Shown piece after piece: positions 1 to 64,000 of a stretch of 64,000 nucleotides of DNA. Source of the stretch: Turneriella parva DSM 21527. Lineage in GTDB: Bacteria > Spirochaetota > Leptospiria > Turneriellales > Turneriellaceae. Location of the stretch: contig NC_018020.1 of the NCBI RefSeq assembly GCF_000266885.1, forward strand, positions 2,728,001-2,792,000, read 5' to 3'. How positions within the stretch are numbered: the stretch's first letter is position 1; the number at the start of each line of letters is the position of its first letter. The notes under the pieces are model-generated. The model had not been told where the DNA came from and did no database searches. It saw only the letters and a program-made list of their open reading frames with translations. The translations under genes and the position numbers were made by a program.

Positions 1-548
1 CCCGTTAAGATGTCGATCACTTCGCTGTGGTTGTCGTCGAGCAGCGGCAAAACGACGCGCGTCGGCGAAATGAACATCGCGCTCTTCGGCTGTTTACCGG
101 TTGCAATGCGGCGCACGAAACGGTGGCGAGCAGAAGGCACGTCGAGGGCCACGAGCGGCACCTCGGCAGGCTGCCCCTGCGCGAGCGTGACGGCAATTAC
201 CCGGTTACTGCCGGTTGCGGGGTGCGTTGCCACAATCTCGGCAGTGCCGAGACCGGCAGGCAGTGCCTTCAGCACGACATTCGTCTCAGCAAGCGTCTTA
301 TCGGCATTCGAAAACCGGGCAGGTACCTTCTGCCCGCCGAGCGCCAGCTGCACCCCCTTGAACGGCTGCAGCAAAAAGCGGACTTTGCAATCTTTGACAT
401 CACCCTGCAGGTTACAGGTGGCGGTGACGGCGACCGGCCGCGAGGCATAGACCCTGGGCGGTTCAGCGTGAATATAATGAGGATTTACTCCCGCAAGAAG
501 GGCTGCAGCGTAAAAAGGCTTCAGGCTGCGGGTAACGGGGCGGCGCAT
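1..548 (-). CDS. Exported beta-propeller-like protein, 5' part only
   Basis: An open minus-strand frame runs off the left edge of the window. It begins at an ATG at 548 and is open over about 182 codons. The first 30 residues (MRRPVTRSLKPFYAAALLAG...) look like a signal peptide, so the product is probably exported. The part near the window edge (VVLPLLDDNHSEVIDILTG) resembles the YVTN-type 40-residue beta-propeller repeat, and the preceding 100 residues are beta-rich and Ala/Val/Pro-rich. The function is not recognised. Plus-strand frames over the same DNA are shadows. The reading frame is secure; the propeller assignment rests on a short stretch. Confidence 0.6.
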   Translation of the reverse strand, partial: MRRPVTRSLKPFYAAALLAGVNPHYIHAEPPRVYASRPVAVTATCNLQGDVKDCKVRFLLQPFKGVQLALGGQKVPARFSNADKTLAETNVVLKALPAGLGTAEIVATHPATGSNRVIAVTLAQGQPAEVPLVALDVPSARHRFVRRIATGKQPKSAMFISPTRVVLPLLDDNHSEVIDILT

Positions 549-638
549 GCGGTAAAAGCGAAACCGCAATTCGCGCGGACGAGGCAAAAATTAAACGCTC
601 AACGCTTTTTCTGTTAAATCCGACATAATATAAGAGCC

Positions 639-839
639 ATGATCGAGCTTTCACGCCTCAACGGAAAGGTCTTCTTTCTGAACCATAATCTCATTGAGAT
701 TTTCGAGGCGACGCCCGATACGGTGATTAAGCTCACCGATGGCACGAAATACGTCGTGCGCGAAAGCACGGCAGAGATGCTCGAGAAGATCGTTGCCTTT
801 AACCGGCAGATCTTCGCGGAAAAGACCCGGGTAGAATAG
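639..839 (+). CDS. flbD: FlbD/SwrD-family flagellar protein
   Basis: A 66-residue protein starting MIELSRLNGKVFFLN, with the FlbD/SwrD pattern of a short beta-rich body (I-L-T-x-L-N-G, then xxIE...TPDT-I-L-x-x-G-x-x-hVV-ES). The family sits in flagellar operons of spirochaetes and Firmicutes and supports flagellar power or motor function; its biochemical role is poorly defined. Here it is first in a co-directional group with fliL and fliY. The Shine-Dalgarno is weak. In several spirochaetes motA and motB lie between flbD and fliL; here only about 105 bp separate them. Confidence 0.9.
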   Translation: MIELSRLNGKVFFLNHNLIEIFEATPDTVIKLTDGTKYVVRESTAEMLEKIVAFNRQIFAEKTRVE

Positions 840-851
840 CTCGCGGGGATG

Positions 852-891
852 TTAAGGGGTGAGCGTTGCGTAGCAACGCGCAACCCCTTAA
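852..891 (+). terminator. Strong hairpin between flbD and fliL
   Basis: An inverted repeat with outer arms TTAAGGGGT/ACCCCTTAA and inner arms GCGTTGC/GCAACGC around a 3-nt loop. On the plus strand it is followed by a run of A rather than T, so it is not a classical rho-independent terminator for flbD. It could attenuate or process the flbD-fliL transcript. It does not overlap the fliL ribosome-binding site, which lies about 45 nt further on. Confidence 0.5.
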
Positions 892-945
892 AAAAACATT
901 ATTTCACGTGCTGCCACAAGGCGGCGGCGCGTGATAGGAGACGAC

Positions 946-1482
946 ATGGCAGACGCAGAAGACTTAGACCAGGATGACGGCGGTGAAGATAGTGTCGCCG
1001 CCCCGATAAGTTCTGGTCGTTCACGCATCGTGACGATTCTTATCTGGGTAGTCGCAGGCCTCATCGCGCTCGCGCTGATGTTTGTAATTTCGGTCATGGT
1101 CGCGAAATATTACAAGAATGCTGACTTTCAAGAGACCGAAAGTATCACGATTGCCCCCCCCAGCGCGCCCCCGGCTATTTTTAAGATACAGCATGAATTT
1201 CGTGTAAACACTGCCGATACCGACGAGGCGCACTATGCGCAGGCGACAATCACGCTGGGTTACGAAGGCGAACTCAACAAGATGCTCGACGCCGAACTCG
1301 CCAAGCGATTGCCACAGATGATACACATCATTAACATCATTTTAGGCGGTAAGCGCAAAGACGAACTTTTTACACCGCTGCAAAAATTGAATCTGGGTGA
1401 AGAAATCAAGAACCAGATCAACATGATCTTGCGTGACGGCAAGATCTCAGAGGTAATGTTTGAACAGCTGGTTGTCAGCTAG
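946..1482 (+). CDS. fliL: Flagellar basal-body-associated protein FliL
   Basis: A 178-residue protein with an acidic cytoplasmic N-terminus, one membrane helix at about residues 30-58 (IVTILIWVVAGLIALALMFV), and a periplasmic domain with the FliL pattern (YAQATITLGYEG..., late residues EEIKNQINMIL, I-x-x-V-x-F). FliL associates with the stator and ring of the flagellar motor. The ATG at 946 is preferred over the in-frame GTG at 931 because AGGAG at 936-940 lies 5 nt before it. It is downstream of flbD and upstream of fliY in the same direction. Confidence 0.88.
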   Translation: MADAEDLDQDDGGEDSVAAPISSGRSRIVTILIWVVAGLIALALMFVISVMVAKYYKNADFQETESITIAPPSAPPAIFKIQHEFRVNTADTDEAHYAQATITLGYEGELNKMLDAELAKRLPQMIHIINIILGGKRKDELFTPLQKLNLGEEIKNQINMILRDGKISEVMFEQLVVS

Positions 1483-1486
1483 CAAC

Positions 1487-1515
1487 GTTGTAGCGGGGCG
1501 AAGCCCTGCCACAAC
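1487..1515 (+). promoter_or_regulatory. Leader hairpin just before the fliY ribosome-binding site
   Basis: An imperfect inverted repeat, GTTGT-A-GCGGGGC / GCCCTGC-C-ACAAC with a GAA loop, begins 5 nt after the fliL stop and ends 7 nt before the fliY Shine-Dalgarno GGAGG (1522-1526). It could stabilise or process the fliL-fliY transcript. There is no T-run, so a terminator is unlikely. Confidence 0.4.
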
Positions 1516-1532
1516 CTCTCACGGAGGAACAA

Positions 1533-2600
1533 ATGGGTGACGGTTCATTATCACAAGAAGAAATAGATGCCCTCTTGATGGGCACCGATGACATGGCGGC
1601 CCCTGCCGGCAAAGGCGGTGGCGCGGCTGTGTCTGACGGTGGTGGGCTGTCGCCAACCGAACGCGAACTTCTGGCTGACGCGTTCAATGACGCAATGCAG
1701 GTTGCCGGGTCGCAGGCCGGTGCAATGGTCGGCAAGAATGTGCAGATCACAAACGCACAGGTCGACGAAATCACTCCGGCGCAGATTGCTGCCGAGCTGC
1801 CCAAAGGTGGCGTCATCGCCGAAATTTCGATGGGCTCGACACAAACCGCGCTCGTTTTCCCGAAAGATATCGCACGCCGCATAGCGCAGACGATGATGGG
1901 CGCATCCGACGAGGGTGGCGAAATTAACGATGCGCACCTTTCGACGCTGTCAGAGCTTTCGCAGAGTATAGTGTCGTCGATCGCAAACGGTCTCGGGGGC
2001 AAGTTCAACGAATCCCTGTCACCGTCGATGCCAGACATGAAGCTCTTCGCTTCACCGGCAGATGCACCGCAGTTCATGGGCGGCATCGTCAAGATTTCGT
2101 ACAACATCGCGGTCGAAGGCATGCCTGGCTCGCGCATGACGCATTACATCGACGCAGGTTCGGCTTCGCGCTGGGCAAAAGCCAACCGTTCGGCCGGCGC
2201 GCCGCAGGCTGCTGCTTTTGATATGGATTTTGGCGGCGCGGCCGGCGGCGGCGGTGGCGGCATGGGCGGCGGAGTTTCGGTCAACCCGATCAACTTTCCG
2301 AGTTTGCAGCAGGGCAGCGGCGCGGCGCAGTTGCCCCCGAATCTCGAGCTGCTGCTCGACGTTCAGATGGCGCTCACGGTTGAGCTCGGCCGCACAAAAA
2401 AGTATGTCAAAGAAATTCTATCACTTGGTGAAGGTTCGATTATCGAACTCGACAAACTCGCCGGTGAGCCCGTCGACCTTCTGGTGAACGGCAAACTCAT
2501 CGCCCGTGGCGAGGTTGTGGTCATCGACGAAAACTTCGGCGTGCGCGTAACCGACATCGTCGGCCCTGCAGAACGCATGGCGAGAATGGCCGGTGGGTAA
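1533..2600 (+). CDS. fliY: Flagellar motor switch protein FliY/FliN (CheC-like plus SpoA)
   Basis: A 355-residue switch protein. Residues 6-17 (LSQEEIDALLMG) form the EIDALL peptide known from FliM/FliY N-termini, which binds phosphorylated CheY. A CheC-like region follows at about 35-215. A Gly-rich linker at about 230-250 leads to a C-terminal SpoA/FliN domain at about 268-345 (LLLDVQMALTVELGRTKKYV ... LIARGEVVVIDENFGVRVTDI). This architecture is that of FliY, often annotated FliN in spirochaetes. The start has a strong GGAGG ribosome-binding site. It forms the C-ring that sets rotation direction. Confidence 0.88.
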   Translation: MGDGSLSQEEIDALLMGTDDMAAPAGKGGGAAVSDGGGLSPTERELLADAFNDAMQVAGSQAGAMVGKNVQITNAQVDEITPAQIAAELPKGGVIAEISMGSTQTALVFPKDIARRIAQTMMGASDEGGEINDAHLSTLSELSQSIVSSIANGLGGKFNESLSPSMPDMKLFASPADAPQFMGGIVKISYNIAVEGMPGSRMTHYIDAGSASRWAKANRSAGAPQAAAFDMDFGGAAGGGGGGMGGGVSVNPINFPSLQQGSGAAQLPPNLELLLDVQMALTVELGRTKKYVKEILSLGEGSIIELDKLAGEPVDLLVNGKLIARGEVVVIDENFGVRVTDIVGPAERMARMAGG

Positions 2601-2618
2601 TTTTCGATAACAAGCGAA

Positions 2619-2729
2619 CGGGCGCTTCGCCCGAAAAAATCCGCGGGCAGCTTCGCAACCTGAGCATCAGGTTGCGAAGCGTTTCGCGTGTAGTTCGCCT
2701 TGGCGAACTGCAGCGCCTGCGGATTTTTT
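2619..2729. repeat. Multibranched palindromic element after fliY
   Basis: A small hairpin CGGGCG-CTT-CGCCCG (2619-2633) is followed by an outer stem of 15 pairs: AAAAAATCCGCGGGC (2634-2648) with GCCTGCGGATTTTTT (2715-2729), one G-T pair. Inside are two perfect hairpins: GCTTCGCAACCTGA (2650-2663) / TCAGGTTGCGAAGC (2667-2680), and AGTTCGCC (2692-2699) / GGCGAACT (2702-2709). The final T6 can act as a plus-strand terminator for fliY, and the A6 at the other end mirrors it for the convergent lipoprotein gene. The branched design is more elaborate than a terminator needs. Confidence 0.6.
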
Positions 2730-2770
2730 GCGCAGTTAGCGGAAATTACCAGCCCACAGCCAAAATATTT

Positions 2771-3211
2771 CTAAGGCAACGCCGTGACCTGAACTTCATT
2801 CGACCCTTCTGACCGTACACCTTTGCGCGAATGCGCCTGTATTCTGAAAAAATATGTGGTGCCGACTTCAAATGGCAGCACATTCGTCAGCCGGTCGATG
2901 ATCACAGTGCGCAACGCACTGACGTTAAACTCGCTGCTCGAATGTAAAAATGTCGGTACGCTGCCGTTTATAATCAGTGGCTCTTGCGTAAAAACTTCAC
3001 TGTCGCCGATGCTCACGCGTGAAATGAGCAGGTTGTAACCGTCGAAAGTGTCTTCTTGGTTCTGAACGTAATATTCGACCTGCATGCGCCTGCCCGAAAG
3101 CGCCACGACGTTGAGGCCTGTCGGGCGTTTGAGCGTGAGTTCTTGGTCGAAGGGTATGCTCGTGCCGCAGCCAGCAATCGATAACAGAAGCGTCAACAGA
3201 GCGGGTTTCAT
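2771..3211 (-). CDS. Hypothetical lipoprotein, fibronectin-III-like
   Basis: A 146-residue protein starting MKPALLTLLLSIAGC, a signal peptide with a spirochaetal-type lipobox ending in Cys15; an alternative GTG start lies 6 nt upstream. The mature part is beta-rich, and its C-terminal stretch (FEVGTTYFFRIQAHSRKGVR) resembles the end of a fibronectin type III strand pattern. The specific function is not recognised. It is convergent with fliY, and 33 bp separate it from the hydrolase gene upstream, probably in one transcript. Confidence 0.6.
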   Translation of the reverse strand: MKPALLTLLLSIAGCGTSIPFDQELTLKRPTGLNVVALSGRRMQVEYYVQNQEDTFDGYNLLISRVSIGDSEVFTQEPLIINGSVPTFLHSSSEFNVSALRTVIIDRLTNVLPFEVGTTYFFRIQAHSRKGVRSEGSNEVQVTALP

Positions 3212-3243
3212 AGGCACTTCAGGTATATGCCTTCACTCAGAAA

Positions 3244-4227
3244 TCACTTCATGGCTTCAAGCCAAGTGCTGATTTCGTGGATAATGGTCTTCTTGTCGGT
3301 GCGCACGAATTCGCTCAGCAGAATATGGTTGCCATCGGCGATTTCGACCAGCTTATTCTTTTGCGATTTGCCGGGCACCTGCAACCACTCGCGAATGACC
3401 TTGATGTCGATGGTGTCGTCGTAGTGTTTTTCATCTTTAAAATAGACCATCACCATGATTGCAGGTTCGAGGTTCTTGATTCTGTCGGGTTCGACAATAT
3501 AGCGGCGCAGGTTGTTCAGGTTCACAACTGCAGAAAACTTTTGTTTCGCGAGCCAATGTTTGTAATAGTCGCCATGCTGGCGCTTTTCGGGGTCTTCTTT
3601 CCAGCGGGCATCACGCTCTTTGCCGAGAGCCAGCTGGCCGAGTTCGAGTCCACCGGGAAAATTCAGCAGCCGGGTTGTTTTGTTTCCGAAATCCCACAGG
3701 GGGGCGGTCAGTACCGCGGCGTGAATCAGCTTCGGGTGCTTGTGCGCGAGATAGGTTGCAATCAGCGAGCCGGTGCTGCTCGCGATGATCACGGTTTTCT
3801 TACCGAGCAGAGGCATGTGCAGCAGCGCTTCTTCACAGGTGTTCAGGTACTGGTCGAAAGTTGCTGCCGCGTGCGCGTCGGCGTTGAGGCCATGGCCGGG
3901 CAGACGCACATAATAGGCGTTCGCTCTCAGGCTTTCGGCGAGCTCTTCGACGACCATCTCGCCTTCGCCCCGCGTTGCGCCGAACCCGTGCAGGTATAAG
4001 AATGCCAGACCATTGTTCTCTGGGTTGTGGATTGTCAGTTTTTCTGCATTATAATCGGCAACACCAATGGCGCGCGAAAAGTTACGGTTGCGTTCGGCAA
4101 AGTCTTCAAACGTCTTTGCCGTTACCTGTGGTTTGTAGCTGTATTGCAGATCGGCGCGCTTACAATAGGCGCGGCCATAAAATAGTGCCCCTGCCGCCAG
4201 AGTCACGGTAACGATAAGCTTGCGCAT
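3244..4227 (-). CDS. Membrane-anchored alpha/beta hydrolase
   Basis: A 327-residue protein. The start at 4227 (MRKLIVTVTLAAGALFYG) gives a hydrophobic N-terminal anchor or signal. The body has the alpha/beta-hydrolase pattern: a YLHGFGATRGEGE oxyanion loop near residue 80, a nucleophile elbow IASSTGS (an A-S-x-S-x-G variant) and a late His in ADGNHILLS. This resembles monoacylglycerol lipase/carboxylesterase families. Substrate unknown. It is divergent from polA and upstream of the lipoprotein gene on the same strand. Confidence 0.7.
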   Translation of the reverse strand: MRKLIVTVTLAAGALFYGRAYCKRADLQYSYKPQVTAKTFEDFAERNRNFSRAIGVADYNAEKLTIHNPENNGLAFLYLHGFGATRGEGEMVVEELAESLRANAYYVRLPGHGLNADAHAAATFDQYLNTCEEALLHMPLLGKKTVIIASSTGSLIATYLAHKHPKLIHAAVLTAPLWDFGNKTTRLLNFPGGLELGQLALGKERDARWKEDPEKRQHGDYYKHWLAKQKFSAVVNLNNLRRYIVEPDRIKNLEPAIMVMVYFKDEKHYDDTIDIKVIREWLQVPGKSQKNKLVEIADGNHILLSEFVRTDKKTIIHEISTWLEAMK

Positions 4228-4272
4228 GAACCTATTTGCGCTTGCTTGCATGAAACGCGAGCATTATTTGTG

Positions 4273-4305
4273 ATCTGCAGCCCGCAGATTGCGGGTGCTG
4301 CAGAT
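4273..4305. promoter_or_regulatory. Hairpin in the polA leader
   Basis: An inverted repeat with arms ATCTGCAG/CTGCAGAT and an inner stem CCCGCA/TGCGGG around a GAT loop. It lies in the 90-bp gap between the divergent hydrolase gene and polA and ends 12 nt before the polA ATG. It may influence polA translation or act as a divergent operator; no further evidence is visible. Confidence 0.4.
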
Positions 4306-4317
4306 AACGCGTTACTT

Positions 4318-7182
4318 ATGAAATCCAAAAAACCAAAAACCAGTCTCATCATTATCGACGGCCATGCGATGGCCTACCGTGCGCACTTTGCATTTGCGGG
4401 GCAGAATCTGACCGACGCGCAGGGCAATGCGACCGAGACGGTTTTTGGTTTTTTTCGCATGGTCGCAAGGCTCATCGCAGACCGCAAACCGACGCACGTG
4501 GCCCTGTGCTTTGACCCGGGCCGTGAGCACAACCCGCGCTATGAACTTTTCCCCGACTACAAGGCGAACCGGCCACCGATGCCCGACGAGCTCAGGCGGC
4601 AGATCGACGACGTGCAGCAGATCGCGAAAGACCTGCACCTGCCGCCGCTGATTATCGAGGGCGCCGAGGCCGACGACACAATTGCGTCGCTGATCGAGCA
4701 GCACCGAGATGAGTTCGACCATATCGAAATTGTGTCGGGTGATAAAGACCTCTATAACATGCTGTACAAGAATGTGGTCATGCTGCGTTCCAAGAAAGGC
4801 GTCACCGAGTTTGAAGAGGTCGATGAGGCGTGGGTAAAGAATAAGATCGGCGTCACGCGCGAGCAGATACCCGATTACATGGCGCTTGTCGGCGACACCG
4901 CCGACAACGTGCCTGGCGTCAAAGGTGTGGGAGAAAAAACCGCGGCGAAGCTGATCGCTGATTACAAGAGTCTCGACAAGATTTACAAGAATATCGAAAA
5001 GGTCAAACCCGACGGACTCAGGGCAAAACTCGAAGCCAGCCGCGATAATGCCTATACCTCGCAGACTCTGGTGACGCTGCGCAAAGATATCGCGCTGCCG
5101 GTGAAACCCGCCGATCTGGTGCTGAACCTTTCTCCCGATGGTGCGAATCTTTTTCGCAAACGCGGGTTTAATACCGTGGCCAGCGAATGGGAAAAAATTC
5201 TCAAGGGCGGCGCGGTTGCCGAAGGCAAGGCAGCGCCAGCAGCTGAAATACCTGTGCGTAATTTTTGCCAGAATACCATTACAGTCAAAACCGTCGCAGA
5301 ACTTGAAAAACTGCTGCAGCGCCTGTCGAAGTTCGACCAGGTCTGCGTCGACACGGAGACAACCGGGTTAGAGATTCATGACTCAGAGATTTTCGGTGTC
5401 TCGTTCGGGTGGTTTGAGGGTAAGGCATTGCACAGCGCCTATGTGGCATTGCCGAATGGCGGCGAAGCGAGCCTCAACGGTGACTATGCCGATGCCGACG
5501 CAGCAGCTGCAATGCTGCAACCGCTCAAGAAGTTTCTCGAAAACAAGAAAGCTCAAAAAATCGGTCAAAATATCAAGTTCGACCTGCAGGTTTTTCGTCG
5601 AGCGGGCATTGAAGTGCAAAACTACACCGACGATACGATGTTGCTTTCTTACCTCATTAACCCTAACGTGCGCCGGCACAATATGGACGATCTCGCCGAA
5701 GACTATCTGCAATACAAGACTGTCAGCTTTGACGAACTCGTGGGCAAAGGCAAGAACCGCATGCCGATCGGGACAGTGCCGTTAGATCGCCTCAGCCATT
5801 ATGCATGCGAAGACGCAGAGGTGACACTGGCGCTGCGCGATGCTCTCTTGCCCAAAGTCGAATCAATGCAGCTCGTGCAGGTTTACCATGAAATCGATGT
5901 TCCGCTGGCCAAAGTTCTGGCCGACATCGAATACACCGGCATCTGTATCGACGCGGCGCACCTCGCCGAACTTGCAAAGGTCTATAAGAAAAAAATTGCG
6001 GCGGCAGAAAAGCAGATCTACAAACACGCAGGCGAAGAGTTCAACATCGCTTCGACGAAACAGCTGCAGACGATTCTTTTTGAGAAACTGCAAATCGCAT
6101 CGAGCCGCAAGACAGAAAAAGGTGCGATGTCGACAGACCAGAGCGTGCTCGAAGAGTTAAAAGACGCGCACCCCGTGATCGCTCCTATTCTGGAATACCG
6201 GTTTTACACAAAACTTCTCAGCACTTACGTTGAGGCGCTGCCGGGGCATGTCAGCAAAACGACCGGGCGTGTGCACACGTCGCTTTCGCAGGTGACTGCC
6301 GCGACAGGCAGGCTTTCGAGCATCGACCCGAACCTGCAGAATATTCCGGTCAAAGGCGAAGAGGGCGCAAACCTCAGGGCGGCGTTCGTTGCCGCGAAGG
6401 GCCGCAAGTTGCTCAGCCTCGACTACAGCCAGATTGAACTGCGCATTCTCGCGCATGTGTCAGAAGACGCGAACCTCATCGCCGCGTATAAGAACGACGA
6501 AGACATTCACGACCGCGCCGCGTACATGCTGTTCCGTTCGCGCTTCAACCCCAAGAGCGGCAAGTTCGACGGGCCCGGGCGCGAAGTTGTTTTCGACGTC
6601 GACCAGGCGGATCTCAAAAAGATGAAAGCCATTGGCGAGTTCGCCGAGTTTCGCTCGCAGGCAAAAGTGCTCAATTTCTCGATCGTCTACGGAGTCACCG
6701 AGTTTGGGCTTGCGCGCAACCTGAGCATCACGCGTGGCGAAGCTAAAGAACTTATGGCGAATTATTTTGCGGCCTTTCCCGGAATCAAAATCTATATGCA
6801 AAAGGTGATCGATTCGGCGCGCGAGAAAGGTTATGCCGAAAATCTTTTCGGGCGCCGGCGCCCTTTGGGCGACCTCAAGAACGCCAACCGCTTTGTGCGC
6901 GAGGCCGCCGAGCGCCTGGCGATCAATACCCCGGTACAATCGACGGCGGCCGACCTGATCAAAAAGGCCATGATTTCCATTGAGCGGGAAATCCTCAACG
7001 CGAAACTCGAATCGCGTATGGTGCTGCAGATTCATGACGAACTGCTGTTCGAGGTTGCGCCGGGCGAAGAGGCGAGGCTCGAAAAGCTGGCAAAACACGA
7101 AATGGAGAACGTCTTGAAACTTAAGGTGCCGCTGAAAACCTCGGGCGCGTTCGGCCGCAACTGGAACGAATGTAAAGGATAG
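4318..7182 (+). CDS. polA: DNA polymerase I
   Basis: A 954-residue three-domain Pol I. The 5' nuclease spans about residues 8-290 (IIIDGHAMAYRAHFA, ADDTIASL, SGDKDLYNML, GDTADNVPGVKGVGEKTA). The 3'-5' exonuclease keeps its acidic residues (DTETTGLE, NIKFD, YACEDAE), so proofreading is probably active. The polymerase has motif A (DYSQIELRILAHVSED), motif B (K-VLNFSIVYG) and motif C (QIHDELLFEV). The ATG at 4318 fits the family start better than upstream frame extensions. Between DIH and the motif B lysine there are 51 residues where E. coli has 23, an insertion in the fingers. Confidence 0.95.
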   Translation: MKSKKPKTSLIIIDGHAMAYRAHFAFAGQNLTDAQGNATETVFGFFRMVARLIADRKPTHVALCFDPGREHNPRYELFPDYKANRPPMPDELRRQIDDVQQIAKDLHLPPLIIEGAEADDTIASLIEQHRDEFDHIEIVSGDKDLYNMLYKNVVMLRSKKGVTEFEEVDEAWVKNKIGVTREQIPDYMALVGDTADNVPGVKGVGEKTAAKLIADYKSLDKIYKNIEKVKPDGLRAKLEASRDNAYTSQTLVTLRKDIALPVKPADLVLNLSPDGANLFRKRGFNTVASEWEKILKGGAVAEGKAAPAAEIPVRNFCQNTITVKTVAELEKLLQRLSKFDQVCVDTETTGLEIHDSEIFGVSFGWFEGKALHSAYVALPNGGEASLNGDYADADAAAAMLQPLKKFLENKKAQKIGQNIKFDLQVFRRAGIEVQNYTDDTMLLSYLINPNVRRHNMDDLAEDYLQYKTVSFDELVGKGKNRMPIGTVPLDRLSHYACEDAEVTLALRDALLPKVESMQLVQVYHEIDVPLAKVLADIEYTGICIDAAHLAELAKVYKKKIAAAEKQIYKHAGEEFNIASTKQLQTILFEKLQIASSRKTEKGAMSTDQSVLEELKDAHPVIAPILEYRFYTKLLSTYVEALPGHVSKTTGRVHTSLSQVTAATGRLSSIDPNLQNIPVKGEEGANLRAAFVAAKGRKLLSLDYSQIELRILAHVSEDANLIAAYKNDEDIHDRAAYMLFRSRFNPKSGKFDGPGREVVFDVDQADLKKMKAIGEFAEFRSQAKVLNFSIVYGVTEFGLARNLSITRGEAKELMANYFAAFPGIKIYMQKVIDSAREKGYAENLFGRRRPLGDLKNANRFVREAAERLAINTPVQSTAADLIKKAMISIEREILNAKLESRMVLQIHDELLFEVAPGEEARLEKLAKHEMENVLKLKVPLKTSGAFGRNWNECKG

Positions 7183-7199
7183 CTTGACGGGCTGTTTTA

Positions 7200-7251
7200 A
7201 GCTTAGGTTTTGCCTTGGGTTGCTTCGGCAACCCAAGGCAAAACCTAAGCT
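7200..7251. repeat. Perfect 24-bp-arm inverted repeat between polA and tRNA-Leu
   Basis: Arms at 7200-7223 and 7228-7251 are perfectly complementary around a TTCG tetraloop. The arms include AGCTTAGG, TTTTGCC and TTGGGTTGC. The right arm covers the first 3 nt of tRNA-Leu. It probably terminates polA transcription or marks a 3' processing point, but the perfect 24-bp stem and its overlap with the tRNA acceptor are unusual. Confidence 0.7.
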
Positions 7252-7330
7252 CGGGTGGTGGAATTGGTAGACACGTACGCTTGAGGTGCGTATGGAGTAA
7301 TCCGTGGGGGTTCAAGTCCCCCCTCGAGTA
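7249..7330 (+). tRNA. tRNA-Leu(GAG)
   Basis: A cloverleaf can be drawn. The acceptor GCTCGGG pairs with CTCGAGT (two G-U pairs), with discriminator A at 7330. There is a D-arm with GG-TAGACA, an anticodon stem TACGC/GCGTA with loop TTGAGGT (anticodon GAG), a class-II variable arm (GGAGTAATCC) and a T-arm GGGGG-TTCAAGT-CCCCC. CCA is not encoded. It reads CUC/CUU leucine codons. Its 3' end is the left edge of the accessory island. Confidence 0.92.
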
Positions 7331-7419
7331 CATTTCCTTATTTAATCCCCGCACGTCCGGGGCCCTTTTGCTTGCCGCGGGCAGCGGCTTCTGGCTGGCC
7401 CTATGGTGTGCGGCGGGGT
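7331..7419 (+). repeat. 89-bp repeat, copy 1, directly after tRNA-Leu
   Basis: Starts immediately after the tRNA discriminator base with CATTTCCTTATTTAATCCCC and ends GTGTGCGGCGGGGT. It is nearly identical (two mismatches) and in the same orientation to 19892-19980 inside transposase gene B. It contains the hairpin CCCCG-CACGTC-CGGGG followed by CCCTTTT, which could terminate the tRNA transcript, and GCCGC-GGGCA-GCGGC. Its right end coincides with the left end of the IS3 element. Confidence 0.75.
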
Positions 7420-7445
7420 GCAGTGACCCCCGAAAACCGGACAGC

Positions 7446-8267
7446 TTAACCTGCTGCCATTAGGTTCCTGTATTCAACCGGCGAACGCATCTTCAAGCCT
7501 TTATGGGGCGCATGATGGTTGTAGTCATACATCCAGTCTGAAATCTGCGGCATTACTTTCCACGCGGATTCAAGGCGATTTATGTAAACGTAATCGCGCT
7601 TGAATGTTTTCACAAATGCTTCGGCCATACCGTTGCTTTCAGGGCTATAGGCAGGCGTCGTGCAGACTTGAAAGCCGATGGAAGATGCAAAATGAACCGT
7701 TTCACGGCTCGTGAATTGTGGGCCATTATCACTGAGCAGTTGAATGGTGTGTGGGCATTCAGCCTTGCCAAAGCGCTCTTCGACTGCACCGAGCAGCATG
7801 TCGCGAATGTTCAGACCGTCGATGCCGACGGTGCTGCTAAAGTGATTGATGACTTGCCGATCGTGGCAATCCAGAACAAACGCCACCCAGACGTGAGTGC
7901 CATCCCAGGTAAGCACGCCAAATATATCCATGCACCAGCGCACGTCACTTTTCGCCGTGATGATTCTGCCATCATGCACAAGGGTGCGACGGCTTGCAAC
8001 TTTTTGCAGCAGCAACTGGTGCACCTTCATCAATCGGTAGACGCGCTTCTTATTCACGCGTGAAAAGCCTTGTTTTTCAAGGGTTTTGTTGAGCATTGCT
8101 GTCACGCGTCTATACCCGTAAGTCGGTCTTTCATCACAGATGCGTCGGATTTCCGGCAGTACTCGTTCATCTACCGTCTGGTCGGTTTTATTTCCGCGTC
8201 GTGAGGATTTCAAGCTTTCATAGAGGTTGGATCGAGATACGCGCAATACATCCGCTACCTGATTCAC
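7446..8267 (-). CDS. IS3-family transposase OrfB (DDE domain)
   Basis: A 273-residue product starting at GTG 8267 that overlaps orfA by 4 nt. It has HTH_21-type [10 protein letters not shown], then the rve-type DDE core with [14 protein letters not shown] (first D), [11 protein letters not shown] (second D) and [19 protein letters not shown] (E). The wording ALDC-CDR and ESNG-AE-FVKT-KRDY is that of IS2-group OrfB. It is expected to be made mainly as an OrfAB fusion by -1 frameshifting; the catalytic residues are intact. Confidence 0.9.
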
Positions 8268-8659
8268 TCGAAACCCTCGATGCCGCGCAATGGCTTGTGC
8301 GAGATCAGTTTTTTTTCGCGTCCAATACGCACGGCTTCCTTGAGGATTTCAACTTCTTCCGTCTTACGACCCAAAATGCTCTCCAGCCGACGGATGCGCT
8401 CTTGGAGCTGCCTGACCTGCGATACGGGCAATACTTCCTCTTCGCTGCCAACAGCCGTCAGAGCGCCAGCCTCTTTCAGCTTTTTCCATTTGAAAATCTG
8501 CGTCGCTGCGATTCCATGTTTTCGGGCCACATACGACATGCTCATACCGGGCTGTTCGGCCTCTACCAGAATCTCCAGTTTCTCCGCGACCGACCATCTG
8601 CGCCGCCGCTGGACGGTTGTGACTAACTCTACCTTAGCCTTAGTACTATCATTATTCAT
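8264..8659 (-). CDS. IS3-family transposase OrfA (HTH)
   Basis: A 131-residue protein with an HTH_Tnp_1-type helix-turn-helix (RRRRWSVAEKLEILVEAEQ... YVARKHGIAATQIFKWKK) and a C-terminal coiled coil/leucine zipper (VSQVRQLQERIRRLESILG). The ATG at 8659 has AGGAG upstream. It binds the IS ends and provides the N-terminal part of the OrfAB transposase. Confidence 0.9.
   Translation of the reverse strand: MNNDSTKAKVELVTTVQRRRRWSVAEKLEILVEAEQPGMSMSYVARKHGIAATQIFKWKKLKEAGALTAVGSEEEVLPVSQVRQLQERIRRLESILGRKTEEVEILKEAVRIGREKKLISHKPLRGIEGFE
8309..8316 (-). promoter_or_regulatory. A8 slippery sequence for -1 frameshift, orfA to orfAB
   Basis: On the minus strand orfA reads CGC GAA AAA AAA CTG. Slipping back one base at the A8 run opens a continuous frame ([21 protein letters not shown]) straight into orfB with no stop. 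This matches the known A-rich slippery windows of IS3-family elements. Confidence 0.7.
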
Positions 8660-8669
8660 ATCACTACTC

Positions 8670-9218
8670 CTATGTCTTAGGAGCAGGATAAGGTGTCCGG
8701 TGATTTAGGGGGTCGCTACACCAAGTATTTACATAAGTCTTAACCGGCGGCGGTTTTTGTCGGAGAATCCATGCACTAAGCTCGAAGTTCTCGTCCCATG
8801 TACTCGGCGAGCTATTGGCTTTTGCAGAAGATATATCACGCTTTAAGTTGATTCCAAGTCTTGAACCTTCTGTATACGCCCTTACTTTCCAGAGGCTATA
8901 GGTCGCCATACTCCTGGCCCTTTTAAGCTTACTTAGGGCCAAATAACACCGCTCATATGCCTTTTGCCATCGGTTTGAATAGACGTTCACCCGGTTGGTA
9001 AAGTAGCTGACTTCGTGGAGTATGTAATGTCGCCAAGGTGTGATTTCCGGCGATATTAATGGCAGCTTTCCAATTCGTTCAATCCGATTTGAGTTATAGG
9101 CAGCACATCCTCCCCAGGTGATCAAGATTTTCCGGGGTGCATCCAGAAAGTCATATCGACTGATGCGAATATTGAATAGACTCACAAGGCCGAGGGCTTT
9201 GTACTTTGGGAATTTCAC
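8670..9218 (-). pseudogene. Unknown third gene of transposase module A, 3' end replaced by IS3
   Basis: A 182-codon frame whose ATG overlaps the stop of the HNH-like gene (ATGA), so it is translationally coupled to it. Codons down to ...KTYVNTW belong to the original gene (8721-9218); the last 17 codons are read from IS3 terminal sequence, so the native C-terminus is lost. The protein is basic and Tyr/Trp/Arg-rich (PWRHYILHEVSYFTNRVNVY, RWQKAYERCYLALSKL). No family is recognised. The order transposase, HNH-like, this gene suggests an accessory factor of the module. Confidence 0.6.
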
Positions 9219-9508
9219 TTTGCTATTTTCCGGAGCGTGTATCCCCGTTTTCTTCCCATAGACTTCACTATGTCCAGGGCTAAAGCGAAGATCTCGGTTT
9301 CTAACATCGATCGCTTAACCTTGGCTACGTCCCGGTCCACCAGATATATATTCTCGAAAGCGTTTTGTCCTCCGCGCTCTTTGGGAATGATTAATTCAGC
9401 CCGAGTGCTCTCAGGGGTTAATTCCCGGTTTGTTAGCGGACAGGTGTACTTTTGCTTTTCCAGCAATGCATAGAAATCTTTAGCCGTGAATTTGTAATTC
9501 TCGCTCAT
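9215..9508 (-). CDS. Small HNH-fold-like protein lacking the catalytic His (module A)
   Basis: A 97-residue product coupled by a 4-nt overlap to transposase A upstream and to the next gene downstream. It aligns with the product of 18918-19355: DFYALLEKQKYTCPLTNREL, then PEST, IIPKERGG, FENIYLVD. The layout follows the HNH pattern (Y-x-C-x-L-(T/S)-x-(R)-E-L ... P-x-x-x-GG ... F-x-N-I-x-L-V-D), but the position of the catalytic His before the P-x-x-x-GG loop holds Ile/Leu. Nuclease activity is therefore doubtful; a binding role with the transposase is inferred. Confidence 0.55.
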   Translation of the reverse strand: MSENYKFTAKDFYALLEKQKYTCPLTNRELTPESTRAELIIPKERGGQNAFENIYLVDRDVAKVKRSMLETEIFALALDIVKSMGRKRGYTLRKIAK

Positions 9509-11040
9509 TTCTGTCTCGCTTTCTTTGGGACGTAGGTCTTAGGAATCAGTGTCCGTGCATTCGCGTTAAATTCTTTCAAATTACTCCGATCTAAAACATA
9601 GAGCAGATCAGGCAAAGTCGGCTGTTTCTTACGGATGTCGAATTCGTATTTAAGATTAACAGCCGTAGGGCTTGAGCGATCAATAAGCTCAATAAGATTG
9701 AGGGCAAACCATTTCCGGAGAATTCTATACGACTTCTTGCGATCAATGTCAATTTCATCGAGCATTTCTGACAACGAACACCAGCCTTCACCGGGTAAGT
9801 TTTCCCAAAGCACTGCTGCGATATGTGCGTACTGTTTTTGCTTTGCTCTCTGGAAGTCCTGGGATCCTGGCCAGAACTCAGAGAACTCTTTGAGAGCTGC
9901 TGCGAGTAGGCCTGAGCTGTCCGTTTTTAGGAGAGCTTGGATACGTTGATCTCTGCGATTGCGATAGAGTGGTTGCGATTTGACCTTCCGATCTTCAAGA
10001 GTTAGTGCTTGATAGAAATGTTGAGGGAGACTCTCTGAGATCTTGGAAGTTTTACGGGGATAATTATTCCTCACAAAGCCCACAGACGCGGCTTCGCCGC
10101 GTGATGTGGTTTGCGCGGAAAAATTCCCCAACTCCCCACCACCCGAACCCGCCCCACGCCCCTCTGACCCAGCGCCCACCAGCAACGCCTCCCACCCATA
10201 ATACCTGACGTTACGCCAAAAAGCATACTCATCCAAATACAACTGACTCCACTTCGGCTTGATATACCCATACCCGGATCCAAAGTTATGTTTCAAATTC
10301 CGGTTATGCCCTTCAACGCACTGCGTATTAATTCCGTGGCGCGACCATCTCTCCCTACTAAATCTATGGCGTTTGTCCTTGCTCTTCAAGCTGTGGTTTA
10401 TCATTCTATGATTTTTATTTATGCGATAGTAGAACTTGTACCCTTCATCGGTGAACACCGGGACGTTCTTTGGGATGTATTTATCCAACATCGGGCGCAA
10501 CGTTTCACCCCGGTTGTCGGGCACTGACTGGTAGATTACTGGTCCGTTTTTCCAGGCCAGGGTCTGGACCAGGATTCCTTTTTGCTCCCCGCCTAATTTA
10601 TCAGACATGTATATAGAGGCCGTTAAACCCCCATGTTTCCAGCGTTTTCTGCCTCCATTCGCCCTGGACGAAGTGGAGTACAACGCACAAGTATCAACCT
10701 GCGGAATGGCTTTCCCAGCAATAATTTTAGACAGGTCCTTATCATCTTCTCTTGGAAAATTCACGTTGCCTAAATTCTTTTCCAGGTCCTGGTAAATCCG
10801 CGCATTGAGCTTCGGCAAATGTTCTGCTGCCAACAACTGCAGTCGGCGTTTAATTAATGTGGCGGTGTTCTTTGCAACACCCAGGCGCTTCTGGATTTCT
10901 GATGCAGTTAAAACTTTCGGGTATCGCTCCAGACTTTCATTAAGGGCCCAGCCAAACATCCACAGCGGAATTTTTAGCCCAGCCAATGGTGTTCCTACGT
11001 ACCTGGAGCCTTGGTAGTGGCAGGTTGGGCAGCGGATCAC
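9505..11040 (-). CDS. IS1595/ISXO2-like DDE transposase with C-terminal extension (module A)
   Basis: 511 residues from GTG 11040. Domains: second half of a zinc ribbon (CPTCHYQG-SRYVGTPL), an HTH region (TASEIQKRLGVAKNTATLIKRR) and an ISXO2-type DDE core (VDTCALYS..., PVFTDEGYK, QCVEGHNRNLKHN, SQLYLDEYAFWRN). A low-complexity linker at about 285-325 includes a GCGGC-TTC-GCCGC hairpin at DNA level, followed by a roughly 180-residue C-terminal part with winged-helix-like segments. Homologous codons continue upstream to 11223 and encode the first zinc knuckle (KTCPTC), but no ATG/GTG/TTG is available there; an in-frame ATG at 11226 is followed at once by TGA. The gene may be 5'-decayed. Confidence 0.75.
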   Translation of the reverse strand: MIRCPTCHYQGSRYVGTPLAGLKIPLWMFGWALNESLERYPKVLTASEIQKRLGVAKNTATLIKRRLQLLAAEHLPKLNARIYQDLEKNLGNVNFPREDDKDLSKIIAGKAIPQVDTCALYSTSSRANGGRKRWKHGGLTASIYMSDKLGGEQKGILVQTLAWKNGPVIYQSVPDNRGETLRPMLDKYIPKNVPVFTDEGYKFYYRINKNHRMINHSLKSKDKRHRFSRERWSRHGINTQCVEGHNRNLKHNFGSGYGYIKPKWSQLYLDEYAFWRNVRYYGWEALLVGAGSEGRGAGSGGGELGNFSAQTTSRGEAASVGFVRNNYPRKTSKISESLPQHFYQALTLEDRKVKSQPLYRNRRDQRIQALLKTDSSGLLAAALKEFSEFWPGSQDFQRAKQKQYAHIAAVLWENLPGEGWCSLSEMLDEIDIDRKKSYRILRKWFALNLIELIDRSSPTAVNLKYEFDIRKKQPTLPDLLYVLDRSNLKEFNANARTLIPKTYVPKKARQK

Positions 11041-11229
11041 ATACGCGCGGGTGGAGATGGATTTGGTTAGGGGGATTCGGCAGGTAGGGCAGGTCTTGGG
11101 GTAGAGGTTGTTGAGAAGATTTATGGCCAGGTCAGTGTATGCCTGGGCGCCGGGGATGGAGCGGCGGTTAAATGGTTGATTGGGGGTGTAACTGGGATTT
11201 GTGTGGGTAGTGAGGGAGATTCACATAGC

Positions 11230-11318
11230 CTCGTAGATTCCCGCTCGTAGGCTAGTGGCTCGTACAGGTGCCGTGATGGAGTAGACATTTTTCTTTGGCC
11301 TACGCGACATGCTCGTAG
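11230..11318 (-). repeat. Short direct repeats CTACGAG downstream of the integrase
   Basis: On the minus strand CTACGAG occurs at 11312-11318, 11244-11250 and 11230-11236, with a variant GTACGAG at 11259-11265. The three in the integrase-transposase gap are spaced 14-15 bp start to start; the fourth lies in the last integrase codons. Spaced heptamers beside a tyrosine recombinase gene could be arm-type recombinase sites or part of attP, or could be chance. Confidence 0.4.
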
Positions 11319-12241
11319 ACTTTGAGCACTGTCTCGGCATTCGGGCGCTTCTTGACGTAAAAGTCCACCAAGGTCTGGACTTGGCTATGCCCCATGTACT
11401 GAGCCAACGTGTATAGGTCTATGCCTTTGCTCAGTGCGTTCGTTGCGAAAGTATGGCGAAAGATGTGGAGTCTGGCCTTTTCCAAGAGTTCAGCCCCCGC
11501 AGCTCCTGCAGCTACTGCCTTATGGGCTGCAACTTTCAACATTTTGAGTACTCCATGTCGATCGAGTCTATTGCCGCGGCGCGTCTCAAAAAGGAGTGAT
11601 TCCCCTTTAAAAACTGATGAAATGCGGTGGTAGAGGTCTTCAGGAAGGTAGACATCTCGCATCTTGTGCCCTTTTCCCAGTACCGAGCCGCGGTAGCACA
11701 AACCCTGCTTGGTAAGCCTGGCAGACAAAGTAAGCGCCTCAGAAATTCGCAATGCCGTTATCTGTAGAAGTTCGATAATGAGTGATCCCCTCGCCGTAGC
11801 GAAGCGCTTTAGGACTTCGATCTCCTCAATCGTCAGGACATCTGTTTCGGTTTTCGAGCGCGGTATCTTGATTGCTGGTTCGCGCAAGAGGTTCGTTACT
11901 GCGAATATATCAATGGCTGATGCATTCTGCATCTCCATGCTCTTGATGATAAGTCGCCGATTGGCTGCGACAAATAAGTTGAACTTGGCGGCCGATACCT
12001 GGTGGTTGCGTACCTTCTCGCGCAGGTCATCAACAGCCTTGCGAAAACTGAAGGCATCAACAGGTAGATTGCGGATTTCACAATACCGCAGAAAATCTTG
12101 AATCTGCCAGCGGTAGTTGCGCGGCAGGTTTAGCACTGCTATCAACTCGTTGGTTCTCTCAGCATGATTAGGTACTTGGATAGCGCTCATCGCAATAGAA
12201 TAGGGGCGAATCTCGAAACTGTCAAGCTCCAGAACTGGCAT
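11300..12241 (-). CDS. Tyrosine recombinase/integrase
   Basis: A 313-residue phage-integrase-family protein. An N-terminal SAM-like core-binding region occupies about 25-115. The catalytic domain has Arg165 (ITALRISEAL), Lys190, the His259-x-x-Arg262-His box (LHIFRHTFAT), His285 (MGHSQ) and the nucleophile Tyr295 (VDFYVKKRP), all in place. An alternative start at Met18 (12190) is possible. It probably mediates excision and integration of the island, with tRNA-Leu as a candidate target. Transposase A, the HNH-like gene and the third gene follow on the same strand and may be co-transcribed. Confidence 0.9.
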   Translation of the reverse strand: MPVLELDSFEIRPYSIAMSAIQVPNHAERTNELIAVLNLPRNYRWQIQDFLRYCEIRNLPVDAFSFRKAVDDLREKVRNHQVSAAKFNLFVAANRRLIIKSMEMQNASAIDIFAVTNLLREPAIKIPRSKTETDVLTIEEIEVLKRFATARGSLIIELLQITALRISEALTLSARLTKQGLCYRGSVLGKGHKMRDVYLPEDLYHRISSVFKGESLLFETRRGNRLDRHGVLKMLKVAAHKAVAAGAAGAELLEKARLHIFRHTFATNALSKGIDLYTLAQYMGHSQVQTLVDFYVKKRPNAETVLKVYEHVA

Positions 12242-12331
12242 TTACCGCAAAATGGGAGTTATGGGGTAAATGGGTGGTAATTCGTTCGGCCGGGCAAGAA
12301 TACCAATGTGTTCTGTGGGGGCAAAAACTGC

Positions 12332-12360
12332 TTGCCTGAAATGTTTTTCGATGGTATGAG
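12332..12360 (+). promoter_or_regulatory. Candidate promoter for the tandem-AAA+ gene
   Basis: TTGCCT (12332-12337), a 17-bp spacer and TATGAG (12355-12360) lie 65 bp before the AAA+ start, in the 184-bp gap between the divergent integrase and AAA+ genes. Each hexamer matches the sigma-70 consensus at four of six positions. The same gap has TTAC...GTAA beside the integrase start. Prediction by eye only. Confidence 0.35.
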
Positions 12361-12425
12361 AATTCAACACACGGGTTTCGATACTTCTGCATCTTGCGTA
12401 GCACGTGCGCACCAGGGAGGGAGCA

Positions 12426-14678
12426 ATGAACATCAATCCGAGCGGGCCACTGAGCCAAGCTGAGATCGATGAACTTCTGGATGGGACCATTAAGCACGAG
12501 TACCCGATATCTGAGAATGACGAGCGTCTAGAGCATAAGCAGAAGAAAGCATTCGCACGATTGTTCCGCGTCTCTTCCAAGACAGGATTTTATCCAACGA
12601 ATCTTGACTACCTCGAGGAAATGTTACAATACCAAGCGCAGAAGTTTATTCTAATGAGCGCGTCACAAAAAGCATCATCAAGCATAACTGCATATGAATC
12701 GTTGGCGCATGATTTTCTGTTCTATAATCCCGATGCATTGACTGCAGCAAGAAAGATCAACCAGGCATTAGATATCAAAATCCGGCAACGTTTAAACCTG
12801 TCACAGTTTATACCAGGGTATGTTCAGATAATTCAGCGAGAGAAGCTGAAAAAGCGTGATGCAGAGATACTCTTGATAGTCTTCATGCTGAAATTGAACA
12901 ACTATGAAATAAGTCTCGGTCAGCTGGCAGATATATACGCTCTGGGATTCAAGAAGCGAATTGAATTCAAAAAGTATATGCGGTCAACGCATTCTCCGAT
13001 TGGCAAGAAGCTGCTATATATGCGGCAGAATTCAAACGATGAGGCAGCGGTTCTGATTCACGGTGATGTGTTTAATATGATTCTGGGAGCGAGCCTTCTG
13101 GAAGAAGAGTACATGGCTTATGGTATTCTGGGGAGCAGGCCAATCGCGTGGGAGAGTGTTGTTCTCCCTGAAGAAGAAAAGGAACGAATCTATTCGCTAG
13201 TCTGCCACCATACAGCTACGAGAAAGCGCCTCCAGAAATGGGGCTATGATCGTGTTGCGAGCTATGGGCTCGCCACGACTATTCTATTTCAGGGGAAGAG
13301 TGGTACGGGAAAGACGATGTTCGCGCATGCGCTCGCTACGCGACTTCAGAAGAAAGTGATCACGGCAGATGTGAATCAGGTATTGGATAGGCTTGATTCT
13401 GCGCCTGCATTGCGATCGTTATTGATTCAGGCGAGAGTACAGGATGCTATTCTCTTTTTAGATGAATGCGAAAGATTATTAGGGAGCAGCCACTTCAGGG
13501 ATAGCAAGATTACAGATGTGCTTAAGGCCATAGAGGAGTTTGACGGCATCGTGATACTTGCCACGAACAAGCCTAATGACATGGATGTGGCGATGCGCAG
13601 GCGCATCTTACATACGCTGACATTCGAAGTACCAGGCGCGATTGCACGTGAGCAAATATGGCGTGCGCATATTTCGCGGAAAACACGTCTAATGGGTCAC
13701 ATCAACTTTCGCTACCTGGCTGAAAAATATGAGCTTACTGGAGGATTAATCAAAAACGCCGTTTTAATCGCAGCAGCCATGGCGGTAGACAGAGCGCCAC
13801 AAAAACCAGCAATTACGCAATCTGATTTAGAAAAAGCGGCAGAACAGCAGCGTCGAGCAGGTCACGAAGTGCTGTCAGGTGAGGATATCGCGTACCATGA
13901 GAACTATGACCTTCGAGCTCTTTCTTATGACACAGACGTGACGCGACAAATCAACGTTCTCCTGACAGCTTGTCGCCAGCGAGACGAAATCTGGCGAAAA
14001 TGGGGCTTTGCAGACAAGTTCGCGCACGGTACAGGTCTATGCGCCTTGTTTAACGGACCTTCGGGTACAGGCAAAACGGCAGCAGCGTACGGCATTGCCG
14101 CCGAACTGGGGCTGCCTGTGCGGACCATAGAATTCGCCAGTTTACTCAGTTTGTGGCATGGCGACACAGAGCATAATGTACTCCGAATGTTTCAGAAGCT
14201 CAAGGGCAAATCCGAGGTGGTAGTCTTTGACGAGTGTGAATCTCTGCTCACAGTTCGTGACGGACAGGCCTCGCGTACTCAGTCGAATATCATGAATATT
14301 TTCCTGAGGCACCTCGAGACTTTTGACGGAATTCTCATCATGACAACCAATCTGAAAGAAGAACTAGATACGGCGCTTGAAAGACGTATCCTGTTCCGTA
14401 TTGATTTCAAAGAACCAAATGCCAAAATTCGGGAACAAATCTGGAAGAATACCGTCCCGTCTAAGGCTCCAGTTTCTGGGGCGATCGATTGGCGCAGGTT
14501 TGCGCAGGAGTACCAGTTTACTGGCGGGCAGATTAAGAACTGCTTGATATCAGCTATGTACCTTGCTCTCTCTGATGCGGCATCTGAAATCACGGAGCGT
14601 CACCTGCGGCAAGCCTGTACGCAGCAAGCCATAGGCTTCGATCAACGTAAGCAGATCGGTTTCTCTGCTGTTTCTTAG
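12426..14678 (+). CDS. Tandem AAA+ ATPase with FliM-like N-terminal peptide
   Basis: A 750-residue protein. ATG 12426 is chosen because AGGGAGG precedes it; a GC-poor upstream extension lacks a ribosome-binding site. Residues 9-20 (LSQAEIDELLDG) match the CheY-P-docking EIDALL peptide of FliM/FliY. A helical region (20-270) leads to AAA-1 (Walker A GKSGTGKT 290-297, Walker B ILFLDE 342-347, an Arg-rich sensor region MRRRILHTL) and AAA-2 (GPSGTGKT 544-551, VVFDE 599-603, LERRILFRIDF). Both ATP sites look intact. The domain style is that of Cdc48/FtsH-like classic AAA unfoldases, including ATPases of phage-derived machines. Function is unknown; the neighbours suggest defence. Confidence 0.75.
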   Translation: MNINPSGPLSQAEIDELLDGTIKHEYPISENDERLEHKQKKAFARLFRVSSKTGFYPTNLDYLEEMLQYQAQKFILMSASQKASSSITAYESLAHDFLFYNPDALTAARKINQALDIKIRQRLNLSQFIPGYVQIIQREKLKKRDAEILLIVFMLKLNNYEISLGQLADIYALGFKKRIEFKKYMRSTHSPIGKKLLYMRQNSNDEAAVLIHGDVFNMILGASLLEEEYMAYGILGSRPIAWESVVLPEEEKERIYSLVCHHTATRKRLQKWGYDRVASYGLATTILFQGKSGTGKTMFAHALATRLQKKVITADVNQVLDRLDSAPALRSLLIQARVQDAILFLDECERLLGSSHFRDSKITDVLKAIEEFDGIVILATNKPNDMDVAMRRRILHTLTFEVPGAIAREQIWRAHISRKTRLMGHINFRYLAEKYELTGGLIKNAVLIAAAMAVDRAPQKPAITQSDLEKAAEQQRRAGHEVLSGEDIAYHENYDLRALSYDTDVTRQINVLLTACRQRDEIWRKWGFADKFAHGTGLCALFNGPSGTGKTAAAYGIAAELGLPVRTIEFASLLSLWHGDTEHNVLRMFQKLKGKSEVVVFDECESLLTVRDGQASRTQSNIMNIFLRHLETFDGILIMTTNLKEELDTALERRILFRIDFKEPNAKIREQIWKNTVPSKAPVSGAIDWRRFAQEYQFTGGQIKNCLISAMYLALSDAASEITERHLRQACTQQAIGFDQRKQIGFSAVS

Positions 14679-14706
14679 AACATGCGTCCAAAAAATATCC
14701 TGTCAT

Positions 14707-15243
14707 ATGGTTCGTGAAAACATCTTCATTGTCGCAGGTGAAAATTCTGCGCTCGATGAGCTTTACCCAGCTCTTAAGCATATGCACGGGCTTCATGTAG
14801 ACATCCAAGAATTACGAAACGTTCTTTCAGGCCTCTATCATAGACAGGAACTCTGCAAAATCTTCAGTCAGCACACAGTGGTAACAAACAGAAGTTTGAG
14901 CATTGAGTGGGTGGCCGATGAAGCTGCGTATCTTGTAACGGACAGATTGAGAATTCTTGCGCCACTGCACCTTCGAATACTCATGCATCTTAGGCAGGAA
15001 GCCGAGGGTACTCAGACTATTTTCAGCAAGAAGCTCATCAAACACATACTCCGGGAAACCATGGAGTTTGCATCGACCGAAGTTGAGGACGTGTATGATC
15101 AAAGTGATGCTGAACTAGTCTATATTTATTGCCAATTGCACCACTTACTCGATCGCAGGCTGGATCTGGATACGAACAGTATCGCGGAGGTGTCAGCTCT
15201 CATAGAAGAGGCGCACTTCGCATATATTCTCGAAAATTTCTAG
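14707..15243 (+). CDS. Unknown 178-residue protein between AAA+ and PLD-helicase genes
   Basis: Starts 28 bp after the AAA+ stop in the same direction and is probably co-transcribed with it. The sequence is alpha-helical with Leu/His-rich segments (LAPLHLRILMHLRQEAEG, VYIYCQLHHLLDRRLDLD) and ends AHFAYILENF. There is no signal peptide, membrane helix or recognised motif. The position suggests a partner or adaptor of the ATPase. No clear Shine-Dalgarno. Real gene because the codon pattern matches its neighbours and the frame fills the gap. Confidence 0.6.
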   Translation: MVRENIFIVAGENSALDELYPALKHMHGLHVDIQELRNVLSGLYHRQELCKIFSQHTVVTNRSLSIEWVADEAAYLVTDRLRILAPLHLRILMHLRQEAEGTQTIFSKKLIKHILRETMEFASTEVEDVYDQSDAELVYIYCQLHHLLDRRLDLDTNSIAEVSALIEEAHFAYILENF

Positions 15244-15462
15244 TCATTCAGTAAGATACTTATATCGTCGAAGTCCGGCCGTGGACTGGCGTCCCAGAAG
15301 AATTCAGGCTTAAAGTACCACCATCCAATAGGCGACCCTCGAGTGGGCACCGGCATGAGATTTGCAATTGACCAGATACTGGCAGCATGGGTTCTTTATC
15401 CGGTAGTTAACATTAACTCACTGGGGTGATCATACGAATCACGCTGTGATAAAAGAAGACCA
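15244..15462 (+). promoter_or_regulatory. 219-bp gap with a possible operator before the PLD-helicase gene
   Basis: No gene is visible. It holds GTTAACATTAAC and, just before the next gene, the pattern GTGAT-N7-ATCAC-N3-GTGAT (15426-15450), a dyad plus a third half-site that ends 12 nt before the start codon, where a repressor could act. It suggests the PLD-helicase gene has its own control. Confidence 0.35.
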
Positions 15463-18183
15463 ATGGACGAGATTGTACCAAACTCCCAGCGATTCTTCGG
15501 TTCTGGAATGGCAAAGGCCGCCGTAATAAGTTGCTTAAAAGATGCCAAGATTGTAAGAATCGCGACCGCCTTTTTCGAGCCTACCGGATGGGCACTGCTT
15601 GCCGAAATTCTCGAGCAGAAGACCGTGCGTCTGCTTGTGGGGCGCGAAGAGGGGGCTGCAGATCGCGTGGGAGATCTTCTACGGGAATTTTTCGAAGAGC
15701 TTCACGCTGGTGGTTTGAAAGAGCACCCAACGGTTCTGAAACAACTACTTACCGCACTTCGTGGTGGCCGGCTAATCATTAAGTTATCTACTACCAAGCG
15801 ACCACAATCTTCAATAGACGTTAGGTATTTGTACCACCATGCCAAGTTGTACATGGCAGATAATCTGGGTGTTGTAGTTACCTCGGCTAACTTCACCAGA
15901 AACGGGTTGGAAATCAGTCGGGAGGCCGGCTACTTGGTTTCAGAAAAGAATGATGTCCAATACTTCGTAGATCAGTTTGACGATTATTTCGACAAAGCAG
16001 AATCTCTAACAGCTGAATTTATTCAGGCCCTAGAAGAGATACTGGAGCTTCGCTCTCCGAATGAAGTGTATTGCCGAGCACTCCTGGAAATCTACGGTAT
16101 GCCCGATGATAGTTTTTCGGGAAACTTACCCAGTCCTGCAATGTACCAGAAGCCAATAATCTCGCGCTTAGTCAGGGGAGTAACTGATTTCGGAGGAGCG
16201 TTTCTTGTAGCATCAACGGGGCTAGGCAAGACGATAATTGCTGCTCACACAGTTGCTATTCTGCGAGCTAGGGACCTGGTACACGCGGTCATGGTTTTTG
16301 CGCCGGCTGGTTTGAAAGACATGTGGTCGAAGGCTATGCGTTCAGCACGAGTCTCCAGTCGCGAATTCTCTTACCAGATCCTATCCATGGATGACTGGAA
16401 GAGATACCGGCAAGCGCTATTGTTGGATGATGAGCTCAAGAACAATCTGAACGGGGTGTTGCTTATCCTGGACGAAAGCCATCACATGCGCAATGATGAA
16501 GACAGTAAGAAAGATTCAAGATTGAGACACAGGCGCATTGATTCTGCGGTAAAAAAGGGGGCCCAGGTACTATTGCTGACTGCAACTCCCTATAGCCGCG
16601 ATGTTCAAGATATAAACAATCAACTGAAACTGTTGCCTCGCCATCTGGTTAAAGGAGAATTCTTTGAAACCAGAAAGAAATGGAACATAAATACCCCCAA
16701 AGATCTCGCTGAGCTTGCGCCGTGTACAGTATTGACAGCGCCGACGGTTATTAAACACTTTAGCCATACCGACATAAATGGCCGTCGCTATGTCGAATTT
16801 GGGAATGATCGCCGTCTTTTTTTTCCTGAAAAGATTCACCTGAAGACCATCAAATATGCCAATGCCTATAACAGCTTTCTGAAAGAACTAAAGCAGAGTA
16901 ATCTACTACGCAAGCGGATAATCAGTGAGTACGAAAGTGATCTATTTGCCGATGCTGGAAATTCCGGGAAAATAGACTATCTTTTTGAAGCGCGGCTTCT
17001 CCATCAATTCTGCTCGTCGGCTGCACAAGTAAAGGTCACACTCGATAAGCTTAGCAGAGAAGGCGGCTATGACAAGATGCGATTCGAAGCGCAGGAACAG
17101 CTTACCGTGCTTGCCGCTGCTCTATTACATCGCATCAACAAGATACCGGACGAAAAGATTTCAAGATTGACGGAAATCGTTCGTGAGCATGCCGGTGAAA
17201 AAATGGTGATCTTTTGCATATACAAGGAGACTGCAAAGGAACTGACAAAGGCTCTATCCGAAGTATTTCCCGCGTTAGTGATACGCTCAACGGTAGATTT
17301 AGATCCAGATGATCTAGATAACGTCTTGGATTTTTTTGCCCCGATAGCGAACGATAAAATCCAGCCAAATCAAGAAACGGGCGAATTTTATCAGAAAATA
17401 AAAGAAAATCGTATAGATATTTTGATCGCCTCAGAGGCAATATCGGAAGGGTTTAACCTGCAGGACGCCAGAATACTTATCAACTATGATCTACCATGGT
17501 CTATTCTTCAACTGGCCCAGCGCATGGGCAGGCTTATGCGCCCATGGCATGAACCAAGGGAACTACTGATTTTCAATTTTCTTCCCGATACTATGTATGA
17601 TGCGGAGCTCAGGCACGGCGAAACCTGGCTGAAGAGATTAGATAAACGTAACAAAGAGCACCAGTCCTTCGCGAATCTGCCTGTACTATTCCCGCCGGGT
17701 AATGAAGCAGTTAACCTCGAATCACTGAGCAATGCGCTGCAACATTTCGAATCCGCTGACTTGGAACTTGACGAAGCCATGAGCTTCATTGGGAATGCGA
17801 TGCAAGTAGAAACGAGTAGCGTGCTCGACGATCTTGCGCAAATGCCCCAAGCTGAGCACGAACGTATTCGGCGGATTCGCACTGGCTTTCGCAGCAGGGT
17901 AGTCCGATCAGCAGAAGATCCTTCTTTGTTCCTTCTCATTTCGGTTAGAAGTTCCATTTTCCCAGCTTTATTCAGGCCAGATGGGTCATTCTTTCTCCCT
18001 CCGCAGGAAATCAGTAGGCCTCTTGAGATTCTGCGAAAGAAGCGGTTCGAACCAATCATGGAGAATAACTTGGACCCTGCTTTTATGGACGATTTTCAAG
18101 AAAGGTGCTTAAAAGTGTGGCTTCGTGAATTTGGTGAAGCCCGTGACAAGGTACGAATAGTTTGTGCCCTTTTCTTCGCTTAA
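15463..18183 (+). CDS. PLD-nuclease and SF2-helicase fusion protein
   Basis: A 906-residue protein. N-terminal phospholipase-D-like domain: a single HxK motif His126-Ala-Lys128 with the following SANFTRNGLE block at about 145, as in HKD nucleases. A superfamily-2 helicase follows: motif I STGLGKT (251-257), motif II DESH (337-340), motif III TATP (373-376), and a C-terminal RecA lobe with SEAISEGFNLQ and motif VI QRMGRLMRP (686-694). A roughly 170-residue C-terminal region is not recognised. Such PLD-helicase fusions occur in defence islands and are thought to degrade or remodel foreign DNA. All core motifs appear intact. The start has a weak AGAAG site. Confidence 0.82.
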   Translation: MDEIVPNSQRFFGSGMAKAAVISCLKDAKIVRIATAFFEPTGWALLAEILEQKTVRLLVGREEGAADRVGDLLREFFEELHAGGLKEHPTVLKQLLTALRGGRLIIKLSTTKRPQSSIDVRYLYHHAKLYMADNLGVVVTSANFTRNGLEISREAGYLVSEKNDVQYFVDQFDDYFDKAESLTAEFIQALEEILELRSPNEVYCRALLEIYGMPDDSFSGNLPSPAMYQKPIISRLVRGVTDFGGAFLVASTGLGKTIIAAHTVAILRARDLVHAVMVFAPAGLKDMWSKAMRSARVSSREFSYQILSMDDWKRYRQALLLDDELKNNLNGVLLILDESHHMRNDEDSKKDSRLRHRRIDSAVKKGAQVLLLTATPYSRDVQDINNQLKLLPRHLVKGEFFETRKKWNINTPKDLAELAPCTVLTAPTVIKHFSHTDINGRRYVEFGNDRRLFFPEKIHLKTIKYANAYNSFLKELKQSNLLRKRIISEYESDLFADAGNSGKIDYLFEARLLHQFCSSAAQVKVTLDKLSREGGYDKMRFEAQEQLTVLAAALLHRINKIPDEKISRLTEIVREHAGEKMVIFCIYKETAKELTKALSEVFPALVIRSTVDLDPDDLDNVLDFFAPIANDKIQPNQETGEFYQKIKENRIDILIASEAISEGFNLQDARILINYDLPWSILQLAQRMGRLMRPWHEPRELLIFNFLPDTMYDAELRHGETWLKRLDKRNKEHQSFANLPVLFPPGNEAVNLESLSNALQHFESADLELDEAMSFIGNAMQVETSSVLDDLAQMPQAEHERIRRIRTGFRSRVVRSAEDPSLFLLISVRSSIFPALFRPDGSFFLPPQEISRPLEILRKKRFEPIMENNLDPAFMDDFQERCLKVWLREFGEARDKVRIVCALFFA

Positions 18184-18295
18184 GGAAGCCGTTACGAACC
18201 AGAGAGATATCGAAGTGGGTCAATTTCAGGCTGTGGTGGCCCGCAGTTATATGTATTCGTGTCGTGACTCAATCTGAGTGAGACCACAGAAATTG

Positions 18296-18322
18296 TTGCC
18301 AATAGGCACACATTGTCATAAT
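18296..18322 (+). promoter_or_regulatory. Candidate promoter of the toxin-antitoxin pair
   Basis: TTGCCA (18296-18301), a 15-bp spacer and CATAAT (18317-18322), with TATA directly after. The proposed GTG start lies about 10 nt further, so the mRNA would be nearly leaderless. The short spacing is a weakness. Confidence 0.35.
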
Positions 18323-18331
18323 ATAGGCACG

Positions 18332-18607
18332 GTGAAGGATATTCGATGGAATACTGAGAAGAATCAGAAACTTATCGATGAGCGCGGTATCTCGTTTGAG
18401 AACATCGTGGATTATTTAGAGCGAGGTGAGATTCTTGAAGTTTTTGATCACCCAAATCAGGACAAGTACAAAGCGCAAAAGGTGTTCAGCATTCAGATTA
18501 CCGATTATGTCTATTTGGTTCCATTTGTTGAAACGGAATCGGAAATTTTCCTGAAGACGATCATTCCTAGCAGGCAGGCGACTAAAAAGCACAGGGGCGG
18601 AAAATAG
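18332..18607 (+). CDS. BrnT-family toxin
   Basis: A 91-residue protein starting (GTG) MKDIRWNTEKNQKLIDERGI, followed by FENIVDYLERGEILEVFDHP, QDKYKAQKVFSIQITDYVYL and a final KTIIPSRQATKKHRG. The BrnT pattern is a W-(D/N)-x-x-K-x-x-x-N/K-x-x-x-(R/H)GI-x-F opening and a terminal (I/T)-I-S/P-x-R-x-A. BrnT proteins are RelE-like ribonuclease toxins. An in-frame ATG at 18278 would add 18 unlikely residues and would place the promoter inside the gene. The antitoxin starts 1 bp later. Confidence 0.75.
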   Translation: MKDIRWNTEKNQKLIDERGISFENIVDYLERGEILEVFDHPNQDKYKAQKVFSIQITDYVYLVPFVETESEIFLKTIIPSRQATKKHRGGK

Positions 18608-18608
18608 C

Positions 18609-18896
18609 ATGAAAAAGAGATTGAACTTAGATCATGAAGAAAACGAAATTCTTTCGGCTTATGAGTCCGGGAATTACCGAAGCTTACCTGATCAGAGCAA
18701 GCTGATAAAGAAATACACAAGTTACGCACGAAGTGCTAGTAAGAAAGACAAACGTATCAATATCAGACTAGCTGGAAATGACCTCGAACATTTGCAGAAG
18801 ATGGCCGTACAAGAAGGATTACCATATCAGACTCTAGTTGCAAGTCTGATACACAAATATGTCACAGGGCGCCTTGTCGAAAAACGCGGAGCTTGA
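18609..18896 (+). CDS. BrnA/CopG-type antitoxin
   Basis: A 95-residue protein. The C-terminal part (INIRLAGNDLEHLQKMAVQE, then YQTLVASLIHKYVTGRL) is a ribbon-helix-helix DNA-binding domain of the CopG/BrnA kind. The N-terminal part (ENEILSAYESGNYRSLPDQS) is the toxin-binding tail usual for this subgroup. It should neutralise the BrnT-like toxin and autorepress. A fragment with the same N-terminal part lies at 32299-32469. Confidence 0.8.
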   Translation: MKKRLNLDHEENEILSAYESGNYRSLPDQSKLIKKYTSYARSASKKDKRINIRLAGNDLEHLQKMAVQEGLPYQTLVASLIHKYVTGRLVEKRGA

Positions 18897-18917
18897 AGAT
18901 AAAATTAGTTAGAAGAC

Positions 18918-19355
18918 CTATTTCGCTTTGTTAATATTTCGCAATTCTTCTGTCGTGCATTGCCCCCAGGAATTTCTTCGCTTTGGTTGCTTTCTGTCCT
19001 TGCTTTGCTGAGACCGATTAAAATTCGAAATCCTATCTAGGGCTTGATGCCAGGCCGCTTTATGCCGCGGTACTGTCGCGGGTGAAAGCCGTTTCTTGGT
19101 TGCCGAGTACCTTGCAATACTCAAGCAGATAGAGCGAATTTCTGCGATTGAGTATCTACGCGCCAACGTAGCCAGGGTACTGTCAACCAGGCAGATATTA
19201 TCGAACTGTTTTATACCACCTTGGTGCATTGGCACCTTCAAGACAATCGACGTGCTCTCAGGTTGCAGTTCCCGACCAGATAAAAAGCACCGGTAATCTT
19301 GGATTTCCCTGAGTAGTTTATAGAAATCTCCGGCTGTCATTTTCCATCGTTTCAT
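18918..19355 (-). CDS. HNH-fold-like protein lacking the catalytic His (module B)
   Basis: A 145-residue paralogue of the 9215-9508 product. Its ATG overlaps the stop of transposase B (ATGA). Shared pattern: T-A-x-DFY-x-LL, Y-x-C-x-L, REL-x-PEST, P-x-x-x-GG, F-x-N-I-x-LVD. As in module A, the residue expected to be the HNH catalytic His is hydrophobic (STSIVLKVP). It has an extra basic C-terminal tail of about 50 residues (HKAAWHQALDRISNFNRSQQ, then KDRKQPKRR), perhaps for nucleic-acid binding. No homologue of the third gene of module A follows; the convergent antitoxin gene ends 21 bp away. Confidence 0.55.
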   Translation of the reverse strand: MKRWKMTAGDFYKLLREIQDYRCFLSGRELQPESTSIVLKVPMHQGGIKQFDNICLVDSTLATLARRYSIAEIRSICLSIARYSATKKRLSPATVPRHKAAWHQALDRISNFNRSQQSKDRKQPKRRNSWGQCTTEELRNINKAK

Positions 19356-21133
19356 TTGACGCTCGCTATCTGGTTTTCCCAGATTCTGGCGAAACGATGC
19401 CCCATTTCTTTGGGCATCACGTACAAAATGGGTACCAGCACAGTACCAATGCGCCTGATATCATAGGATTTTCCATGCTTCGATCTTGTGTCCCTATTGA
19501 GACTCCGCATCTCTATGAGTCCGTGCCCTTGCAGTACTGGCAGAATGCGAAAAAACGAGCGCGTAGATATCTCGAGTTGGTCGGCAAGCTCGCGAAACTC
19601 TAGGTACGATTCCTGAGGTAGGGCCTCCCATACCTTTTCAGCCAAGACTTCGAATGCACGCTGCTTACGCCGTTGATCCTTTGTTGGCCTCGACTCGATC
19701 CAGCATGACCGTGTGTCCTGAAGTTTCTGCAGCCGAGCCCGCAGTAAAGGATTAGGCTCTGCCTCCAACTTGCTTTGAGCCGCTTCTTGCTTAGCTTTTG
19801 AGTTGAGTTCTTGAATCTCTATTAGCGTGAGAGCCTCAAATTCCCACTGACGGACTTGGTCACTGATTCGATAGGACGCCTGAGCCGACATCATTTCCTT
19901 ATTTAATCCCCGCACGGCCGGGGCCCTTTCGCTTGCCGCGGGCAGCGGCTTCTGGCTGGCCCTATGGTGTGCGGCGGGGTTGGTCCGGTTTTCCTGGGCT
20001 CTGCCCTGGTACTTGTGAGGTACTGCCTCTTTCTTTTGCTCTATCAGTTCGAGTATATCGAAGTGCTTGAGGTTTCTGATGAAGGCAAATTCATTGAGGT
20101 ATAGTTGGCTGTATTTTGGGTTAATCCATCTATAGGCTGTGAAGCTTTGCTTAACCAGTGCATTTAGTCCTTCCGCGACATTACAGTTTACTCCTTTCTT
20201 TGACCATCTGTTTCTTGCGAACTTATACCTCTTGTCCTTACTCCTTGCATTGTGGTTCACCATTCTGTGGTTCTTTCCCGTGAATGCTCTGTATCCCATG
20301 TCCGTAAATATCGGAGTATTATGGGGCATGTACTTTCTTATCAACGGGTTCAGTGTATTCATCTTCTGGTCACTGATACTGTCGAAAAATGCTGGTCCCT
20401 GCCTAATGCCAAAGGTGTTTACCAGGGTTCCCATCTGTTCACCGCCCAGCGATTGCGACCTGTAAATACTGGACGTCTGGCCCTTTCTCTTATATCTCTT
20501 TCTGCCCTTATTTGCCCTTTGTGAGCAACTATAGAGGACTACTGTATCCGCCTGTGGTATCGGTACTTCTCTTGATAATTCTGATAGGTCTGCTTCCGTA
20601 TCTTTTGGTAGATCAAACCCTTCAAATGTTTGGGCCAGGACTTCATACAGCCGTTTCTGCATCTGTTCTATATGAGTACTGGCGAATACCTGTATTCTAC
20701 GCTTTAACCTTAATGCGGATTCAGTGGTTATTCCCAGTCTTCTCTGTATCTGAGCTGTCGTCACTACATTCGGATGCTGTATTACCATTTCACGTAATAC
20801 CAGGCCAAACATCCATCTACCTAGTTTCAAATGGTGAAGGGGTGTGCCTACCAACCTTGACTGCTGCTTATGACAATCGGGACAACGTAGCATTAAGTCC
20901 CGCTTTCCGTCTACTTGGGTTAACTTCTTTCCACAGCACTCCTTAGGGTAAAAGACGTTTAATAGTTGATCTGTCAGTTCTGTGTAAAGCTCTGATTCAG
21001 CTATGGGGACAGACTTCTTCGCCGTTTGCGGGGATTCCGTAGGGAAGATCTCGAGTACATTTAACCCTGGCGCCGCAATCTGCGGCGGCAGGTTCGACAA
21101 CCGGGGCCTCCGGTCATTTCTGCAAGTCGACAT
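19352..21133 (-). CDS. IS1595/ISXO2-like DDE transposase with C-terminal extension (module B)
   Basis: A 593-residue protein from ATG 21133 (TTG at 21157 is an alternative). Zinc-ribbon remnant KECCG...LRCPDCHKQQSRLVGTPL, HTH (TTAQIQRRLGITTESALRLK), DDE core (ADTVVLYSCSQRANKGRKRY, PIFTDMGYR, CNVAEGLNALVKQ, SQLYLNEFAFIRN). The linker at about residues 385-415 is encoded by an inserted 89-bp repeat also found behind tRNA-Leu, followed by a roughly 190-residue C-terminal part homologous to that of transposase A (EALTLIEIQEL ... SYLEFRELADQLEISTRSFF). The DDE residues look intact. It is coupled to the HNH-like gene and divergent from hsdM. The plus-strand frames with hydrophobic translations over this gene are shadows. 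Confidence 0.8.
   Translation of the reverse strand: MSTCRNDRRPRLSNLPPQIAAPGLNVLEIFPTESPQTAKKSVPIAESELYTELTDQLLNVFYPKECCGKKLTQVDGKRDLMLRCPDCHKQQSRLVGTPLHHLKLGRWMFGLVLREMVIQHPNVVTTAQIQRRLGITTESALRLKRRIQVFASTHIEQMQKRLYEVLAQTFEGFDLPKDTEADLSELSREVPIPQADTVVLYSCSQRANKGRKRYKRKGQTSSIYRSQSLGGEQMGTLVNTFGIRQGPAFFDSISDQKMNTLNPLIRKYMPHNTPIFTDMGYRAFTGKNHRMVNHNARSKDKRYKFARNRWSKKGVNCNVAEGLNALVKQSFTAYRWINPKYSQLYLNEFAFIRNLKHFDILELIEQKKEAVPHKYQGRAQENRTNPAAHHRASQKPLPAASERAPAVRGLNKEMMSAQASYRISDQVRQWEFEALTLIEIQELNSKAKQEAAQSKLEAEPNPLLRARLQKLQDTRSCWIESRPTKDQRRKQRAFEVLAEKVWEALPQESYLEFRELADQLEISTRSFFRILPVLQGHGLIEMRSLNRDTRSKHGKSYDIRRIGTVLVPILYVMPKEMGHRFARIWENQIASVK
19892..19980 (+). repeat. 89-bp repeat, copy 2, inside transposase B
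   Basis: Same orientation as 7331-7419 and differing at two positions (…CACGGCC… for …CACGTCC…, CTTTCGC for CTTTTGC). On the minus strand it is read in frame as part of the linker between the DDE core and the C-terminal domain ([20 protein letters not shown]). The match stops exactly where the IS3 element begins in copy 1. Confidence 0.75.
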
Positions 21134-21185
21134 TAGCCACTCTGCTTGACTGAACAATCAGCAATTATGATTTCCTCCCATCACC

Positions 21186-22937
21186 ATGCCGACCGCGAAG
21201 AAGAAGACTGCAGCCTCGAAATCGGCTAAGGCCAGCACCCCCAAGGGGAAATCCCCCTCTGTAGCATCTGCTAAAACGGTCGCGAAGGCCGGTAAGGCAG
21301 GCAATCAAGCGGTCGGCAAGCCGACCCAGTCGGCCAATCTCGGCTTTGAAGCAACACTCTTTAAAGCCGCCGACAAGCTGCGCAACAATATGGATGCGGC
21401 GGAGTACAAGCATGTTGTGCTCGGGCTGATCTTTCTCAAGTATATTTCTGACGCGTTTCAAGAGAAGCATGACCAGCTTGTGGCTGAGCAGGCGCAGGGG
21501 GCTGACCCTGAAGATCGCGACGAGTACAAGGCCGACAATATCTTCTGGGTGCCGAAAGAGGCGCGGTGGTCGTTCATACAGGCGAAGGCGAAGATGCCAG
21601 AGATTGGCAAGCTGCTCGACGATGCGATGGATGCGATTGAGCATGACAACGAATCGCTCAAGGGCGTGTTGCCGAAGAACTATGCGCGCCCGGCGCTCGA
21701 CAAGCAGCGGCTCGGCGAGCTGATCGACCTCATTGCCACGATTGGCCTTGGTCGCAAAGAGAATAAGTCGAAGGACATTCTCGGCCGGGTGTATGAATAC
21801 TTTCTGTCAGAGTTTGCCAGCGCAGAGGGCAAGAAGGGCGGCCAGTTCTATACGCCGCGCTGTGTGGTGCAGACGCTGGTGACGATGCTCGCGCCGTACA
21901 AAGGGCGTGTCTATGACCCGTGCTGTGGTTCGGGCGGCATGTTCGTGCAGAGTGAAAAGTTCATCGAAGAACATGGCGGCAAGCTGGGTGACATTTCGGT
22001 CTATGGTCAGGAGTCGAACTCGACCACGTGGCGGCTCGCCAAGATGAACCTCGCGATTCGCGGCATCGACTCGAACCTCGGGCAGCAGTGGGCTGATACG
22101 TTTCGCAATGACCAGCACAAAGACCTCAAGGCAGACTATGTGCTGGCAAACCCGCCGTTCAATGATTCTGACTGGGGTGGCGAACACCTGCGCGAAGATG
22201 TGCGCTGGCAATACGGCACACCGCCGTCGGGCAATGCTAACTTTGCCTGGGTGCAGCATTTCATTCATCACCTGTCGCCGACGGGTCAGGCAGGCTTTGT
22301 GCTCGCGAATGGTTCGATGAGCTCGCAGTCATCGGGCGAAGGCGAGATTCGCAAGGCCATCGTCGAAGCCGACTTGGTGGATTGCATGGTTGCCCTGCCA
22401 GGGCAGCTGTTCTATTCGACGCAGATTCCTGTGTGCCTATGGTTTCTGACACGCGACAAGCGCGGCACTTCGACTGCGCTCAGTGACCGCAAGTATCGTG
22501 ACAGGCGAAACGAGGTGCTGTTCATCGATGCCCGCAAGATGGGCGCGATGATCGATCGGGCGCACCGAGAGCTGACGGATGCAGATATTGAGAAGATTGC
22601 AGGCACGTATCACGCATGGCGTGGCGATACTTCGGCTTCCCCTCGACTCCGCTCGGGGAGCGCCGAAGGCCGGTTGCTGAGCGGAGCCGAAGCACCGGCA
22701 AAGTATGCGGATGTACCCGGTTTCTGCAAGAGTGCGACACTGGATGAAATACGCGAACACAACTACGTGCTGACGCCGGGACGCTATGTTGGCGCTGAGG
22801 ATGTCGAAGAGGATGATGAAGCCTTTGAAGACAAGATGCAACGGCTGACGCAGCAACTCTATGCGCAGATGGCAGAGGGTGAAAAACTGGATACTGTCAT
22901 AAAGAAGAATCTGAAGGAGCTTGGATTTGTTGGCTGA
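21186..22937 (+). CDS. hsdM: Type I restriction-modification N6-adenine methyltransferase
   Basis: A 583-residue HsdM. Residues 1-55 form a Lys/Ala/Ser/Pro-rich tail ([19 protein letters not shown]) absent from ordinary HsdM. Then come the HsdM N-terminal helices ([20 protein letters not shown]), the SAM-binding motif [10 protein letters not shown] (244-253) and catalytic NPPF (322-325). An in-frame palindromic element encodes about residues 482-503. It methylates the target sites set by HsdS. There is no clear Shine-Dalgarno; the start context ACCATGCCGACCGC is also found at hsdR. It is followed by hsdS with a short overlap. Confidence 0.92.
22630..22692 (+). repeat. Palindromic element inserted in frame in hsdM
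   Basis: CTTCGGC (22630-22636) pairs with GCCGAAG at 22662-22668 and again at 22686-22692. The inner stem is TCCCC (22638-22642) / GGGGA (22655-22659), and GACTCCGCTC / GAGCGGAGCC add alternative pairing. It is translated as [20 protein letters not shown], a low-complexity stretch unlike the rest of HsdM. It resembles palindromic elements that invade coding genes in other bacteria. Confidence 0.6.
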
Positions 22938-24108
22938 GACAACAAACACTGTTAAGCTGGATGATTTTGCAACTTTTCGGTACGGGAAGATGCCAGATAA
23001 GCAACTGCTGACTGCCACTGGATATCCCGTATTCTCAGGTTATCGGATCGTTGGATACTACCCAGATTGGAATACTGACAAGGGTGAAATCATTGTCGTT
23101 GCACGTGGGGTTGGCGGCACAGGCGACGTAAAGCTAACCAAACACAAATGTTGGCTTACAAACTTAAGTATCGCAATAACTCTCGACAGACAAGTTTGCA
23201 TTCCGGAATACTTTTATTATGCATTCAAGCAAGATACGCTACGCTACCTTGATTCAGGTACATCAATTTCTCAGATTACTATAGATGACCTCCGGAGACT
23301 TCAACTAAGACTCCCACCCCTCGCCGAACAACGCGCCATCGCCCACATTCTCGGCACACTCGACGATAAGGTCGAGCTCAACCGCAAGATGAACGCAACG
23401 CTCGAAGCGATGGCGCGGGCGCTGTTCAAATCATGGTTCGTCGATTTCGACCCCGTGCGCAAGAAGCAGGCGGGGCAACCGACGGGGTTGCCGTCTGAGA
23501 TTGATGCGCTGTTTCCGGGGGAGTTTGAGGATTCGGCGTTGGGGCAAATTCCGAAGGGGTGGAGGGTTGGGAAGTTGGGGGAATGTTCAGACTTGAATTG
23601 GGGAGACACCAATACTACTAAAAGTGCGTACACCAAGACAGGCTACCCTGCTTACAGCGCTAAAGGGCAAGATGGTTTTTTGCCGTACTTCGATTTTGAC
23701 AGAACGGGAATCGTCGTCAGCGCGATTGGGAACGGTTCGGGTCAGACAATACTTGCATACGGTAAATGGTCTTGCATCAAGAACACCATGGTTTTCTGGG
23801 CAACAGATTCGAATATTTCAACTGAATATCTTTATTATTCAACGCTTGGCGTGGACAAGTGGCCGCGCCGCGGCTCGGCGCAACCATTCATATCTCAAGC
23901 CGACGCTCGCAATATGAAACTCATATTGCCCAATAATCCACTGGGAGCCAGATTTGGTGAAATAGTTGGCCATTACCTTAAAAGAGCCAACGCATTGAAA
24001 GGTGAAATTACTACCTTGGCCGAGCTCCGCGACACTCTTCTCCCCAAGCTCATCTCGGGCGAGTTGCGGGTGAAGGATGCGGAGAGGTTTGTGGGGGGCG
24101 TGGTGTGA
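22927..24108 (+). CDS. hsdS: Type I restriction-modification specificity subunit
   Basis: About 393 residues with two target-recognition domains: TRD1 ([11 protein letters not shown]... [13 protein letters not shown]) and TRD2 ([11 protein letters not shown]... [13 protein letters not shown]). They are joined by a conserved helix [20 protein letters not shown], ending with the second helix ([20 protein letters not shown]). The start is one of three in-frame TTG codons (22921, 22927, 22930) overlapping the hsdM end; 22927 sits best, 8 nt after AGGAG. It reads the bipartite DNA sequence for methylation and cleavage. Its GTGA stop overlaps the next start, so it is coupled to it. Confidence 0.9.
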
Positions 24109-25304
24109 CTGTCGAAGAGTTTAATGAGTTCTTCAAGTCGTTGAATCCCACGATAAGCCGGGTGGGCGAAACCTCTCTTATGCACTTTGCCCATATTGAT
24201 AATTTTGGTGAATACCTCAAACGCGAAGCGGACTTTTGGCGACCGTACGTCAATGGCGAGGTCTCTTATATTGCGAATCGGTATGCTCAGCTTCATAATG
24301 CATTTGCAGACCTTGCAAATCAGCTCGCCACAAAACAATACGATGCCGCTCGGGCCAACTTACGCTCGATCTTGGATGAGATACGTGCCGCACCGGTAAA
24401 CGTTGTTCAGTCGGACTCGGTCTTGGGCAAACTGATTGCAGCAGAATATGCAGAGAATTGGCAGGTAGCCAGCGGTATGTACGCCTATTTTGCCAGGAAG
24501 ATTGATCGAAATCTTTTGAGCAATTTTGATATGTTCCTGGGCGTACTAAAGGCTCATTGGTTTCGTGATGGCTCAAGGGCAATTGATGCCACTGCGACTA
24601 GTGTCGTGGGTAAGCTTGAAAACCAAGTTAAGTCATATGACGAGACATTCAGGGCAATGTTCGCAAGGGCAGAGGGCCAAATTGATGATTACAAGGCTAG
24701 AAACCAAGAGAAGGCCCAAGCATTTGATCAAACAGCTTCTGAAAGATTTTCTGCCTTCGATGCGCACTTCAGAGAGCAGAATGATAGGTTTGAGAATCTA
24801 AGTAAGACCTACGAAGAATACCTTCGTCTAAAGGGACCGGCCAGGTATTGGAGCGAATTAGCCAAAAGCTATGAAAGCAAGGGGTACAATTGGCGCAATT
24901 GGGCAGCGGCTATTAGTGGGGTATTTATCGGGCTTCTGGTTGCAATGCTCTACAATCCACCGGTGCTGTATGAGCTTACGCAGGAGTTCTGGACGAGCAA
25001 GAATATTAAGGGCACGATCATTTCTGCCATTGTCGTTTCAACATTTGCCTATGCGATACAATTTACGGTAAAGTTGGCACTTAGCTCGTTTCATTTGTCC
25101 CGCGATGCGAAAGAAAGGGCTCAACTGACCTACTTCTACCTCGCGATGCTGAAGAATGGCGCGCTTCAAGAATCAGAAAGAGGTGTCGTTATGCAATCTT
25201 TGTTCAGTCGTTCTGATACCGGGTTACTCAAGAATGATGCAGGGCCGACAATGCCAGCAAATGTCATGGAGACCTTGAGGCCGAATAAGCAAGGGCATCC
25301 CTGA
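24105..25304 (+). CDS. Membrane coiled-coil protein in the hsd locus (DUF6161-like)
   Basis: A 399-residue protein starting at GTG 24105, 4 nt inside hsdS. An N-terminal helical domain is followed by a heptad-rich coiled coil at about 165-265 (QVKSYDETFRAMFARAEGQI, DQTASERFSAFDAHFREQND). Two membrane helices follow at about 278-298 (AAISGVFIGLLVAMLY) and 315-335 (GTIISAIVVSTFAYAIQFTV). It resembles the DUF6161 family seen in restriction and phage islands; that name is from memory and unproven. A membrane-tethered sensor or effector attached to the RM locus is an inference. Confidence 0.6.
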   Translation: MTVEEFNEFFKSLNPTISRVGETSLMHFAHIDNFGEYLKREADFWRPYVNGEVSYIANRYAQLHNAFADLANQLATKQYDAARANLRSILDEIRAAPVNVVQSDSVLGKLIAAEYAENWQVASGMYAYFARKIDRNLLSNFDMFLGVLKAHWFRDGSRAIDATATSVVGKLENQVKSYDETFRAMFARAEGQIDDYKARNQEKAQAFDQTASERFSAFDAHFREQNDRFENLSKTYEEYLRLKGPARYWSELAKSYESKGYNWRNWAAAISGVFIGLLVAMLYNPPVLYELTQEFWTSKNIKGTIISAIVVSTFAYAIQFTVKLALSSFHLSRDAKERAQLTYFYLAMLKNGALQESERGVVMQSLFSRSDTGLLKNDAGPTMPANVMETLRPNKQGHP

Positions 25305-25356
25305 TCGCCGCACATGAAGGTTCCAAGCGGGCTATAGGGGGCGCCATCTGAGCAGA

Positions 25357-26040
25357 GTGCCGCGTACACCAGACGAATTCAGGGACGCTCTCACGGAGCA
25401 AATAAACATGCTTGAGGATGCGTGCACTGGCTATGATCAAGGCAAGCAATACCAATCAAAAAATATAGCCGTAGTACTCCGAAAGCTGCTTCATACGACC
25501 GGCAATCAAACCGCACTCTTGAAGCATTTTGGCATGAATGAATGGCGATTTCTTACCTCAAGTTCATTTCGGCATCTTGGCCCAAACAGTGTACCGCTCA
25601 ATAATTCTGGTCTGCTGGCATATAACTTCTCACGTGAGAATATCGAGATGACCCCTCAGGTCGATCTCAGCGGTTTTGATCGGGAGGAGAATTGGATACA
25701 GTTTGCAGATTGGTGGCAGGATGACATCATACACTATGTTCGCACAGGTAAAGGCATTGATTTAAGTATGCACCTAAAAAGGGATGATCGACACATATCT
25801 CGTATGTTGATAACCCTTATGGTGACCGATCAGGACGGTGGCGCACATGTAGACGCAAAGCTGAGCACAGCATATGCAAAGCTTATTCGCGAACCATCAG
25901 CGGGTTTTTTCTTCAAAAGTCTCAATGGAGAGACTTATCAAATAGAAGGTAACATTCATCTTGCGATGGTGCGTCAGATCGCTGCCGAATTAATAATCAC
26001 AATGAAGCGCAATACCGTTGAATATCGTGAGGTGTCATAG
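25357..26040 (+). CDS. Hypothetical protein in the hsd locus
   Basis: A 227-residue frame from GTG 25357; an in-frame Met at 25411 (MLEDACTGYDQGK) could be the true start, as neither has a convincing Shine-Dalgarno. It contains VVLRKLLHTTGNQTALLKHF near the N-terminus and DDRHISRMLITLMVTDQDGG with HVDAKLSTAYAKL in the middle; the acidic and His residues there could be catalytic or metal-binding. The family is not recognised. It abuts the next gene (TAG then ATG), so it belongs to the hsd accessory operon. Confidence 0.6.
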   Translation: MPRTPDEFRDALTEQINMLEDACTGYDQGKQYQSKNIAVVLRKLLHTTGNQTALLKHFGMNEWRFLTSSSFRHLGPNSVPLNNSGLLAYNFSRENIEMTPQVDLSGFDREENWIQFADWWQDDIIHYVRTGKGIDLSMHLKRDDRHISRMLITLMVTDQDGGAHVDAKLSTAYAKLIREPSAGFFFKSLNGETYQIEGNIHLAMVRQIAAELIITMKRNTVEYREVS

Positions 26041-26174
26041 ATGAATTACCGCGACACTGCATCCTACGGCAAACGCCAGGAATACATGGCGGTCGCCGAG
26101 TTGTTGCGTCGTGGTTTCGATGTCTATATGACCCTCGTCGACGACCAGGGTATTGATTGTATCGTGCGGCTCAA

Positions 26175-27311
26175 TTGTAATAGTTTTTACTTTATCTGAC
26201 ACTCTCTTAACAAAAAGGAGTGTTTATGACGACAGAACAGAAAATTATCAAGAACAAGGTTGGTCTGCTGAAACTGGCAGAGCAGCTGGGCAGCGTATCG
26301 AAAGCTTGCAAGGTTTTCGGTTACTCAAGAGACAGTTTCTACCGGTTTAAGGAGCTTTACGACAAGGGTGGCGAGCTCGCATTGCAGGAGATCAGCCGCA
26401 GGAAGCCTTTGCTGAAAAATCGTGTAGCTCCAGAGGTCGAGGAAGCGGTACGGGAAATTGCATTTCAATACCCCGCGTACGGTCAGGTTCGGGCGTCCAA
26501 CGAGTTGCGCAAGATAGGTATCATCATCTCCCCTTTTGGCGTGCGCGGCGTTTGGCTGCGCCATGATCTTGCGACGTTTAAAAAACGGCTGAAATACCTT
26601 GAAGCGCGAATGGCTCAGGAAAAGGGGATCTTTACCGAGGCACAATTGGTTGCGCTCGAACGCGCAAAAGATGAGAAGGAAAGTCACGGTGAAATTGAAA
26701 CGGAGCACCCTGGTTATTTGGGGTCACAAGACACGTTTTACGTGGGAAATATGAAGGGTGTGGGTAAAATTTATCAGCAGACCTTCATCGACACGTATTC
26801 GAAAGTCGCTTTTGCGAAACTCTATGATCGCAAGAATTCTCTGGTTTCAGCCGATATGCTTAACGACAGAGTCATCCCGTTTTTTGACGAGCATGAGATT
26901 CCGCTGTTGCGCGTTCTGACCGATCGTGGCAGCGAGTACTGTGGCAACCGGGAAGAGCACGATTATCAGCTGTATCTGGCCTTGGAGAATATCGACCACA
27001 CAAAAACCAAGGCCAAGAGCCCGCAGACGAACGGCATTTGTGAGCGCTTTCACCGGACTATATTGAATGAGTTTTACAATGTTGCATTCAGAAAGAAGGT
27101 TTACACTTCTTTGGAGCAATTGCAGGCAGACCTTGATGAGTGGATTTACGATTACAACACGCAGCGCACTCATCAGGGGAAATATTGCTTCGGCAAAACG
27201 CCTCTGGCAACATTCAAAGACTCGCTCAGTATAGCGAAAGACAAAATGCTGGATTTGAAATTACAGACAGCATGAAAATGGGTGTGTCAGGTCAAGTTCA
27301 GACTTTTACAA
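26175..27311 (+). mobile_element. IS481-family insertion sequence
   Basis: The termini TGTAATAGTTTTTACTTTAT... and, as reverse complement, TGTAAAAGTCTGAACTTGAC... form imperfect inverted repeats of about 28 bp, both running into CTGACAC. The element is flanked by CTCAA(T) at 26170-26175 and 27312-27317, a 5- or 6-bp target duplication depending on where the end is placed. It contains a single intact transposase gene. The clean duplication indicates a recent simple insertion. Confidence 0.88.
26226..27275 (+). CDS. IS481-family transposase
   Basis: A 349-residue protein from ATG 26226, preceded by AAAGGAG. N-terminal HTH (LAEQLGSVSKACKVFGYSRD), then an rve-type DDE core with TFYVGNMKGVGKIYQQTFID (D), VLTDRGSEYCG (D) and SPQTNGICERFHRTI (E), ending with the TPHQ-like TRTHQGKYCFGKTPL region. 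Catalytic residues are intact, so the element is probably active. Confidence 0.92.
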   Translation: MTTEQKIIKNKVGLLKLAEQLGSVSKACKVFGYSRDSFYRFKELYDKGGELALQEISRRKPLLKNRVAPEVEEAVREIAFQYPAYGQVRASNELRKIGIIISPFGVRGVWLRHDLATFKKRLKYLEARMAQEKGIFTEAQLVALERAKDEKESHGEIETEHPGYLGSQDTFYVGNMKGVGKIYQQTFIDTYSKVAFAKLYDRKNSLVSADMLNDRVIPFFDEHEIPLLRVLTDRGSEYCGNREEHDYQLYLALENIDHTKTKAKSPQTNGICERFHRTILNEFYNVAFRKKVYTSLEQLQADLDEWIYDYNTQRTHQGKYCFGKTPLATFKDSLSIAKDKMLDLKLQTA

Positions 27312-27675
27312 CTCAATGAAAGCACCTACATTGACATCCAAATCAAAGCCCGGTCTCGTGATGCGAAACAATGGAATTTCTTCGCTGCAATGACTTTCAA
27401 GCCGCGAAAGAACCTGTACTTCATTTTCTATACCGAGCGGACGAATGCATACTGGATAATCCCTTCTCAGGAACTGACCGGCCTTTGCGTACAGAATAAG
27501 TCTGGCAAGCATGTGGGAAAGCGCAGCCTCTCACTGCCCAAGACCGACAAGGGCGACAAGACTGAGAAATACGGCAAATACCTCAATGAAAACGGGTTTA
27601 ACCTATTGCGGATGGCGATAGTATGAGTTCTCATCTTTGGCTGAAATTCTTTGAAACGAGCATAAATGTGGTAAA

Positions 27676-27697
27676 TAAGTAAACTATACTTTACTTA
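27676..27697 (+). promoter_or_regulatory. Operator-like dyad before the AAA/DUF4143 gene
   Basis: TAAGTAAA-CTATAC-TTTACTTA, a perfect 8-bp inverted repeat in an A+T-rich 95-bp gap. TATACT at 27685-27690 inside it could be a -10 element, so a bound protein would block transcription of the gene starting at 27723. No good -35 was found. Confidence 0.4.
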
Positions 27698-27722
27698 ATA
27701 TGTATATTTAAGCAGATAGGTC

Positions 27723-29153
27723 ATGATTCTCGACCAAAATGAAGTCCTGAATGTGCTACGCCAAATGAACCCGTGGTGGCAGGGGCAGCCGCCGTCGGGC
27801 CTGTTCAAGTGGCGTCGGGCAGCTTATCAGGAAATCGAGAACTGGCTGATGCACCCGCCCTCAAAGCGAGCGGTGTTGGTGAGCGGTGCCCGCCAAATTG
27901 GCAAAACGACTTTGTTGCTGCAGGTCGTTGAATCGCTGTTGGCGAAAGGCGTGCCGCCCAGCAATATACTCTACGCTTCTTTTGATCATCCGATGCTGAA
28001 GCTGACCGGCCTCGAGAAGCTGGTCAAACTGTGGCAAGAGGCTGAAACGCTGCAAGAAGGCACAGAGTACCTCTTGCTCGATGAGATACAGTACACCAAA
28101 GACTGGCAGGTATGGCTGAAGCACCAGGTCGATTTTACCGGCAACCGTCGCATCGCCGTGACTGGTTCGGCGACGCCGCTGAATCGCGACAATCTCGAAT
28201 CGGGTGTCGGCCGCTGGCATACGGTCGAACTGGCAACGCTCTCGTTCTATGAGTATTTGAAGATTACGCATCATGATAAAGTCGGATTACCAACGGTTAA
28301 GACGCTGCAATCGCTGTTCGACTGGCCCGAAAATCAATTTGGCACGGTTTCGGCGCGAGCGCATGCGCTGACTGCGCTTTTTCATAAATATATCTTGCAG
28401 GGTGGGTTTCCTGAAACAGCGACAGTGTCGAATCTGCATACAGCACAAAAATTACTACGCGAAGACATCGTCGATAAAGTGCTCAAGCGCGACATGACTG
28501 CACTCTATGGTGTACGCAACATATTGGAGCTCGAGCAGGTGTTTCTCTATCTGTGCATGACAGAAGGTGGTATTCTCGATATTACACAGCTTTGCCAGCG
28601 ACTCGAGCTCAAGAAACCGACGGTGAGTAGCTTCATTGATCTGCTTGAATCGACTCACCTGATCTACAAATTGAAGCCACACGGTTACGGAAAAGAAGTC
28701 ATAAGGGGCAAGAGTAAGATGTACCTGGCGCATCCGTCGATTTCGCATGCGGTGCTCATGAAGGGCAAGGCAATCGACACCGACGAAAGCCTGCTCGGTA
28801 AAAGTGTCGAGACGGCCTTTTTTCGCCATGTCTTCGCCCGGTATTACGCACGATCTATAGGCTTCTCGTACTGGCGGTCAAAAAAACCGAAAGAACTCGA
28901 AGTTGACATTATCGCCGAGGTTGACGGACGGGCGATTCCCTTTGAGGTCAAATACCGTAGCACGCATACTACTGCCCGCGACCTGCAAGGCATTATCGAA
29001 TTCTGTGAAGAGAAGAAAGTATCGCGGGGTTATGTGATAACGAAAGAATTATCAGACTTTGGTGTATTGAAGATTGACGACATCGAGATTCTCAAGGTTC
29101 CAGCGCCCCTGGCCTGTTATTGGCTTGGCAAATCAGAAATGACCGAAGAATAA
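27723..29153 (+). CDS. AAA_14/DUF4143 ATPase with nuclease-like C-terminus
   Basis: A 476-residue protein. Walker [12 protein letters not shown] at about 55-65 and a YLLLDEIQY Walker B mark the AAA_14 domain ([14 protein letters not shown] is typical). DUF4143 follows ([20 protein letters not shown]-like segment, then [20 protein letters not shown]). The C-terminal part has Asp395-x12-Glu408-Val-Lys410 (ELEVDII...PFEVKYR), a PD-(D/E)XK-like arrangement. Family members are widespread and mostly uncharacterised, often near mobile DNA. It is separate from hsdR by only 14 bp, hence in the same operon, but it also has its own operator-like dyad. Confidence 0.85.
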
Positions 29154-29167
29154 GGCCTCAACCGACC

Positions 29168-32100
29168 ATGCCGACCGCAAAAGTCAACGAAGATCTGCTC
29201 GAACAAGCAGCGCTGCAATGGTTCAAGGAGCAGGGTTATACTCATATTCACGGTTCCACCATCGCCCCCGGCGAACCGGCAGCCGAGCGTGAATCATTTG
29301 AAGAAGTCGTTCTTTCAGGCAGAATACGCGATGCTCTTGCGCGAATCAATCCGACGCTTTCCACTGAAGTCATCGATGAAGCGCACAAGCAGCTCATGCG
29401 TATGGATGCCCCGACCTGCCTTATCAACAACCGAACCTTTCACCGCTACGTTACCGACGGCATCAGCGTGTCCTATTCCAAGAACGGTGATGAGCGCGTA
29501 GAGCCGGTCAAGATCATAGACTTCGAGAAGCCAGAGAACAACGACTGGCTGGTGGTGAACCAGTTCGCGATCATTGCCAAGCCGTACCATCGGCGGCCGG
29601 ACATCATTGTTTTTCTAAATGGTTTGCCGTTGGTAGTGTTTGAGCTAAAAAACATGGTTGGGGCACCAACAGTTGCGGATGCTTACAGACAATTGCAAAC
29701 GTACAAGGCCCAGATTCCAAAGTTGTTTAATTACAACGAACTAATGGTCGTTTCTGACGGCAATGCCACAACACTGGGTACCCTGACTGCTGATGAATCA
29801 AGGTTCATGCCATGGAAATATATTGAAAGCGAAAAACTGATTTCTGGTGGTAAGCTCAGTATACAGGTGGTAATCGAGGGCGTTTTTGAAAAGCGCCGAT
29901 TTCTTGATTTGATTCGTTACTTTGTGGTCTATGAAGACAATTATGGCGGTGAAGTCATCAAGAAGATTGCTGGCTACCATCAGTTTCATGCCGTCAACCG
30001 CGCCTTGGCTGAGACCGTGAGAGCAACGGGTGCCAACGGTGACCGTCGAATTGGTGTGGTCTGGCATACCCAGGGCTCAGGTAAGAGCCTCACCATGGCA
30101 TTTTATGCCGGGCGTGTCGTGCAATCCGCTGCGATGGAAAATCCGACAGTGTTGGTCATTACAGATCGCAACGATCTCGATGACCAGCTGGCCGGTACCT
30201 TTTCGCGCTGCCATGAAATCTTGCGGCAAAACCCGACACAGGCAGAGAACCGCGATGACCTGAAAGAAAAGCTCAAGGTAGCATCAGGTGGCATTATCTT
30301 CACGACTGTTCAGAAGTTCTTTCCTGATGAAAAGGGCATGAAGCACCCTTTACTTTCAGACCGGCGCAATATCGTGGTGATTGCCGACGAAGCGCACCGC
30401 AGCCAGTATAGCTTCGGTGCACGCGTGGTTGACGTCAAAGGTGCCAGTGGCCAGGTTGAAGGCAAAGAGATCACTTATGGTTTCGCTCAGCATATGCGCG
30501 ACGCTTTGCCCAACGCCAGTTTCATCGGCTTTACCGGCACGCCGATTGAGTTATCAGACAAGAATACACGCGCAGTGTTCGGTGAATACATATCGGTCTA
30601 CGATATTCAACGGGCAGTCGAAGACGGCGCCACAGTGCGGATTTACTACGAAAGCCGTCTCGCCAAGATTGCACTCGATGAGAAAGAACGCCCGAAGCTC
30701 GACGCTGACTTTGAAGAGGTGACAGAGGGCGAAGAAGACCTCAAAAAAGAGAAGCTGAAATCGCGTTGGGCTCAGCTCGAAGCACTGGTCGGTGCGCCTA
30801 AGCGGGTAAAGTTGATTGCTGAAGATATTGTTCGCCATTGGGAAGGCAGAAAGGCAGCCATGAAAGGCAAGGCTATGATTGTCTGTATGAGCCGTCGCAT
30901 CTGCGTCGATATGTACAATGCAATTGTCAAGATTCGCCCAAACTGGCACAGCGAAAATGACGCCGAAGGTTCAATCAAGATTATCATGACGGGCTCGGCC
31001 AGTGATCCGGCTGAGTATCAACCCCATGTGCGCAGTAAACAGCGCCGTGAAGACATGGCAAAGCGTTTCAAGAAATCAGCAGATTCTCTTGAGATCGTCA
31101 TTGTCAGGGACATGTGGCTGACGGGCTTCGATGCCCCGTGCGCCCACACCATGTACGTCGACAAACCGATGAAGGGCCACGGCCTGATGCAGGCCATAGC
31201 CCGCGTTAACCGGGTGTTTGAAGATAAGAAAGGTGGCTTGGTTGTCGACTACCTTGGCCTTGCTGACAGCCTCAAGTCTGCCTTAGCCAATTACACCGAC
31301 AGTGGCGGCGAAGGTAAGCCCACATTCGACCAGGACGATGCCGTTGCCGTGATGCTAGAGAAATATGAAATCTGCTGCGGTCTATTCCACGGCTTCGACT
31401 GGACTAAATTCAAGAGTGGTTCGCCTGCAGAACGTTTGGGCATCATGCCTCTGGCTCAAGAACATATCCTATCCCAAAAAGATGGTGCAGAGCGGCTGAT
31501 TCAGCATGTCGCAGAGCTAACAAATGCCATGGCACTGGCGATGCCGCATGATGAAGCAAAGAAAATTGTCGAGGATGTCGCATTCTTTCAAGCAATCAAA
31601 GCTGTTTTGACCAAGCCCACAACAAGACAGGCCAGGACCGAAGAGGATATGAACCGGGCAATTCAGCAGATTATCTCCCGCGCACTGGTCTCAGATGAGG
31701 TCATTGATGTATTCAGGGCGGCCGGGCTTAAGAAGCCCGATGTCAGTATTCTCTCCGATGAGTTCCTCATGGAAATTCAGGGCATGAAGCATAAGAACCT
31801 GGCTATCGAACTATTACGCCGTCTGCTCAATGACGAAATCAAAACCCGTGGTCAACGCAACGTCGTTGAATCCCGCTCGTTCTCTAAGATGCTCGAAGAT
31901 GCGATACAGAAATATAAGAACCGTGCAATCGAGACGGTACAAGTGATCGAAGAACTGATCAAGCTCGCGAAAGAACTTCGTGACGCCCATGCCCGCGGAG
32001 AACAACTCGGCCTGACAGAAGACGAGATGGCTTTTTACGATGCTCTTGAGGTAAGCGACTCGGCAGTGAAAATCATGGGCGACAAGGTTCTCAGCGAGAT

Positions 32101-32299
32101 TGCGCGCGAGCTCGTTAAATCGATCAAAGCAAACGTCTCTATCGATTGGACGGTTCGTGAGAACGTGCGGGCCAAGCTGCGAACCGTCGTGAAGCGCATT
32201 CTGCGCCAGAGTGGCTATCCGCCAGACAAGCAAGAGAAGGCTGTCGAGACTGTACTTGAGCAGGTGGAGAGATTATCTGAGCAGTGGGCGGTGGCATGA
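29168..32299 (+). CDS. hsdR: Type I restriction enzyme, restriction/translocase subunit
   Basis: A 1043-residue HsdR. Start ATG 29168 ([20 protein letters not shown]); an in-frame upstream ATG at 29120 lies inside the previous gene. Nuclease domain with Asp145 and Glu159-Leu-Lys161 (RRPDIIVF...VFELKN); motor with Walker A TQGSGKS (301-307), DEAH (407-410), GFTGTP, and [11 protein letters not shown] with a later motif VI-like [10 protein letters not shown]. The C-terminal helical region should contact HsdM/HsdS. All motifs are intact, so with hsdM and hsdS the system should be able to restrict. It lies 6.2 kb from hsdM, separated by accessory genes. Confidence 0.93.
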
Positions 32300-32469
32300 T
32301 GGAAAACACAAAACTCACCGCTGAAGAAAAGGCAATCTTGGCCGCCTATGAGTCAGGCAATTACACCAGTCTGCCAGATACTCATAAGCTGATCGAAAAA
32401 TATGCCCGCTACGCAAAATATTCACGCAAGGGTGCTGTGACTGCGGCTCAAAATTCTTCAGAAAAGTGA
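32299..32469 (+). pseudogene. N-terminal remnant of a CopG/BrnA-type antitoxin
   Basis: Starts in or just before the hsdR stop (ATG at 32296 or 32299). It encodes [20 protein letters not shown] and YTSLPDTHKLIEKYARYAKY, closely matching the N-terminal half of the antitoxin at 18609-18896 (ILSAYESGNYRSLPDQSKLI). The ribbon-helix-helix part is missing; the frame ends after about 57 codons with unrelated residues. No toxin gene is adjacent. It marks the right side of the island. Confidence 0.7.
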
Positions 32470-32492
32470 GCCAAACTCAGACCTGACATTCG

Positions 32493-32684
32493 ATGCCTGA
32501 AACCGAAGAAAATCCCGGCCCAAAACCGCCTGAAGACCACCTCGCTGCCTCGATCGTCGATGCCTGGGCCGAGCTCGACAAGCGGGCCGAAGCCGAGAAC
32601 CCCGACGAGTTTCGCAAAGCGCGTGAAATGCTAGCCGAATGGGCTGAAAAGCTCGATGCGCTACTCAAAGGAAAAAAAACATGA
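32493..32684 (+). CDS. Small acidic hypothetical protein
   Basis: A 63-residue product (MPETEENPGPKPPEDHLAAS...), charged and helical (DEFRKAREMLAEWAEKLDAL). It overlaps the cytochrome gene start by 4 nt (ATGA) and has host-like codon use. Function not recognised. Probably the first core gene after the island. Confidence 0.55.
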   Translation: MPETEENPGPKPPEDHLAASIVDAWAELDKRAEAENPDEFRKAREMLAEWAEKLDALLKGKKT

Positions 32685-33019
32685 AATACCTTCTCGCAAT
32701 GCCTTTCGTTCTGTTGCTTAGTTGCACTTCAGCACAGGTAAAGACGAAAGACGACGCACGCGCCGCCGAAATCTGGCTGGCGGCCTGTTCGTTTTGCCAT
32801 GGCGTCGACGGTAAGCCACCGGCTGAGTGGGCCGATAAGGGAATGCGAAAATTTGGTACGTTTGGCATGAAGATGGGTTTCTTCTTCGGCGGCGACAAGA
32901 TGCGCGCGGGTATCGCCAGAACGATCGCCGAGGGCAAGGGAACTGAAATGCGGCCTTTCAAGGGCCATTTGACTGACGCTGAAATCGCGGCACTCGTGCG
33001 GCACATCGAAAGTTTGTGA
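32681..33019 (+). CDS. Small c-type cytochrome lipoprotein
   Basis: A 112-residue protein with an N-terminal signal and lipobox (LLLSC, Cys near 15) and one haem-binding motif CSFCH at about 37-41. Met residues around GMKMG/DKM could supply the sixth ligand, and the C-terminal LTDAEIAALVRHIESL is the usual last helix of class I cytochromes c. Probably a periplasmic electron carrier. Coupled by overlaps to the small protein upstream and the HAD gene downstream. Confidence 0.8.
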   Translation: MKYLLAMPFVLLLSCTSAQVKTKDDARAAEIWLAACSFCHGVDGKPPAEWADKGMRKFGTFGMKMGFFFGGDKMRAGIARTIAEGKGTEMRPFKGHLTDAEIAALVRHIESL

Positions 33020-33663
33020 AACACGTCTATCTTTTCGACATCGACGGCACTCTGGTTTCGGCGCAGGGAATGGGCGGCAAGGCGTTTCGGCGCGCTGTCA
33101 GTGAAATTCTGCAATACGAGCTTGCGTGGCAGACGCGCGATTTTGCGGGCATGACAGATGCGGGGCTTTTTCGCCGCGCGCTGAGTGAAAAGGGGCTGCC
33201 GCACGACGAGACGACTATCAGCGCGCTCGCAAATTTATACCATGACTATCTCGGGAAAAATCTCGCCGAGAAACCCGCACTCGTATTGCCGGGAGCCGAA
33301 AAGCTTGTGCGGCAATTTGCCTCGCAAAGTGGAATACACATCGGGCTCCTTACCGGCAACACGCGCCGAGGCAGCGAACTGAAGCTCGCGGGTCTTTGGC
33401 AGAACTTCGGTTTTGGATTTTACGGCGACGACCATGCGGTTCGTACCGATCTGGGTATTTATGCCCGTGAGCAAATCAGCGCTAAATTCGGCGAACACGT
33501 CGAAATCACGATTATCGGTGATACTCCAAATGATATTGCGTGCGCGCGCGCGGCCGGCGCGAGATGCGTCGCGGTCGCAACGGGAGCGTATTCAGCAGAC
33601 GAGCTCAGCGAAGCCGACGAGGTAATCGCCGACCTCACCGCATGGCCCGCCGTGTTCAACTAG
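33016..33663 (+). CDS. HAD-superfamily phosphatase (phosphoglycolate-phosphatase-like)
   Basis: 215 residues from GTG 33016, overlapping the cytochrome stop (GTGA). Motif I FDIDGTLV (nucleophile Asp), a helical cap, motif II GLLTGNTRRG (Thr), Lys in the middle, and motif IV GDTPNDIACARAAG. It resembles Gph-type phosphatases; the substrate cannot be read from sequence. Its last codons overlap the convergent gene's stop by 4 nt. Confidence 0.85.
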   Translation: MKHVYLFDIDGTLVSAQGMGGKAFRRAVSEILQYELAWQTRDFAGMTDAGLFRRALSEKGLPHDETTISALANLYHDYLGKNLAEKPALVLPGAEKLVRQFASQSGIHIGLLTGNTRRGSELKLAGLWQNFGFGFYGDDHAVRTDLGIYAREQISAKFGEHVEITIIGDTPNDIACARAAGARCVAVATGAYSADELSEADEVIADLTAWPAVFN

Positions 33664-34157
33664 CTCTGGCTTCGTGTCTTTCTGGCTTTTCGGTTGCGGC
33701 GTTTTTCGCTGAGGCCTGCGCTTAACTTCTTGCCGGGTGCTTTCGAATTCTTGATGCCCTCGGCGATTGAGCCACCGACATGGCGGTTGATTTCGCGAAA
33801 CGCCCCGTAGATGCCCTGGCTGATGGCGTTGTGCGTTTCTTTTATCTGCTGCGCCCGGCCACGTGTCGCGGGAAAAAGCCGCAGCAGGCCAAAGGTCACC
33901 TCTGAAACGACGCGGTGTCCCGTTTCGATAAAGAGCGAACCCTGGTCAATGCCCCGCGCGACGAGTTTAGCATTTTCGGCAATCAGCGTCTTATTGAGTT
34001 CGCGCGTTTGCAGCTGCAGGCGCAATGCAAGAGCCTGAAGGCGAACCGCGCGCAATCTTTGCTCTGATTGGCGAAGGCCCAAAATGGCAAAAAAGGTCAT
34101 GCCGATGCCTGTAAGGGCGATGCAGACTGCGATCAGTGAAAGCTCCGTTTCGCTCAT
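33660..34157 (-). CDS. Hypothetical single-pass membrane protein
   Basis: A 165-residue protein with one N-terminal membrane helix (LIAVCIALTGIGMTFFAILG, residues about 7-27), then a long basic helical region (RLRAVRLQALALRLQLQTRE) and a very basic C-terminus (LSEKRRNRKARKTRSQS). Function not recognised. It follows the next gene by 4 bp on the same strand and has a similar design, so the two may form a pair. Confidence 0.6.
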   Translation of the reverse strand: MSETELSLIAVCIALTGIGMTFFAILGLRQSEQRLRAVRLQALALRLQLQTRELNKTLIAENAKLVARGIDQGSLFIETGHRVVSEVTFGLLRLFPATRGRAQQIKETHNAISQGIYGAFREINRHVGGSIAEGIKNSKAPGKKLSAGLSEKRRNRKARKTRSQS

Positions 34158-34161
34158 GGTG

Positions 34162-34527
34162 TTACAGAACGACGATGCTCACTTCAGCCTCAACGTTTTT
34201 CTCGCGCAGCTGCTCTTTCGTCTGTGCGACGACCTGCTCATAGACCTTCTTGATCACCAGATTGGGGGCCGTGCCCGAAGCGAGCTTCGACACCGGCGAC
34301 TCGCGGTGTGCGAGCGCGATCGGGTTTTTGACCTCGACAATCATGCGGATATAGGGCTCTGCTGAATCGGCCCGCTGGTCTGGTCTTTTACCCATGATTT
34401 TCGCCAGCTCATCAAGCTCAGATTCGGCCAGACGCAGTGACTTTTTCAGGCTCAGATAATAGTGCAGCGCGAGCCCCGTAGAGATGGCGAAAAGAGCGGC
34501 CAATACCGATAGCACTGTATTCGTCAT
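34162..34527 (-). CDS. Hypothetical membrane protein
   Basis: 121 residues from ATG 34527 (MTNTVLSVLAALFAISTGLA), chosen because it begins just after the desaturase stop; an upstream GTG extension would lie in the desaturase gene. One membrane helix, a short coiled segment (KKSLRLAESELDELAKIMG), then a beta/alpha domain (YIRMIVEVKNPIALAHRESP, NLVIKKVYEQVVAQTKEQL). Function not recognised. Confidence 0.6.
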   Translation of the reverse strand: MTNTVLSVLAALFAISTGLALHYYLSLKKSLRLAESELDELAKIMGKRPDQRADSAEPYIRMIVEVKNPIALAHRESPVSKLASGTAPNLVIKKVYEQVVAQTKEQLREKNVEAEVSIVVL

Positions 34528-34528
34528 T

Positions 34529-35698
34529 TCAGGCGCTCGCAATGGTCTGCGACTTACCGCCCGGCATCGACAGACGTACAATTTTCCAGACGGTAGAGCC
34601 GAATTGTCTTGCGAGCGAACCCGTATTGTAGCTGAGCCCATAACGCGCGGCGAGCGCGCGCACGCGCGGGGCTACCTCAGGGTAGCGGTTGCTGCACATA
34701 TCGGGAAACAGATGGTGTTCAATCTGGTGCGAAAGATTGCCCGAAAGAATGTGAAAGAGTTTGCCCCCGCCGATGTTCGCCGACCCATGCAGCTGCCTTA
34801 GGTACCATTCGGCTTTGGTTTCGCCCTCGAGCTGCTCTTTCGGAAAGTACGCCACGCCCGAGGGAAAGTGCCCGCAGAAAATGATTATGAAGGCCCAGAT
34901 GTTGCGAATTACGTTCGCGAGCGCGTTCGCACCGGCGACGAGCAAAAACGCGATCAGCGCGTTGGCGCCGAGAGCCCAGGCCGCGAGTGCGGCGACAGAC
35001 GGCCACATGATATAATCTTTTACGATTTGCTTAAACGCCTTTTGCCCGATGTGCTTCAGTTGCGGTATGATCTCACGTACAGGCTTACCCTTTTCGAGCA
35101 CATCGATCAGGCTTTGCTCGTGCAGCGCAACACCTTCTTCGAAAAGCACCATCAGCAAGAACGCATAGACAGGCTGCAATATGTAGCGTACACCCCATGG
35201 CTGGTCGGCAGTCACGCGGATGATGCCATAACCGACATCGAGGTCTTTACCGATGACGTTTGTCCATGTGTGGTGCACGACGTTGTGCGAGTGCATCCAG
35301 CGGTCAGAGGGGCTCATGGTGTCCCATTCCCAGGTGTTTGATTGTATATTGGGGTCTTTCATCCAATCCCACTGGCCGTGCAGCACATTGTGCGCGATTT
35401 CCATGTTTTCGAGTATCTTACCGAGCCCCAGGGTTGCCGCGCCCAGAAGAAGCAGGGTAATTGCGGCGCCCCAGCTCGCGAAAGAAAATTGCCACAGCGG
35501 AACGAATACAAGCGAAAGGTACATGATGAGGCGACCTGCGAGATCGAGCGAACGCTGCGTCTTGATCAGTTTCACGATATAGCGCCGGTCGCGTTCGCCG
35601 CGGTCGGCAAAAACTTCATCGCGTATTGCATCCATCTCGCGGCCGAATTCTTCAACCTCGTGCGGTTTCAGGTGCAGAAAGTTTCTTTTGGTTTTCAT
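34529..35698 (-). CDS. Membrane fatty-acid desaturase
   Basis: 389 residues from ATG 35698, which has AAGGAG upstream. Three His clusters of the membrane di-iron desaturases: HNVLHGQWDW, HSHNVVHHTW and QIEHHLFPD; hydrophobic pairs surround them (LIMYLSLVFVPLWQ, ALIAFLLVAGANALANVI). It introduces a double bond into acyl chains of lipids or acyl-CoA. The adjacent reductase gene, 17 bp upstream in the same operon, supplies electrons, as in the DesA3/oxidoreductase pair of mycobacteria. Confidence 0.9.
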   Translation of the reverse strand: MKTKRNFLHLKPHEVEEFGREMDAIRDEVFADRGERDRRYIVKLIKTQRSLDLAGRLIMYLSLVFVPLWQFSFASWGAAITLLLLGAATLGLGKILENMEIAHNVLHGQWDWMKDPNIQSNTWEWDTMSPSDRWMHSHNVVHHTWTNVIGKDLDVGYGIIRVTADQPWGVRYILQPVYAFLLMVLFEEGVALHEQSLIDVLEKGKPVREIIPQLKHIGQKAFKQIVKDYIMWPSVAALAAWALGANALIAFLLVAGANALANVIRNIWAFIIIFCGHFPSGVAYFPKEQLEGETKAEWYLRQLHGSANIGGGKLFHILSGNLSHQIEHHLFPDMCSNRYPEVAPRVRALAARYGLSYNTGSLARQFGSTVWKIVRLSMPGGKSQTIASA

Positions 35699-35715
35699 AC
35701 GTTGGCTCCTTGTTG

Positions 35716-36816
35716 TTATTGATGAATTTCGCATTTGCCATGCGCCGCCATGACGCAGGTCTGCACTTTCGCGCCGGGTTCGCTGATGAGTTTACCGTCG
35801 CGCAGGTCGCGCACGCATCCCGATACGAGCGTGGTGTCGCAGGTGTGGCAGATGCCCATGCGGCAGCCATGCGGCGGGTTGAGCCCTGCATCTTCTGCGA
35901 CGCGCAAAAGGCTCGTGGCAGCATCGGCCTTGGCTTCGATATTGCTCTGCGAAAACTTCACGGTGCCGCCGCGCGCCGATTTGGGCACGGCTGCGAGCGG
36001 GGCACGAAATTCTTCAATGTGCAGTTGACCAGAGCGTTTCATCTTGCCGTAATGGGTCTTGACGGCAGCGAGCAGGTCTTGCGGGCCGCAGGCATAAACA
36101 TCGCGGTCACGCCAGTCGGGGCAGAGTTTCGCGAGCTGCCCGGCGCTGAAGTGAAATTTTTTGCGGGCTGCGTTGCCGAGCTTACGCGTGTAAATGGGAA
36201 CATACCTGTACTCGGTGAAGCGCTGCTGAAGAGCCTGAAGTTCGTTGCCAAAGATCGCGTCGTACTCATGCGGCGCGTAGTGAATATGCACCGTGTCAAG
36301 TCGGCGCTCGAGCTCGAGCATCGAGTGCAGCATGCTGCGAACCGGCGTGACGCCACTGCCGGCGGTAATGAACAGTAGCTTCATCGCTCCGGCATCGGGC
36401 AAATGAAAATTTCCCTGCGGCAGACCGACAGTAACATAGTCGCCGACCTTCAGATTGCGTACAAGATGGCGCGACAGTCTGCCGCCTTCGAGAATTTTCA
36501 CGGTAATTGTAAAACAGCCGTCTTCGCGTTCGGGCGGCGACGAAATGCTGTAGGTGCGGTGGTATTCTCTGCCGCCCAGCGCGAGGCCAATGCGCACGTG
36601 CTGTCCCGCACGGCCGCTGCGCCACGCCGACCCGGGCTTCAGCGTGATCGTGCGCGCATCTTTGGTTTCGTCCCAGAATTTTTCAACCCGCGCCCTGATC
36701 GCGTTATCTGACCACAACGGGTTCATGAGTTCGGTATAGTGCGAGCTCGTGAGCGGGTAGGTGAAGAGGTTCGTGAACTTCGCCAGAATTCGTTGCACAG
36801 GGTTTCGATTTTGCAT
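35716..36816 (-). CDS. Ferredoxin-reductase-type electron donor for the desaturase
   Basis: 366 residues from ATG 36816 (MQNRNPVQRILAK). FAD-binding domain with EYHRTYSISSPPE (RxYS motif), NAD(P)-binding domain with FITAGSGVTPVRSML and YACGPQDLL, and a C-terminal plant-type [2Fe-2S] ferredoxin domain with CRMGICHTCDTTLVSGC and a later Cys (VQTCVMA). It passes electrons from NAD(P)H to the desaturase. The promoter region holds a palindromic operator. Confidence 0.9.
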   Translation of the reverse strand: MQNRNPVQRILAKFTNLFTYPLTSSHYTELMNPLWSDNAIRARVEKFWDETKDARTITLKPGSAWRSGRAGQHVRIGLALGGREYHRTYSISSPPEREDGCFTITVKILEGGRLSRHLVRNLKVGDYVTVGLPQGNFHLPDAGAMKLLFITAGSGVTPVRSMLHSMLELERRLDTVHIHYAPHEYDAIFGNELQALQQRFTEYRYVPIYTRKLGNAARKKFHFSAGQLAKLCPDWRDRDVYACGPQDLLAAVKTHYGKMKRSGQLHIEEFRAPLAAVPKSARGGTVKFSQSNIEAKADAATSLLRVAEDAGLNPPHGCRMGICHTCDTTLVSGCVRDLRDGKLISEPGAKVQTCVMAAHGKCEIHQ

Positions 36817-36834
36817 GGTGCGCCTCGGGCGGAC

Positions 36835-36862
36835 TCTATATCTAACGGCGTTAGTTTGTAAA
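36835..36862 (-). promoter_or_regulatory. Promoter with palindromic operator for the desaturase operon
   Basis: On the minus strand: -35 TTTACA (36857-36862), a 16-bp spacer and -10 TATAGA (36835-36840), 18 nt before the reductase start. The dyad CTAAC-GCC-GTTAG (36842-36854) fills the spacer, where a TetR-type repressor such as the unsaturated-fatty-acid regulators FabR/DesT would block RNA polymerase. No tetR gene is in the window. Confidence 0.6.
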
Positions 36863-36939
36863 CTCAAAGTTGACGTTTGTGTCGACTTAGGGGCTCTGCG
36901 GAAACCTGCGGTTTGCTGCAGAGTCACGAAACAAAACTT

Positions 36940-37989
36940 TCAGAACTCCAGTTTATCCAGGCGCCTGAGGGCTTTCTGCATCAGGCTCGAATGGCAGCGG
37001 GCCGCGAGGCTGCTGAGCGTCAGGTATTCGCCCCCTGCGACGCCCTCTTTCACGTAAATCAGTTTCACGGCTATGCGGTAGCGCGTGATTGCGTGGCGAA
37101 AATCGACCGGCAGCGGGTGCGCGAGGCGCATGAGCTTCTGGCGCGTAGCGGCAGACATTTTTTCCGGTGAGGATCTCTCTTGCATCTCAGGCGGCAGCGC
37201 TAGAAAGCCCGGAAACAACAGTTCACCTCTGAGAAACGGAAAGTTGCGACCGCTCGCCACGACCTGGTATTTATCACCCTTGCGGTGAACCTGCATGATC
37301 CACAGCACGTCGAGCGCCTGCTCGCGTTCTTTCTTTACTGGGTATGCTGTTACATTGCCGCTCTTGTGGGCGGCGCAGAGGTCGACTGCGAAGCAGAGCT
37401 CGCAGCGCGGGCGTTTTTTGCAGATTGTCTGCCCCCATTGCATCAGCGCCTCATTGACATCACCGGCAGGCATCTTGCCGGCGAAAAGGGGCGCCGCTGC
37501 GCGTGCGGCTGCGTCACGAAACGCGGGCGTGCTGGCCTCATGCGGTAATTCGTAAAGACGCGAGAGCACGCGCGCATGGTTGGCATCATTCGCCAGAATC
37601 GCTTCGTTGTTGTGAATCGATGCGATGATTGCGGCTGTATAGTGGCCGATGCCGGGCACTTTCAAAAGTTCGGCATATGCAACGGGCATAATGCCCTGAT
37701 GGTTCGCGGCAATGTAACCCGCTGCTTTGAACATGTTACGCGCGCGCGAATAATAACCCATGCCGCGAAACGCAGCGAGCACATCGCTTTCGGGCCCGCG
37801 CGCGAGCTCAGTTACCCCGGGAAACCGCTTCAGAAAGAATTTCAGTTTGTCTTTGCCCGCGGCTATCTGCGTCTGCTGCAGAAAAATTTCGGTGATCCAG
37901 GTGCGGTAAGGGGTTCTGTTTTTTCTGAATTCGTACGCGTGTTTTTCTTTTTCGTACCACTTGCCCAGACGGTCGAGAAGGGGTTTCAT
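36940..37989 (-). CDS. mutY: A/G-specific adenine glycosylase
   Basis: 349 residues from ATG 37989. The catalytic Glu lies in TEIFLQQTQ. Helix-hairpin-helix LLKVPGIGHYTAAII is followed by the catalytic Asp in NDANHARVLSRL. The four Cys of the [4Fe-4S] cluster are in CKKRPRCELC...C. A C-terminal NUDIX-like domain for 8-oxoG recognition follows. It removes A mispaired with 8-oxoguanine. It starts 1 bp after the guaD stop. Confidence 0.92.
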   Translation of the reverse strand: MKPLLDRLGKWYEKEKHAYEFRKNRTPYRTWITEIFLQQTQIAAGKDKLKFFLKRFPGVTELARGPESDVLAAFRGMGYYSRARNMFKAAGYIAANHQGIMPVAYAELLKVPGIGHYTAAIIASIHNNEAILANDANHARVLSRLYELPHEASTPAFRDAAARAAAPLFAGKMPAGDVNEALMQWGQTICKKRPRCELCFAVDLCAAHKSGNVTAYPVKKEREQALDVLWIMQVHRKGDKYQVVASGRNFPFLRGELLFPGFLALPPEMQERSSPEKMSAATRQKLMRLAHPLPVDFRHAITRYRIAVKLIYVKEGVAGGEYLTLSSLAARCHSSLMQKALRRLDKLEF

Positions 37990-37990
37990 G

Positions 37991-39286
37991 TCACCGCGAG
38001 TAGACGACACTGCCGGCAATCACGGTCGATTCGACCATGCTGCTATGGCCGCGGTAGACGATGCGGTTCAGGCGCTCAGGCAGGCTGGCATAGTGGTTTT
38101 TTTCTTCGTCTTGCAGTGTGTCGCAGCGCCTGTCGTCGATAACGCAGAAATCGGCCGATTTGCCGACCTCGAAGCTGCCCAAATCATGCGCCCGCGAGAG
38201 TGCGGCTGCATTGCCGAGTGTTGCCTGGTAAACGGCGTCGGTAACCGATAGCTCGCAGGCCGCATGGTCGAAGTGTGCCCTGAGTTTTGCCATCTCAGTC
38301 ATTGCCTTTGCCTCGTGCAACATCGACAACGAATAGCCTGCAGCCACGTCGGTACCGAGGCCCAGGCGCAGCTGCTCACCGCGAAACTTCTGGTAGGGCA
38401 GAATGCCGCTGCCCAGAAAGTTGTTCGATACCGGGCAGTGCACAACCACGCTCTGCCGGTCTTTTATCAATTGCCGCTCGTTATCGCTCAAATGAATGCC
38501 ATGCCCGAGCAGCGTTTTGGCGTGCAGGCAGCCATACCGATCGTAAACGCCCGCATAACTCTCCGCCTCGGGAAAAAGTTTCGCTGTCTCAGCGACTTCA
38601 TCGTGATTTTCGCTGATGTGCGTTTGCAGAAAAGTGTCGTGTGCCTGGCTGATACGCCCGCAGAGCGCCAGCAAATCTGCGCTGCAGCTGATTGCAAAGC
38701 GCGGCGTGACGACAAATTCATTGAGTCCCCGCTTGTGCCACCTCTCAATCAGGCGCAGCATATCCCGTTCTGCATCTGCGGGCGTTGTGATAAGCGCCGC
38801 GGGCACATTGCGGTCCATCAGCGTGAGGCCGAGATAGGCCCGAATACCGACTCGACTGGCTTCGGTGAACGCTATCTCCGCCGCCCGCGCGTGAGACGAG
38901 AGGTAAGCGACGGTCGTGGTCGTGCCGTGCATGATCGAGGTCTGAAAAAAGTTTAGGCTCTGCAGTTCGGCCACGCGTTCATCGCTGAAGCGCGCCTCTT
39001 GCGGAAAAGTATACCGGTTTAACCAAGGCAAAAGCGCCTCAGCGCCCTGACCGGCAAATTCATATTGCGGCAAATGCGTGTGCAGATCAATAAAACCCGG
39101 CAGCGTGACATGTCGCTCGCGCAGCAGAACTTCATAACCCGTCATCGTGTCTGCCGAAGGCACAGCGCCAAAGTATTCTATCTTGCCGTGTTCGTCGTAA
39201 AGCAGGCAACCGCGCTCGACGAATGCAAGCGAGCCGTCAGCTTGCGGATTGATAAATGCCGAGATGATTCCGCGTTTCTTTTGCAT
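37991..39286 (-). CDS. guaD: Guanine deaminase-like amidohydrolase
   Basis: A 431-residue metal-dependent hydrolase with the zinc-ligand and catalytic motifs in order: PGFIDLHTHLPQYEFAG, QTHISENHDEV, LLGHGIHLSD, LGLGTDVAAGYSLSML. The HLPQY wording and TDVAAG-x-SLSML are those of guanine deaminases (guanine to xanthine). Related chlorohydrolase-type deaminases are possible. Located between the ABC ATPase gene and mutY in a long minus-strand run. Confidence 0.85.
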   Translation of the reverse strand: MQKKRGIISAFINPQADGSLAFVERGCLLYDEHGKIEYFGAVPSADTMTGYEVLLRERHVTLPGFIDLHTHLPQYEFAGQGAEALLPWLNRYTFPQEARFSDERVAELQSLNFFQTSIMHGTTTTVAYLSSHARAAEIAFTEASRVGIRAYLGLTLMDRNVPAALITTPADAERDMLRLIERWHKRGLNEFVVTPRFAISCSADLLALCGRISQAHDTFLQTHISENHDEVAETAKLFPEAESYAGVYDRYGCLHAKTLLGHGIHLSDNERQLIKDRQSVVVHCPVSNNFLGSGILPYQKFRGEQLRLGLGTDVAAGYSLSMLHEAKAMTEMAKLRAHFDHAACELSVTDAVYQATLGNAAALSRAHDLGSFEVGKSADFCVIDDRRCDTLQDEEKNHYASLPERLNRIVYRGHSSMVESTVIAGSVVYSR

Positions 39287-39291
39287 CGTCG

Positions 39292-40053
39292 CTATTCGAT
39301 CACGGGAATCGGCCCCGTGAGCTTACCTTCGCGAAACTGTTCAAAATAGGGCTCGCTGGTTTGTCTGAATTCATCCCGGCTGAGAATACCGTGCAGCGCT
39401 CCCGACACCACGAGGCCGATCTTGTCGGCGAGTTTATACGCAAGATTGAAGTCGTGCGCAACGACAATCGCCGCGCTGCCAAGGTTTCGCTGAATACCTT
39501 TGATGAGTTCGGCGATCGCATCAGTCAGAACCGGGTCGAGACCTGCTGTCGGGTCGTCGAACAGCAGAATCTGCGGGTCCATCGCAATCGCGCGCGCAAT
39601 ACCGGCACGTTTTTGCATGCCGCCTGAAAGCTCTGAGGGAAACTTGTCTTCGACGTCTTTGAGCCCCGCGCGGTTGAGGCATTCGGTAGCCTTCGCGCGC
39701 AGCGCATCGTCGTCCAGGTCTGAAAAACGGCGCAGGGCAAACACGACGTTCTGCCACACGTGTAACGAGTCAAAGAGGCCCGATTTCTGAAACACATAGC
39801 CGATACTGCGCCTGAGTTCATCGAGCTCGCTGTGCGCAAGACGGTGTACATTCTTGCCGAGAATTTCGGCGCTGCCGCTCTGCGGTCTGAAGAGGCCGAC
39901 CAATGTTTTCAGCAGCATCGTTTTGCCCGAGCCATTTTTGCCCATGAGCACTAAAGTCTCGCCGGGTTTTAGGTCAAAGCTGATATTGCGCAGAATGGGT
40001 TTGCCATCAATGGTGAGCGAGAGGTTGTTGACCGACACGGCATTCGTTTGCAT
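39292..40053 (-). CDS. ABC transporter ATPase (MlaF-like)
   Basis: A 253-residue ATPase: Walker A GKNGSGKTMLL, Q-loop YVFQKSGLFDSL, signature LSGGMQKRAGIARAIAM, Walker B ILLFDDPTAGLDP, switch His in VVAHDFNLAY. The signature and the D-P-T-A-G-L-D-P form match MlaF/Ttg2A-type ATPases that drive phospholipid transport between membranes. The permease and MCE partners are not in the window, so the assignment to this subfamily rests on wording. Confidence 0.82.
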   Translation of the reverse strand: MQTNAVSVNNLSLTIDGKPILRNISFDLKPGETLVLMGKNGSGKTMLLKTLVGLFRPQSGSAEILGKNVHRLAHSELDELRRSIGYVFQKSGLFDSLHVWQNVVFALRRFSDLDDDALRAKATECLNRAGLKDVEDKFPSELSGGMQKRAGIARAIAMDPQILLFDDPTAGLDPVLTDAIAELIKGIQRNLGSAAIVVAHDFNLAYKLADKIGLVVSGALHGILSRDEFRQTSEPYFEQFREGKLTGPIPVIE

Positions 40054-40055
40054 GG

Positions 40056-40823
40056 TTAATCCCGCATTTTAAAGGTAACAACAATCACGCCCGTCGCCGT
40101 TTCGCCCGACGGCGACGGCGAAAAAATCGCGTTGCGATACGCATTGCGTGCGCTGATGTCGAGCCGCGTGATGCCCGACGATTTCAGAATTTCGACACTT
40201 TCGACGCGGCCCTGCGCATCAACCTCAAGCAGAAGTTCTACCTTACCCTGGCCCGATTTCTTGCGCACGCTCTCAGGGTATTCGATCGCGGGCATCGAGA
40301 TGAGGCGGCGTGCAGCACCCTTACGCCACCGGGTTGCTGCGCTGCTGTCGCCCTTGGGTATCACTACATTTTCTGATTCGCCCCGTTTATCGCTGCGTCC
40401 GGTCTTTTCGGTGCCCCATTTGGTCGCTTCGGTACGCGCATTCGAACCTGCTTCGTTGCCGCGACCTGCGCGCGAGTGCATCTTTTGTTCGTACTGCGAC
40501 CAGGGGTCTGCGAGCGTATGCGTATCGCTTTGGCTCGTCGTCTTGCCCTTGCGTTTACTGCCGGTTGAACCGGCGGCGTCTTTTCTTTTGGTGGCCTTTT
40601 TGCCTGAGGTGCGCGACGGGCGCGTTAATTCTTCTTGCGGTTCGTCTTCGATTACTTCTTGCAGCCGCTGCGGCGCGTCGGTGACGATCTTGACGCTGAG
40701 CGTCTCGTTAAAGCGCAGATCAGCAAACAGGGCAATCAGCAAAAAGAGCAGGGCGTGCAACGCCAGCGAGAGCGCAAAGGCTCTCCGTTCGGGATGCAGA
40801 ATTGGGGGGTAGGCCTGTGTCAC
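40056..40823 (-). CDS. TonB-family energy transducer
   Basis: A 255-residue protein with an N-terminal anchor (FALSLALHALLFLLIALF), a polar Lys/Ser/Glu-rich periplasmic linker and a C-terminal TonB domain (YPESVRKKSGQGKVELLLEV, ...GRVESVEILKSSG, FKMRD). It transfers proton-motive energy from ExbBD to outer-membrane receptors. It overlaps the sufS-type gene by 4 nt. Confidence 0.85.
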   Translation of the reverse strand: MTQAYPPILHPERRAFALSLALHALLFLLIALFADLRFNETLSVKIVTDAPQRLQEVIEDEPQEELTRPSRTSGKKATKRKDAAGSTGSKRKGKTTSQSDTHTLADPWSQYEQKMHSRAGRGNEAGSNARTEATKWGTEKTGRSDKRGESENVVIPKGDSSAATRWRKGAARRLISMPAIEYPESVRKKSGQGKVELLLEVDAQGRVESVEILKSSGITRLDISARNAYRNAIFSPSPSGETATGVIVVTFKMRD

Positions 40824-42067
40824 TTGCGGAATATCTTCTTAACATATTCAATTCCGCTGATGAGCCTGTCAACATCGTCTTCGGTATTGTAGACAGAGAA
40901 CGACGCGCGCGCCGTCGCCGCGACCCCGAGAGACCGCATGAGCAACTGGCAACAGTGGTGGCCGGCGCGAATACAGATATCTTGCTCGTCGAGCAGCGTG
41001 CCGGTGTCGTGCGCGTGCACCCCGGCGACTTCAAAAGAATAGATGGGCGAACGGGCAGTGCCGGCGCTCATGCCGAATACACGAACACCCAGCGTCTTTA
41101 GCTTCTCATCGGCGTAAGTGCGCAGTCGCTCATCGGTGTCGTGAATTTCTCGCGCGTGCTGAGCGACAAAATCGATCGCGGCTCCCAGGGCGTATATTTC
41201 GGCGATTGGCTGCGTGCCTGCCTCGAAGCGCGCCGGCGCCTCAAGATACGTCGAGGCTTCGTGTTCCACGAGTGCAATCATACCGCCGCCGGTCTGGTAA
41301 ACGGCGCACGCATCGAGCACCGGCTTACGCCCTACAACCGCGCCGACACCGGTTGCTGAGAAGAGCTTATGCCCCGAAAAAACGGTAAAATCAGGCTGCA
41401 CTGCCTTGATTTTTGCCGGCACATGCACCGCCGCCTGCGCCGCGTCGACAATGAACGCCGAGCCATGTTGAGAGGCCAGTTCACGCACCGCCGACAGGTC
41501 GTGCACGATACCGGTGACATTCGACTGCAGACTCAGCGAAACGATGCGGATTGCGTAAGAATCGAAAAGCCCGGCGACTTCGGCGCTCTGGCTCGCAAGA
41601 CACCCATCGGCATCGGCCCTGAGGTAGAGCAGCTTGTAACCGCTGCGCTTCGCCGCGACCTGCCACGGAACAATGTTCGCATGGTGCTCGCTTTCGCTGA
41701 GCAGAATTGCCGGCGGTTTGTCTGATCGATAAGCCGGGAAAAAATCGGCCAGCTTTGATTCGGGCGAGGTGAGCGCATGCGCCAGCAAATTGAAACCTTC
41801 GGTGGTGCCTTTAACAAAAACCGCGAGTGCGTCGGGGGCATCAGACAAATAGCGCGCGGTCTTGGCGCGCACGCTTTCGACCGTGTCGGTCGCAAGCTGC
41901 GACAGCCGGTAGACACCGCGATGTATGTTGACCGACTGGTTGGTGTTGTATTCTTGCAGGGCCTGCAAGACCGGCAGGGGTTTCAGCGCGGTCGCCGCTG
42001 AGTCGAGGTAGACAAGGCCCGGGTTTGCCTGAAAGAACGGGAAACTATCCCTGAGAGAGTGACTCAT
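40820..42067 (-). CDS. sufS: Cysteine desulfurase, SufS type
   Basis: 415 residues from ATG 42067. Fold-type I PLP enzyme: VYLDSAATALKPLPVLQAL at the N-terminus, SESEHHANIVPW, FSGHKLFSATGVGA with the PLP-binding Lys, and the active-site Cys in IRAGHHCCQLLM. It abstracts sulfur from cysteine for Fe-S cluster assembly. No other suf genes are adjacent, so sufBCDE must be elsewhere. Confidence 0.9.
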   Translation of the reverse strand: MSHSLRDSFPFFQANPGLVYLDSAATALKPLPVLQALQEYNTNQSVNIHRGVYRLSQLATDTVESVRAKTARYLSDAPDALAVFVKGTTEGFNLLAHALTSPESKLADFFPAYRSDKPPAILLSESEHHANIVPWQVAAKRSGYKLLYLRADADGCLASQSAEVAGLFDSYAIRIVSLSLQSNVTGIVHDLSAVRELASQHGSAFIVDAAQAAVHVPAKIKAVQPDFTVFSGHKLFSATGVGAVVGRKPVLDACAVYQTGGGMIALVEHEASTYLEAPARFEAGTQPIAEIYALGAAIDFVAQHAREIHDTDERLRTYADEKLKTLGVRVFGMSAGTARSPIYSFEVAGVHAHDTGTLLDEQDICIRAGHHCCQLLMRSLGVAATARASFSVYNTEDDVDRLISGIEYVKKIFRK

Positions 42068-42092
42068 GTACACGAACAGTATAATGAATTTT

Positions 42093-43562
42093 TCAGCGAT
42101 TGCCCAGTTTCGGCCTGACGACCGAGAGAACAGGGCCATTGAATGAACGGCTCACGGGCTTTTCGTCTTGCAGCGCGAGTATCGGAAAATTGCCGCTGCC
42201 GAGAAGATACCCGGGGGTCGAATCTGATTTCAGCAGCGCGAGCACGGTCGGGCGCGATTGCAGTGTAAAGTGGCTGCGCTCGAATTTCAAGGGGGCTCTC
42301 AGTGTGAGCACGGTCAGGTCTTGTTTGGCCAGCGGGTCGGAGTAATAGCGTGCCACAACGATACGCTGTTTATCCTCATATTTGTCGACAGACATCGTCA
42401 GCGCGCCAGGCAGTGATTCAAAGTGTACTTGCCTAAGCTGCTGCCCGTTATCGTGCGTGTAGATGCGCAAACCCTGATCAGGTTTTGCCTCATTGTATGG
42501 GCCCGAGTCGGCGTTGTCACCGCTCAGCACGAGCAGCTCATCTCTACCGTCGCCGTCGACGTCTGATAATTCGAGGCCGACAGAACCGAGGTGCGGGGGG
42601 TAAGCCTCGAGCACGCGTTCGCGTGCCTGGCCGGTTTCGAGTTGAATATACAGCAGCTCTTCGCGCGCGCCCGCGGTAAGCGCGAAAAACTCAATACGTT
42701 GATCGCGTTCAGAAATCTTCGCAAGCCTGACGAACGAATCGTGGCGGCTCAGCACCTTATGCTGGTAGCTATTGCCGGCGCTCTCGACCAGCACGAGCCC
42801 GCCGCCGGTGACGCTGCCAAAACCCGCAACGATAAAATCGGGAACCGCATCAGCATTTGTCATGCCAATCAGAAAATGCGCAGCGCGCGGCAGGCCTGTG
42901 ACAAGGCGCGTGGCCGAAAAAGTGGCGGGGTCGATGCGGTAGAGCGACGAACGGCTTTCTGCGCCGAGTGCCCCCAAAAGGCTGCCGAGAGTCAGCACAT
43001 ACCATTTGCCCGTACGCTCTTCGAGGTGAACGGGCGGCGAATCGAGCAATATTCTGGCTTTGATCGTGAGGTCATTGCCGAGCACGAAGAGTGTTCCCGA
43101 AATGCCCCCGCCCACGGCGATGCCGCCGCCCTGAAGCACCTTGACGAGCGTCACACCCTGATCGGCAAATTCAACCGGCGCCTGTTCAAGCGGCAATGCC
43201 TTTTCACCCGAAACAAAAGGATAACGCGCAAGACCCAGATAATAGCCGCGCAGCGCCTGCCAGGTCTGCGGCGTGACCTGCGCCGAAGAAGCAATCTGCT
43301 TCTGCGACTTCAGCAGCTCATAACGCTGCCTGAAATGCGCCTTTTCGGCATCGTCGAGTTGCCTCGAAGCATCGATGCCGAGAAAGAGCCCCATATAGGC
43401 CAGCATATATGCAGCGTTGGGCTGCGACATCGATTCGGGTAGTGGCACCAGGTGGCATTGCCCGCAGTGCGTCTCTGCCGCCGCGCGCCCGGTTCGCAAC
43501 GCTGCGCGATCGACATTGAGTTTTTCTTGGCGAAACTCTGAAAAGCGTGCCCGTGCGCACAT
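42093..43562 (-). CDS. Exported haem/VCBS-repeat protein
   Basis: At least 489 residues; ATG 43562 is the first standard start, but the frame is open further up to about 43622 through ALLFLVVGATLMCARA, a good signal peptide, so a CTG or other unusual start near 43622 is likely. A CGQCH haem motif sits at about residue 33. The rest is beta-rich with FG-GAP/VCBS-like signatures (LELSDVDGDGRDELLVLSGD). Probably a periplasmic or surface beta-propeller with one haem c. Function not recognised. Confidence 0.65.
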   Translation of the reverse strand: MCARARFSEFRQEKLNVDRAALRTGRAAAETHCGQCHLVPLPESMSQPNAAYMLAYMGLFLGIDASRQLDDAEKAHFRQRYELLKSQKQIASSAQVTPQTWQALRGYYLGLARYPFVSGEKALPLEQAPVEFADQGVTLVKVLQGGGIAVGGGISGTLFVLGNDLTIKARILLDSPPVHLEERTGKWYVLTLGSLLGALGAESRSSLYRIDPATFSATRLVTGLPRAAHFLIGMTNADAVPDFIVAGFGSVTGGGLVLVESAGNSYQHKVLSRHDSFVRLAKISERDQRIEFFALTAGAREELLYIQLETGQARERVLEAYPPHLGSVGLELSDVDGDGRDELLVLSGDNADSGPYNEAKPDQGLRIYTHDNGQQLRQVHFESLPGALTMSVDKYEDKQRIVVARYYSDPLAKQDLTVLTLRAPLKFERSHFTLQSRPTVLALLKSDSTPGYLLGSGNFPILALQDEKPVSRSFNGPVLSVVRPKLGNR

Positions 43563-43627
43563 TAAAGTCGCGCCAACGACCAGAAACAGCAGCGCCGGTG
43601 CGCGGCGGGTGAGGTCAGCCAGCCTGA

Positions 43628-44098
43628 TTACTTGCGCGCCCCTGCGCTGCGCAGCAGCTGTGCCAGCTCTGCATGTTTGCCGCGTTCAGCCAGCAAAAGC
43701 GCCGTTTCGCCATTCGCGGTAATATATTTTACGTTCGCACCCGCAGCCACGAGTGCGCGGGCTACCTCTGTGTGGCCATTGACTGAGGCGAGCATCAGCG
43801 CGTTCCATGTGAATTTATTGGTCGTATTCACGTCTGCCTGCGCCGCAATGAGCTGCGCGACTGCGTTCAGCTGACCGCGTTCAGCTGCAGCCATAAGCGC
43901 GGTATAGCCGTTCTCATTCTTTTGATTGATGTTCACACCCTGCGACCTGAGCTCTTGCAGGCGCTTTTCGTCGCCGCGTTCTGCAGCATCGACAAGCTCT
44001 GCAGCAGGTGTCGCAAAGGTTTTTTTCTGCGAAGATGAACACGCGGTCGCTGCGAAGGCAAGAACCGCTGCAAGGGTTAGAATCTTTCTGAAAAGCAT
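43628..44098 (-). CDS. Ankyrin-repeat lipoprotein
   Basis: A 156-residue protein with a lipoprotein signal (LAAVLAFAATAC) and four ankyrin repeats (GYTALMAAAERGQLNAVAQL, TWNALMLASVNGHTEVARAL, GETALLLAERGKHAELAQL). A periplasmic or membrane-attached protein-binding module; partner unknown. Confidence 0.85.
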   Translation of the reverse strand: MLFRKILTLAAVLAFAATACSSSQKKTFATPAAELVDAAERGDEKRLQELRSQGVNINQKNENGYTALMAAAERGQLNAVAQLIAAQADVNTTNKFTWNALMLASVNGHTEVARALVAAGANVKYITANGETALLLAERGKHAELAQLLRSAGARK

Positions 44099-44112
44099 GA
44101 GAACCTCTCTAT

Positions 44113-44913
44113 TTATTTCTGGTATTTGGCCTGATTCTCAAGGCCTGCCCGGCGCAGCGTGTCGATCAGCATGGGCGCGAGCCCCGGCAGTGCGCTCGCG
44201 GTCTTTGCGAAAATTGCGCGCCAGAAGGGCAGCGTCACCTCGGGCGTATCGGTGCCCAGAGTTTCGAAAATTGCACCCGCCACGTCGCCCGCGGTGAGCG
44301 GCGTATTGCCCGAAAAAGTCAGCGCTGCTTCTGGGTAGTCTTTTTGCAGGTCGAGCATCGGGGTCTTGACTGCATCGGGGCAGACGACGGTGACAAAGAC
44401 CCCAAACTCTTTCAGTTCTGCGGCGAGCGCGAGCGTGAAGCCGCGCACGGCAAATTTAGATGCGCTGTAGAGCGAGATGCCCGGTATCGGCGCGACACCC
44501 GCGAGCGATGCAATATTAATGATGTGGCCTGTGCCGGCGCGTTTGAATTCGCGTGCTGCGATCGCCGAGCCGAGCATTACACCTTTGACGTTTATGTCGA
44601 TATGAAAATCGATTTCTTTCGGCGTCACAGCGTCGACGTAGCCAGGTTTCAGCACGCCGACTGCGTTGATGAGCGCGTAGACGGGGCCCAGCGCGGCCGC
44701 CCGGTGAAAGACGTTCTCCCAATCTTCGTTCTTGCGCACATCGGCGGCAACTGCCTGAACGCGTGTCATCGCGCTGACCTTTTGCAGGGCAATTTCATCG
44801 ACATCGGTTGCGACCACAATGGCTCCGGCGCTGCTCAATCGGCTGACGAGTTCTTGGCCAATGCCGCCGGCTGCGCCGCTCACGATCACAACCTTACCTG
44901 AAATATCTTTCAT
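44113..44913 (-). CDS. Short-chain dehydrogenase/reductase
   Basis: A 266-residue SDR: nucleotide-binding GAAGGIGQ, Asp at the end of strand 2 (VATDVDE, suggesting NAD preference), INAVGV in place of NNAG, catalytic Ser in NIASLAG and YSASK with Tyr/Lys. The substrate is not evident. It overlaps the alpha/beta hydrolase gene by 4 nt and is co-transcribed. Confidence 0.87.
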   Translation of the reverse strand: MKDISGKVVIVSGAAGGIGQELVSRLSSAGAIVVATDVDEIALQKVSAMTRVQAVAADVRKNEDWENVFHRAAALGPVYALINAVGVLKPGYVDAVTPKEIDFHIDINVKGVMLGSAIAAREFKRAGTGHIINIASLAGVAPIPGISLYSASKFAVRGFTLALAAELKEFGVFVTVVCPDAVKTPMLDLQKDYPEAALTFSGNTPLTAGDVAGAIFETLGTDTPEVTLPFWRAIFAKTASALPGLAPMLIDTLRRAGLENQAKYQK

Positions 44914-45830
44914 ATCGCTTTCTCCATGGTGTGCAGGCTTTCGGTAAATTTCACAATTTCTGCCGCGATGCGTTCGTCGCTTTCGAGAGTCAGAAAGTGC
45001 CCTGCAAGCGGCAGAATGCGTAAAGTAAACTCTGCCGCTACCGACATGTGCATGCCTTCAAACATTTCGGGCATAATGCATCCATCGTGGCTGCCGGTCA
45101 GCGTCAGCGTCGGTTGTTGAATTTTCGCAAACGATAGTTCTCTGCTCTCGTTATACCGGGCAAATTCGTCGATGGATGGGGTGAGCATTCCCCGGTAATA
45201 GGCGAGTGCGTTGTGCAGCAGTTGTTCGTCGGCAAGAATTTCTTTTGCGGCCGCGAGCGCTTCGTTGTCAGATGCTAAATCTGGCGACCATTTCTGCCAA
45301 AGTTCGTCGATGAATCTGAGGTGACCCTGCAGCACGCGCCGCTCGGGTATGCCAAAGCGCAGCTGAAAAAAGAGAATATACCAACTCTGCACGGTTTGGC
45401 GCGGGTGCTTCCACAGGTTGCCCAGAAACGTGCCGAGGTGGGGCACACTCAGCGTCACGAGCGTATGAAATCGGTCGGGAGCGAGATTTGCCGCCGCATA
45501 AGCCGTGATCGCCCCCCAATCGTGCCCGATGAGCAGCGCATCTTGAAAACCGGCAGCCTCGACCAGCGCCGCCGCGTCTGCTGCGAGGTCGGCGATCTGT
45601 ATCGTCGCCGAGCTGTCGGTCAGCAATTCAGGTGGTGTGTTCAGCTGTGAGTAACCGCGCATGTAGGGCGCGATGCATGTATAACCCTGAGCCGCGAGTC
45701 TCGGCATCAGGCGCGACCAGGTGCGCGGCGAATCGGGAAACCCGTGCAGCAGCAGCGCGAGGCGTTTGCCTTCGCCCATTTTCAGCGCTGGGTGAGAAAG
45801 ACCGTTGGCGGTGAGTGTGATTTGTTGCAT
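44910..45830 (-). CDS. Alpha/beta hydrolase, epoxide-hydrolase-like
   Basis: 306 residues. Oxyanion motif LLHGFPDSPRTWSRLMPRLA, nucleophile elbow GHDWGAITAY with Asp as in epoxide hydrolases and haloalkane dehalogenases, and a late His in LAGHFLTLESDE. The pair with an SDR suggests small-molecule or lipid metabolism. Its first base is shared with the bactofilin stop. Confidence 0.85.
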   Translation of the reverse strand: MQQITLTANGLSHPALKMGEGKRLALLLHGFPDSPRTWSRLMPRLAAQGYTCIAPYMRGYSQLNTPPELLTDSSATIQIADLAADAAALVEAAGFQDALLIGHDWGAITAYAAANLAPDRFHTLVTLSVPHLGTFLGNLWKHPRQTVQSWYILFFQLRFGIPERRVLQGHLRFIDELWQKWSPDLASDNEALAAAKEILADEQLLHNALAYYRGMLTPSIDEFARYNESRELSFAKIQQPTLTLTGSHDGCIMPEMFEGMHMSVAAEFTLRILPLAGHFLTLESDERIAAEIVKFTESLHTMEKAI

Positions 45831-46195
45831 CAGCTCGCTTTTTCAAGCTGCGCGTTCTGTTTCATCTCGCACTGACCTTCGAAAATGACACCGTCGTCGA
45901 TCTCGAGCTTCGGCGCGCGAATGTTGCCTATCAGCGTCGCACCCTGGCGCAGTTCGACCTTTTCAGTCGCAACGACGTTACCCGTCACATGCCCGAACAC
46001 GACGACATGCGTCGCCTCAATATGCGCCTGAATTTTTGCCTGCGGCCCGATTTCGAGTGCGTCGGTGCCCTTGATTTCGCCCTCGTATTTTCCCTGAATT
46101 TTTAACGGGCGCGCGAACTGCAGATTTCCCTTAAAGGCGCTGCCCGATGCAAATACGGTTGCCTCGCCACGCCGGCGTGATTCTTTTGCTGCCAT
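45830..46195 (-). CDS. Bactofilin
   Basis: A 121-residue protein with the central beta-helical bactofilin domain (GNLQFARPLKIQGKYEGEIK, ALEIGPQAKIQAHIEATHVV, NVVATEKVELRQGATLIGNI) and short flexible ends. Bactofilins polymerise without nucleotides and shape the cell or place proteins. Located first in a minus-strand run, right after the small TPR gene. Confidence 0.9.
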   Translation of the reverse strand: MAAKESRRRGEATVFASGSAFKGNLQFARPLKIQGKYEGEIKGTDALEIGPQAKIQAHIEATHVVVFGHVTGNVVATEKVELRQGATLIGNIRAPKLEIDDGVIFEGQCEMKQNAQLEKAS

Positions 46196-46196
46196 T

Positions 46197-46418
46197 TTAT
46201 TTCGTCTTCATGACATACACGCCATCCCAATCGGCGGGAGGCGGTTCTTCGATAAAATGTTCACAGCGTTCGAGGTAAACTTGTGAGGGGCCGTCGTCTT
46301 TTTTGATCGCCAGCGCTTTTTTGAACATTTCTGCCGCCATCTTGAACTCGCGCTTTTTGTATAGGGCGAGGCCGTCGTTGTAAGCGGCGAGAACCTGTTG
46401 CATTTGTTCAGAGAGCAT
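46197..46418 (-). CDS. Small TPR protein like the tail of adenylate cyclases
   Basis: 73 residues from ATG 46418 (MLSEQMQQVLAAYNDGLALY). One TPR-like hairpin (YKKREFKMAAEMFKKALAIK) is followed by GPSQVYLERCEHFIEEPPPA and DWDGVYVMKTK. This wording is that of the C-terminal tail of many bacterial class III adenylate cyclases (…L-Y-x-x-R-C-x-x-F…PP-x-x-W-D-G-V…), here as a stand-alone protein. It could be a domain cut from a cyclase or an independent partner. Confidence 0.65.
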   Translation of the reverse strand: MLSEQMQQVLAAYNDGLALYKKREFKMAAEMFKKALAIKKDDGPSQVYLERCEHFIEEPPPADWDGVYVMKTK

Positions 46419-46488
46419 GGGCGTTAGTAGAGATAAAAGGGGGGATGTAAACCCTAAAAAAAACTGCGCCGCCGGGTAAAATGGCCCG

Positions 46489-48330
46489 TCAGGTGCCTCT
46501 ATCCACAATCGACTGCAGGTTGACTGCCGGCCGAATGCCCTGTTGCTCGAGGTACCCTAAAATTGCGGTATTGATCGAATGCACCGTGTCGTGGTAGTGA
46601 AAAAAAGGCTCAACAAAGTATTGTATGCGGATATAGAAACCAAACGCGTCGAACCGCATAAAGTGCACGTCTCCGTCTTGCGTATGCGGGGTGGCCGCGA
46701 TAATGGCTTTCATCTTATCAATTGCAGCGCTCACCGCCGCCGACGAGGTGGTATGCGCGAGCAGAATGCTGCCCCGAAACATGCGCTTGCGGCCACCGGC
46801 TGAAACATTATTGACCTGTGTGTTTGCGAGAATCGAATTGGGCACGATCAGCATCGAGTTATATTTGGTGCGAATATGTGTCGAACGTATACCCACCCGC
46901 TCGACGCGCCCCCAGGTGCTGATCGGTTCAGGGAGCAGCAGATAATCCCCCTCTTTAATAACCTTGTCGAGATAGAGCGAGATGCCAGAGAATATGTGCC
47001 CTGCCGCCTCGCGCCCCGCCATAGCGAGTGCAAAACCGCCAACGCTTAAACCCGCGATCGCCGAATAGAGATTGTAGCCGACCCTGTTCAGAATGAACAG
47101 AATGCCGAGCATATAGATCAGAAGTTTACCGACGCGTATCAGCAGCGGAAACAGATGCGCGAGTTCTGCCTCGTGTTCGCGTTCCCGCAGGCGCGCCTGC
47201 CAGCCCAGCATGAAGTTGCCGAAAAGGCGCGAGGCAAAAACCGTGATGAGCCAAATGACTGCGACGGTGAGGCCTGAGCTAACAGCGGCGATCACCGATT
47301 GCGGTACCGTCAGAACCGGCAGGCCGAGTTTCATGAAGGCGAGTAAGGCGACTGAATAGATGTACTTGCGCAGCGTTTGTACAATGAGTTCGGTCACCGA
47401 GACGCGCTGCGAATCGCTTTCACCCCTGTGCTTCAACCTCGCGCGCAGAATAAAGACCAGAATGCGGCTGAAGACAAACGACGCAAGTACCACAGCCGCG
47501 AAAAACAACCACTGCATCAGCGAATTGTCGAAGAGCATTGTATTGCGCAGGTAGACAAAATGCTCGCTGCCAACCGGCGCGTCTTCGGCCTTGGCGAATC
47601 TGCCGTGGCCGAGCTTCGCCATTTCAAACAGCGCGCGTGCAATGCCCTGCGGGTTACCGTCGATGACGTCGACCTTTAGCTCTGGAAATACCCGGGTCTT
47701 CGCCTGCGTGTCGCTGGCGAGCAGGTCATAGATTTTGCGGTCTTCATAGAACTCGAACTTGCCAATGCGCTTTTTGAAATCTTCGGCGCGCCCGGCATAA
47801 CGCCGCAGAAACATGCAGGCCACGTAGCGGTGGTGGCCGTCGAGAATGTAATACCGGTTCGCCTCGAACGCCGTAAGAATTTTGCCTTCACAGGCCGAAA
47901 ATTTGCTGTCGGGTGAAAGCGAATCAATAATCTTGGGGGCCACATTTCCCCAGAAAACCTCGAGCTGTGTCGGGGTGACGATGTCACCGGGCTGAAGCGC
48001 CACGTCGAGGCGAACGCGGGCCTTGTCGTCGGCTTCACCCGAATCGAGCAACTGGTCGAGCGAATGAATGTATTCAAAGTCTTTTTTCTGCTGCTCAGGG
48101 TTTAGCTCGACCTTGCCGTCGGTAAGCCACGCGAGCGTCATGCGTTGTTGCTCGTTGGTAAACTGCGGCATGTCGGCATGGTGGCGCGCCCATGCGGGGG
48201 GTGTCATTTCGATGAGCTTCAGTTTTTCAATCTTGCCTGCATGTTCTTGCCGGTTCAGCCGTGGTTCGAGACAGGCACCCAAGAGCGCAATCAGGGCGAC
48301 CGTCGCCAAAAAGTGAAAAATCCGCCGCAT
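46489..48330 (-). CDS. MscS-type channel with N-terminal ParB-like domain
   Basis: 613 residues from ATG 48330. A signal/lipobox-like start (MRRIFHFLATVALIALLGAC) and about 200 periplasmic residues containing YYILDGHHRYVACMFLRR, the DGHHR signature of ParB-like/ParBc_2 domains. Then come several membrane helices (VVLASFVFSRILVFILRARL, AVSSGLTVAVIWLITVFAS) and the MscS pore and beta domain (GLSVGGFALAMAGREAAGHI, YDKVIKEGDYL-type, RSTHIRTKYNSMLIVPNS). It gates in response to membrane tension or a ligand sensed by the N-terminal domain (inference). Confidence 0.78.
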   Translation of the reverse strand: MRRIFHFLATVALIALLGACLEPRLNRQEHAGKIEKLKLIEMTPPAWARHHADMPQFTNEQQRMTLAWLTDGKVELNPEQQKKDFEYIHSLDQLLDSGEADDKARVRLDVALQPGDIVTPTQLEVFWGNVAPKIIDSLSPDSKFSACEGKILTAFEANRYYILDGHHRYVACMFLRRYAGRAEDFKKRIGKFEFYEDRKIYDLLASDTQAKTRVFPELKVDVIDGNPQGIARALFEMAKLGHGRFAKAEDAPVGSEHFVYLRNTMLFDNSLMQWLFFAAVVLASFVFSRILVFILRARLKHRGESDSQRVSVTELIVQTLRKYIYSVALLAFMKLGLPVLTVPQSVIAAVSSGLTVAVIWLITVFASRLFGNFMLGWQARLREREHEAELAHLFPLLIRVGKLLIYMLGILFILNRVGYNLYSAIAGLSVGGFALAMAGREAAGHIFSGISLYLDKVIKEGDYLLLPEPISTWGRVERVGIRSTHIRTKYNSMLIVPNSILANTQVNNVSAGGRKRMFRGSILLAHTTSSAAVSAAIDKMKAIIAATPHTQDGDVHFMRFDAFGFYIRIQYFVEPFFHYHDTVHSINTAILGYLEQQGIRPAVNLQSIVDRGT

Positions 48331-48420
48331 TGAGCACAACGCCTTGAACGCAACAGCGTGTAAAAAAATAAAAGATATGGATATTTCTCTGACTAACGGT
48401 TTGACCGACCATCTGCACCA

Positions 48421-50523
48421 ATGCATTCGCCGACTGTTGCCATGAACCTGCGCCACATTAAGGCCCTCGCCGCGCTGAACGAAACCGATTTGGTGACGCT
48501 CGCCCCGTTTCTCGAGGTCTTGGTCATACCCGCCGGCGCCAGCGTTATCGAATATGGCGACGAATCAGAAGACATGTATTTCATTGTCGAGGGTTCTGCG
48601 ATGATGCGGCGCGGCGAGCTCGAGCTCGGCAAAATCAGAGAAGGCGATCACTTCGGTGAACTCGCCCTCATTGCGCACCGGCCGCGCGCGGCAACGATCG
48701 TCGCCGAGGCAAAACTCGTCGTCGCAAAGCTGAGCAGGTTGCGCTTCGACGATCTGCAGGCTGCGCACCCGGCGATTGCCGTCAAACTCATGTCGGGTCT
48801 CATTATCACGCTTGGCCGCCAGCTCGTCGATCGCACCGAGAGTCTGCACCTCTTGCTCAACCAACGCTCCTTGCCGCGCCAGGCGACGATCACGTTAACG
48901 CGCGAAGACAAAACTGAAATCGAGGTAAAAACAGGCTCAGAGCTTGCTCAGGTGCTGCCCGAAAAAATCGGCAATTCACCCGTGGTAGCGGCGCTCGTCG
49001 ATCGCCGTGTCACCTCGCTCGACGCTCAGCTTTTCTCAGACGTGCACGTCGAGCCGCTCACGGCAGAACATTGGGAGGGCGAACGTGTGCTGCGCCATTC
49101 GCTCGCGCTTCTCATTGTTGAAGCGGCTCATGAATTTTCACCGCCGCTCTCGCTGAAGCTGGGTTTTGCCGTCGGCGGCGCACAGTGGATGCACATAGAA
49201 GGTAAGGTAGCGCTCACCCTGCAGCAGGTTGCCGACAAACTCACGCGGCGCATTCGGCAGTTGATCGCCGAACGCGCCGATTTTCGGCAAGAATGGTGGA
49301 GCATCGACGAGGCGCTGAGCTATTTTCGCAAACACCGCCAAAGCGATGCCGTGCAGCTATTGAAAGGTGCGCGCTCACTGACGACACCGCTTGTCACCTG
49401 CGGAAAAATTTACGCACTTTATAACGGGCCGCTTTTGCCGCACGCGGGTCTCATCGGTGACTTTCAGATCAAGACCGGCCCCAATTCGCTCATTCTGCTT
49501 TCCGGCGAGGATTCAGAAGTGCCACGGGGCTTTGAGCCCTTTGCACAACTTTCAGAAGAGAGCGGCCAGTGGCTGCACTCGTTTAGCCTCTCGAGCGTGG
49601 GCGAATTGAATCGCGCCTGCGTCGATGGCCGTGTGAGCGAGGTGATTCGCGTAGCCGAAGGTTACCATGAAAAGCGTCTGGCGCAGCTCGCCGACGCCAT
49701 CGCGGCACGAAAGAACATCCGCATTGTCTGCGTGGCAGGCCCGTCGTCGTCGGGCAAAACGACCTTTATTCGCCGGCTGTCGATTCAGCTGCGCATCAAC
49801 GGCTTTATTCCCGAAGGTATCTCGCTCGACGACTACTACCGCAACCGCGAAGACACGCCCCTGAATGCCAAGGGTGAAAAAGACTATGAAACCCTGCAAT
49901 CGCTGAACCTTGAATTACTGGCGCAGCATCTTGACGGCCTGCTTGCCGGCAAAGAAGTCGCGACCGCGAAATACGATTTTCGTACCGGCATCTGCGACAG
50001 CGAAGGCGGTCGGCGCATTCGCCTAACCCCCGGTAAACTTCTGGTGCTCGAGGGTATTCACGGTCTCAACCCGGGGCTGCTCGAAAAGGTTTTGCCGGCT
50101 GAAAATATCTTCAGAATTTTTATTCAGCCGCTGCTGACACTGCCGATCGATCTCGTGAGTCATATTAATCCTTCTGATCTAAGGCTGATTCGCCGCATTG
50201 TGCGCGACCGCCGCCAGCGCGGCTTTGCGACTCACGACAATATTCGCCGCTGGAGCGACGTACGCGCAGGCGAGCAACAGTATATTTTTCCGTATGTGGG
50301 GCAGGCCGATGCCGTCTTTGATACCTCTTTAGTCTATGAGCTTGCAGTGCTCAAGGTTTTTGCCGACCGCTACCTGCTCGAGGTGCATGGGTCGCATGAG
50401 TCTTATGCGACCGCGTTTCGGCTGCGGCAAATGCTCGACCAGTTCGTGGCGATCGCACCAGACGATGTGCCTTCGACTTCGATTCTGCGCGAATTCATCG
50501 GCAAAGGTAGTTTCGAGAGCTGA
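48421..50523 (+). CDS. cNMP-binding uridine-kinase-like protein
   Basis: 700 residues; ATG 48421 (or 48442). An N-terminal cyclic-nucleotide-binding domain at about 15-130 (IREGDHFGELALIAHRPRAA, the phosphate-binding cassette). The middle region resembles the TGS/threonyl-tRNA-synthetase-like part of two-domain nucleoside kinases (IEVKTGSELAQVLPEKI, LLIVEAAHEF). The C-terminal P-loop kinase has GPSSSGKTTFIRRL, ISLDDYYRN and FRTGICDSEGGR, as in phosphoribulokinase/uridine kinase. It probably phosphorylates uridine/cytidine, with cNMP control as an inference. Divergent from the channel gene. Confidence 0.85.
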   Translation: MHSPTVAMNLRHIKALAALNETDLVTLAPFLEVLVIPAGASVIEYGDESEDMYFIVEGSAMMRRGELELGKIREGDHFGELALIAHRPRAATIVAEAKLVVAKLSRLRFDDLQAAHPAIAVKLMSGLIITLGRQLVDRTESLHLLLNQRSLPRQATITLTREDKTEIEVKTGSELAQVLPEKIGNSPVVAALVDRRVTSLDAQLFSDVHVEPLTAEHWEGERVLRHSLALLIVEAAHEFSPPLSLKLGFAVGGAQWMHIEGKVALTLQQVADKLTRRIRQLIAERADFRQEWWSIDEALSYFRKHRQSDAVQLLKGARSLTTPLVTCGKIYALYNGPLLPHAGLIGDFQIKTGPNSLILLSGEDSEVPRGFEPFAQLSEESGQWLHSFSLSSVGELNRACVDGRVSEVIRVAEGYHEKRLAQLADAIAARKNIRIVCVAGPSSSGKTTFIRRLSIQLRINGFIPEGISLDDYYRNREDTPLNAKGEKDYETLQSLNLELLAQHLDGLLAGKEVATAKYDFRTGICDSEGGRRIRLTPGKLLVLEGIHGLNPGLLEKVLPAENIFRIFIQPLLTLPIDLVSHINPSDLRLIRRIVRDRRQRGFATHDNIRRWSDVRAGEQQYIFPYVGQADAVFDTSLVYELAVLKVFADRYLLEVHGSHESYATAFRLRQMLDQFVAIAPDDVPSTSILREFIGKGSFES

Positions 50524-50528
50524 CTGGG

Positions 50529-51689
50529 TCAACGGTCTTCTGGTTCAGGCAGATATTGCGGTTCGTCTTTGTTGGGTGACGCCGAACGGTACGCGTGTAT
50601 CGCCCGGGCGGTTGCGCGCCGCTCACGCCGCAGATATTCACCGATTGCTGCACTGCCACCCCGATCAAAAAGTTTGTGCGCGCTGTAGACGGGCATTGCG
50701 GTAAACCCGCGTTGAAATTTGTGTTCACCCTGCGCCCCAGCTTCAAAAATGGCAATTTTCTCGCGAATCGCGTATTCGATCAGGCTGTAGAAACACAACT
50801 CAAAATGCAAGTAAGGGTAATGGCCGCTTGCGCCCCAATAACGACCGAAAAGCCTGTCGTCGCTGCGAAAAGCAATCGAACCTGCAACTTCGCGGTCGTT
50901 TTCAGACGCGATCACCAGTACTAAATTCTCACGCATGCGGCGCAGTAGTGCGTGAAAGGTTTCGCGGTTAAGGTAGGGTGAGCCCCATTTGCGCGCATAC
51001 GTTGCCGCATAAAATACGTAAATGGCGTCGATATGCCGCGGCAAAATTGCGTCACCTGCGAGGGTTTCGATTCTGAGGCCCAATTCGGCGCATTTTCGCC
51101 GTTCGCGCCTGATCTCTTTGCGGCGGTGCGCGCGCAAGACACTCAAGTAATCATCGAAACTCGAGAAGTTGCGGTTGAGCCAGTGGTACTGGTGCGTCAG
51201 CCGCGGCATGTAGCCAAAGTCCGCGAGATCTTTCTGCTCGTCGCGGGTCATGCACAGCATGTGGATTCCCGACGCGTCGAGATCATGCGCCGTCTGGTCG
51301 AGGGCATGCACCAGGGTCGCAAGCGTTTCATTGTCAGCGGCATCGGCCAGCAGTAACCTGCGCCCCGACGCCGGTGTAAAGGGGGCGGCAACGGTGATCT
51401 TGGGGTAATAGGGCAGCCTCGCCTCGGCGTATGCGTTCGCCCATGCCCAGTCGAAAATATATTCGCCGTAAGAGTCGCTGCGCTCAAAAGCGGCGACCGC
51501 CCCCAGGTATGCGTCACCCTGGTTTGCAACGACAAATCTCGGTTGCCATGGCAGGTTCGGGCCGATACACCCGGTTTCTTCGAGCGCCAGCAGAAACTCG
51601 TGCCGCATAAACGGGTTTCCCGGTTCAACGAGCGCGTTCCATTTTTCGGCGTCTATCGCCGCAATCGAGGTAAAGACCTGGCTGGTCAC
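50529..51689 (-). CDS. GNAT/FemAB-like peptidogalycan-type acyltransferase
   Basis: 386 residues from GTG 51689. It matches the DUF482-type GNAT family (NPFMRHEFLLALEETGCIGP, then WANAYAEARLPYYPKI, RRKEIRRERR, FGRYWGASGHYPYLHFELCF, FEAGAQGEHKFQRGFTAMPV). Members transfer acyl or aminoacyl groups; the substrate is unknown. It ends 5 bp from the convergent kinase gene and is last in the sigma-factor operon. Confidence 0.8.
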   Translation of the reverse strand: MTSQVFTSIAAIDAEKWNALVEPGNPFMRHEFLLALEETGCIGPNLPWQPRFVVANQGDAYLGAVAAFERSDSYGEYIFDWAWANAYAEARLPYYPKITVAAPFTPASGRRLLLADAADNETLATLVHALDQTAHDLDASGIHMLCMTRDEQKDLADFGYMPRLTHQYHWLNRNFSSFDDYLSVLRAHRRKEIRRERRKCAELGLRIETLAGDAILPRHIDAIYVFYAATYARKWGSPYLNRETFHALLRRMRENLVLVIASENDREVAGSIAFRSDDRLFGRYWGASGHYPYLHFELCFYSLIEYAIREKIAIFEAGAQGEHKFQRGFTAMPVYSAHKLFDRGGSAAIGEYLRRERRATARAIHAYRSASPNKDEPQYLPEPEDR

Positions 51690-51699
51690 GGGGGGGCTT

Positions 51700-52497
51700 T
51701 CAGCCGAGCTGCAGGCTGGTCATCGAGAGAGCTCCGCCGACGGCAACATCGTTGAAAAGCTTCACGGGATCATCGTCGTAACCCGCGCCCAGAATGTAGA
51801 GCAGGGGAAAATAGTGTTCTGCGCTGTTGATGGCAAGTTGCATACTTTGCGGCAGTTTCTCATAAGCGATGAGGCTTTGCCAGTCTTTATCGCGCAGGAG
51901 TTTACCAGAAATATCCATCGCCTCGCGTGCCCAATCGGCTGCAAAGTTGCGTTCGCCGAGGCGCGCCCAGTCGACCAGCCGCAGGTTATGCACAATGTTG
52001 CCGCTGCCGACGATCAGAATGCCCTGTTCGCGCAGGGGCCTGAGCGCCCTGCCGATAGCAAAATAGTGTTCGGGCGTCGCGTCGGCGTCGATGCTGAGCT
52101 GCAGAACCGGCACGTCTGCAGCGGGGAACATGTGCACGAGAATGCTCCACGCGCCGTGGTCGAGACCCCAGTTAAAGTTTTTGCGCACCGGTGCTGTGGC
52201 CTGTAGCAGCGCGGTCAGCTCATCGGCAATTGCCGGGGCCCCCGGTGCAGGGTATTGCACAGCAAACAATTCTTTCGGAAAGCCGCCAAAATCGTGAATC
52301 GTCTGCGGTTGCTCCATCGCGGTGACCTGCGTGCCGGGTGTAAGCCAGTGCGCCGAAACAACAAGAATCGCGCGTACGCCACTTAGGCCAGCGCCCACTG
52401 CCTGCCAGCTTGCTGTGAATTCATTTTTTTCGAGCGCGTTCATCGGCGAACCATGGCCGATGAACAAAGCGGGAAGCCGGGTGTTGCTGTTATTCAA
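51700..52497 (-). CDS. ygiD: LigB-family dioxygenase (YgiD/DODA-like)
   Basis: 265 residues from a TTG start overlapping the preceding gene by 8 nt. PALFIGHGSPMNALEKNEFT, VVSAHWLTPG, FGGFPKELFAVQYPAPGAP, LDHGAWSILVHMFP and GSGNIVHNLRLVDW are the family's metal-site blocks (two His and a Glu/His set). Family members cleave catechol-type rings such as DOPA at the 4,5 bond. Physiological substrate uncertain. Confidence 0.88.
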   Translation of the reverse strand: MNNSNTRLPALFIGHGSPMNALEKNEFTASWQAVGAGLSGVRAILVVSAHWLTPGTQVTAMEQPQTIHDFGGFPKELFAVQYPAPGAPAIADELTALLQATAPVRKNFNWGLDHGAWSILVHMFPAADVPVLQLSIDADATPEHYFAIGRALRPLREQGILIVGSGNIVHNLRLVDWARLGERNFAADWAREAMDISGKLLRDKDWQSLIAYEKLPQSMQLAINSAEHYFPLLYILGAGYDDDPVKLFNDVAVGGALSMTSLQLG

Positions 52498-52774
52498 CGA
52501 TGCGGCCCGAAAAGTCTGAGAAGGTTACCTGTTCGACCATTGTGTACATATTCTCTGCGTCGCTGTCGTCATCGAGCAGTTCGTCAGCGGTAAAAAAACC
52601 TGCAACGACAAAGAGGCACATGGCGACAAACAGGCGGCTGCGGCTGCGCGCGCGCAAGCGGCGCTCGGTTTCAACCTTCTGCCCGATCGATTCGGCCCAT
52701 CTCTGGCTTTGCAGTCGCTCGGCGATTGCCCGGCTCATGTTGTCGTTCGTGTTTTTTCTCATCGGTTGCCTCAT
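52490..52774 (-). CDS. Probable anti-sigma or membrane partner of the ECF sigma factor
   Basis: A 94-residue protein whose ATG overlaps the sigma-factor stop (ATGA), the usual arrangement of sigma/anti-sigma pairs. A basic N-terminal cytoplasmic part (AIAERLQSQRWAESIGQKVE) is followed by one membrane helix (LFVAMCLFVVAGFFTADELL) and a short acidic outer part. No zinc-binding HxxxCxxC motif. The role is inferred from position and topology. Confidence 0.6.
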   Translation of the reverse strand: MRQPMRKNTNDNMSRAIAERLQSQRWAESIGQKVETERRLRARSRSRLFVAMCLFVVAGFFTADELLDDDSDAENMYTMVEQVTFSDFSGRIVE

Positions 52775-53265
52775 GCCAGTTTTTGTTTCAGAATATTCAG
52801 GCCGCGGGAAAGCCGGGACTTTACCGTGCCAGGTTTAATTTCCAGTTTGTCGACGATTTCGCGTGCAGAAAAGCCGAGCAAAGTCAGTTCGACCACCCGG
52901 GCGTAATGGTCTGGCAGCGTTGCCAGAGCTTCAACCAGCGCATCGCGTTCGTCAAAACTTTCGGGCGCCGTCGCCTCGCTGTAGCGCAGTTTTTCCCTTT
53001 TTGCCGCGAGAAACTTTTCGGCTTTCGTCTCTTCACGTTTACAGCGCTGGTTCATGCGCAGCGATTCATTTTTTGCAATGGTATAAAGGTATGACCGAAG
53101 TTTCGTATCGTCTTCGAGTCTGTTTTTTTTCAGGGCCCGGTAGGCCCTGATGTAGACCTCTTGCGCGACATCGTCAATTGCATACGCAAAGCGGGAATCG
53201 AGGTACCGGCGAATCGCCGCCAGTACCGGTTTTCTCGTTTCTTCGATGATCTGCGCGAATTCCAT
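52771..53265 (-). CDS. ECF RNA polymerase sigma factor
   Basis: A 164-residue sigma-70 group 4 protein. Region 2 (AIDDVAQEVYIRAYRALKKN, KLRSYLYTIAKNESLRMNQR) and region 4 (LATLPDHYARVVELTLLGFS, KPGTVKSRLSRGLNILKQ) are both present; no region 3. It lies downstream of a Spy-like lipoprotein gene (15 bp) and upstream of a membrane protein, which suggests envelope-stress control. Confidence 0.92.
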   Translation of the reverse strand: MEFAQIIEETRKPVLAAIRRYLDSRFAYAIDDVAQEVYIRAYRALKKNRLEDDTKLRSYLYTIAKNESLRMNQRCKREETKAEKFLAAKREKLRYSEATAPESFDERDALVEALATLPDHYARVVELTLLGFSAREIVDKLEIKPGTVKSRLSRGLNILKQKLA

Positions 53266-53280
53266 CGTGGGTGTCGGGGA

Positions 53281-53733
53281 CTATTTTTCTCCCATGAAGC
53301 GGCTCATGTGCTTTTGCAAGAGGTCGGCAGATTTATTGCGCTGCTCGGGCGTCAGTACCTTGTGAAATTCAACAATTTTGGCGAGAAACTGTTCTTCTGC
53401 CCGGTCACGCATCTGCTGGTGCTTCTTCTTGAGCTCGGTCAGTTTCGCCTGATCGATCGTGTCTTTGCGCATCAGTTCGGTGAACTGCTTCAACTGCGCT
53501 TCGCGCTCGGTTTTTTCGGCTGCATGCTTCGCAAGCAGGTCGGCTTTAATGGCGGCCAGCGTCTGTTTTTGGCTGTCGTTCAGATCGAGCTCTTTTGTGA
53601 TTTTCTTCGTCACCCATTCGGCGCGCTCTTCGGGCGATTTGTGTTTCCAGTTGCGGCAGGCCGCCGCAGTGAGTAGAGTCATCGCGCCGAGTACGATCAG
53701 CACGCGGCGCAGGGTATTTTGAGTGTATGTCAT
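53281..53733 (-). CDS. Spy/CpxP-like periplasmic lipoprotein
   Basis: A 150-residue protein with a lipoprotein signal (VLGAMTLLTAAAC) and a highly charged helical body with two LTxxQ-like motifs (LDLNDSQKQTLAAIKADLLA and FHKVLTPEQRNKSADLL). This design is that of the Spy/CpxP family, chaperones or sensors of envelope stress. First gene of the sigma-factor operon, so it may feed the stress signal to the sigma/anti-sigma pair. Confidence 0.75.
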   Translation of the reverse strand: MTYTQNTLRRVLIVLGAMTLLTAAACRNWKHKSPEERAEWVTKKITKELDLNDSQKQTLAAIKADLLAKHAAEKTEREAQLKQFTELMRKDTIDQAKLTELKKKHQQMRDRAEEQFLAKIVEFHKVLTPEQRNKSADLLQKHMSRFMGEK

Positions 53734-53853
53734 ATGGTTTCTGAGTCTCCTTCAGGGGTGAATTGCGGCCCCTGATAACTCTGCTGACCCATAATATAAT
53801 AAAAAGTTCCAAAAGCGCTTTACGTTTTTTCTCCCGTATAAACGACCGCAGAT

Positions 53854-55155
53854 ATGCCGATTTACTTCTTGCAAAAACTGCCGCGCCGGCTGTCGCCAGT
53901 CGTCGCGGGTTTCTTGCTGGTGACAATCCCCCTTGCTGCTGCGGGCAAGGTGTACGTGAAACAGTACACTCCGATGCTTTCGGCGCCTTCTGAAAAATCT
54001 GGCAAGCCGTTGAAAAATCTGGCGATCAATGAGGTTGTGACGGTTGTTTATACCGAAGAGGCGCTTGAACTCACCGACCTGTCGCAGGCATGGGTACGCA
54101 TCAGGGCCGCAGACGGGCGCGAGGGTTTTGTGAGGCTCGGCATGCTGTCAAAAGAGGTTCAGGCTGAGCCTGAAATTGCGATTGCGTTTCGCGACATCGA
54201 AAAGAAATCTTATGTGACCGCCGATGCGCTGTATGTCCGCGTGAATCCCGACCGCAACGCGCGCGAGGTGGGCATGCTGGTCAGAAACACGCAGGTGAGT
54301 GTGCTCGAGCTGTCAGACAGCGACGACTACATCGACGGGCGCGCAGCCAAATGGGCCCGAGTGAGGGCCCTCGACGAGGTTGAAGGCTGGGTTTTCTCAG
54401 GCTATCTCAGCGACGAACCCCGGCCTGAGAGTGTGGGCCCGGCAAACGAACCCAAAGAAGACCCGAACCACATCATGAATGGTAATTCGAAAACCGTAAA
54501 GCCCCCATACCTCGGCGTGCGCGATGAGCCGAGCGCATATGGCACGGTCATCGGGCGCATACGCCAGGGCAAAAGCGTGCGCATTGTCGAACGACAGTCC
54601 AGTTGGGAAAATCTTGCAGGCCTCAGATCGGTTTGGGTGCGCGTGCAGGCAGACGGTCTCGATGGTTGGGTTTACGGAGGATTTTTATCGAGCTCGGGTT
54701 ATACGATGAGCTCAGATAGTCTCGACAAACCGTTCATATTGCCACTCGACCCATCGAGCTACCGGCGAACGAGCAAATATGGCGGCCGCACGCACCCGAT
54801 CAGCAAGGTGCCGTCGTTTCATACTGGCGTCGATCTCGCTGCTTCAGGTGGCACTCCAATTTACGCAGCCGGCGATGGCGTCGTTGAGGTTCAGAACGAT
54901 CACACAGGCTATGGTATTTTGACCGTGGTACGCCATGAAAACGGGCTTGTCTCGTACTATGCGCACCAACGCAAACGCTATAAACAGACGGGTGACCGCG
55001 TGACAGCCGGCGAGGTGATCGGCGAAGTAGGCACCACCGGCAACTCGACAGGCAACCACCTGCATTTTGAAGTGCGCACCAATTACAATGATACCCATTT
55101 TAATCCTGATTTATATGTGCCGTTTCCCGAAGCGCAGGACGCGCAAGAGCCATGA
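53854..55155 (+). CDS. M23 metallopeptidase with SH3 domains
   Basis: A 433-residue exported protein (signal VAGFLLVTIPLAAAG). Three SH3-type modules at about 30-110, 120-180 and 205-270 are followed by a LytM/M23 domain with GGRTHPI, FHTGVDLAASGGTPIYAAGD (zinc His/Asp) and the second His pair in GNHLHFEVRTN. It cleaves peptidoglycan peptide bridges. The catalytic zinc ligands are present. Its stop overlaps the start of the ankyrin gene (ATGA). Confidence 0.9.
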   Translation: MPIYFLQKLPRRLSPVVAGFLLVTIPLAAAGKVYVKQYTPMLSAPSEKSGKPLKNLAINEVVTVVYTEEALELTDLSQAWVRIRAADGREGFVRLGMLSKEVQAEPEIAIAFRDIEKKSYVTADALYVRVNPDRNAREVGMLVRNTQVSVLELSDSDDYIDGRAAKWARVRALDEVEGWVFSGYLSDEPRPESVGPANEPKEDPNHIMNGNSKTVKPPYLGVRDEPSAYGTVIGRIRQGKSVRIVERQSSWENLAGLRSVWVRVQADGLDGWVYGGFLSSSGYTMSSDSLDKPFILPLDPSSYRRTSKYGGRTHPISKVPSFHTGVDLAASGGTPIYAAGDGVVEVQNDHTGYGILTVVRHENGLVSYYAHQRKRYKQTGDRVTAGEVIGEVGTTGNSTGNHLHFEVRTNYNDTHFNPDLYVPFPEAQDAQEP

Positions 55156-58112
55156 GTAAAAAGACATTGCAGAATTACTATCGCAGCGCAGCTGCGATAG
55201 TAATTCTGTCCTCTCCGCTTTTCGCCGGGCCGCAAGAAGATTTTCTCGCAGCGATGCGGCGTTCGAATCTGAAGGCCGCGCAGAAGGCACATGCTTCAGG
55301 CCAGGTCGACCCGAACGCGGCCGATGAAAAGGGTAAACGCGCGCTGCACTTCGTCTGCGAAGCAGGCAATCTCGCCGCGTTCCAGTGGCTTGTCGAAGTG
55401 CAGGCAGATCTGGCCGCGAAAGACGGCGACGGCAGCACCTGCCTGCACGGTGTTATGAAAGCCCGAAATCCACTGCCTGTTTTGGCAGCTGCGCTCGAAC
55501 GGGGGCTCGACAAGAACGCCGTCAACAATAAGGGGCAGACGCCGCTCATGCTGGCAGTTCAGCTCGGCAAGAAACCCGTTTTTGAAGCGCTCTTAAAGGC
55601 AGGTGCAGACCTGAACCGCAACGATGCCGAGGGCCTATCGCCGCTCGCCAAATCAGTGCAGCTGCGCAGGATTGACTACTTAAATAGTCTCATCGCCGCC
55701 GGGGCGAATGTGAACGCGACCCCTAACGCACCTTTGGGGCTTTCATACGACACGAACCAGATCAAGGCTTTCGAAGCTCTCGCCAAAGCCGGCGCGAACC
55801 TCAATGCCACGCATGAAAAATCGGGATTACCCCTGCTGATCGAGATGATCCGAAAAGAGCGCAATGTCTTTGCCAAGTTTGCGATCGAAAACGGTGTAAA
55901 CCTGAACATCGCCGACGCCGAAGGCAATGGCCCGCTCATCATGGTCGTCAAACAGACGGTGCCCGACCTGTTGCCGGTGTTACTTTCGCGTGGCCTTTCC
56001 GTTGAAAGCCGTGATGCGTCGGGCAAAACCCTGCTGCAGATCACACACCAGAACATTATGGCGCGGTTAACCCCGGCGCGGGCGAAACTTTTTCGCGCGC
56101 TGCTCGATGCAGGGGCAAACCCGAATACGCTCTCGGCGAGCGGACGCCCCTTGCTGTTTGATCAGTCTGAATCGGGTCGATACACACAGGTCAATGACCT
56201 GCTTGAAAAGGGCGCCGATTTTAATGTGCGCGACAAAACGGGTAATCTCGTTATCCACACTACGGCGCAAAGAAACCAGCTCGGCACGATGAAACTTGTC
56301 GCTGCAAAATTCACCGACATCAATATCACCGGCGACAGCGGCAACACCGCCGCGCATTTCGCGGCGCGTTCGGGCGGTACAGGCATCTTGAAACTTCTGA
56401 AAGACCGGGGCGCGAACCTCGAGCTGAAGAACAACGCAGGCGATACGCCGCTTTCGGTGGCGATCGGCAGGCAAGACCCCACAACCACACGCGCACTCAT
56501 CGGCCTCGGGGTTTCGCTCAGCGACGAAGGCCGTAACACTCCGCTCATGATGGAAATTGCCAAATCGGGCGCGGTGAACGGAAAAACCGTCGAGCTTCTG
56601 ACGGTGCTGAAAAAAGCCGGGGCCAATATCAACACGACGAACCGGTACGGCAACAATGCCCTGGCATACGCCCTCAACCGCAAGAATTTCAAGATGGCCG
56701 ATGCGTTTCTGAAAGCCGGTGCGCAGAGCGAAGCGAAAGACCTGCAAGGAAATACCTTGCTGCACAAGCTGGCGCTCAGCAGCCGCTACAGCAGAATCAA
56801 AAACCAGGAACTGCAGGAGTGGCTGTATCTCGTGCTCGGCTACCAGCACAGCGACTTTCAGAATAACGCGGGCGATACCGCGCTGCACCTTGCCGCAGTC
56901 AAAGATAACAACCCTGATCTCGAGGGTGCGCAACAGCTTTTCGAATCACTGGTGAATTTCGGCGCGTCGGTGACGGTGCGCAATGCCTCGGGCCGCACAC
57001 CATACGATCTCGCGCAGGGCGTCGGTTGGCAGACGATTGCTGCGGCCAATTTGCCGGCAGCAAGCTATGCCATCGGCGTTGAGCCGATGCTGACAAGTCT
57101 TGAACCCGACCGCATTATTCGGCTAAGCACCGCGGGGCGTGATTTTTTTGCCGCCGGCGCGCAGGGCAGCACAACCCGAGTCTTTCGCCTCGATGACGAC
57201 CTGCGCGTGCGGGCGCAGCAAGAGTTTCAGAACGTGCAGGCGCTCGCTGCCTCAGGCGACGGTGTCGTGATCGCGGGCGTAAGGCCCGGCGAAATCGATG
57301 GAGCAGAAGACAAAAAATGTAAACCGGGCCAGAACCTTGTTGTCTATGTGATGCAGCTCGACAGCTCGCTTGCCCCCCGGTGGGAGAATACCTGGGGCAA
57401 ACCCGGCAGCTGCCAAAGGTCGCTCGTGCACGCGGTGACCACAGATGCGCAAGGCAATGTTTTCGCGCTCGTCGAATTTTCGGGCAGGCGCACTTTAAGG
57501 CGCCTTAGCTCGGCCGGTGCGCTCGAAGCTGCCGAGTTTGCCCGCAGCGACCGTTTCAGCGAAATGCAGGTGATGGCCGATGGTAATATTGCCCTGATGG
57601 CGCAGAACCAGATTTTTAGCGCTGAAACGGGCAAAACCACCGGCCGGCTGACCAAAGCGCGTTCGTTCAGGCAGCTTGCGCTCGCACCCTCTGGCACAAG
57701 ATATTACGCGGGGGATTTCACCCGTCTTCAATTCCGGCGCGGTATTTCTCTTGCGGCTGAAGATAGTGAAGGATCGCCGCGCTGGACCCGCAATTTCGCC
57801 GGCGACGAGAACCTTAGCGTCGAAAGAATATCCGCGAGCGATGGTTATGTCTGCATCGCAGGCCGAACGACCGGCGCACTGCACGGGCAGGCGCACTCGA
57901 CGCCGGGCAAGAATACCGATATTTACGTGATGTGCAGCGATTCCGCGGGGCACCGGCTTTTCACGAGGCTTTTTCCCGCGGCGGCGATGCAGCTCGTCGA
58001 GATGCGCGTCAATAGCAGAGGTGTGTCTGCGCTTGCGTTTCAGACAAACGATAAGAAAAATCCCGATGTCGTCTTGCGCCGCATCGACAAGAACGGCGGC
58101 GTGCTGCAATAA
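55152..58112 (+). CDS. Large exported ankyrin-repeat protein
   Basis: 986 residues with a signal peptide (AAAIVILSSPLFAG). About 17 ankyrin repeats span residues 35-640 (KRALHFVCEAGNLAAFQWLV, GQTPLMLAVQLGKKPVFEAL, GNTAAHFAARSGGTGILKLL, GDTPLSVAIGRQDP). The C-terminal third (650-980) is beta-rich with propeller-like segments (IIRLSTAGRDFFAAGAQGST, VFALVEFSGRRTLRRLSSAG). Probably a periplasmic protein-binding scaffold coupled with the M23 peptidase. Ends 1 bp from the convergent OmpA gene. Confidence 0.82.
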   Translation: MSKKTLQNYYRSAAAIVILSSPLFAGPQEDFLAAMRRSNLKAAQKAHASGQVDPNAADEKGKRALHFVCEAGNLAAFQWLVEVQADLAAKDGDGSTCLHGVMKARNPLPVLAAALERGLDKNAVNNKGQTPLMLAVQLGKKPVFEALLKAGADLNRNDAEGLSPLAKSVQLRRIDYLNSLIAAGANVNATPNAPLGLSYDTNQIKAFEALAKAGANLNATHEKSGLPLLIEMIRKERNVFAKFAIENGVNLNIADAEGNGPLIMVVKQTVPDLLPVLLSRGLSVESRDASGKTLLQITHQNIMARLTPARAKLFRALLDAGANPNTLSASGRPLLFDQSESGRYTQVNDLLEKGADFNVRDKTGNLVIHTTAQRNQLGTMKLVAAKFTDINITGDSGNTAAHFAARSGGTGILKLLKDRGANLELKNNAGDTPLSVAIGRQDPTTTRALIGLGVSLSDEGRNTPLMMEIAKSGAVNGKTVELLTVLKKAGANINTTNRYGNNALAYALNRKNFKMADAFLKAGAQSEAKDLQGNTLLHKLALSSRYSRIKNQELQEWLYLVLGYQHSDFQNNAGDTALHLAAVKDNNPDLEGAQQLFESLVNFGASVTVRNASGRTPYDLAQGVGWQTIAAANLPAASYAIGVEPMLTSLEPDRIIRLSTAGRDFFAAGAQGSTTRVFRLDDDLRVRAQQEFQNVQALAASGDGVVIAGVRPGEIDGAEDKKCKPGQNLVVYVMQLDSSLAPRWENTWGKPGSCQRSLVHAVTTDAQGNVFALVEFSGRRTLRRLSSAGALEAAEFARSDRFSEMQVMADGNIALMAQNQIFSAETGKTTGRLTKARSFRQLALAPSGTRYYAGDFTRLQFRRGISLAAEDSEGSPRWTRNFAGDENLSVERISASDGYVCIAGRTTGALHGQAHSTPGKNTDIYVMCSDSAGHRLFTRLFPAAAMQLVEMRVNSRGVSALAFQTNDKKNPDVVLRRIDKNGGVLQ
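55170..55208 (+). promoter_or_regulatory. Perfect 18-bp-arm hairpin at the start of the ankyrin gene
   Basis: CAGAATTACTATCGCAGC (55170-55187), a GCA loop, and GCTGCGATAGTAATTCTG (55191-55208). It begins 18 nt after the ankyrin start codon and encodes part of the signal peptide (QNYYRSAAAIVIL). In mRNA such a stem next to the start codon could limit translation of the downstream gene or act as a partial processing/termination point. No T-run follows. Confidence 0.65.
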
Positions 58113-58113
58113 A

Positions 58114-59415
58114 CTATTTATCCAGCAGAATAATTTCGACGCGGCGATTTTTTGCCCGACCGTCAGCAATCGAATTGTCGGCGATCGGGTCACGGGCCCC
58201 GCGCCCTTCGTAGCTCAGCGTGTCGGGGTTCAGGTCGGCCTTGTCGATCAGGTACTCTGCTACGGTGGCTGCGCGTTTCTCTGAAAGTTGCTGGTTATAT
58301 TTCTCATCGCCCGTGCTGTCGGTGTGCCCCCGCACACGTATGTGGCGGTTCTTCAGCGCAGCGAGCGGCTTGCCGATCTGCTTTAGCACCGACTTGGCGT
58401 CGCTGCTCAGGCTCGCGCTGTCGGTGTCGAAAAACACATCGGGCAGGGAAATGGCGACACCATGATCTGTCACACGCACCGAAATCTGCGGGTTCTCGGT
58501 GACCAATTCTTCGCGCAGTTTCTCGGCGAGCGTTATTTTTTCGGGGTCGGTGCGCGCCTGAAATTTACGGTAGTAGCTTCGGCTTTTGATTTTGAATTCG
58601 TTCGCGATACCGGCTTCGTTGACGATAATCACGTTATAGTCTTCTTGCGCGTAGTAGGGTATACCCTGCGCCGAGTCCCAGAACCAGATTGAGGTTACAT
58701 AACCAAATACACGCGGCCCGCCCTGTTCGGCGTCGCCGAAATTGAGCTCATAGTTGGCGATGAACTTGTGGCAATTTTTCTCTCCGTCTTGCGATTTGAC
58801 ATTCTCGAGGCCGCGGTATTCGTAACGCACATTGAAAGGTACCGTCACAAGGTCGGTGAAGCGCATGACTTCTGCGCCGGGTTTTTCCCAGGTTGTACCC
58901 GGTTCCATCGCAGCTTCGTCTTTGAGCGCGGGGTCCCGCGTTTCAGAAAACGTCGGCACCGAGCGTATGTTCGGCATGTATTGCCCTGCCGGCACGGTGA
59001 ACATACCGGCGGGTGTCAGAAAAAAACTTGCATTGTGCCGCTCAGTCTCGGTAAAGGGGCTGTCTGAACCGCTGCCGCGCACCAGGGTTGTGAAGGTGCC
59101 TTCGAGCTGGTAGCCCTGCGCCGCGTCGACTGCGCGCGTTTCGAGCAACACCCGGTGAAACACCGAGCGTTTCTCAGAGGTTGCCCCGGTTTTGATCACC
59201 TGTTCTGAGAATTTCTTAAGCTCGAGAATTTCGCCGCTCTCAAAATGCCAGCGCAGAACTTTGCCCTCGCCTTCGGCCAAAACATCGGGCGTGGGTTTCT
59301 TCTCGGGCTTGCCACCCGAACGCGTCGCTGGTTTTGCGGCAACTGCAGCGCCACTGCTGCCTAAGGCAAACGCCAGCAGAAACACGAAAGATCCCCACCG
59401 TCGGCCGGCTTTCAT
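58114..59415 (-). CDS. OmpA-family outer-membrane protein
   Basis: A 433-residue protein: signal peptide (VFLLAFALGSSGAAVAA), a beta-rich middle (FESGEILELKKFSEQVIKTG ... SIWFWDSAQGIPYYAQEDYN) and a C-terminal OmpA/MotB peptidoglycan-binding domain (VFFDTDSASLSSDAKSVL, HIRVRGHTDSTGDEKYNQ, LSEKRAATVAEYLI, ADGRAKNRRVEIILL). It links the outer envelope to the cell wall. The middle part is a family I do not recognise. Confidence 0.85.
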   Translation of the reverse strand: MKAGRRWGSFVFLLAFALGSSGAAVAAKPATRSGGKPEKKPTPDVLAEGEGKVLRWHFESGEILELKKFSEQVIKTGATSEKRSVFHRVLLETRAVDAAQGYQLEGTFTTLVRGSGSDSPFTETERHNASFFLTPAGMFTVPAGQYMPNIRSVPTFSETRDPALKDEAAMEPGTTWEKPGAEVMRFTDLVTVPFNVRYEYRGLENVKSQDGEKNCHKFIANYELNFGDAEQGGPRVFGYVTSIWFWDSAQGIPYYAQEDYNVIIVNEAGIANEFKIKSRSYYRKFQARTDPEKITLAEKLREELVTENPQISVRVTDHGVAISLPDVFFDTDSASLSSDAKSVLKQIGKPLAALKNRHIRVRGHTDSTGDEKYNQQLSEKRAATVAEYLIDKADLNPDTLSYEGRGARDPIADNSIADGRAKNRRVEIILLDK

Positions 59416-59548
59416 TCTTTACCCATTAGACGTTGCAGGCCATACATTTGGTCGGCAATTTAAGCATCCCCGGCCCATGCGCCCAGTATCGGGGTACCGA
59501 GGCAAGCATATTATGTCACATCAGCCATCTTGAGCTACGCGGCAGGTC

Positions 59549-59647
59549 GCAAAACGACGAACTTCAGGAAAAGTTCCGCGATTTTCGAAGCGTAAATCGC
59601 TCTATGAACGGGCTGAGGCCCGCTTTTCCCGAATTTCGTCGTTTTGC
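59549..59647. ncRNA. Multibranched structured element between ompA-like and GT9 genes
   Basis: Outer stem of 13 perfect pairs, GCAAAACGACGAA (59549-59561) with TTCGTCGTTTTGC (59635-59647). Second stem GGAAAAG (59567-59573) with CTTTTCC (59623-59629). Two inner hairpins: GCGATTT (59578-59584)/AAATCGC (59594-59600) and CGGGC (59609-59613)/GCCCG (59618-59622) around TGAG. The 280-bp gap around it has no gene. It is 134 nt upstream of the OmpA start, so on the minus strand it could be a leader RNA; alternatively a terminator of the GT9 gene or a cruciform repeat. Confidence 0.45.
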
Positions 59648-59694
59648 TTTAGCTCTAAAATATCGAATAAGGCGATCTGCCGCGTAGCCTTGGT

Positions 59695-60738
59695 TCATTT
59701 CGCGCGGCGCAACTGGGCGCTGAGGCTTGCCGCCCAGAGTTCGCCGCTGAGATCGCGCATGCACTGCCACGCGTTCGGGTTTTTGCAGATGACCTCACCG
59801 GGAAACGGCGTGCAGGGCCGGCAGGCAAACTCACCCGTCAGCGCCCGCGCGCGGGTTGAAAATGGCTGCCAGACGCGCTCGTTGAGCGGGCCAAAGAGGC
59901 TGAGGCTCGGCACACTCGAAAACGCCGCAAGATTCAGAAGCTCGGCGTCAGTGCCTGTCACCCACAGGGCGCCGGCCGCAAGCGGCAGCAATTTTTCAAC
60001 AGGGGGATTCAGCACGAGCTGCGTATTTTCAATTGCGCGCTCGGTCATATACGCGCTCAGTTTCTTCGCATAGCTCTTTATCCCTGCTGCCTGAGTGTCA
60101 CCTTCACCCCGGCTGCTCCGTATCACCAAAGTACAGCTTTCGCTGCGCGTGATCAGATTCAAAAGTTTCTGCAGCTGCGGGGTGAGGTGTTCGGTCGCCG
60201 CATCAGCGAGGTCCATCGCGATTAAACCCTGAACGTTGCCGCTAGCCTCAGAATCACCGATCTCGGGCGGCCGGGGCATTTGCCAGTCAGCGACTTTTTC
60301 GCCGCTCAGATGCTCAAAGAAAATCTTGAGCTGGTGAACAAAGTGGTGGTTTTCTGCATTGTACGGCAGGCTATGGTTGAGCGGCGTCCATGAGCGTAAC
60401 GGCGCAAAGCCTGCGCGGTTTGTTACCCCTGCCAGCCGGCAGGCCCAGCGCAGTGACCGGTCGGCCTTCGGGTCTGGGTTCAAAAAGACAACGGTTTTGT
60501 ATTTATGTGCGAGCAGAAAAAACCACTGTTTCAAAAACTTTTCGGGCAGATCGCTCGGGTACGAGAAATCTTCGCAGAGGGGCAGTGCCTTCTCTTTACC
60601 GACAGCAAAAAAATCGGGTTTGGCATTAAAGCGCCTGTGCCAGAGCGAGAGAAAATATGTGGCGAAGAGCTGGTAACGCGGGTCGCCTGTTGAAACAATC
60701 AGCGTCTTACCCGGGTATTGAATGCGGCGCAGTTTCAT
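59695..60738 (-). CDS. Glycosyltransferase family 9-like protein
   Basis: A 347-residue cytoplasmic GT-B type protein. N-terminal KTLIVSTGDPRYQLFATYFL, middle ACRLAGVTNRAGFAPLRSWT, and C-terminal donor-site segment LWVTGTDAELLNLAAFSSVP with FGPLNERVWQPFS, as in heptosyltransferases (GT9, …D-T-G…H-L-A…, LFGPT-type). It likely adds sugar to lipopolysaccharide core. Overlaps tilS by 4 nt. Confidence 0.75.
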   Translation of the reverse strand: MKLRRIQYPGKTLIVSTGDPRYQLFATYFLSLWHRRFNAKPDFFAVGKEKALPLCEDFSYPSDLPEKFLKQWFFLLAHKYKTVVFLNPDPKADRSLRWACRLAGVTNRAGFAPLRSWTPLNHSLPYNAENHHFVHQLKIFFEHLSGEKVADWQMPRPPEIGDSEASGNVQGLIAMDLADAATEHLTPQLQKLLNLITRSESCTLVIRSSRGEGDTQAAGIKSYAKKLSAYMTERAIENTQLVLNPPVEKLLPLAAGALWVTGTDAELLNLAAFSSVPSLSLFGPLNERVWQPFSTRARALTGEFACRPCTPFPGEVICKNPNAWQCMRDLSGELWAASLSAQLRRAK

Positions 60739-61889
60739 CGCGGGGTCGCCTCGTAGAAATCGATGAGATCCGCATGTTTCTGAGACTGGCTGTTCAGATA
60801 GACAATCGTCTGTCGGCGCTGCCGGGGCGAGAGCCTCTGCTCGCTGAAGATTTTTGCGACCGACTTGTGGCCATAAGGGGTGCTGAGTTTCACACTGCGC
60901 GTGATACTGTCGCCGCGCATAAAGGGCCGGTCGCTCTGTGCTGGCCGAAGTTTTTCTGCAAGCCCGCGGCGAAAAATGACAAGCTCTTGCTGGCCCTGTG
61001 TCTCACGGTGCGCAAAAAACGGGGGTAGCGAAAACGGAAGATTCTGCGCGCGGTCAAAGTGGTTGCGCGTGAACCGGCGTGAAACGCCGAGGCGTCTGCA
61101 GGCTGTAAAAACGGTGCGTGCCTGCATCATTGGCTGCAGCGCGTCAAAATCGTGCGCCGCAAGGCGATATTCTCGGCTGCTGACCCGATGAAATTCAGGC
61201 AGTGCCGGCACCGCGTTGTTTTCGGGTATGAATTCATTCTGAATTTCGCGGCGAATGCGGTTGCGCGCGAACGCCATATCGTCGTTCGCCGGGTCTTCGA
61301 ACCATCGGATGCCGGCGCGTTGAGCGATTTCACGAATCTGTTCACGCGTGCATTGGGCGAGCGGGCGTATAAACCCTGTAATCGCGTCGGTGAAAGATTC
61401 TTGGGGCAGGGCATTATCGGGTATCTGGCGCTCTTTTCTGAGGCTCACGGTTTCAAAGTAATCGCTTCGGTTATGCCCCGTCACCACCGGAGCTGGTGAA
61501 AGCTCATTGGCGCCCAATGCACGTGCAATGAGTCGCAGACGACGGCGGCGCGTCAGCGACGCAGCGTGTTCCCAGCTGGTGCGCAGCCGTCGGCGAATTC
61601 GGTCGATATTTGCGTTGGTGACGACGAGGCTGAATCTGCCAAAGGTTGCCACGCGCGCGTGTTCAGCCGCCAGCTGCAGCACCCTCTGGCGTTCGGGTTC
61701 AACTTCACCGGCATAGTGGTGCAGGTACCAGGCAATCACACGTAGATTTTTCTGAGACGCTGCCATGCTGCAGCACAGGTCGAGCGCGAGCAAGCTGTCG
61801 GCGCCGCCTGAGATTGCCACGACGATATTGCTGTGTCCCTGAGCGGCGCGGGTTAGCACTGCGAGGCCTTGCTCGAGTGGCATCGGCAC
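60735..61889 (-). CDS. tilS: tRNA(Ile)-lysidine synthetase
   Basis: A 384-residue protein; start Met at 61889 or 61883. PP-loop ATP pyrophosphatase motif VVAISGGADSLLALDLC, VVTGHNRSDYFETVSLRKER, IRPLAQCTREQIREIAQRAG and WFEDPANDDMAFARNRIRRE are the TilS blocks. It modifies C34 of tRNA-Ile(CAU) to lysidine. The C-terminal part is shortened and variable relative to E. coli TilS. Confidence 0.9.
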   Translation of the reverse strand: MPMPLEQGLAVLTRAAQGHSNIVVAISGGADSLLALDLCCSMAASQKNLRVIAWYLHHYAGEVEPERQRVLQLAAEHARVATFGRFSLVVTNANIDRIRRRLRTSWEHAASLTRRRRLRLIARALGANELSPAPVVTGHNRSDYFETVSLRKERQIPDNALPQESFTDAITGFIRPLAQCTREQIREIAQRAGIRWFEDPANDDMAFARNRIRREIQNEFIPENNAVPALPEFHRVSSREYRLAAHDFDALQPMMQARTVFTACRRLGVSRRFTRNHFDRAQNLPFSLPPFFAHRETQGQQELVIFRRGLAEKLRPAQSDRPFMRGDSITRSVKLSTPYGHKSVAKIFSEQRLSPRQRRQTIVYLNSQSQKHADLIDFYEATPR

Positions 61890-61890
61890 C

Positions 61891-62520
61891 TCAGGCGTTG
61901 TTCTTGGAGAATTTTGCGCCGAGTTTGAAGCGCGCGAGTACGTCTTTGATATCTTGCGTCAGTATCGAACGCAGCGCCGCTTCGGCGTCGTTGATGACTT
62001 CGATGATTTTCATATTCTCTTCGAGGGTGAAGTCAGAGAGCATGAAGGCTTTGATTTCGTTTTCTTTGGGGTTCGGAAATTCTTTGCCGCGAATTTTGAC
62101 CGGGCCAACGCCCATGCGAATGCGGACAAACTTGTCAGACTTAAGGCCGCGCGCGATCGACTCGACGCCGATGTTCGGTATTTCTGGCGGGCCCTGCGCA
62201 ACGACAACTTCGCCGTATTTCAGCGTGATGTCGTCATGCACGACGATGATATTGGCAACCTGCACCCGCAGAAACGAAGCGATGTAGAGCACGGCTTCGC
62301 CTGAGAGATCCATGAAGGTCTGTGGCTTCAAGAGCACGATGTCATGGCCTTCGAAGTCGCCCTGGCCGAGCAGCGACTTTTTTTTCTTCGTTTTAATCTG
62401 AATGCCGGTGTTGTTCGCGAGAACATCGACAACTTTAAAGCCGATGTTCTTGCGATTATTCATGTATCGGTCGCCGGGGTTGCCGAGACCAATTACAAGT
62501 TTTAGATTCGAGAGCGCCAT
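61891..62520 (-). CDS. pth: Peptidyl-tRNA hydrolase homologue with altered catalytic site
   Basis: A 209-residue Pth-family protein at the usual prs-rplY-pth locus. The fold markers are kept: GLGNPG (Asn14), KPQTFM, VVHDDITLKYG. However, the catalytic His of the RHN motif is Lys24 (NNRKNIGF), the conserved Asn of TFMN is Asp71, and the GGHNG loop reads IPNIG (Pro115-Asn116). Asp96 of HDD is retained. The codons (AAG, GAT, CCG) are unambiguous. Standard hydrolase chemistry is doubtful; it may bind without cleaving or use a different mechanism. Confidence 0.8.
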   Translation of the reverse strand: MALSNLKLVIGLGNPGDRYMNNRKNIGFKVVDVLANNTGIQIKTKKKKSLLGQGDFEGHDIVLLKPQTFMDLSGEAVLYIASFLRVQVANIIVVHDDITLKYGEVVVAQGPPEIPNIGVESIARGLKSDKFVRIRMGVGPVKIRGKEFPNPKENEIKAFMLSDFTLEENMKIIEVINDAEAALRSILTQDIKDVLARFKLGAKFSKNNA

Positions 62521-62545
62521 TCAGTCAGCGGATGCGATACCCTGT

Positions 62546-63181
62546 TTATTTCTTTGCAGGTTCTGCTTTCGCCGCAGCAGCAGGCGCAGCGCCTGCTGCT
62601 GGTGCTGCAGCAGCCGCAGGTGCTGCCTCTTCTTCTTTAGCAGCATGCGTCACGTGGCAGATAACCGTCTGTGGATCCATGAGTATTTTACTCTCAGGTG
62701 GCAGCTGAACGTCGCTGACGTGAATCGAACCACCGATGTCGAGATGCGAAATGTCGATTGTCAGAAATTCTGTGAGGTGTCTTGGGTACGTTTCGTATGG
62801 TACTTCGGTCAGGAATATCTCGAGAACGCCACCGTTCTTCACGCCTTCGGGCTTGCCTTCGACGTGAACCGCGATACGCGTGCGCAGTTTTTCGTCTTGC
62901 GAAACGCGGTAGAAGTCGAGGTGCTGAACCATTTCATTGACCGGGTGCGACTGGTAGTCTTTAACGAAGACCTGTTCGATTTTGCCGTCGATATCGAGGT
63001 CGATGAGGCGCGATTCTGAAATGCCGTGTGCAAACAGTTTGCGCGTGTCTTTCTCGAAGATCTGAATATTTTCGCTCTTACCGTGGTTATAGATCACAGC
63101 AGGAATGATTCCCGCACGCAGCAGATTCTTGCCGCCGATTTTGCCATCCCGCTTTTGAGCCTTGAGTGTTGCCTTTTCCAT
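62546..63181 (-). CDS. rplY: 50S ribosomal protein L25 (TL5/CTC type)
   Basis: A 211-residue L25/TL5 protein: N-terminal 5S rRNA-binding domain (LKAQKRDGKIGGKNLLRAGI, PAVIYNHGKSENIQI), the C-terminal TL5 beta domain (VHVEGKPEGVKNGGVLEIFL, LTEFLTIDISHLDIGGSIHV) and an Ala/Pro-rich acidic-basic tail. AGGAG lies before the ATG at 63181. It lies between prs and pth, a widespread order. Confidence 0.93.
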   Translation of the reverse strand: MEKATLKAQKRDGKIGGKNLLRAGIIPAVIYNHGKSENIQIFEKDTRKLFAHGISESRLIDLDIDGKIEQVFVKDYQSHPVNEMVQHLDFYRVSQDEKLRTRIAVHVEGKPEGVKNGGVLEIFLTEVPYETYPRHLTEFLTIDISHLDIGGSIHVSDVQLPPESKILMDPQTVICHVTHAAKEEEAAPAAAAAPAAGAAPAAAAKAEPAKK

Positions 63182-63198
63182 TTTATTCTCCTGCTGAT

Positions 63199-64000
63199 TT
63201 ATAGAAACAATGAGCTGACCGAACGCTCTTCGTGAATGCGCTGTATTGCGGTGCCAAAGATGGCCCCGACAGAGAGCACGCGCATACGCGGAAAACGCTT
63301 CTCGTCAGAAATTTGCAATGTGTTGGTAACGACGACCTCGTCGATGGGTGAACCGATCAGGTTCTGTATTGCATTGCCCGAAAGCACGCCGTGCGTTGCC
63401 GCCGCGATGATCTTCAGTGCGCCTTTTTCTTTGAGGGCAATCGCCGCCTTGCAGATTGTGCCTGCAGTATCGATCATGTCGTCGATGAGGAGGCAATTTT
63501 TACCTTCAACGTTACCGACAATGTTCATGACTTCTGCTTCATTCGCGCGTTCGCGGCGCTTGTCGATAATCGCCATGTTGGCACCGAGCTGCTTACCGAA
63601 GAACCGCGCGCGTTCTGCACCGCCCGAATCGGGCGATACAATCACGAGTTCGCCCAGCGCAAGTTCTTTAAAGTACTTCACCAGAATGGGCGCCCCAAAC
63701 AGGTGATCGACGGGTATTTCGAAAAAGCCCTGAATTTGGTTCGCGTGCAGGTCCATCGAAAGAATGCGCTTCACGCCAATCGCTTCGAGCATGGTGGCCA
63801 CAACTTTGGCCGAAATCGGCACGCGCGGTTCGACCTTTCTGTCTTGCCGGGCATAGCCGTAATAGGGTATAACTGCCGTAATGCGCCGGGCCGAGGCGCG
63901 GCGCAGCGCGTCGACGATCAGCATGAGCTCCATCAGGTTGTCGTTTGCGGGGTTGCTCGTCGATTGAATGACAAATACGTCGGAGCCCCGGACATTTTCT
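63199..64000 (-). CDS. prs: Ribose-phosphate pyrophosphokinase, 5' end outside the window
   Basis: The frame runs through the right edge; the visible part begins [24 protein letters not shown] synthetase blocks: [58 protein letters not shown], and the PRPP loop [13 protein letters not shown]. It makes PRPP for nucleotides and His/Trp. About 50 N-terminal residues are missing. Confidence 0.95.

Follow-up and report, generated by a model that had tools for sequence, protein, structure and literature searches.

A PLD nuclease-helicase on a mobile segment of the Turneriella parva chromosome, most likely a stand-alone restriction-type enzyme and not part of a three-gene defense system

Introduction

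Three kinds of described systems are relevant to the locus analyzed here. SauUSI shows that one polypeptide combining a PLD nuclease, an SF2 ATPase and a recognition domain suffices as a restriction enzyme: it dimerizes via the nuclease, uses ATP to translocate, and cuts DNA (PMC7913695). The Pbe/CxC systems include an HKD-SF2 fusion, which is the effector, together with a fast-evolving small protein and an ATPase (PMC10853773). In the type-2 BREX-related systems an HKD-helicase effector is found within a multi-gene system (PMC12839542).

A 64,000-nucleotide stretch of the Turneriella parva chromosome (the window) includes three consecutive genes that an initial annotation considered a candidate three-gene defense locus. 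They code for a tandem AAA+ ATPase (gene 1), a 178-amino acid orphan protein (gene 2), and a protein in which a PLD (HKD) nuclease is fused with an SF2/Swi2-Snf2 helicase (gene 3, the PLD-helicase). The results described below indicate that the three are probably cargo genes brought together by chance on a mobile segment of about 12.6 kb, with the PLD-helicase most likely acting alone as an ATP-dependent restriction-type nuclease. A three-gene system that looked plausible but is unsupported thus leaves the list of candidates, and a single-gene candidate that can be tested takes its place.

Results and Discussion

Organization of the locus and its mobile setting

The three co-directional ORFs are real, and their coordinates as well as the 28-nt distance between genes 1 and 2 agree with those first proposed (Table 1). 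The ATG start of gene 1 is located downstream of a good ribosome-binding site, GGGAGGGAGCA, and an in-frame GTG upstream, at position 12405, is a possible alternative start. A longer gap of 219 nt separates gene 2 from gene 3. Scans of the locus for promoters and terminators gave no signal clearly above chance. The genes had also been described as A+T-richer than their surroundings, which proved correct: the GC3 of genes 1 to 3 and of the BrnT gene is 0.48-0.50 versus 0.63-0.67 in the flanking chromosomal genes. This low GC3 and the single direction common to these four genes suggest that they may have arrived together.

Table 1. Coordinates of the features of the locus within the window
Feature	Position	Strand	Evidence or remarks
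tRNA-Leu	7249-7331		
89-nt repeat, left copy	7331..7419		Abuts the tRNA-Leu 3' end
Tyrosine recombinase (integrase)	11300..12241	-	Pfam Phage_integrase 1.2e-17; divergent from the ATPase gene
Gene 1, tandem AAA+ ATPase, 750 aa	12426..14678	+	ORF, Pfam AAA
Gene 2, 178-aa orphan protein	14707..15243	+	ORF, codon usage
Gene 3, PLD (HKD) nuclease-SF2/Swi2-Snf2 helicase fusion, 906 aa	15463..18183	+	Pfam PLDc_2, ResIII, Helicase_C
BrnT-type toxin	18278..18607	+	Pfam BrnT_toxin 40 bits
CopG/BrnA-type antitoxin	18609..18896	+	Pfam CopG_antitoxin 4.6e-05, under the curated cut-off; resembles the BrnA-type ORF in L041
89-nt repeat, right copy (98% identical)	19892..19980		In frame within the linker of the transposase ORF 19352-21157
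Type I RM HsdM	21186-22937		Outside the 12.6-kb segment, beyond the right repeat
Type I RM restriction subunit	29120-32299		Outside the 12.6-kb segment, beyond the right repeat

Genes 1 to 3 and the BrnT/BrnA pair are included in a 12.6-kb segment bounded by two copies of an 89-nt repeat, of which there are exactly two in the whole T. parva genome. The left copy can be considered ancestral chromosomal DNA because in the sister genome G003, too, tRNA-Leu is directly followed by the repeat. The segment further includes the integrase, a transposase, and, as judged from the ORFs, an IS3-type element. This organization agrees with a segment that was inserted, by integration or another presumed mechanism, and the mobile setting originally suggested for the locus holds. 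An integrase, a toxin-antitoxin pair, and a type I RM system had been named as neighbors; all three are present, but the RM system is located outside the repeat-bounded segment.

The PLD-helicase and related proteins

The nuclease domain of the PLD-helicase encompasses approximately residues 1-180 and includes the motifs H126xK128x4D133 and S141xN143. It is followed by the motor, at approximately residues 226-710, with the motifs STGLGKT (251-257), DESH (337-340), and QRMGR (686-690), and by about 190 C-terminal amino acids that matched no Pfam family. An alignment with 16 homologues showed that H126, K128, D133, S141, and N143 are invariant, and so are the SF2 motifs (Walker A, DESH, and QRxGR). 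The Pfam matches and the alignment thus bear out the HxK PLD domain joined to an SF2 helicase that had been read from the sequence, as they do the two intact AAA modules of gene 1.

PLD-helicase genes were found in 22 of the 393 Spirochaetota genomes searched including T. parva, i.e., in 21 of the other 392. They define a family conserved over the full length of the protein. Its members are single genes whose neighborhoods differ widely, and most are surrounded by ordinary genes of the chromosome instead of obvious defense islands. A truncated fragment in the genome G010 (L138) suggests that the gene can decay. Searches of viral contigs with the helicase sequence and with the helicase alignment gave no match. 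The closest full-length relative (57% identity) is preceded at a distance of 1.2 kb by an RNA-ligase-family gene, and a reverse transcriptase of a group II intron is found downstream of it (L033, 4655-9395). On a Tolypothrix plasmid a serine/threonine kinase gene and a separate PLD-domain gene precede a distant relative, all in one direction (L005, 1635-9655).

The best PADLOC model for gene 3 was C3a139 (HKD+Snf2), which was matched by all 16 homologues as well. The next PADLOC matches were helicases of DISARM, BREX, Dpd, and Hma, and none of these models was matched well enough for membership. Although C3a139 is described as having the same two domains, gene 3 scored only 83 bits over this 948-position model, which by score places it in a different orthologous group. 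Likewise, the single-gene anti-phage protein PLD_Helicase (NF042964) combines a PLD domain and an SF2 helicase in one chain, but gene 3 reached 81 bits versus a curated cut-off of 1100 and belongs to a separate family. With respect to DISARM, gene 3 matches the helicase domains of DrmD (67 bits) and DrmA (40 bits) and there is a partial PLD match to DrmC, while DrmB was not among the matches listed for the nine proteins scanned. The HKD-helicase of type-2 BREX-related systems is accompanied by DUF499, an N6-MTase, and DUF3780; gene 3, in contrast, is not accompanied by any recurrent partner across the 26 homologous loci compared, and Pfam scans of the adjacent genes detected neither DUF499 nor DUF3780. 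The HKD-SF2 nuclease-helicases of Spirochaetota are a well-defined family that lies outside the named PLD-helicase models.

The described enzyme that gene 3 resembles most in layout is SauUSI: both have an N-terminal PLD nuclease, an SF2 translocase, and a C-terminal region in about 900 amino acids encoded by one gene. The nuclease motif is HxKx4E in SauUSI and HxKx4D in gene 3, and gene 3 lacks a target-recognition domain recognizable by Pfam; the likeness is one of layout and motifs. SauUSI is a type IV restriction enzyme that includes a coupler and a C-terminal target-recognition domain and cleaves in dependence on modified cytosine. The layout of gene 3, its conserved catalytic residues, and its stand-alone occurrence make the mode of action of SauUSI, or of other single-chain HKD-SF2 restriction proteins, the best guess. 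Two PLD-helicase chains would pair via their single-HKD nuclease domains to form one active site, the SF2 motor would use ATP to move along DNA, the C-terminal region would sense the target, either a mark or a structure of the invader, and cleavage of the DNA would follow. Should the helicase alone turn out to restrict the DNA of phages or plasmids, Spirochaetota genomes would contain a new SauUSI-like family of enzymes.

The defense role of the PLD-helicase is itself a prediction. A function in DNA repair or recombination instead would be in keeping with the neighborhoods of many orthologues, which consist of ordinary genes of the chromosome and are in part syntenic between members of a genus (L038, L040, L042, and L044), and with the resemblance of the motor domain to RapA and XPB as well. 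We consider such a function improbable: the very patchy distribution (22/393), the truncated copy in G010, and the mobile segment fit an accessory gene better, and the nearest annotated families (C3a139, DrmD, BrxHI, and PLD_Helicase) are restriction or defense effectors. The link between PLD-helicase fusions and defense made in the initial annotation holds up.

Distribution of the three genes

A conserved three-gene system would be expected to recur, and absence of co-occurrence outside this genome, which had been named beforehand as refuting the proposal, is what was found. Among the 393 Spirochaetota genomes, those positive for the ATPase (G000, G065, and G170) and the 22 positive for the helicase overlap in T. 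parva alone. Neither the ATPase nor the 178-amino acid gene was present in the flanks of any other helicase locus examined, and none of 80 ATPase loci obtained in a GTDB-wide scan of 84,980 species included gene 2 or gene 3. Useful flanks were available for four other ATPase loci. An all-against-all comparison of the neighbors in 26 loci identified the helicase as the sole gene common to all; the other genes shared by helicase loci were accounted for by synteny within a genus, scattered pairs, and one BrnA-type antitoxin. Relatives of the helicase located on plasmids (Tolypothrix and Picosynechococcus) had no annotated AAA+ neighbor. A three-gene system defined by co-occurrence was consequently rejected: the relatives of the three genes travel separately in other genomes, so the trio is most likely not a new three-gene defense system.

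Since close orthologues of the ATPase are few, a partnership that arose recently and is confined to this lineage can still be envisaged. One rival reading is a recent but true Pbe-like system in which the AAA+ motor and the 178-amino acid protein sense infection or restrain the nuclease-helicase. The common strand, the short gaps, and the shared low GC3 agree with the latter idea, as does the existence in Pbe/CxC of the recipe itself, an HKD-SF2 fusion with a fast-evolving small protein and an ATPase (PMC10853773). PbeABCD/CxC-ABC and the T. parva trio are alike in having these three components together. However, gene 1 is a classical AAA+ protein with a p97-like fold and not a CxC ABC ATPase, no ABC or SMC family being among its best 25 Pfam matches; gene 3 shares the architecture of PbeA but scored only 29 and 21 bits with the PbeA models; and no DndE family was matched by Pfam for gene 2, the BrnT/BrnA pair, or the integrase or transposase neighbors. 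In addition, the 219-nt gap preceding gene 3 speaks against tight coupling. Together with the lack of co-occurrence in the phylum and in the GTDB-wide loci, these differences make a recent Pbe-like system quite unlikely. A newly assembled defense operon, in which the HKD-SF2 translocating nuclease would be under the control of a Cdc48-like two-ring unfoldase and of a fast-evolving orphan protein as the sensor, appears very unlikely.

The AAA+ ATPase and the 178-amino acid protein

Gene 1 includes a helical N-terminal region (residues 1-235) followed by two AAA modules, and its match to Pfam AAA (136 bits) covers two stretches. Both Walker A motifs, GKSGTGKT and GPSGTGKT, are intact, and so are the Walker B and arginine-finger regions (Pfam and alignment). 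An AlphaFold2 model generated from 30 sequences had a mean pLDDT of 79.7 and could be superimposed on p97, Cdc48, and Rix7 with VIA-align Z values of 24-25 over 476-492 residues (rmsd 5.4-6.5). Judged by this model, gene 1 codes for a two-ring Cdc48/p97/Rix7-like AAA+ protein in which both ATPase sites are apparently intact, from which a role in unfolding or remodeling of proteins is the natural inference. The likeness to Cdc48/p97/VCP and Rix7/NVL is that of the two-ring AAA+ fold, with Z of about 25 over both modules, but the N-terminal region of gene 1 is unmatched and the identity is about 22%.

Close orthologues of the ATPase are scarce, with only those of G170 (38%) and G065 (32%), besides its own genome, among the 393 Spirochaetota. 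The closest relatives in the GTDB-wide scan (L053-L055) showed 33-35% identity in the best segments. Single-sequence scans of genome contigs and of viral contigs gave no match, and a search of the viral contigs with the ATPase alignment gave one weak match (L141).

Gene 2 is probably a real gene, since its codon score is clearly highest in its own frame. Its product is probably helical, and a single-sequence model had a pLDDT of 39 and could not be interpreted. No family from Pfam, PADLOC, or NCBIfam was found above cut-off, no match was obtained in PDB or among plasmids or phages, and the 393 Spirochaetota genomes included no convincing homologue. Weak matches in G093, G319, G229, G232, and G274 (E values 6e-4 to 5e-3) were rejected as homologues: all covered the query only in part at 23-33% identity, two included internal stop codons, and two were located within an ORF of more than 2300 amino acids. 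Going by the 28-nt spacing alone, the 178-amino acid protein may serve the AAA+ protein as a private adaptor or be its substrate.

This spacing is also the starting point for viewing genes 1 and 2 as a two-gene module comparable to those of IetA-type AAA proteins, in which an unfoldase and an adaptor or toxin-like substrate would function independently of the helicase. IetA is the best-scoring defense model for the ATPase (140 bits), and the AAA modules of gene 1, IetA, and the AAA ATPases of eCIS type belong to the same broad clade with the motif GG-x-IKN. Gene 1 nevertheless remained far below the IetA equivalog cut-off of NCBIfam (128 versus 510 bits), and the adjacent genes scanned with Pfam included no protease family that could represent the subtilisin-like partner IetS, nor any eCIS genes. 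A small orphan ORF of 189 amino acids also follows the ATPase orthologue of G065 (L050, 11043-11612); it has neither a Pfam family nor blastp similarity to the 178-amino acid protein, and the orthologue of G170 has no such small neighbor. A two-gene module is thus a possibility, though a doubtful one. In the reading that we prefer, that of a chance neighborhood, the AAA+ protein would be independent cargo, perhaps together with gene 2, and would act as a Cdc48-like two-ring remodeling or unfolding motor. The more distant relatives of the ATPase include AAA proteins encoded near eCIS genes, one of which (L003) adjoins an eCIS_core gene.

Other genes of the region

A BrnT/BrnA-type pair directly adjoins the PLD-helicase orthologue of the genome G178 (L041, 6522-7044), possibly by coincidence, and it is found on the opposite side of the helicase gene from the arrangement in T. 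parva.

Two ISXO2/IS1595-like transposases, at 9215-11040 and 18918-21157 (both on the - strand), resemble each other in the C-terminal part, whereas the linker that each includes is variable. Each also has an overlap of a few bases with a small ORF (97 and 145 amino acids); these two ORFs look alike by eye, and one has a weak HNH_5 match. A search with the second transposase gave 13 matches within the T. parva genome, and in G001 the corresponding tRNA-Leu is immediately followed by a relative.

The type I RM region includes two further ORFs on the + strand (24105-25304 and 27723-29153), one of which matches PADLOC AbiZ (90 bits) and the other the PDC-S01 candidates (180 bits). They are separated by an IS481 transposase (26220-27275).
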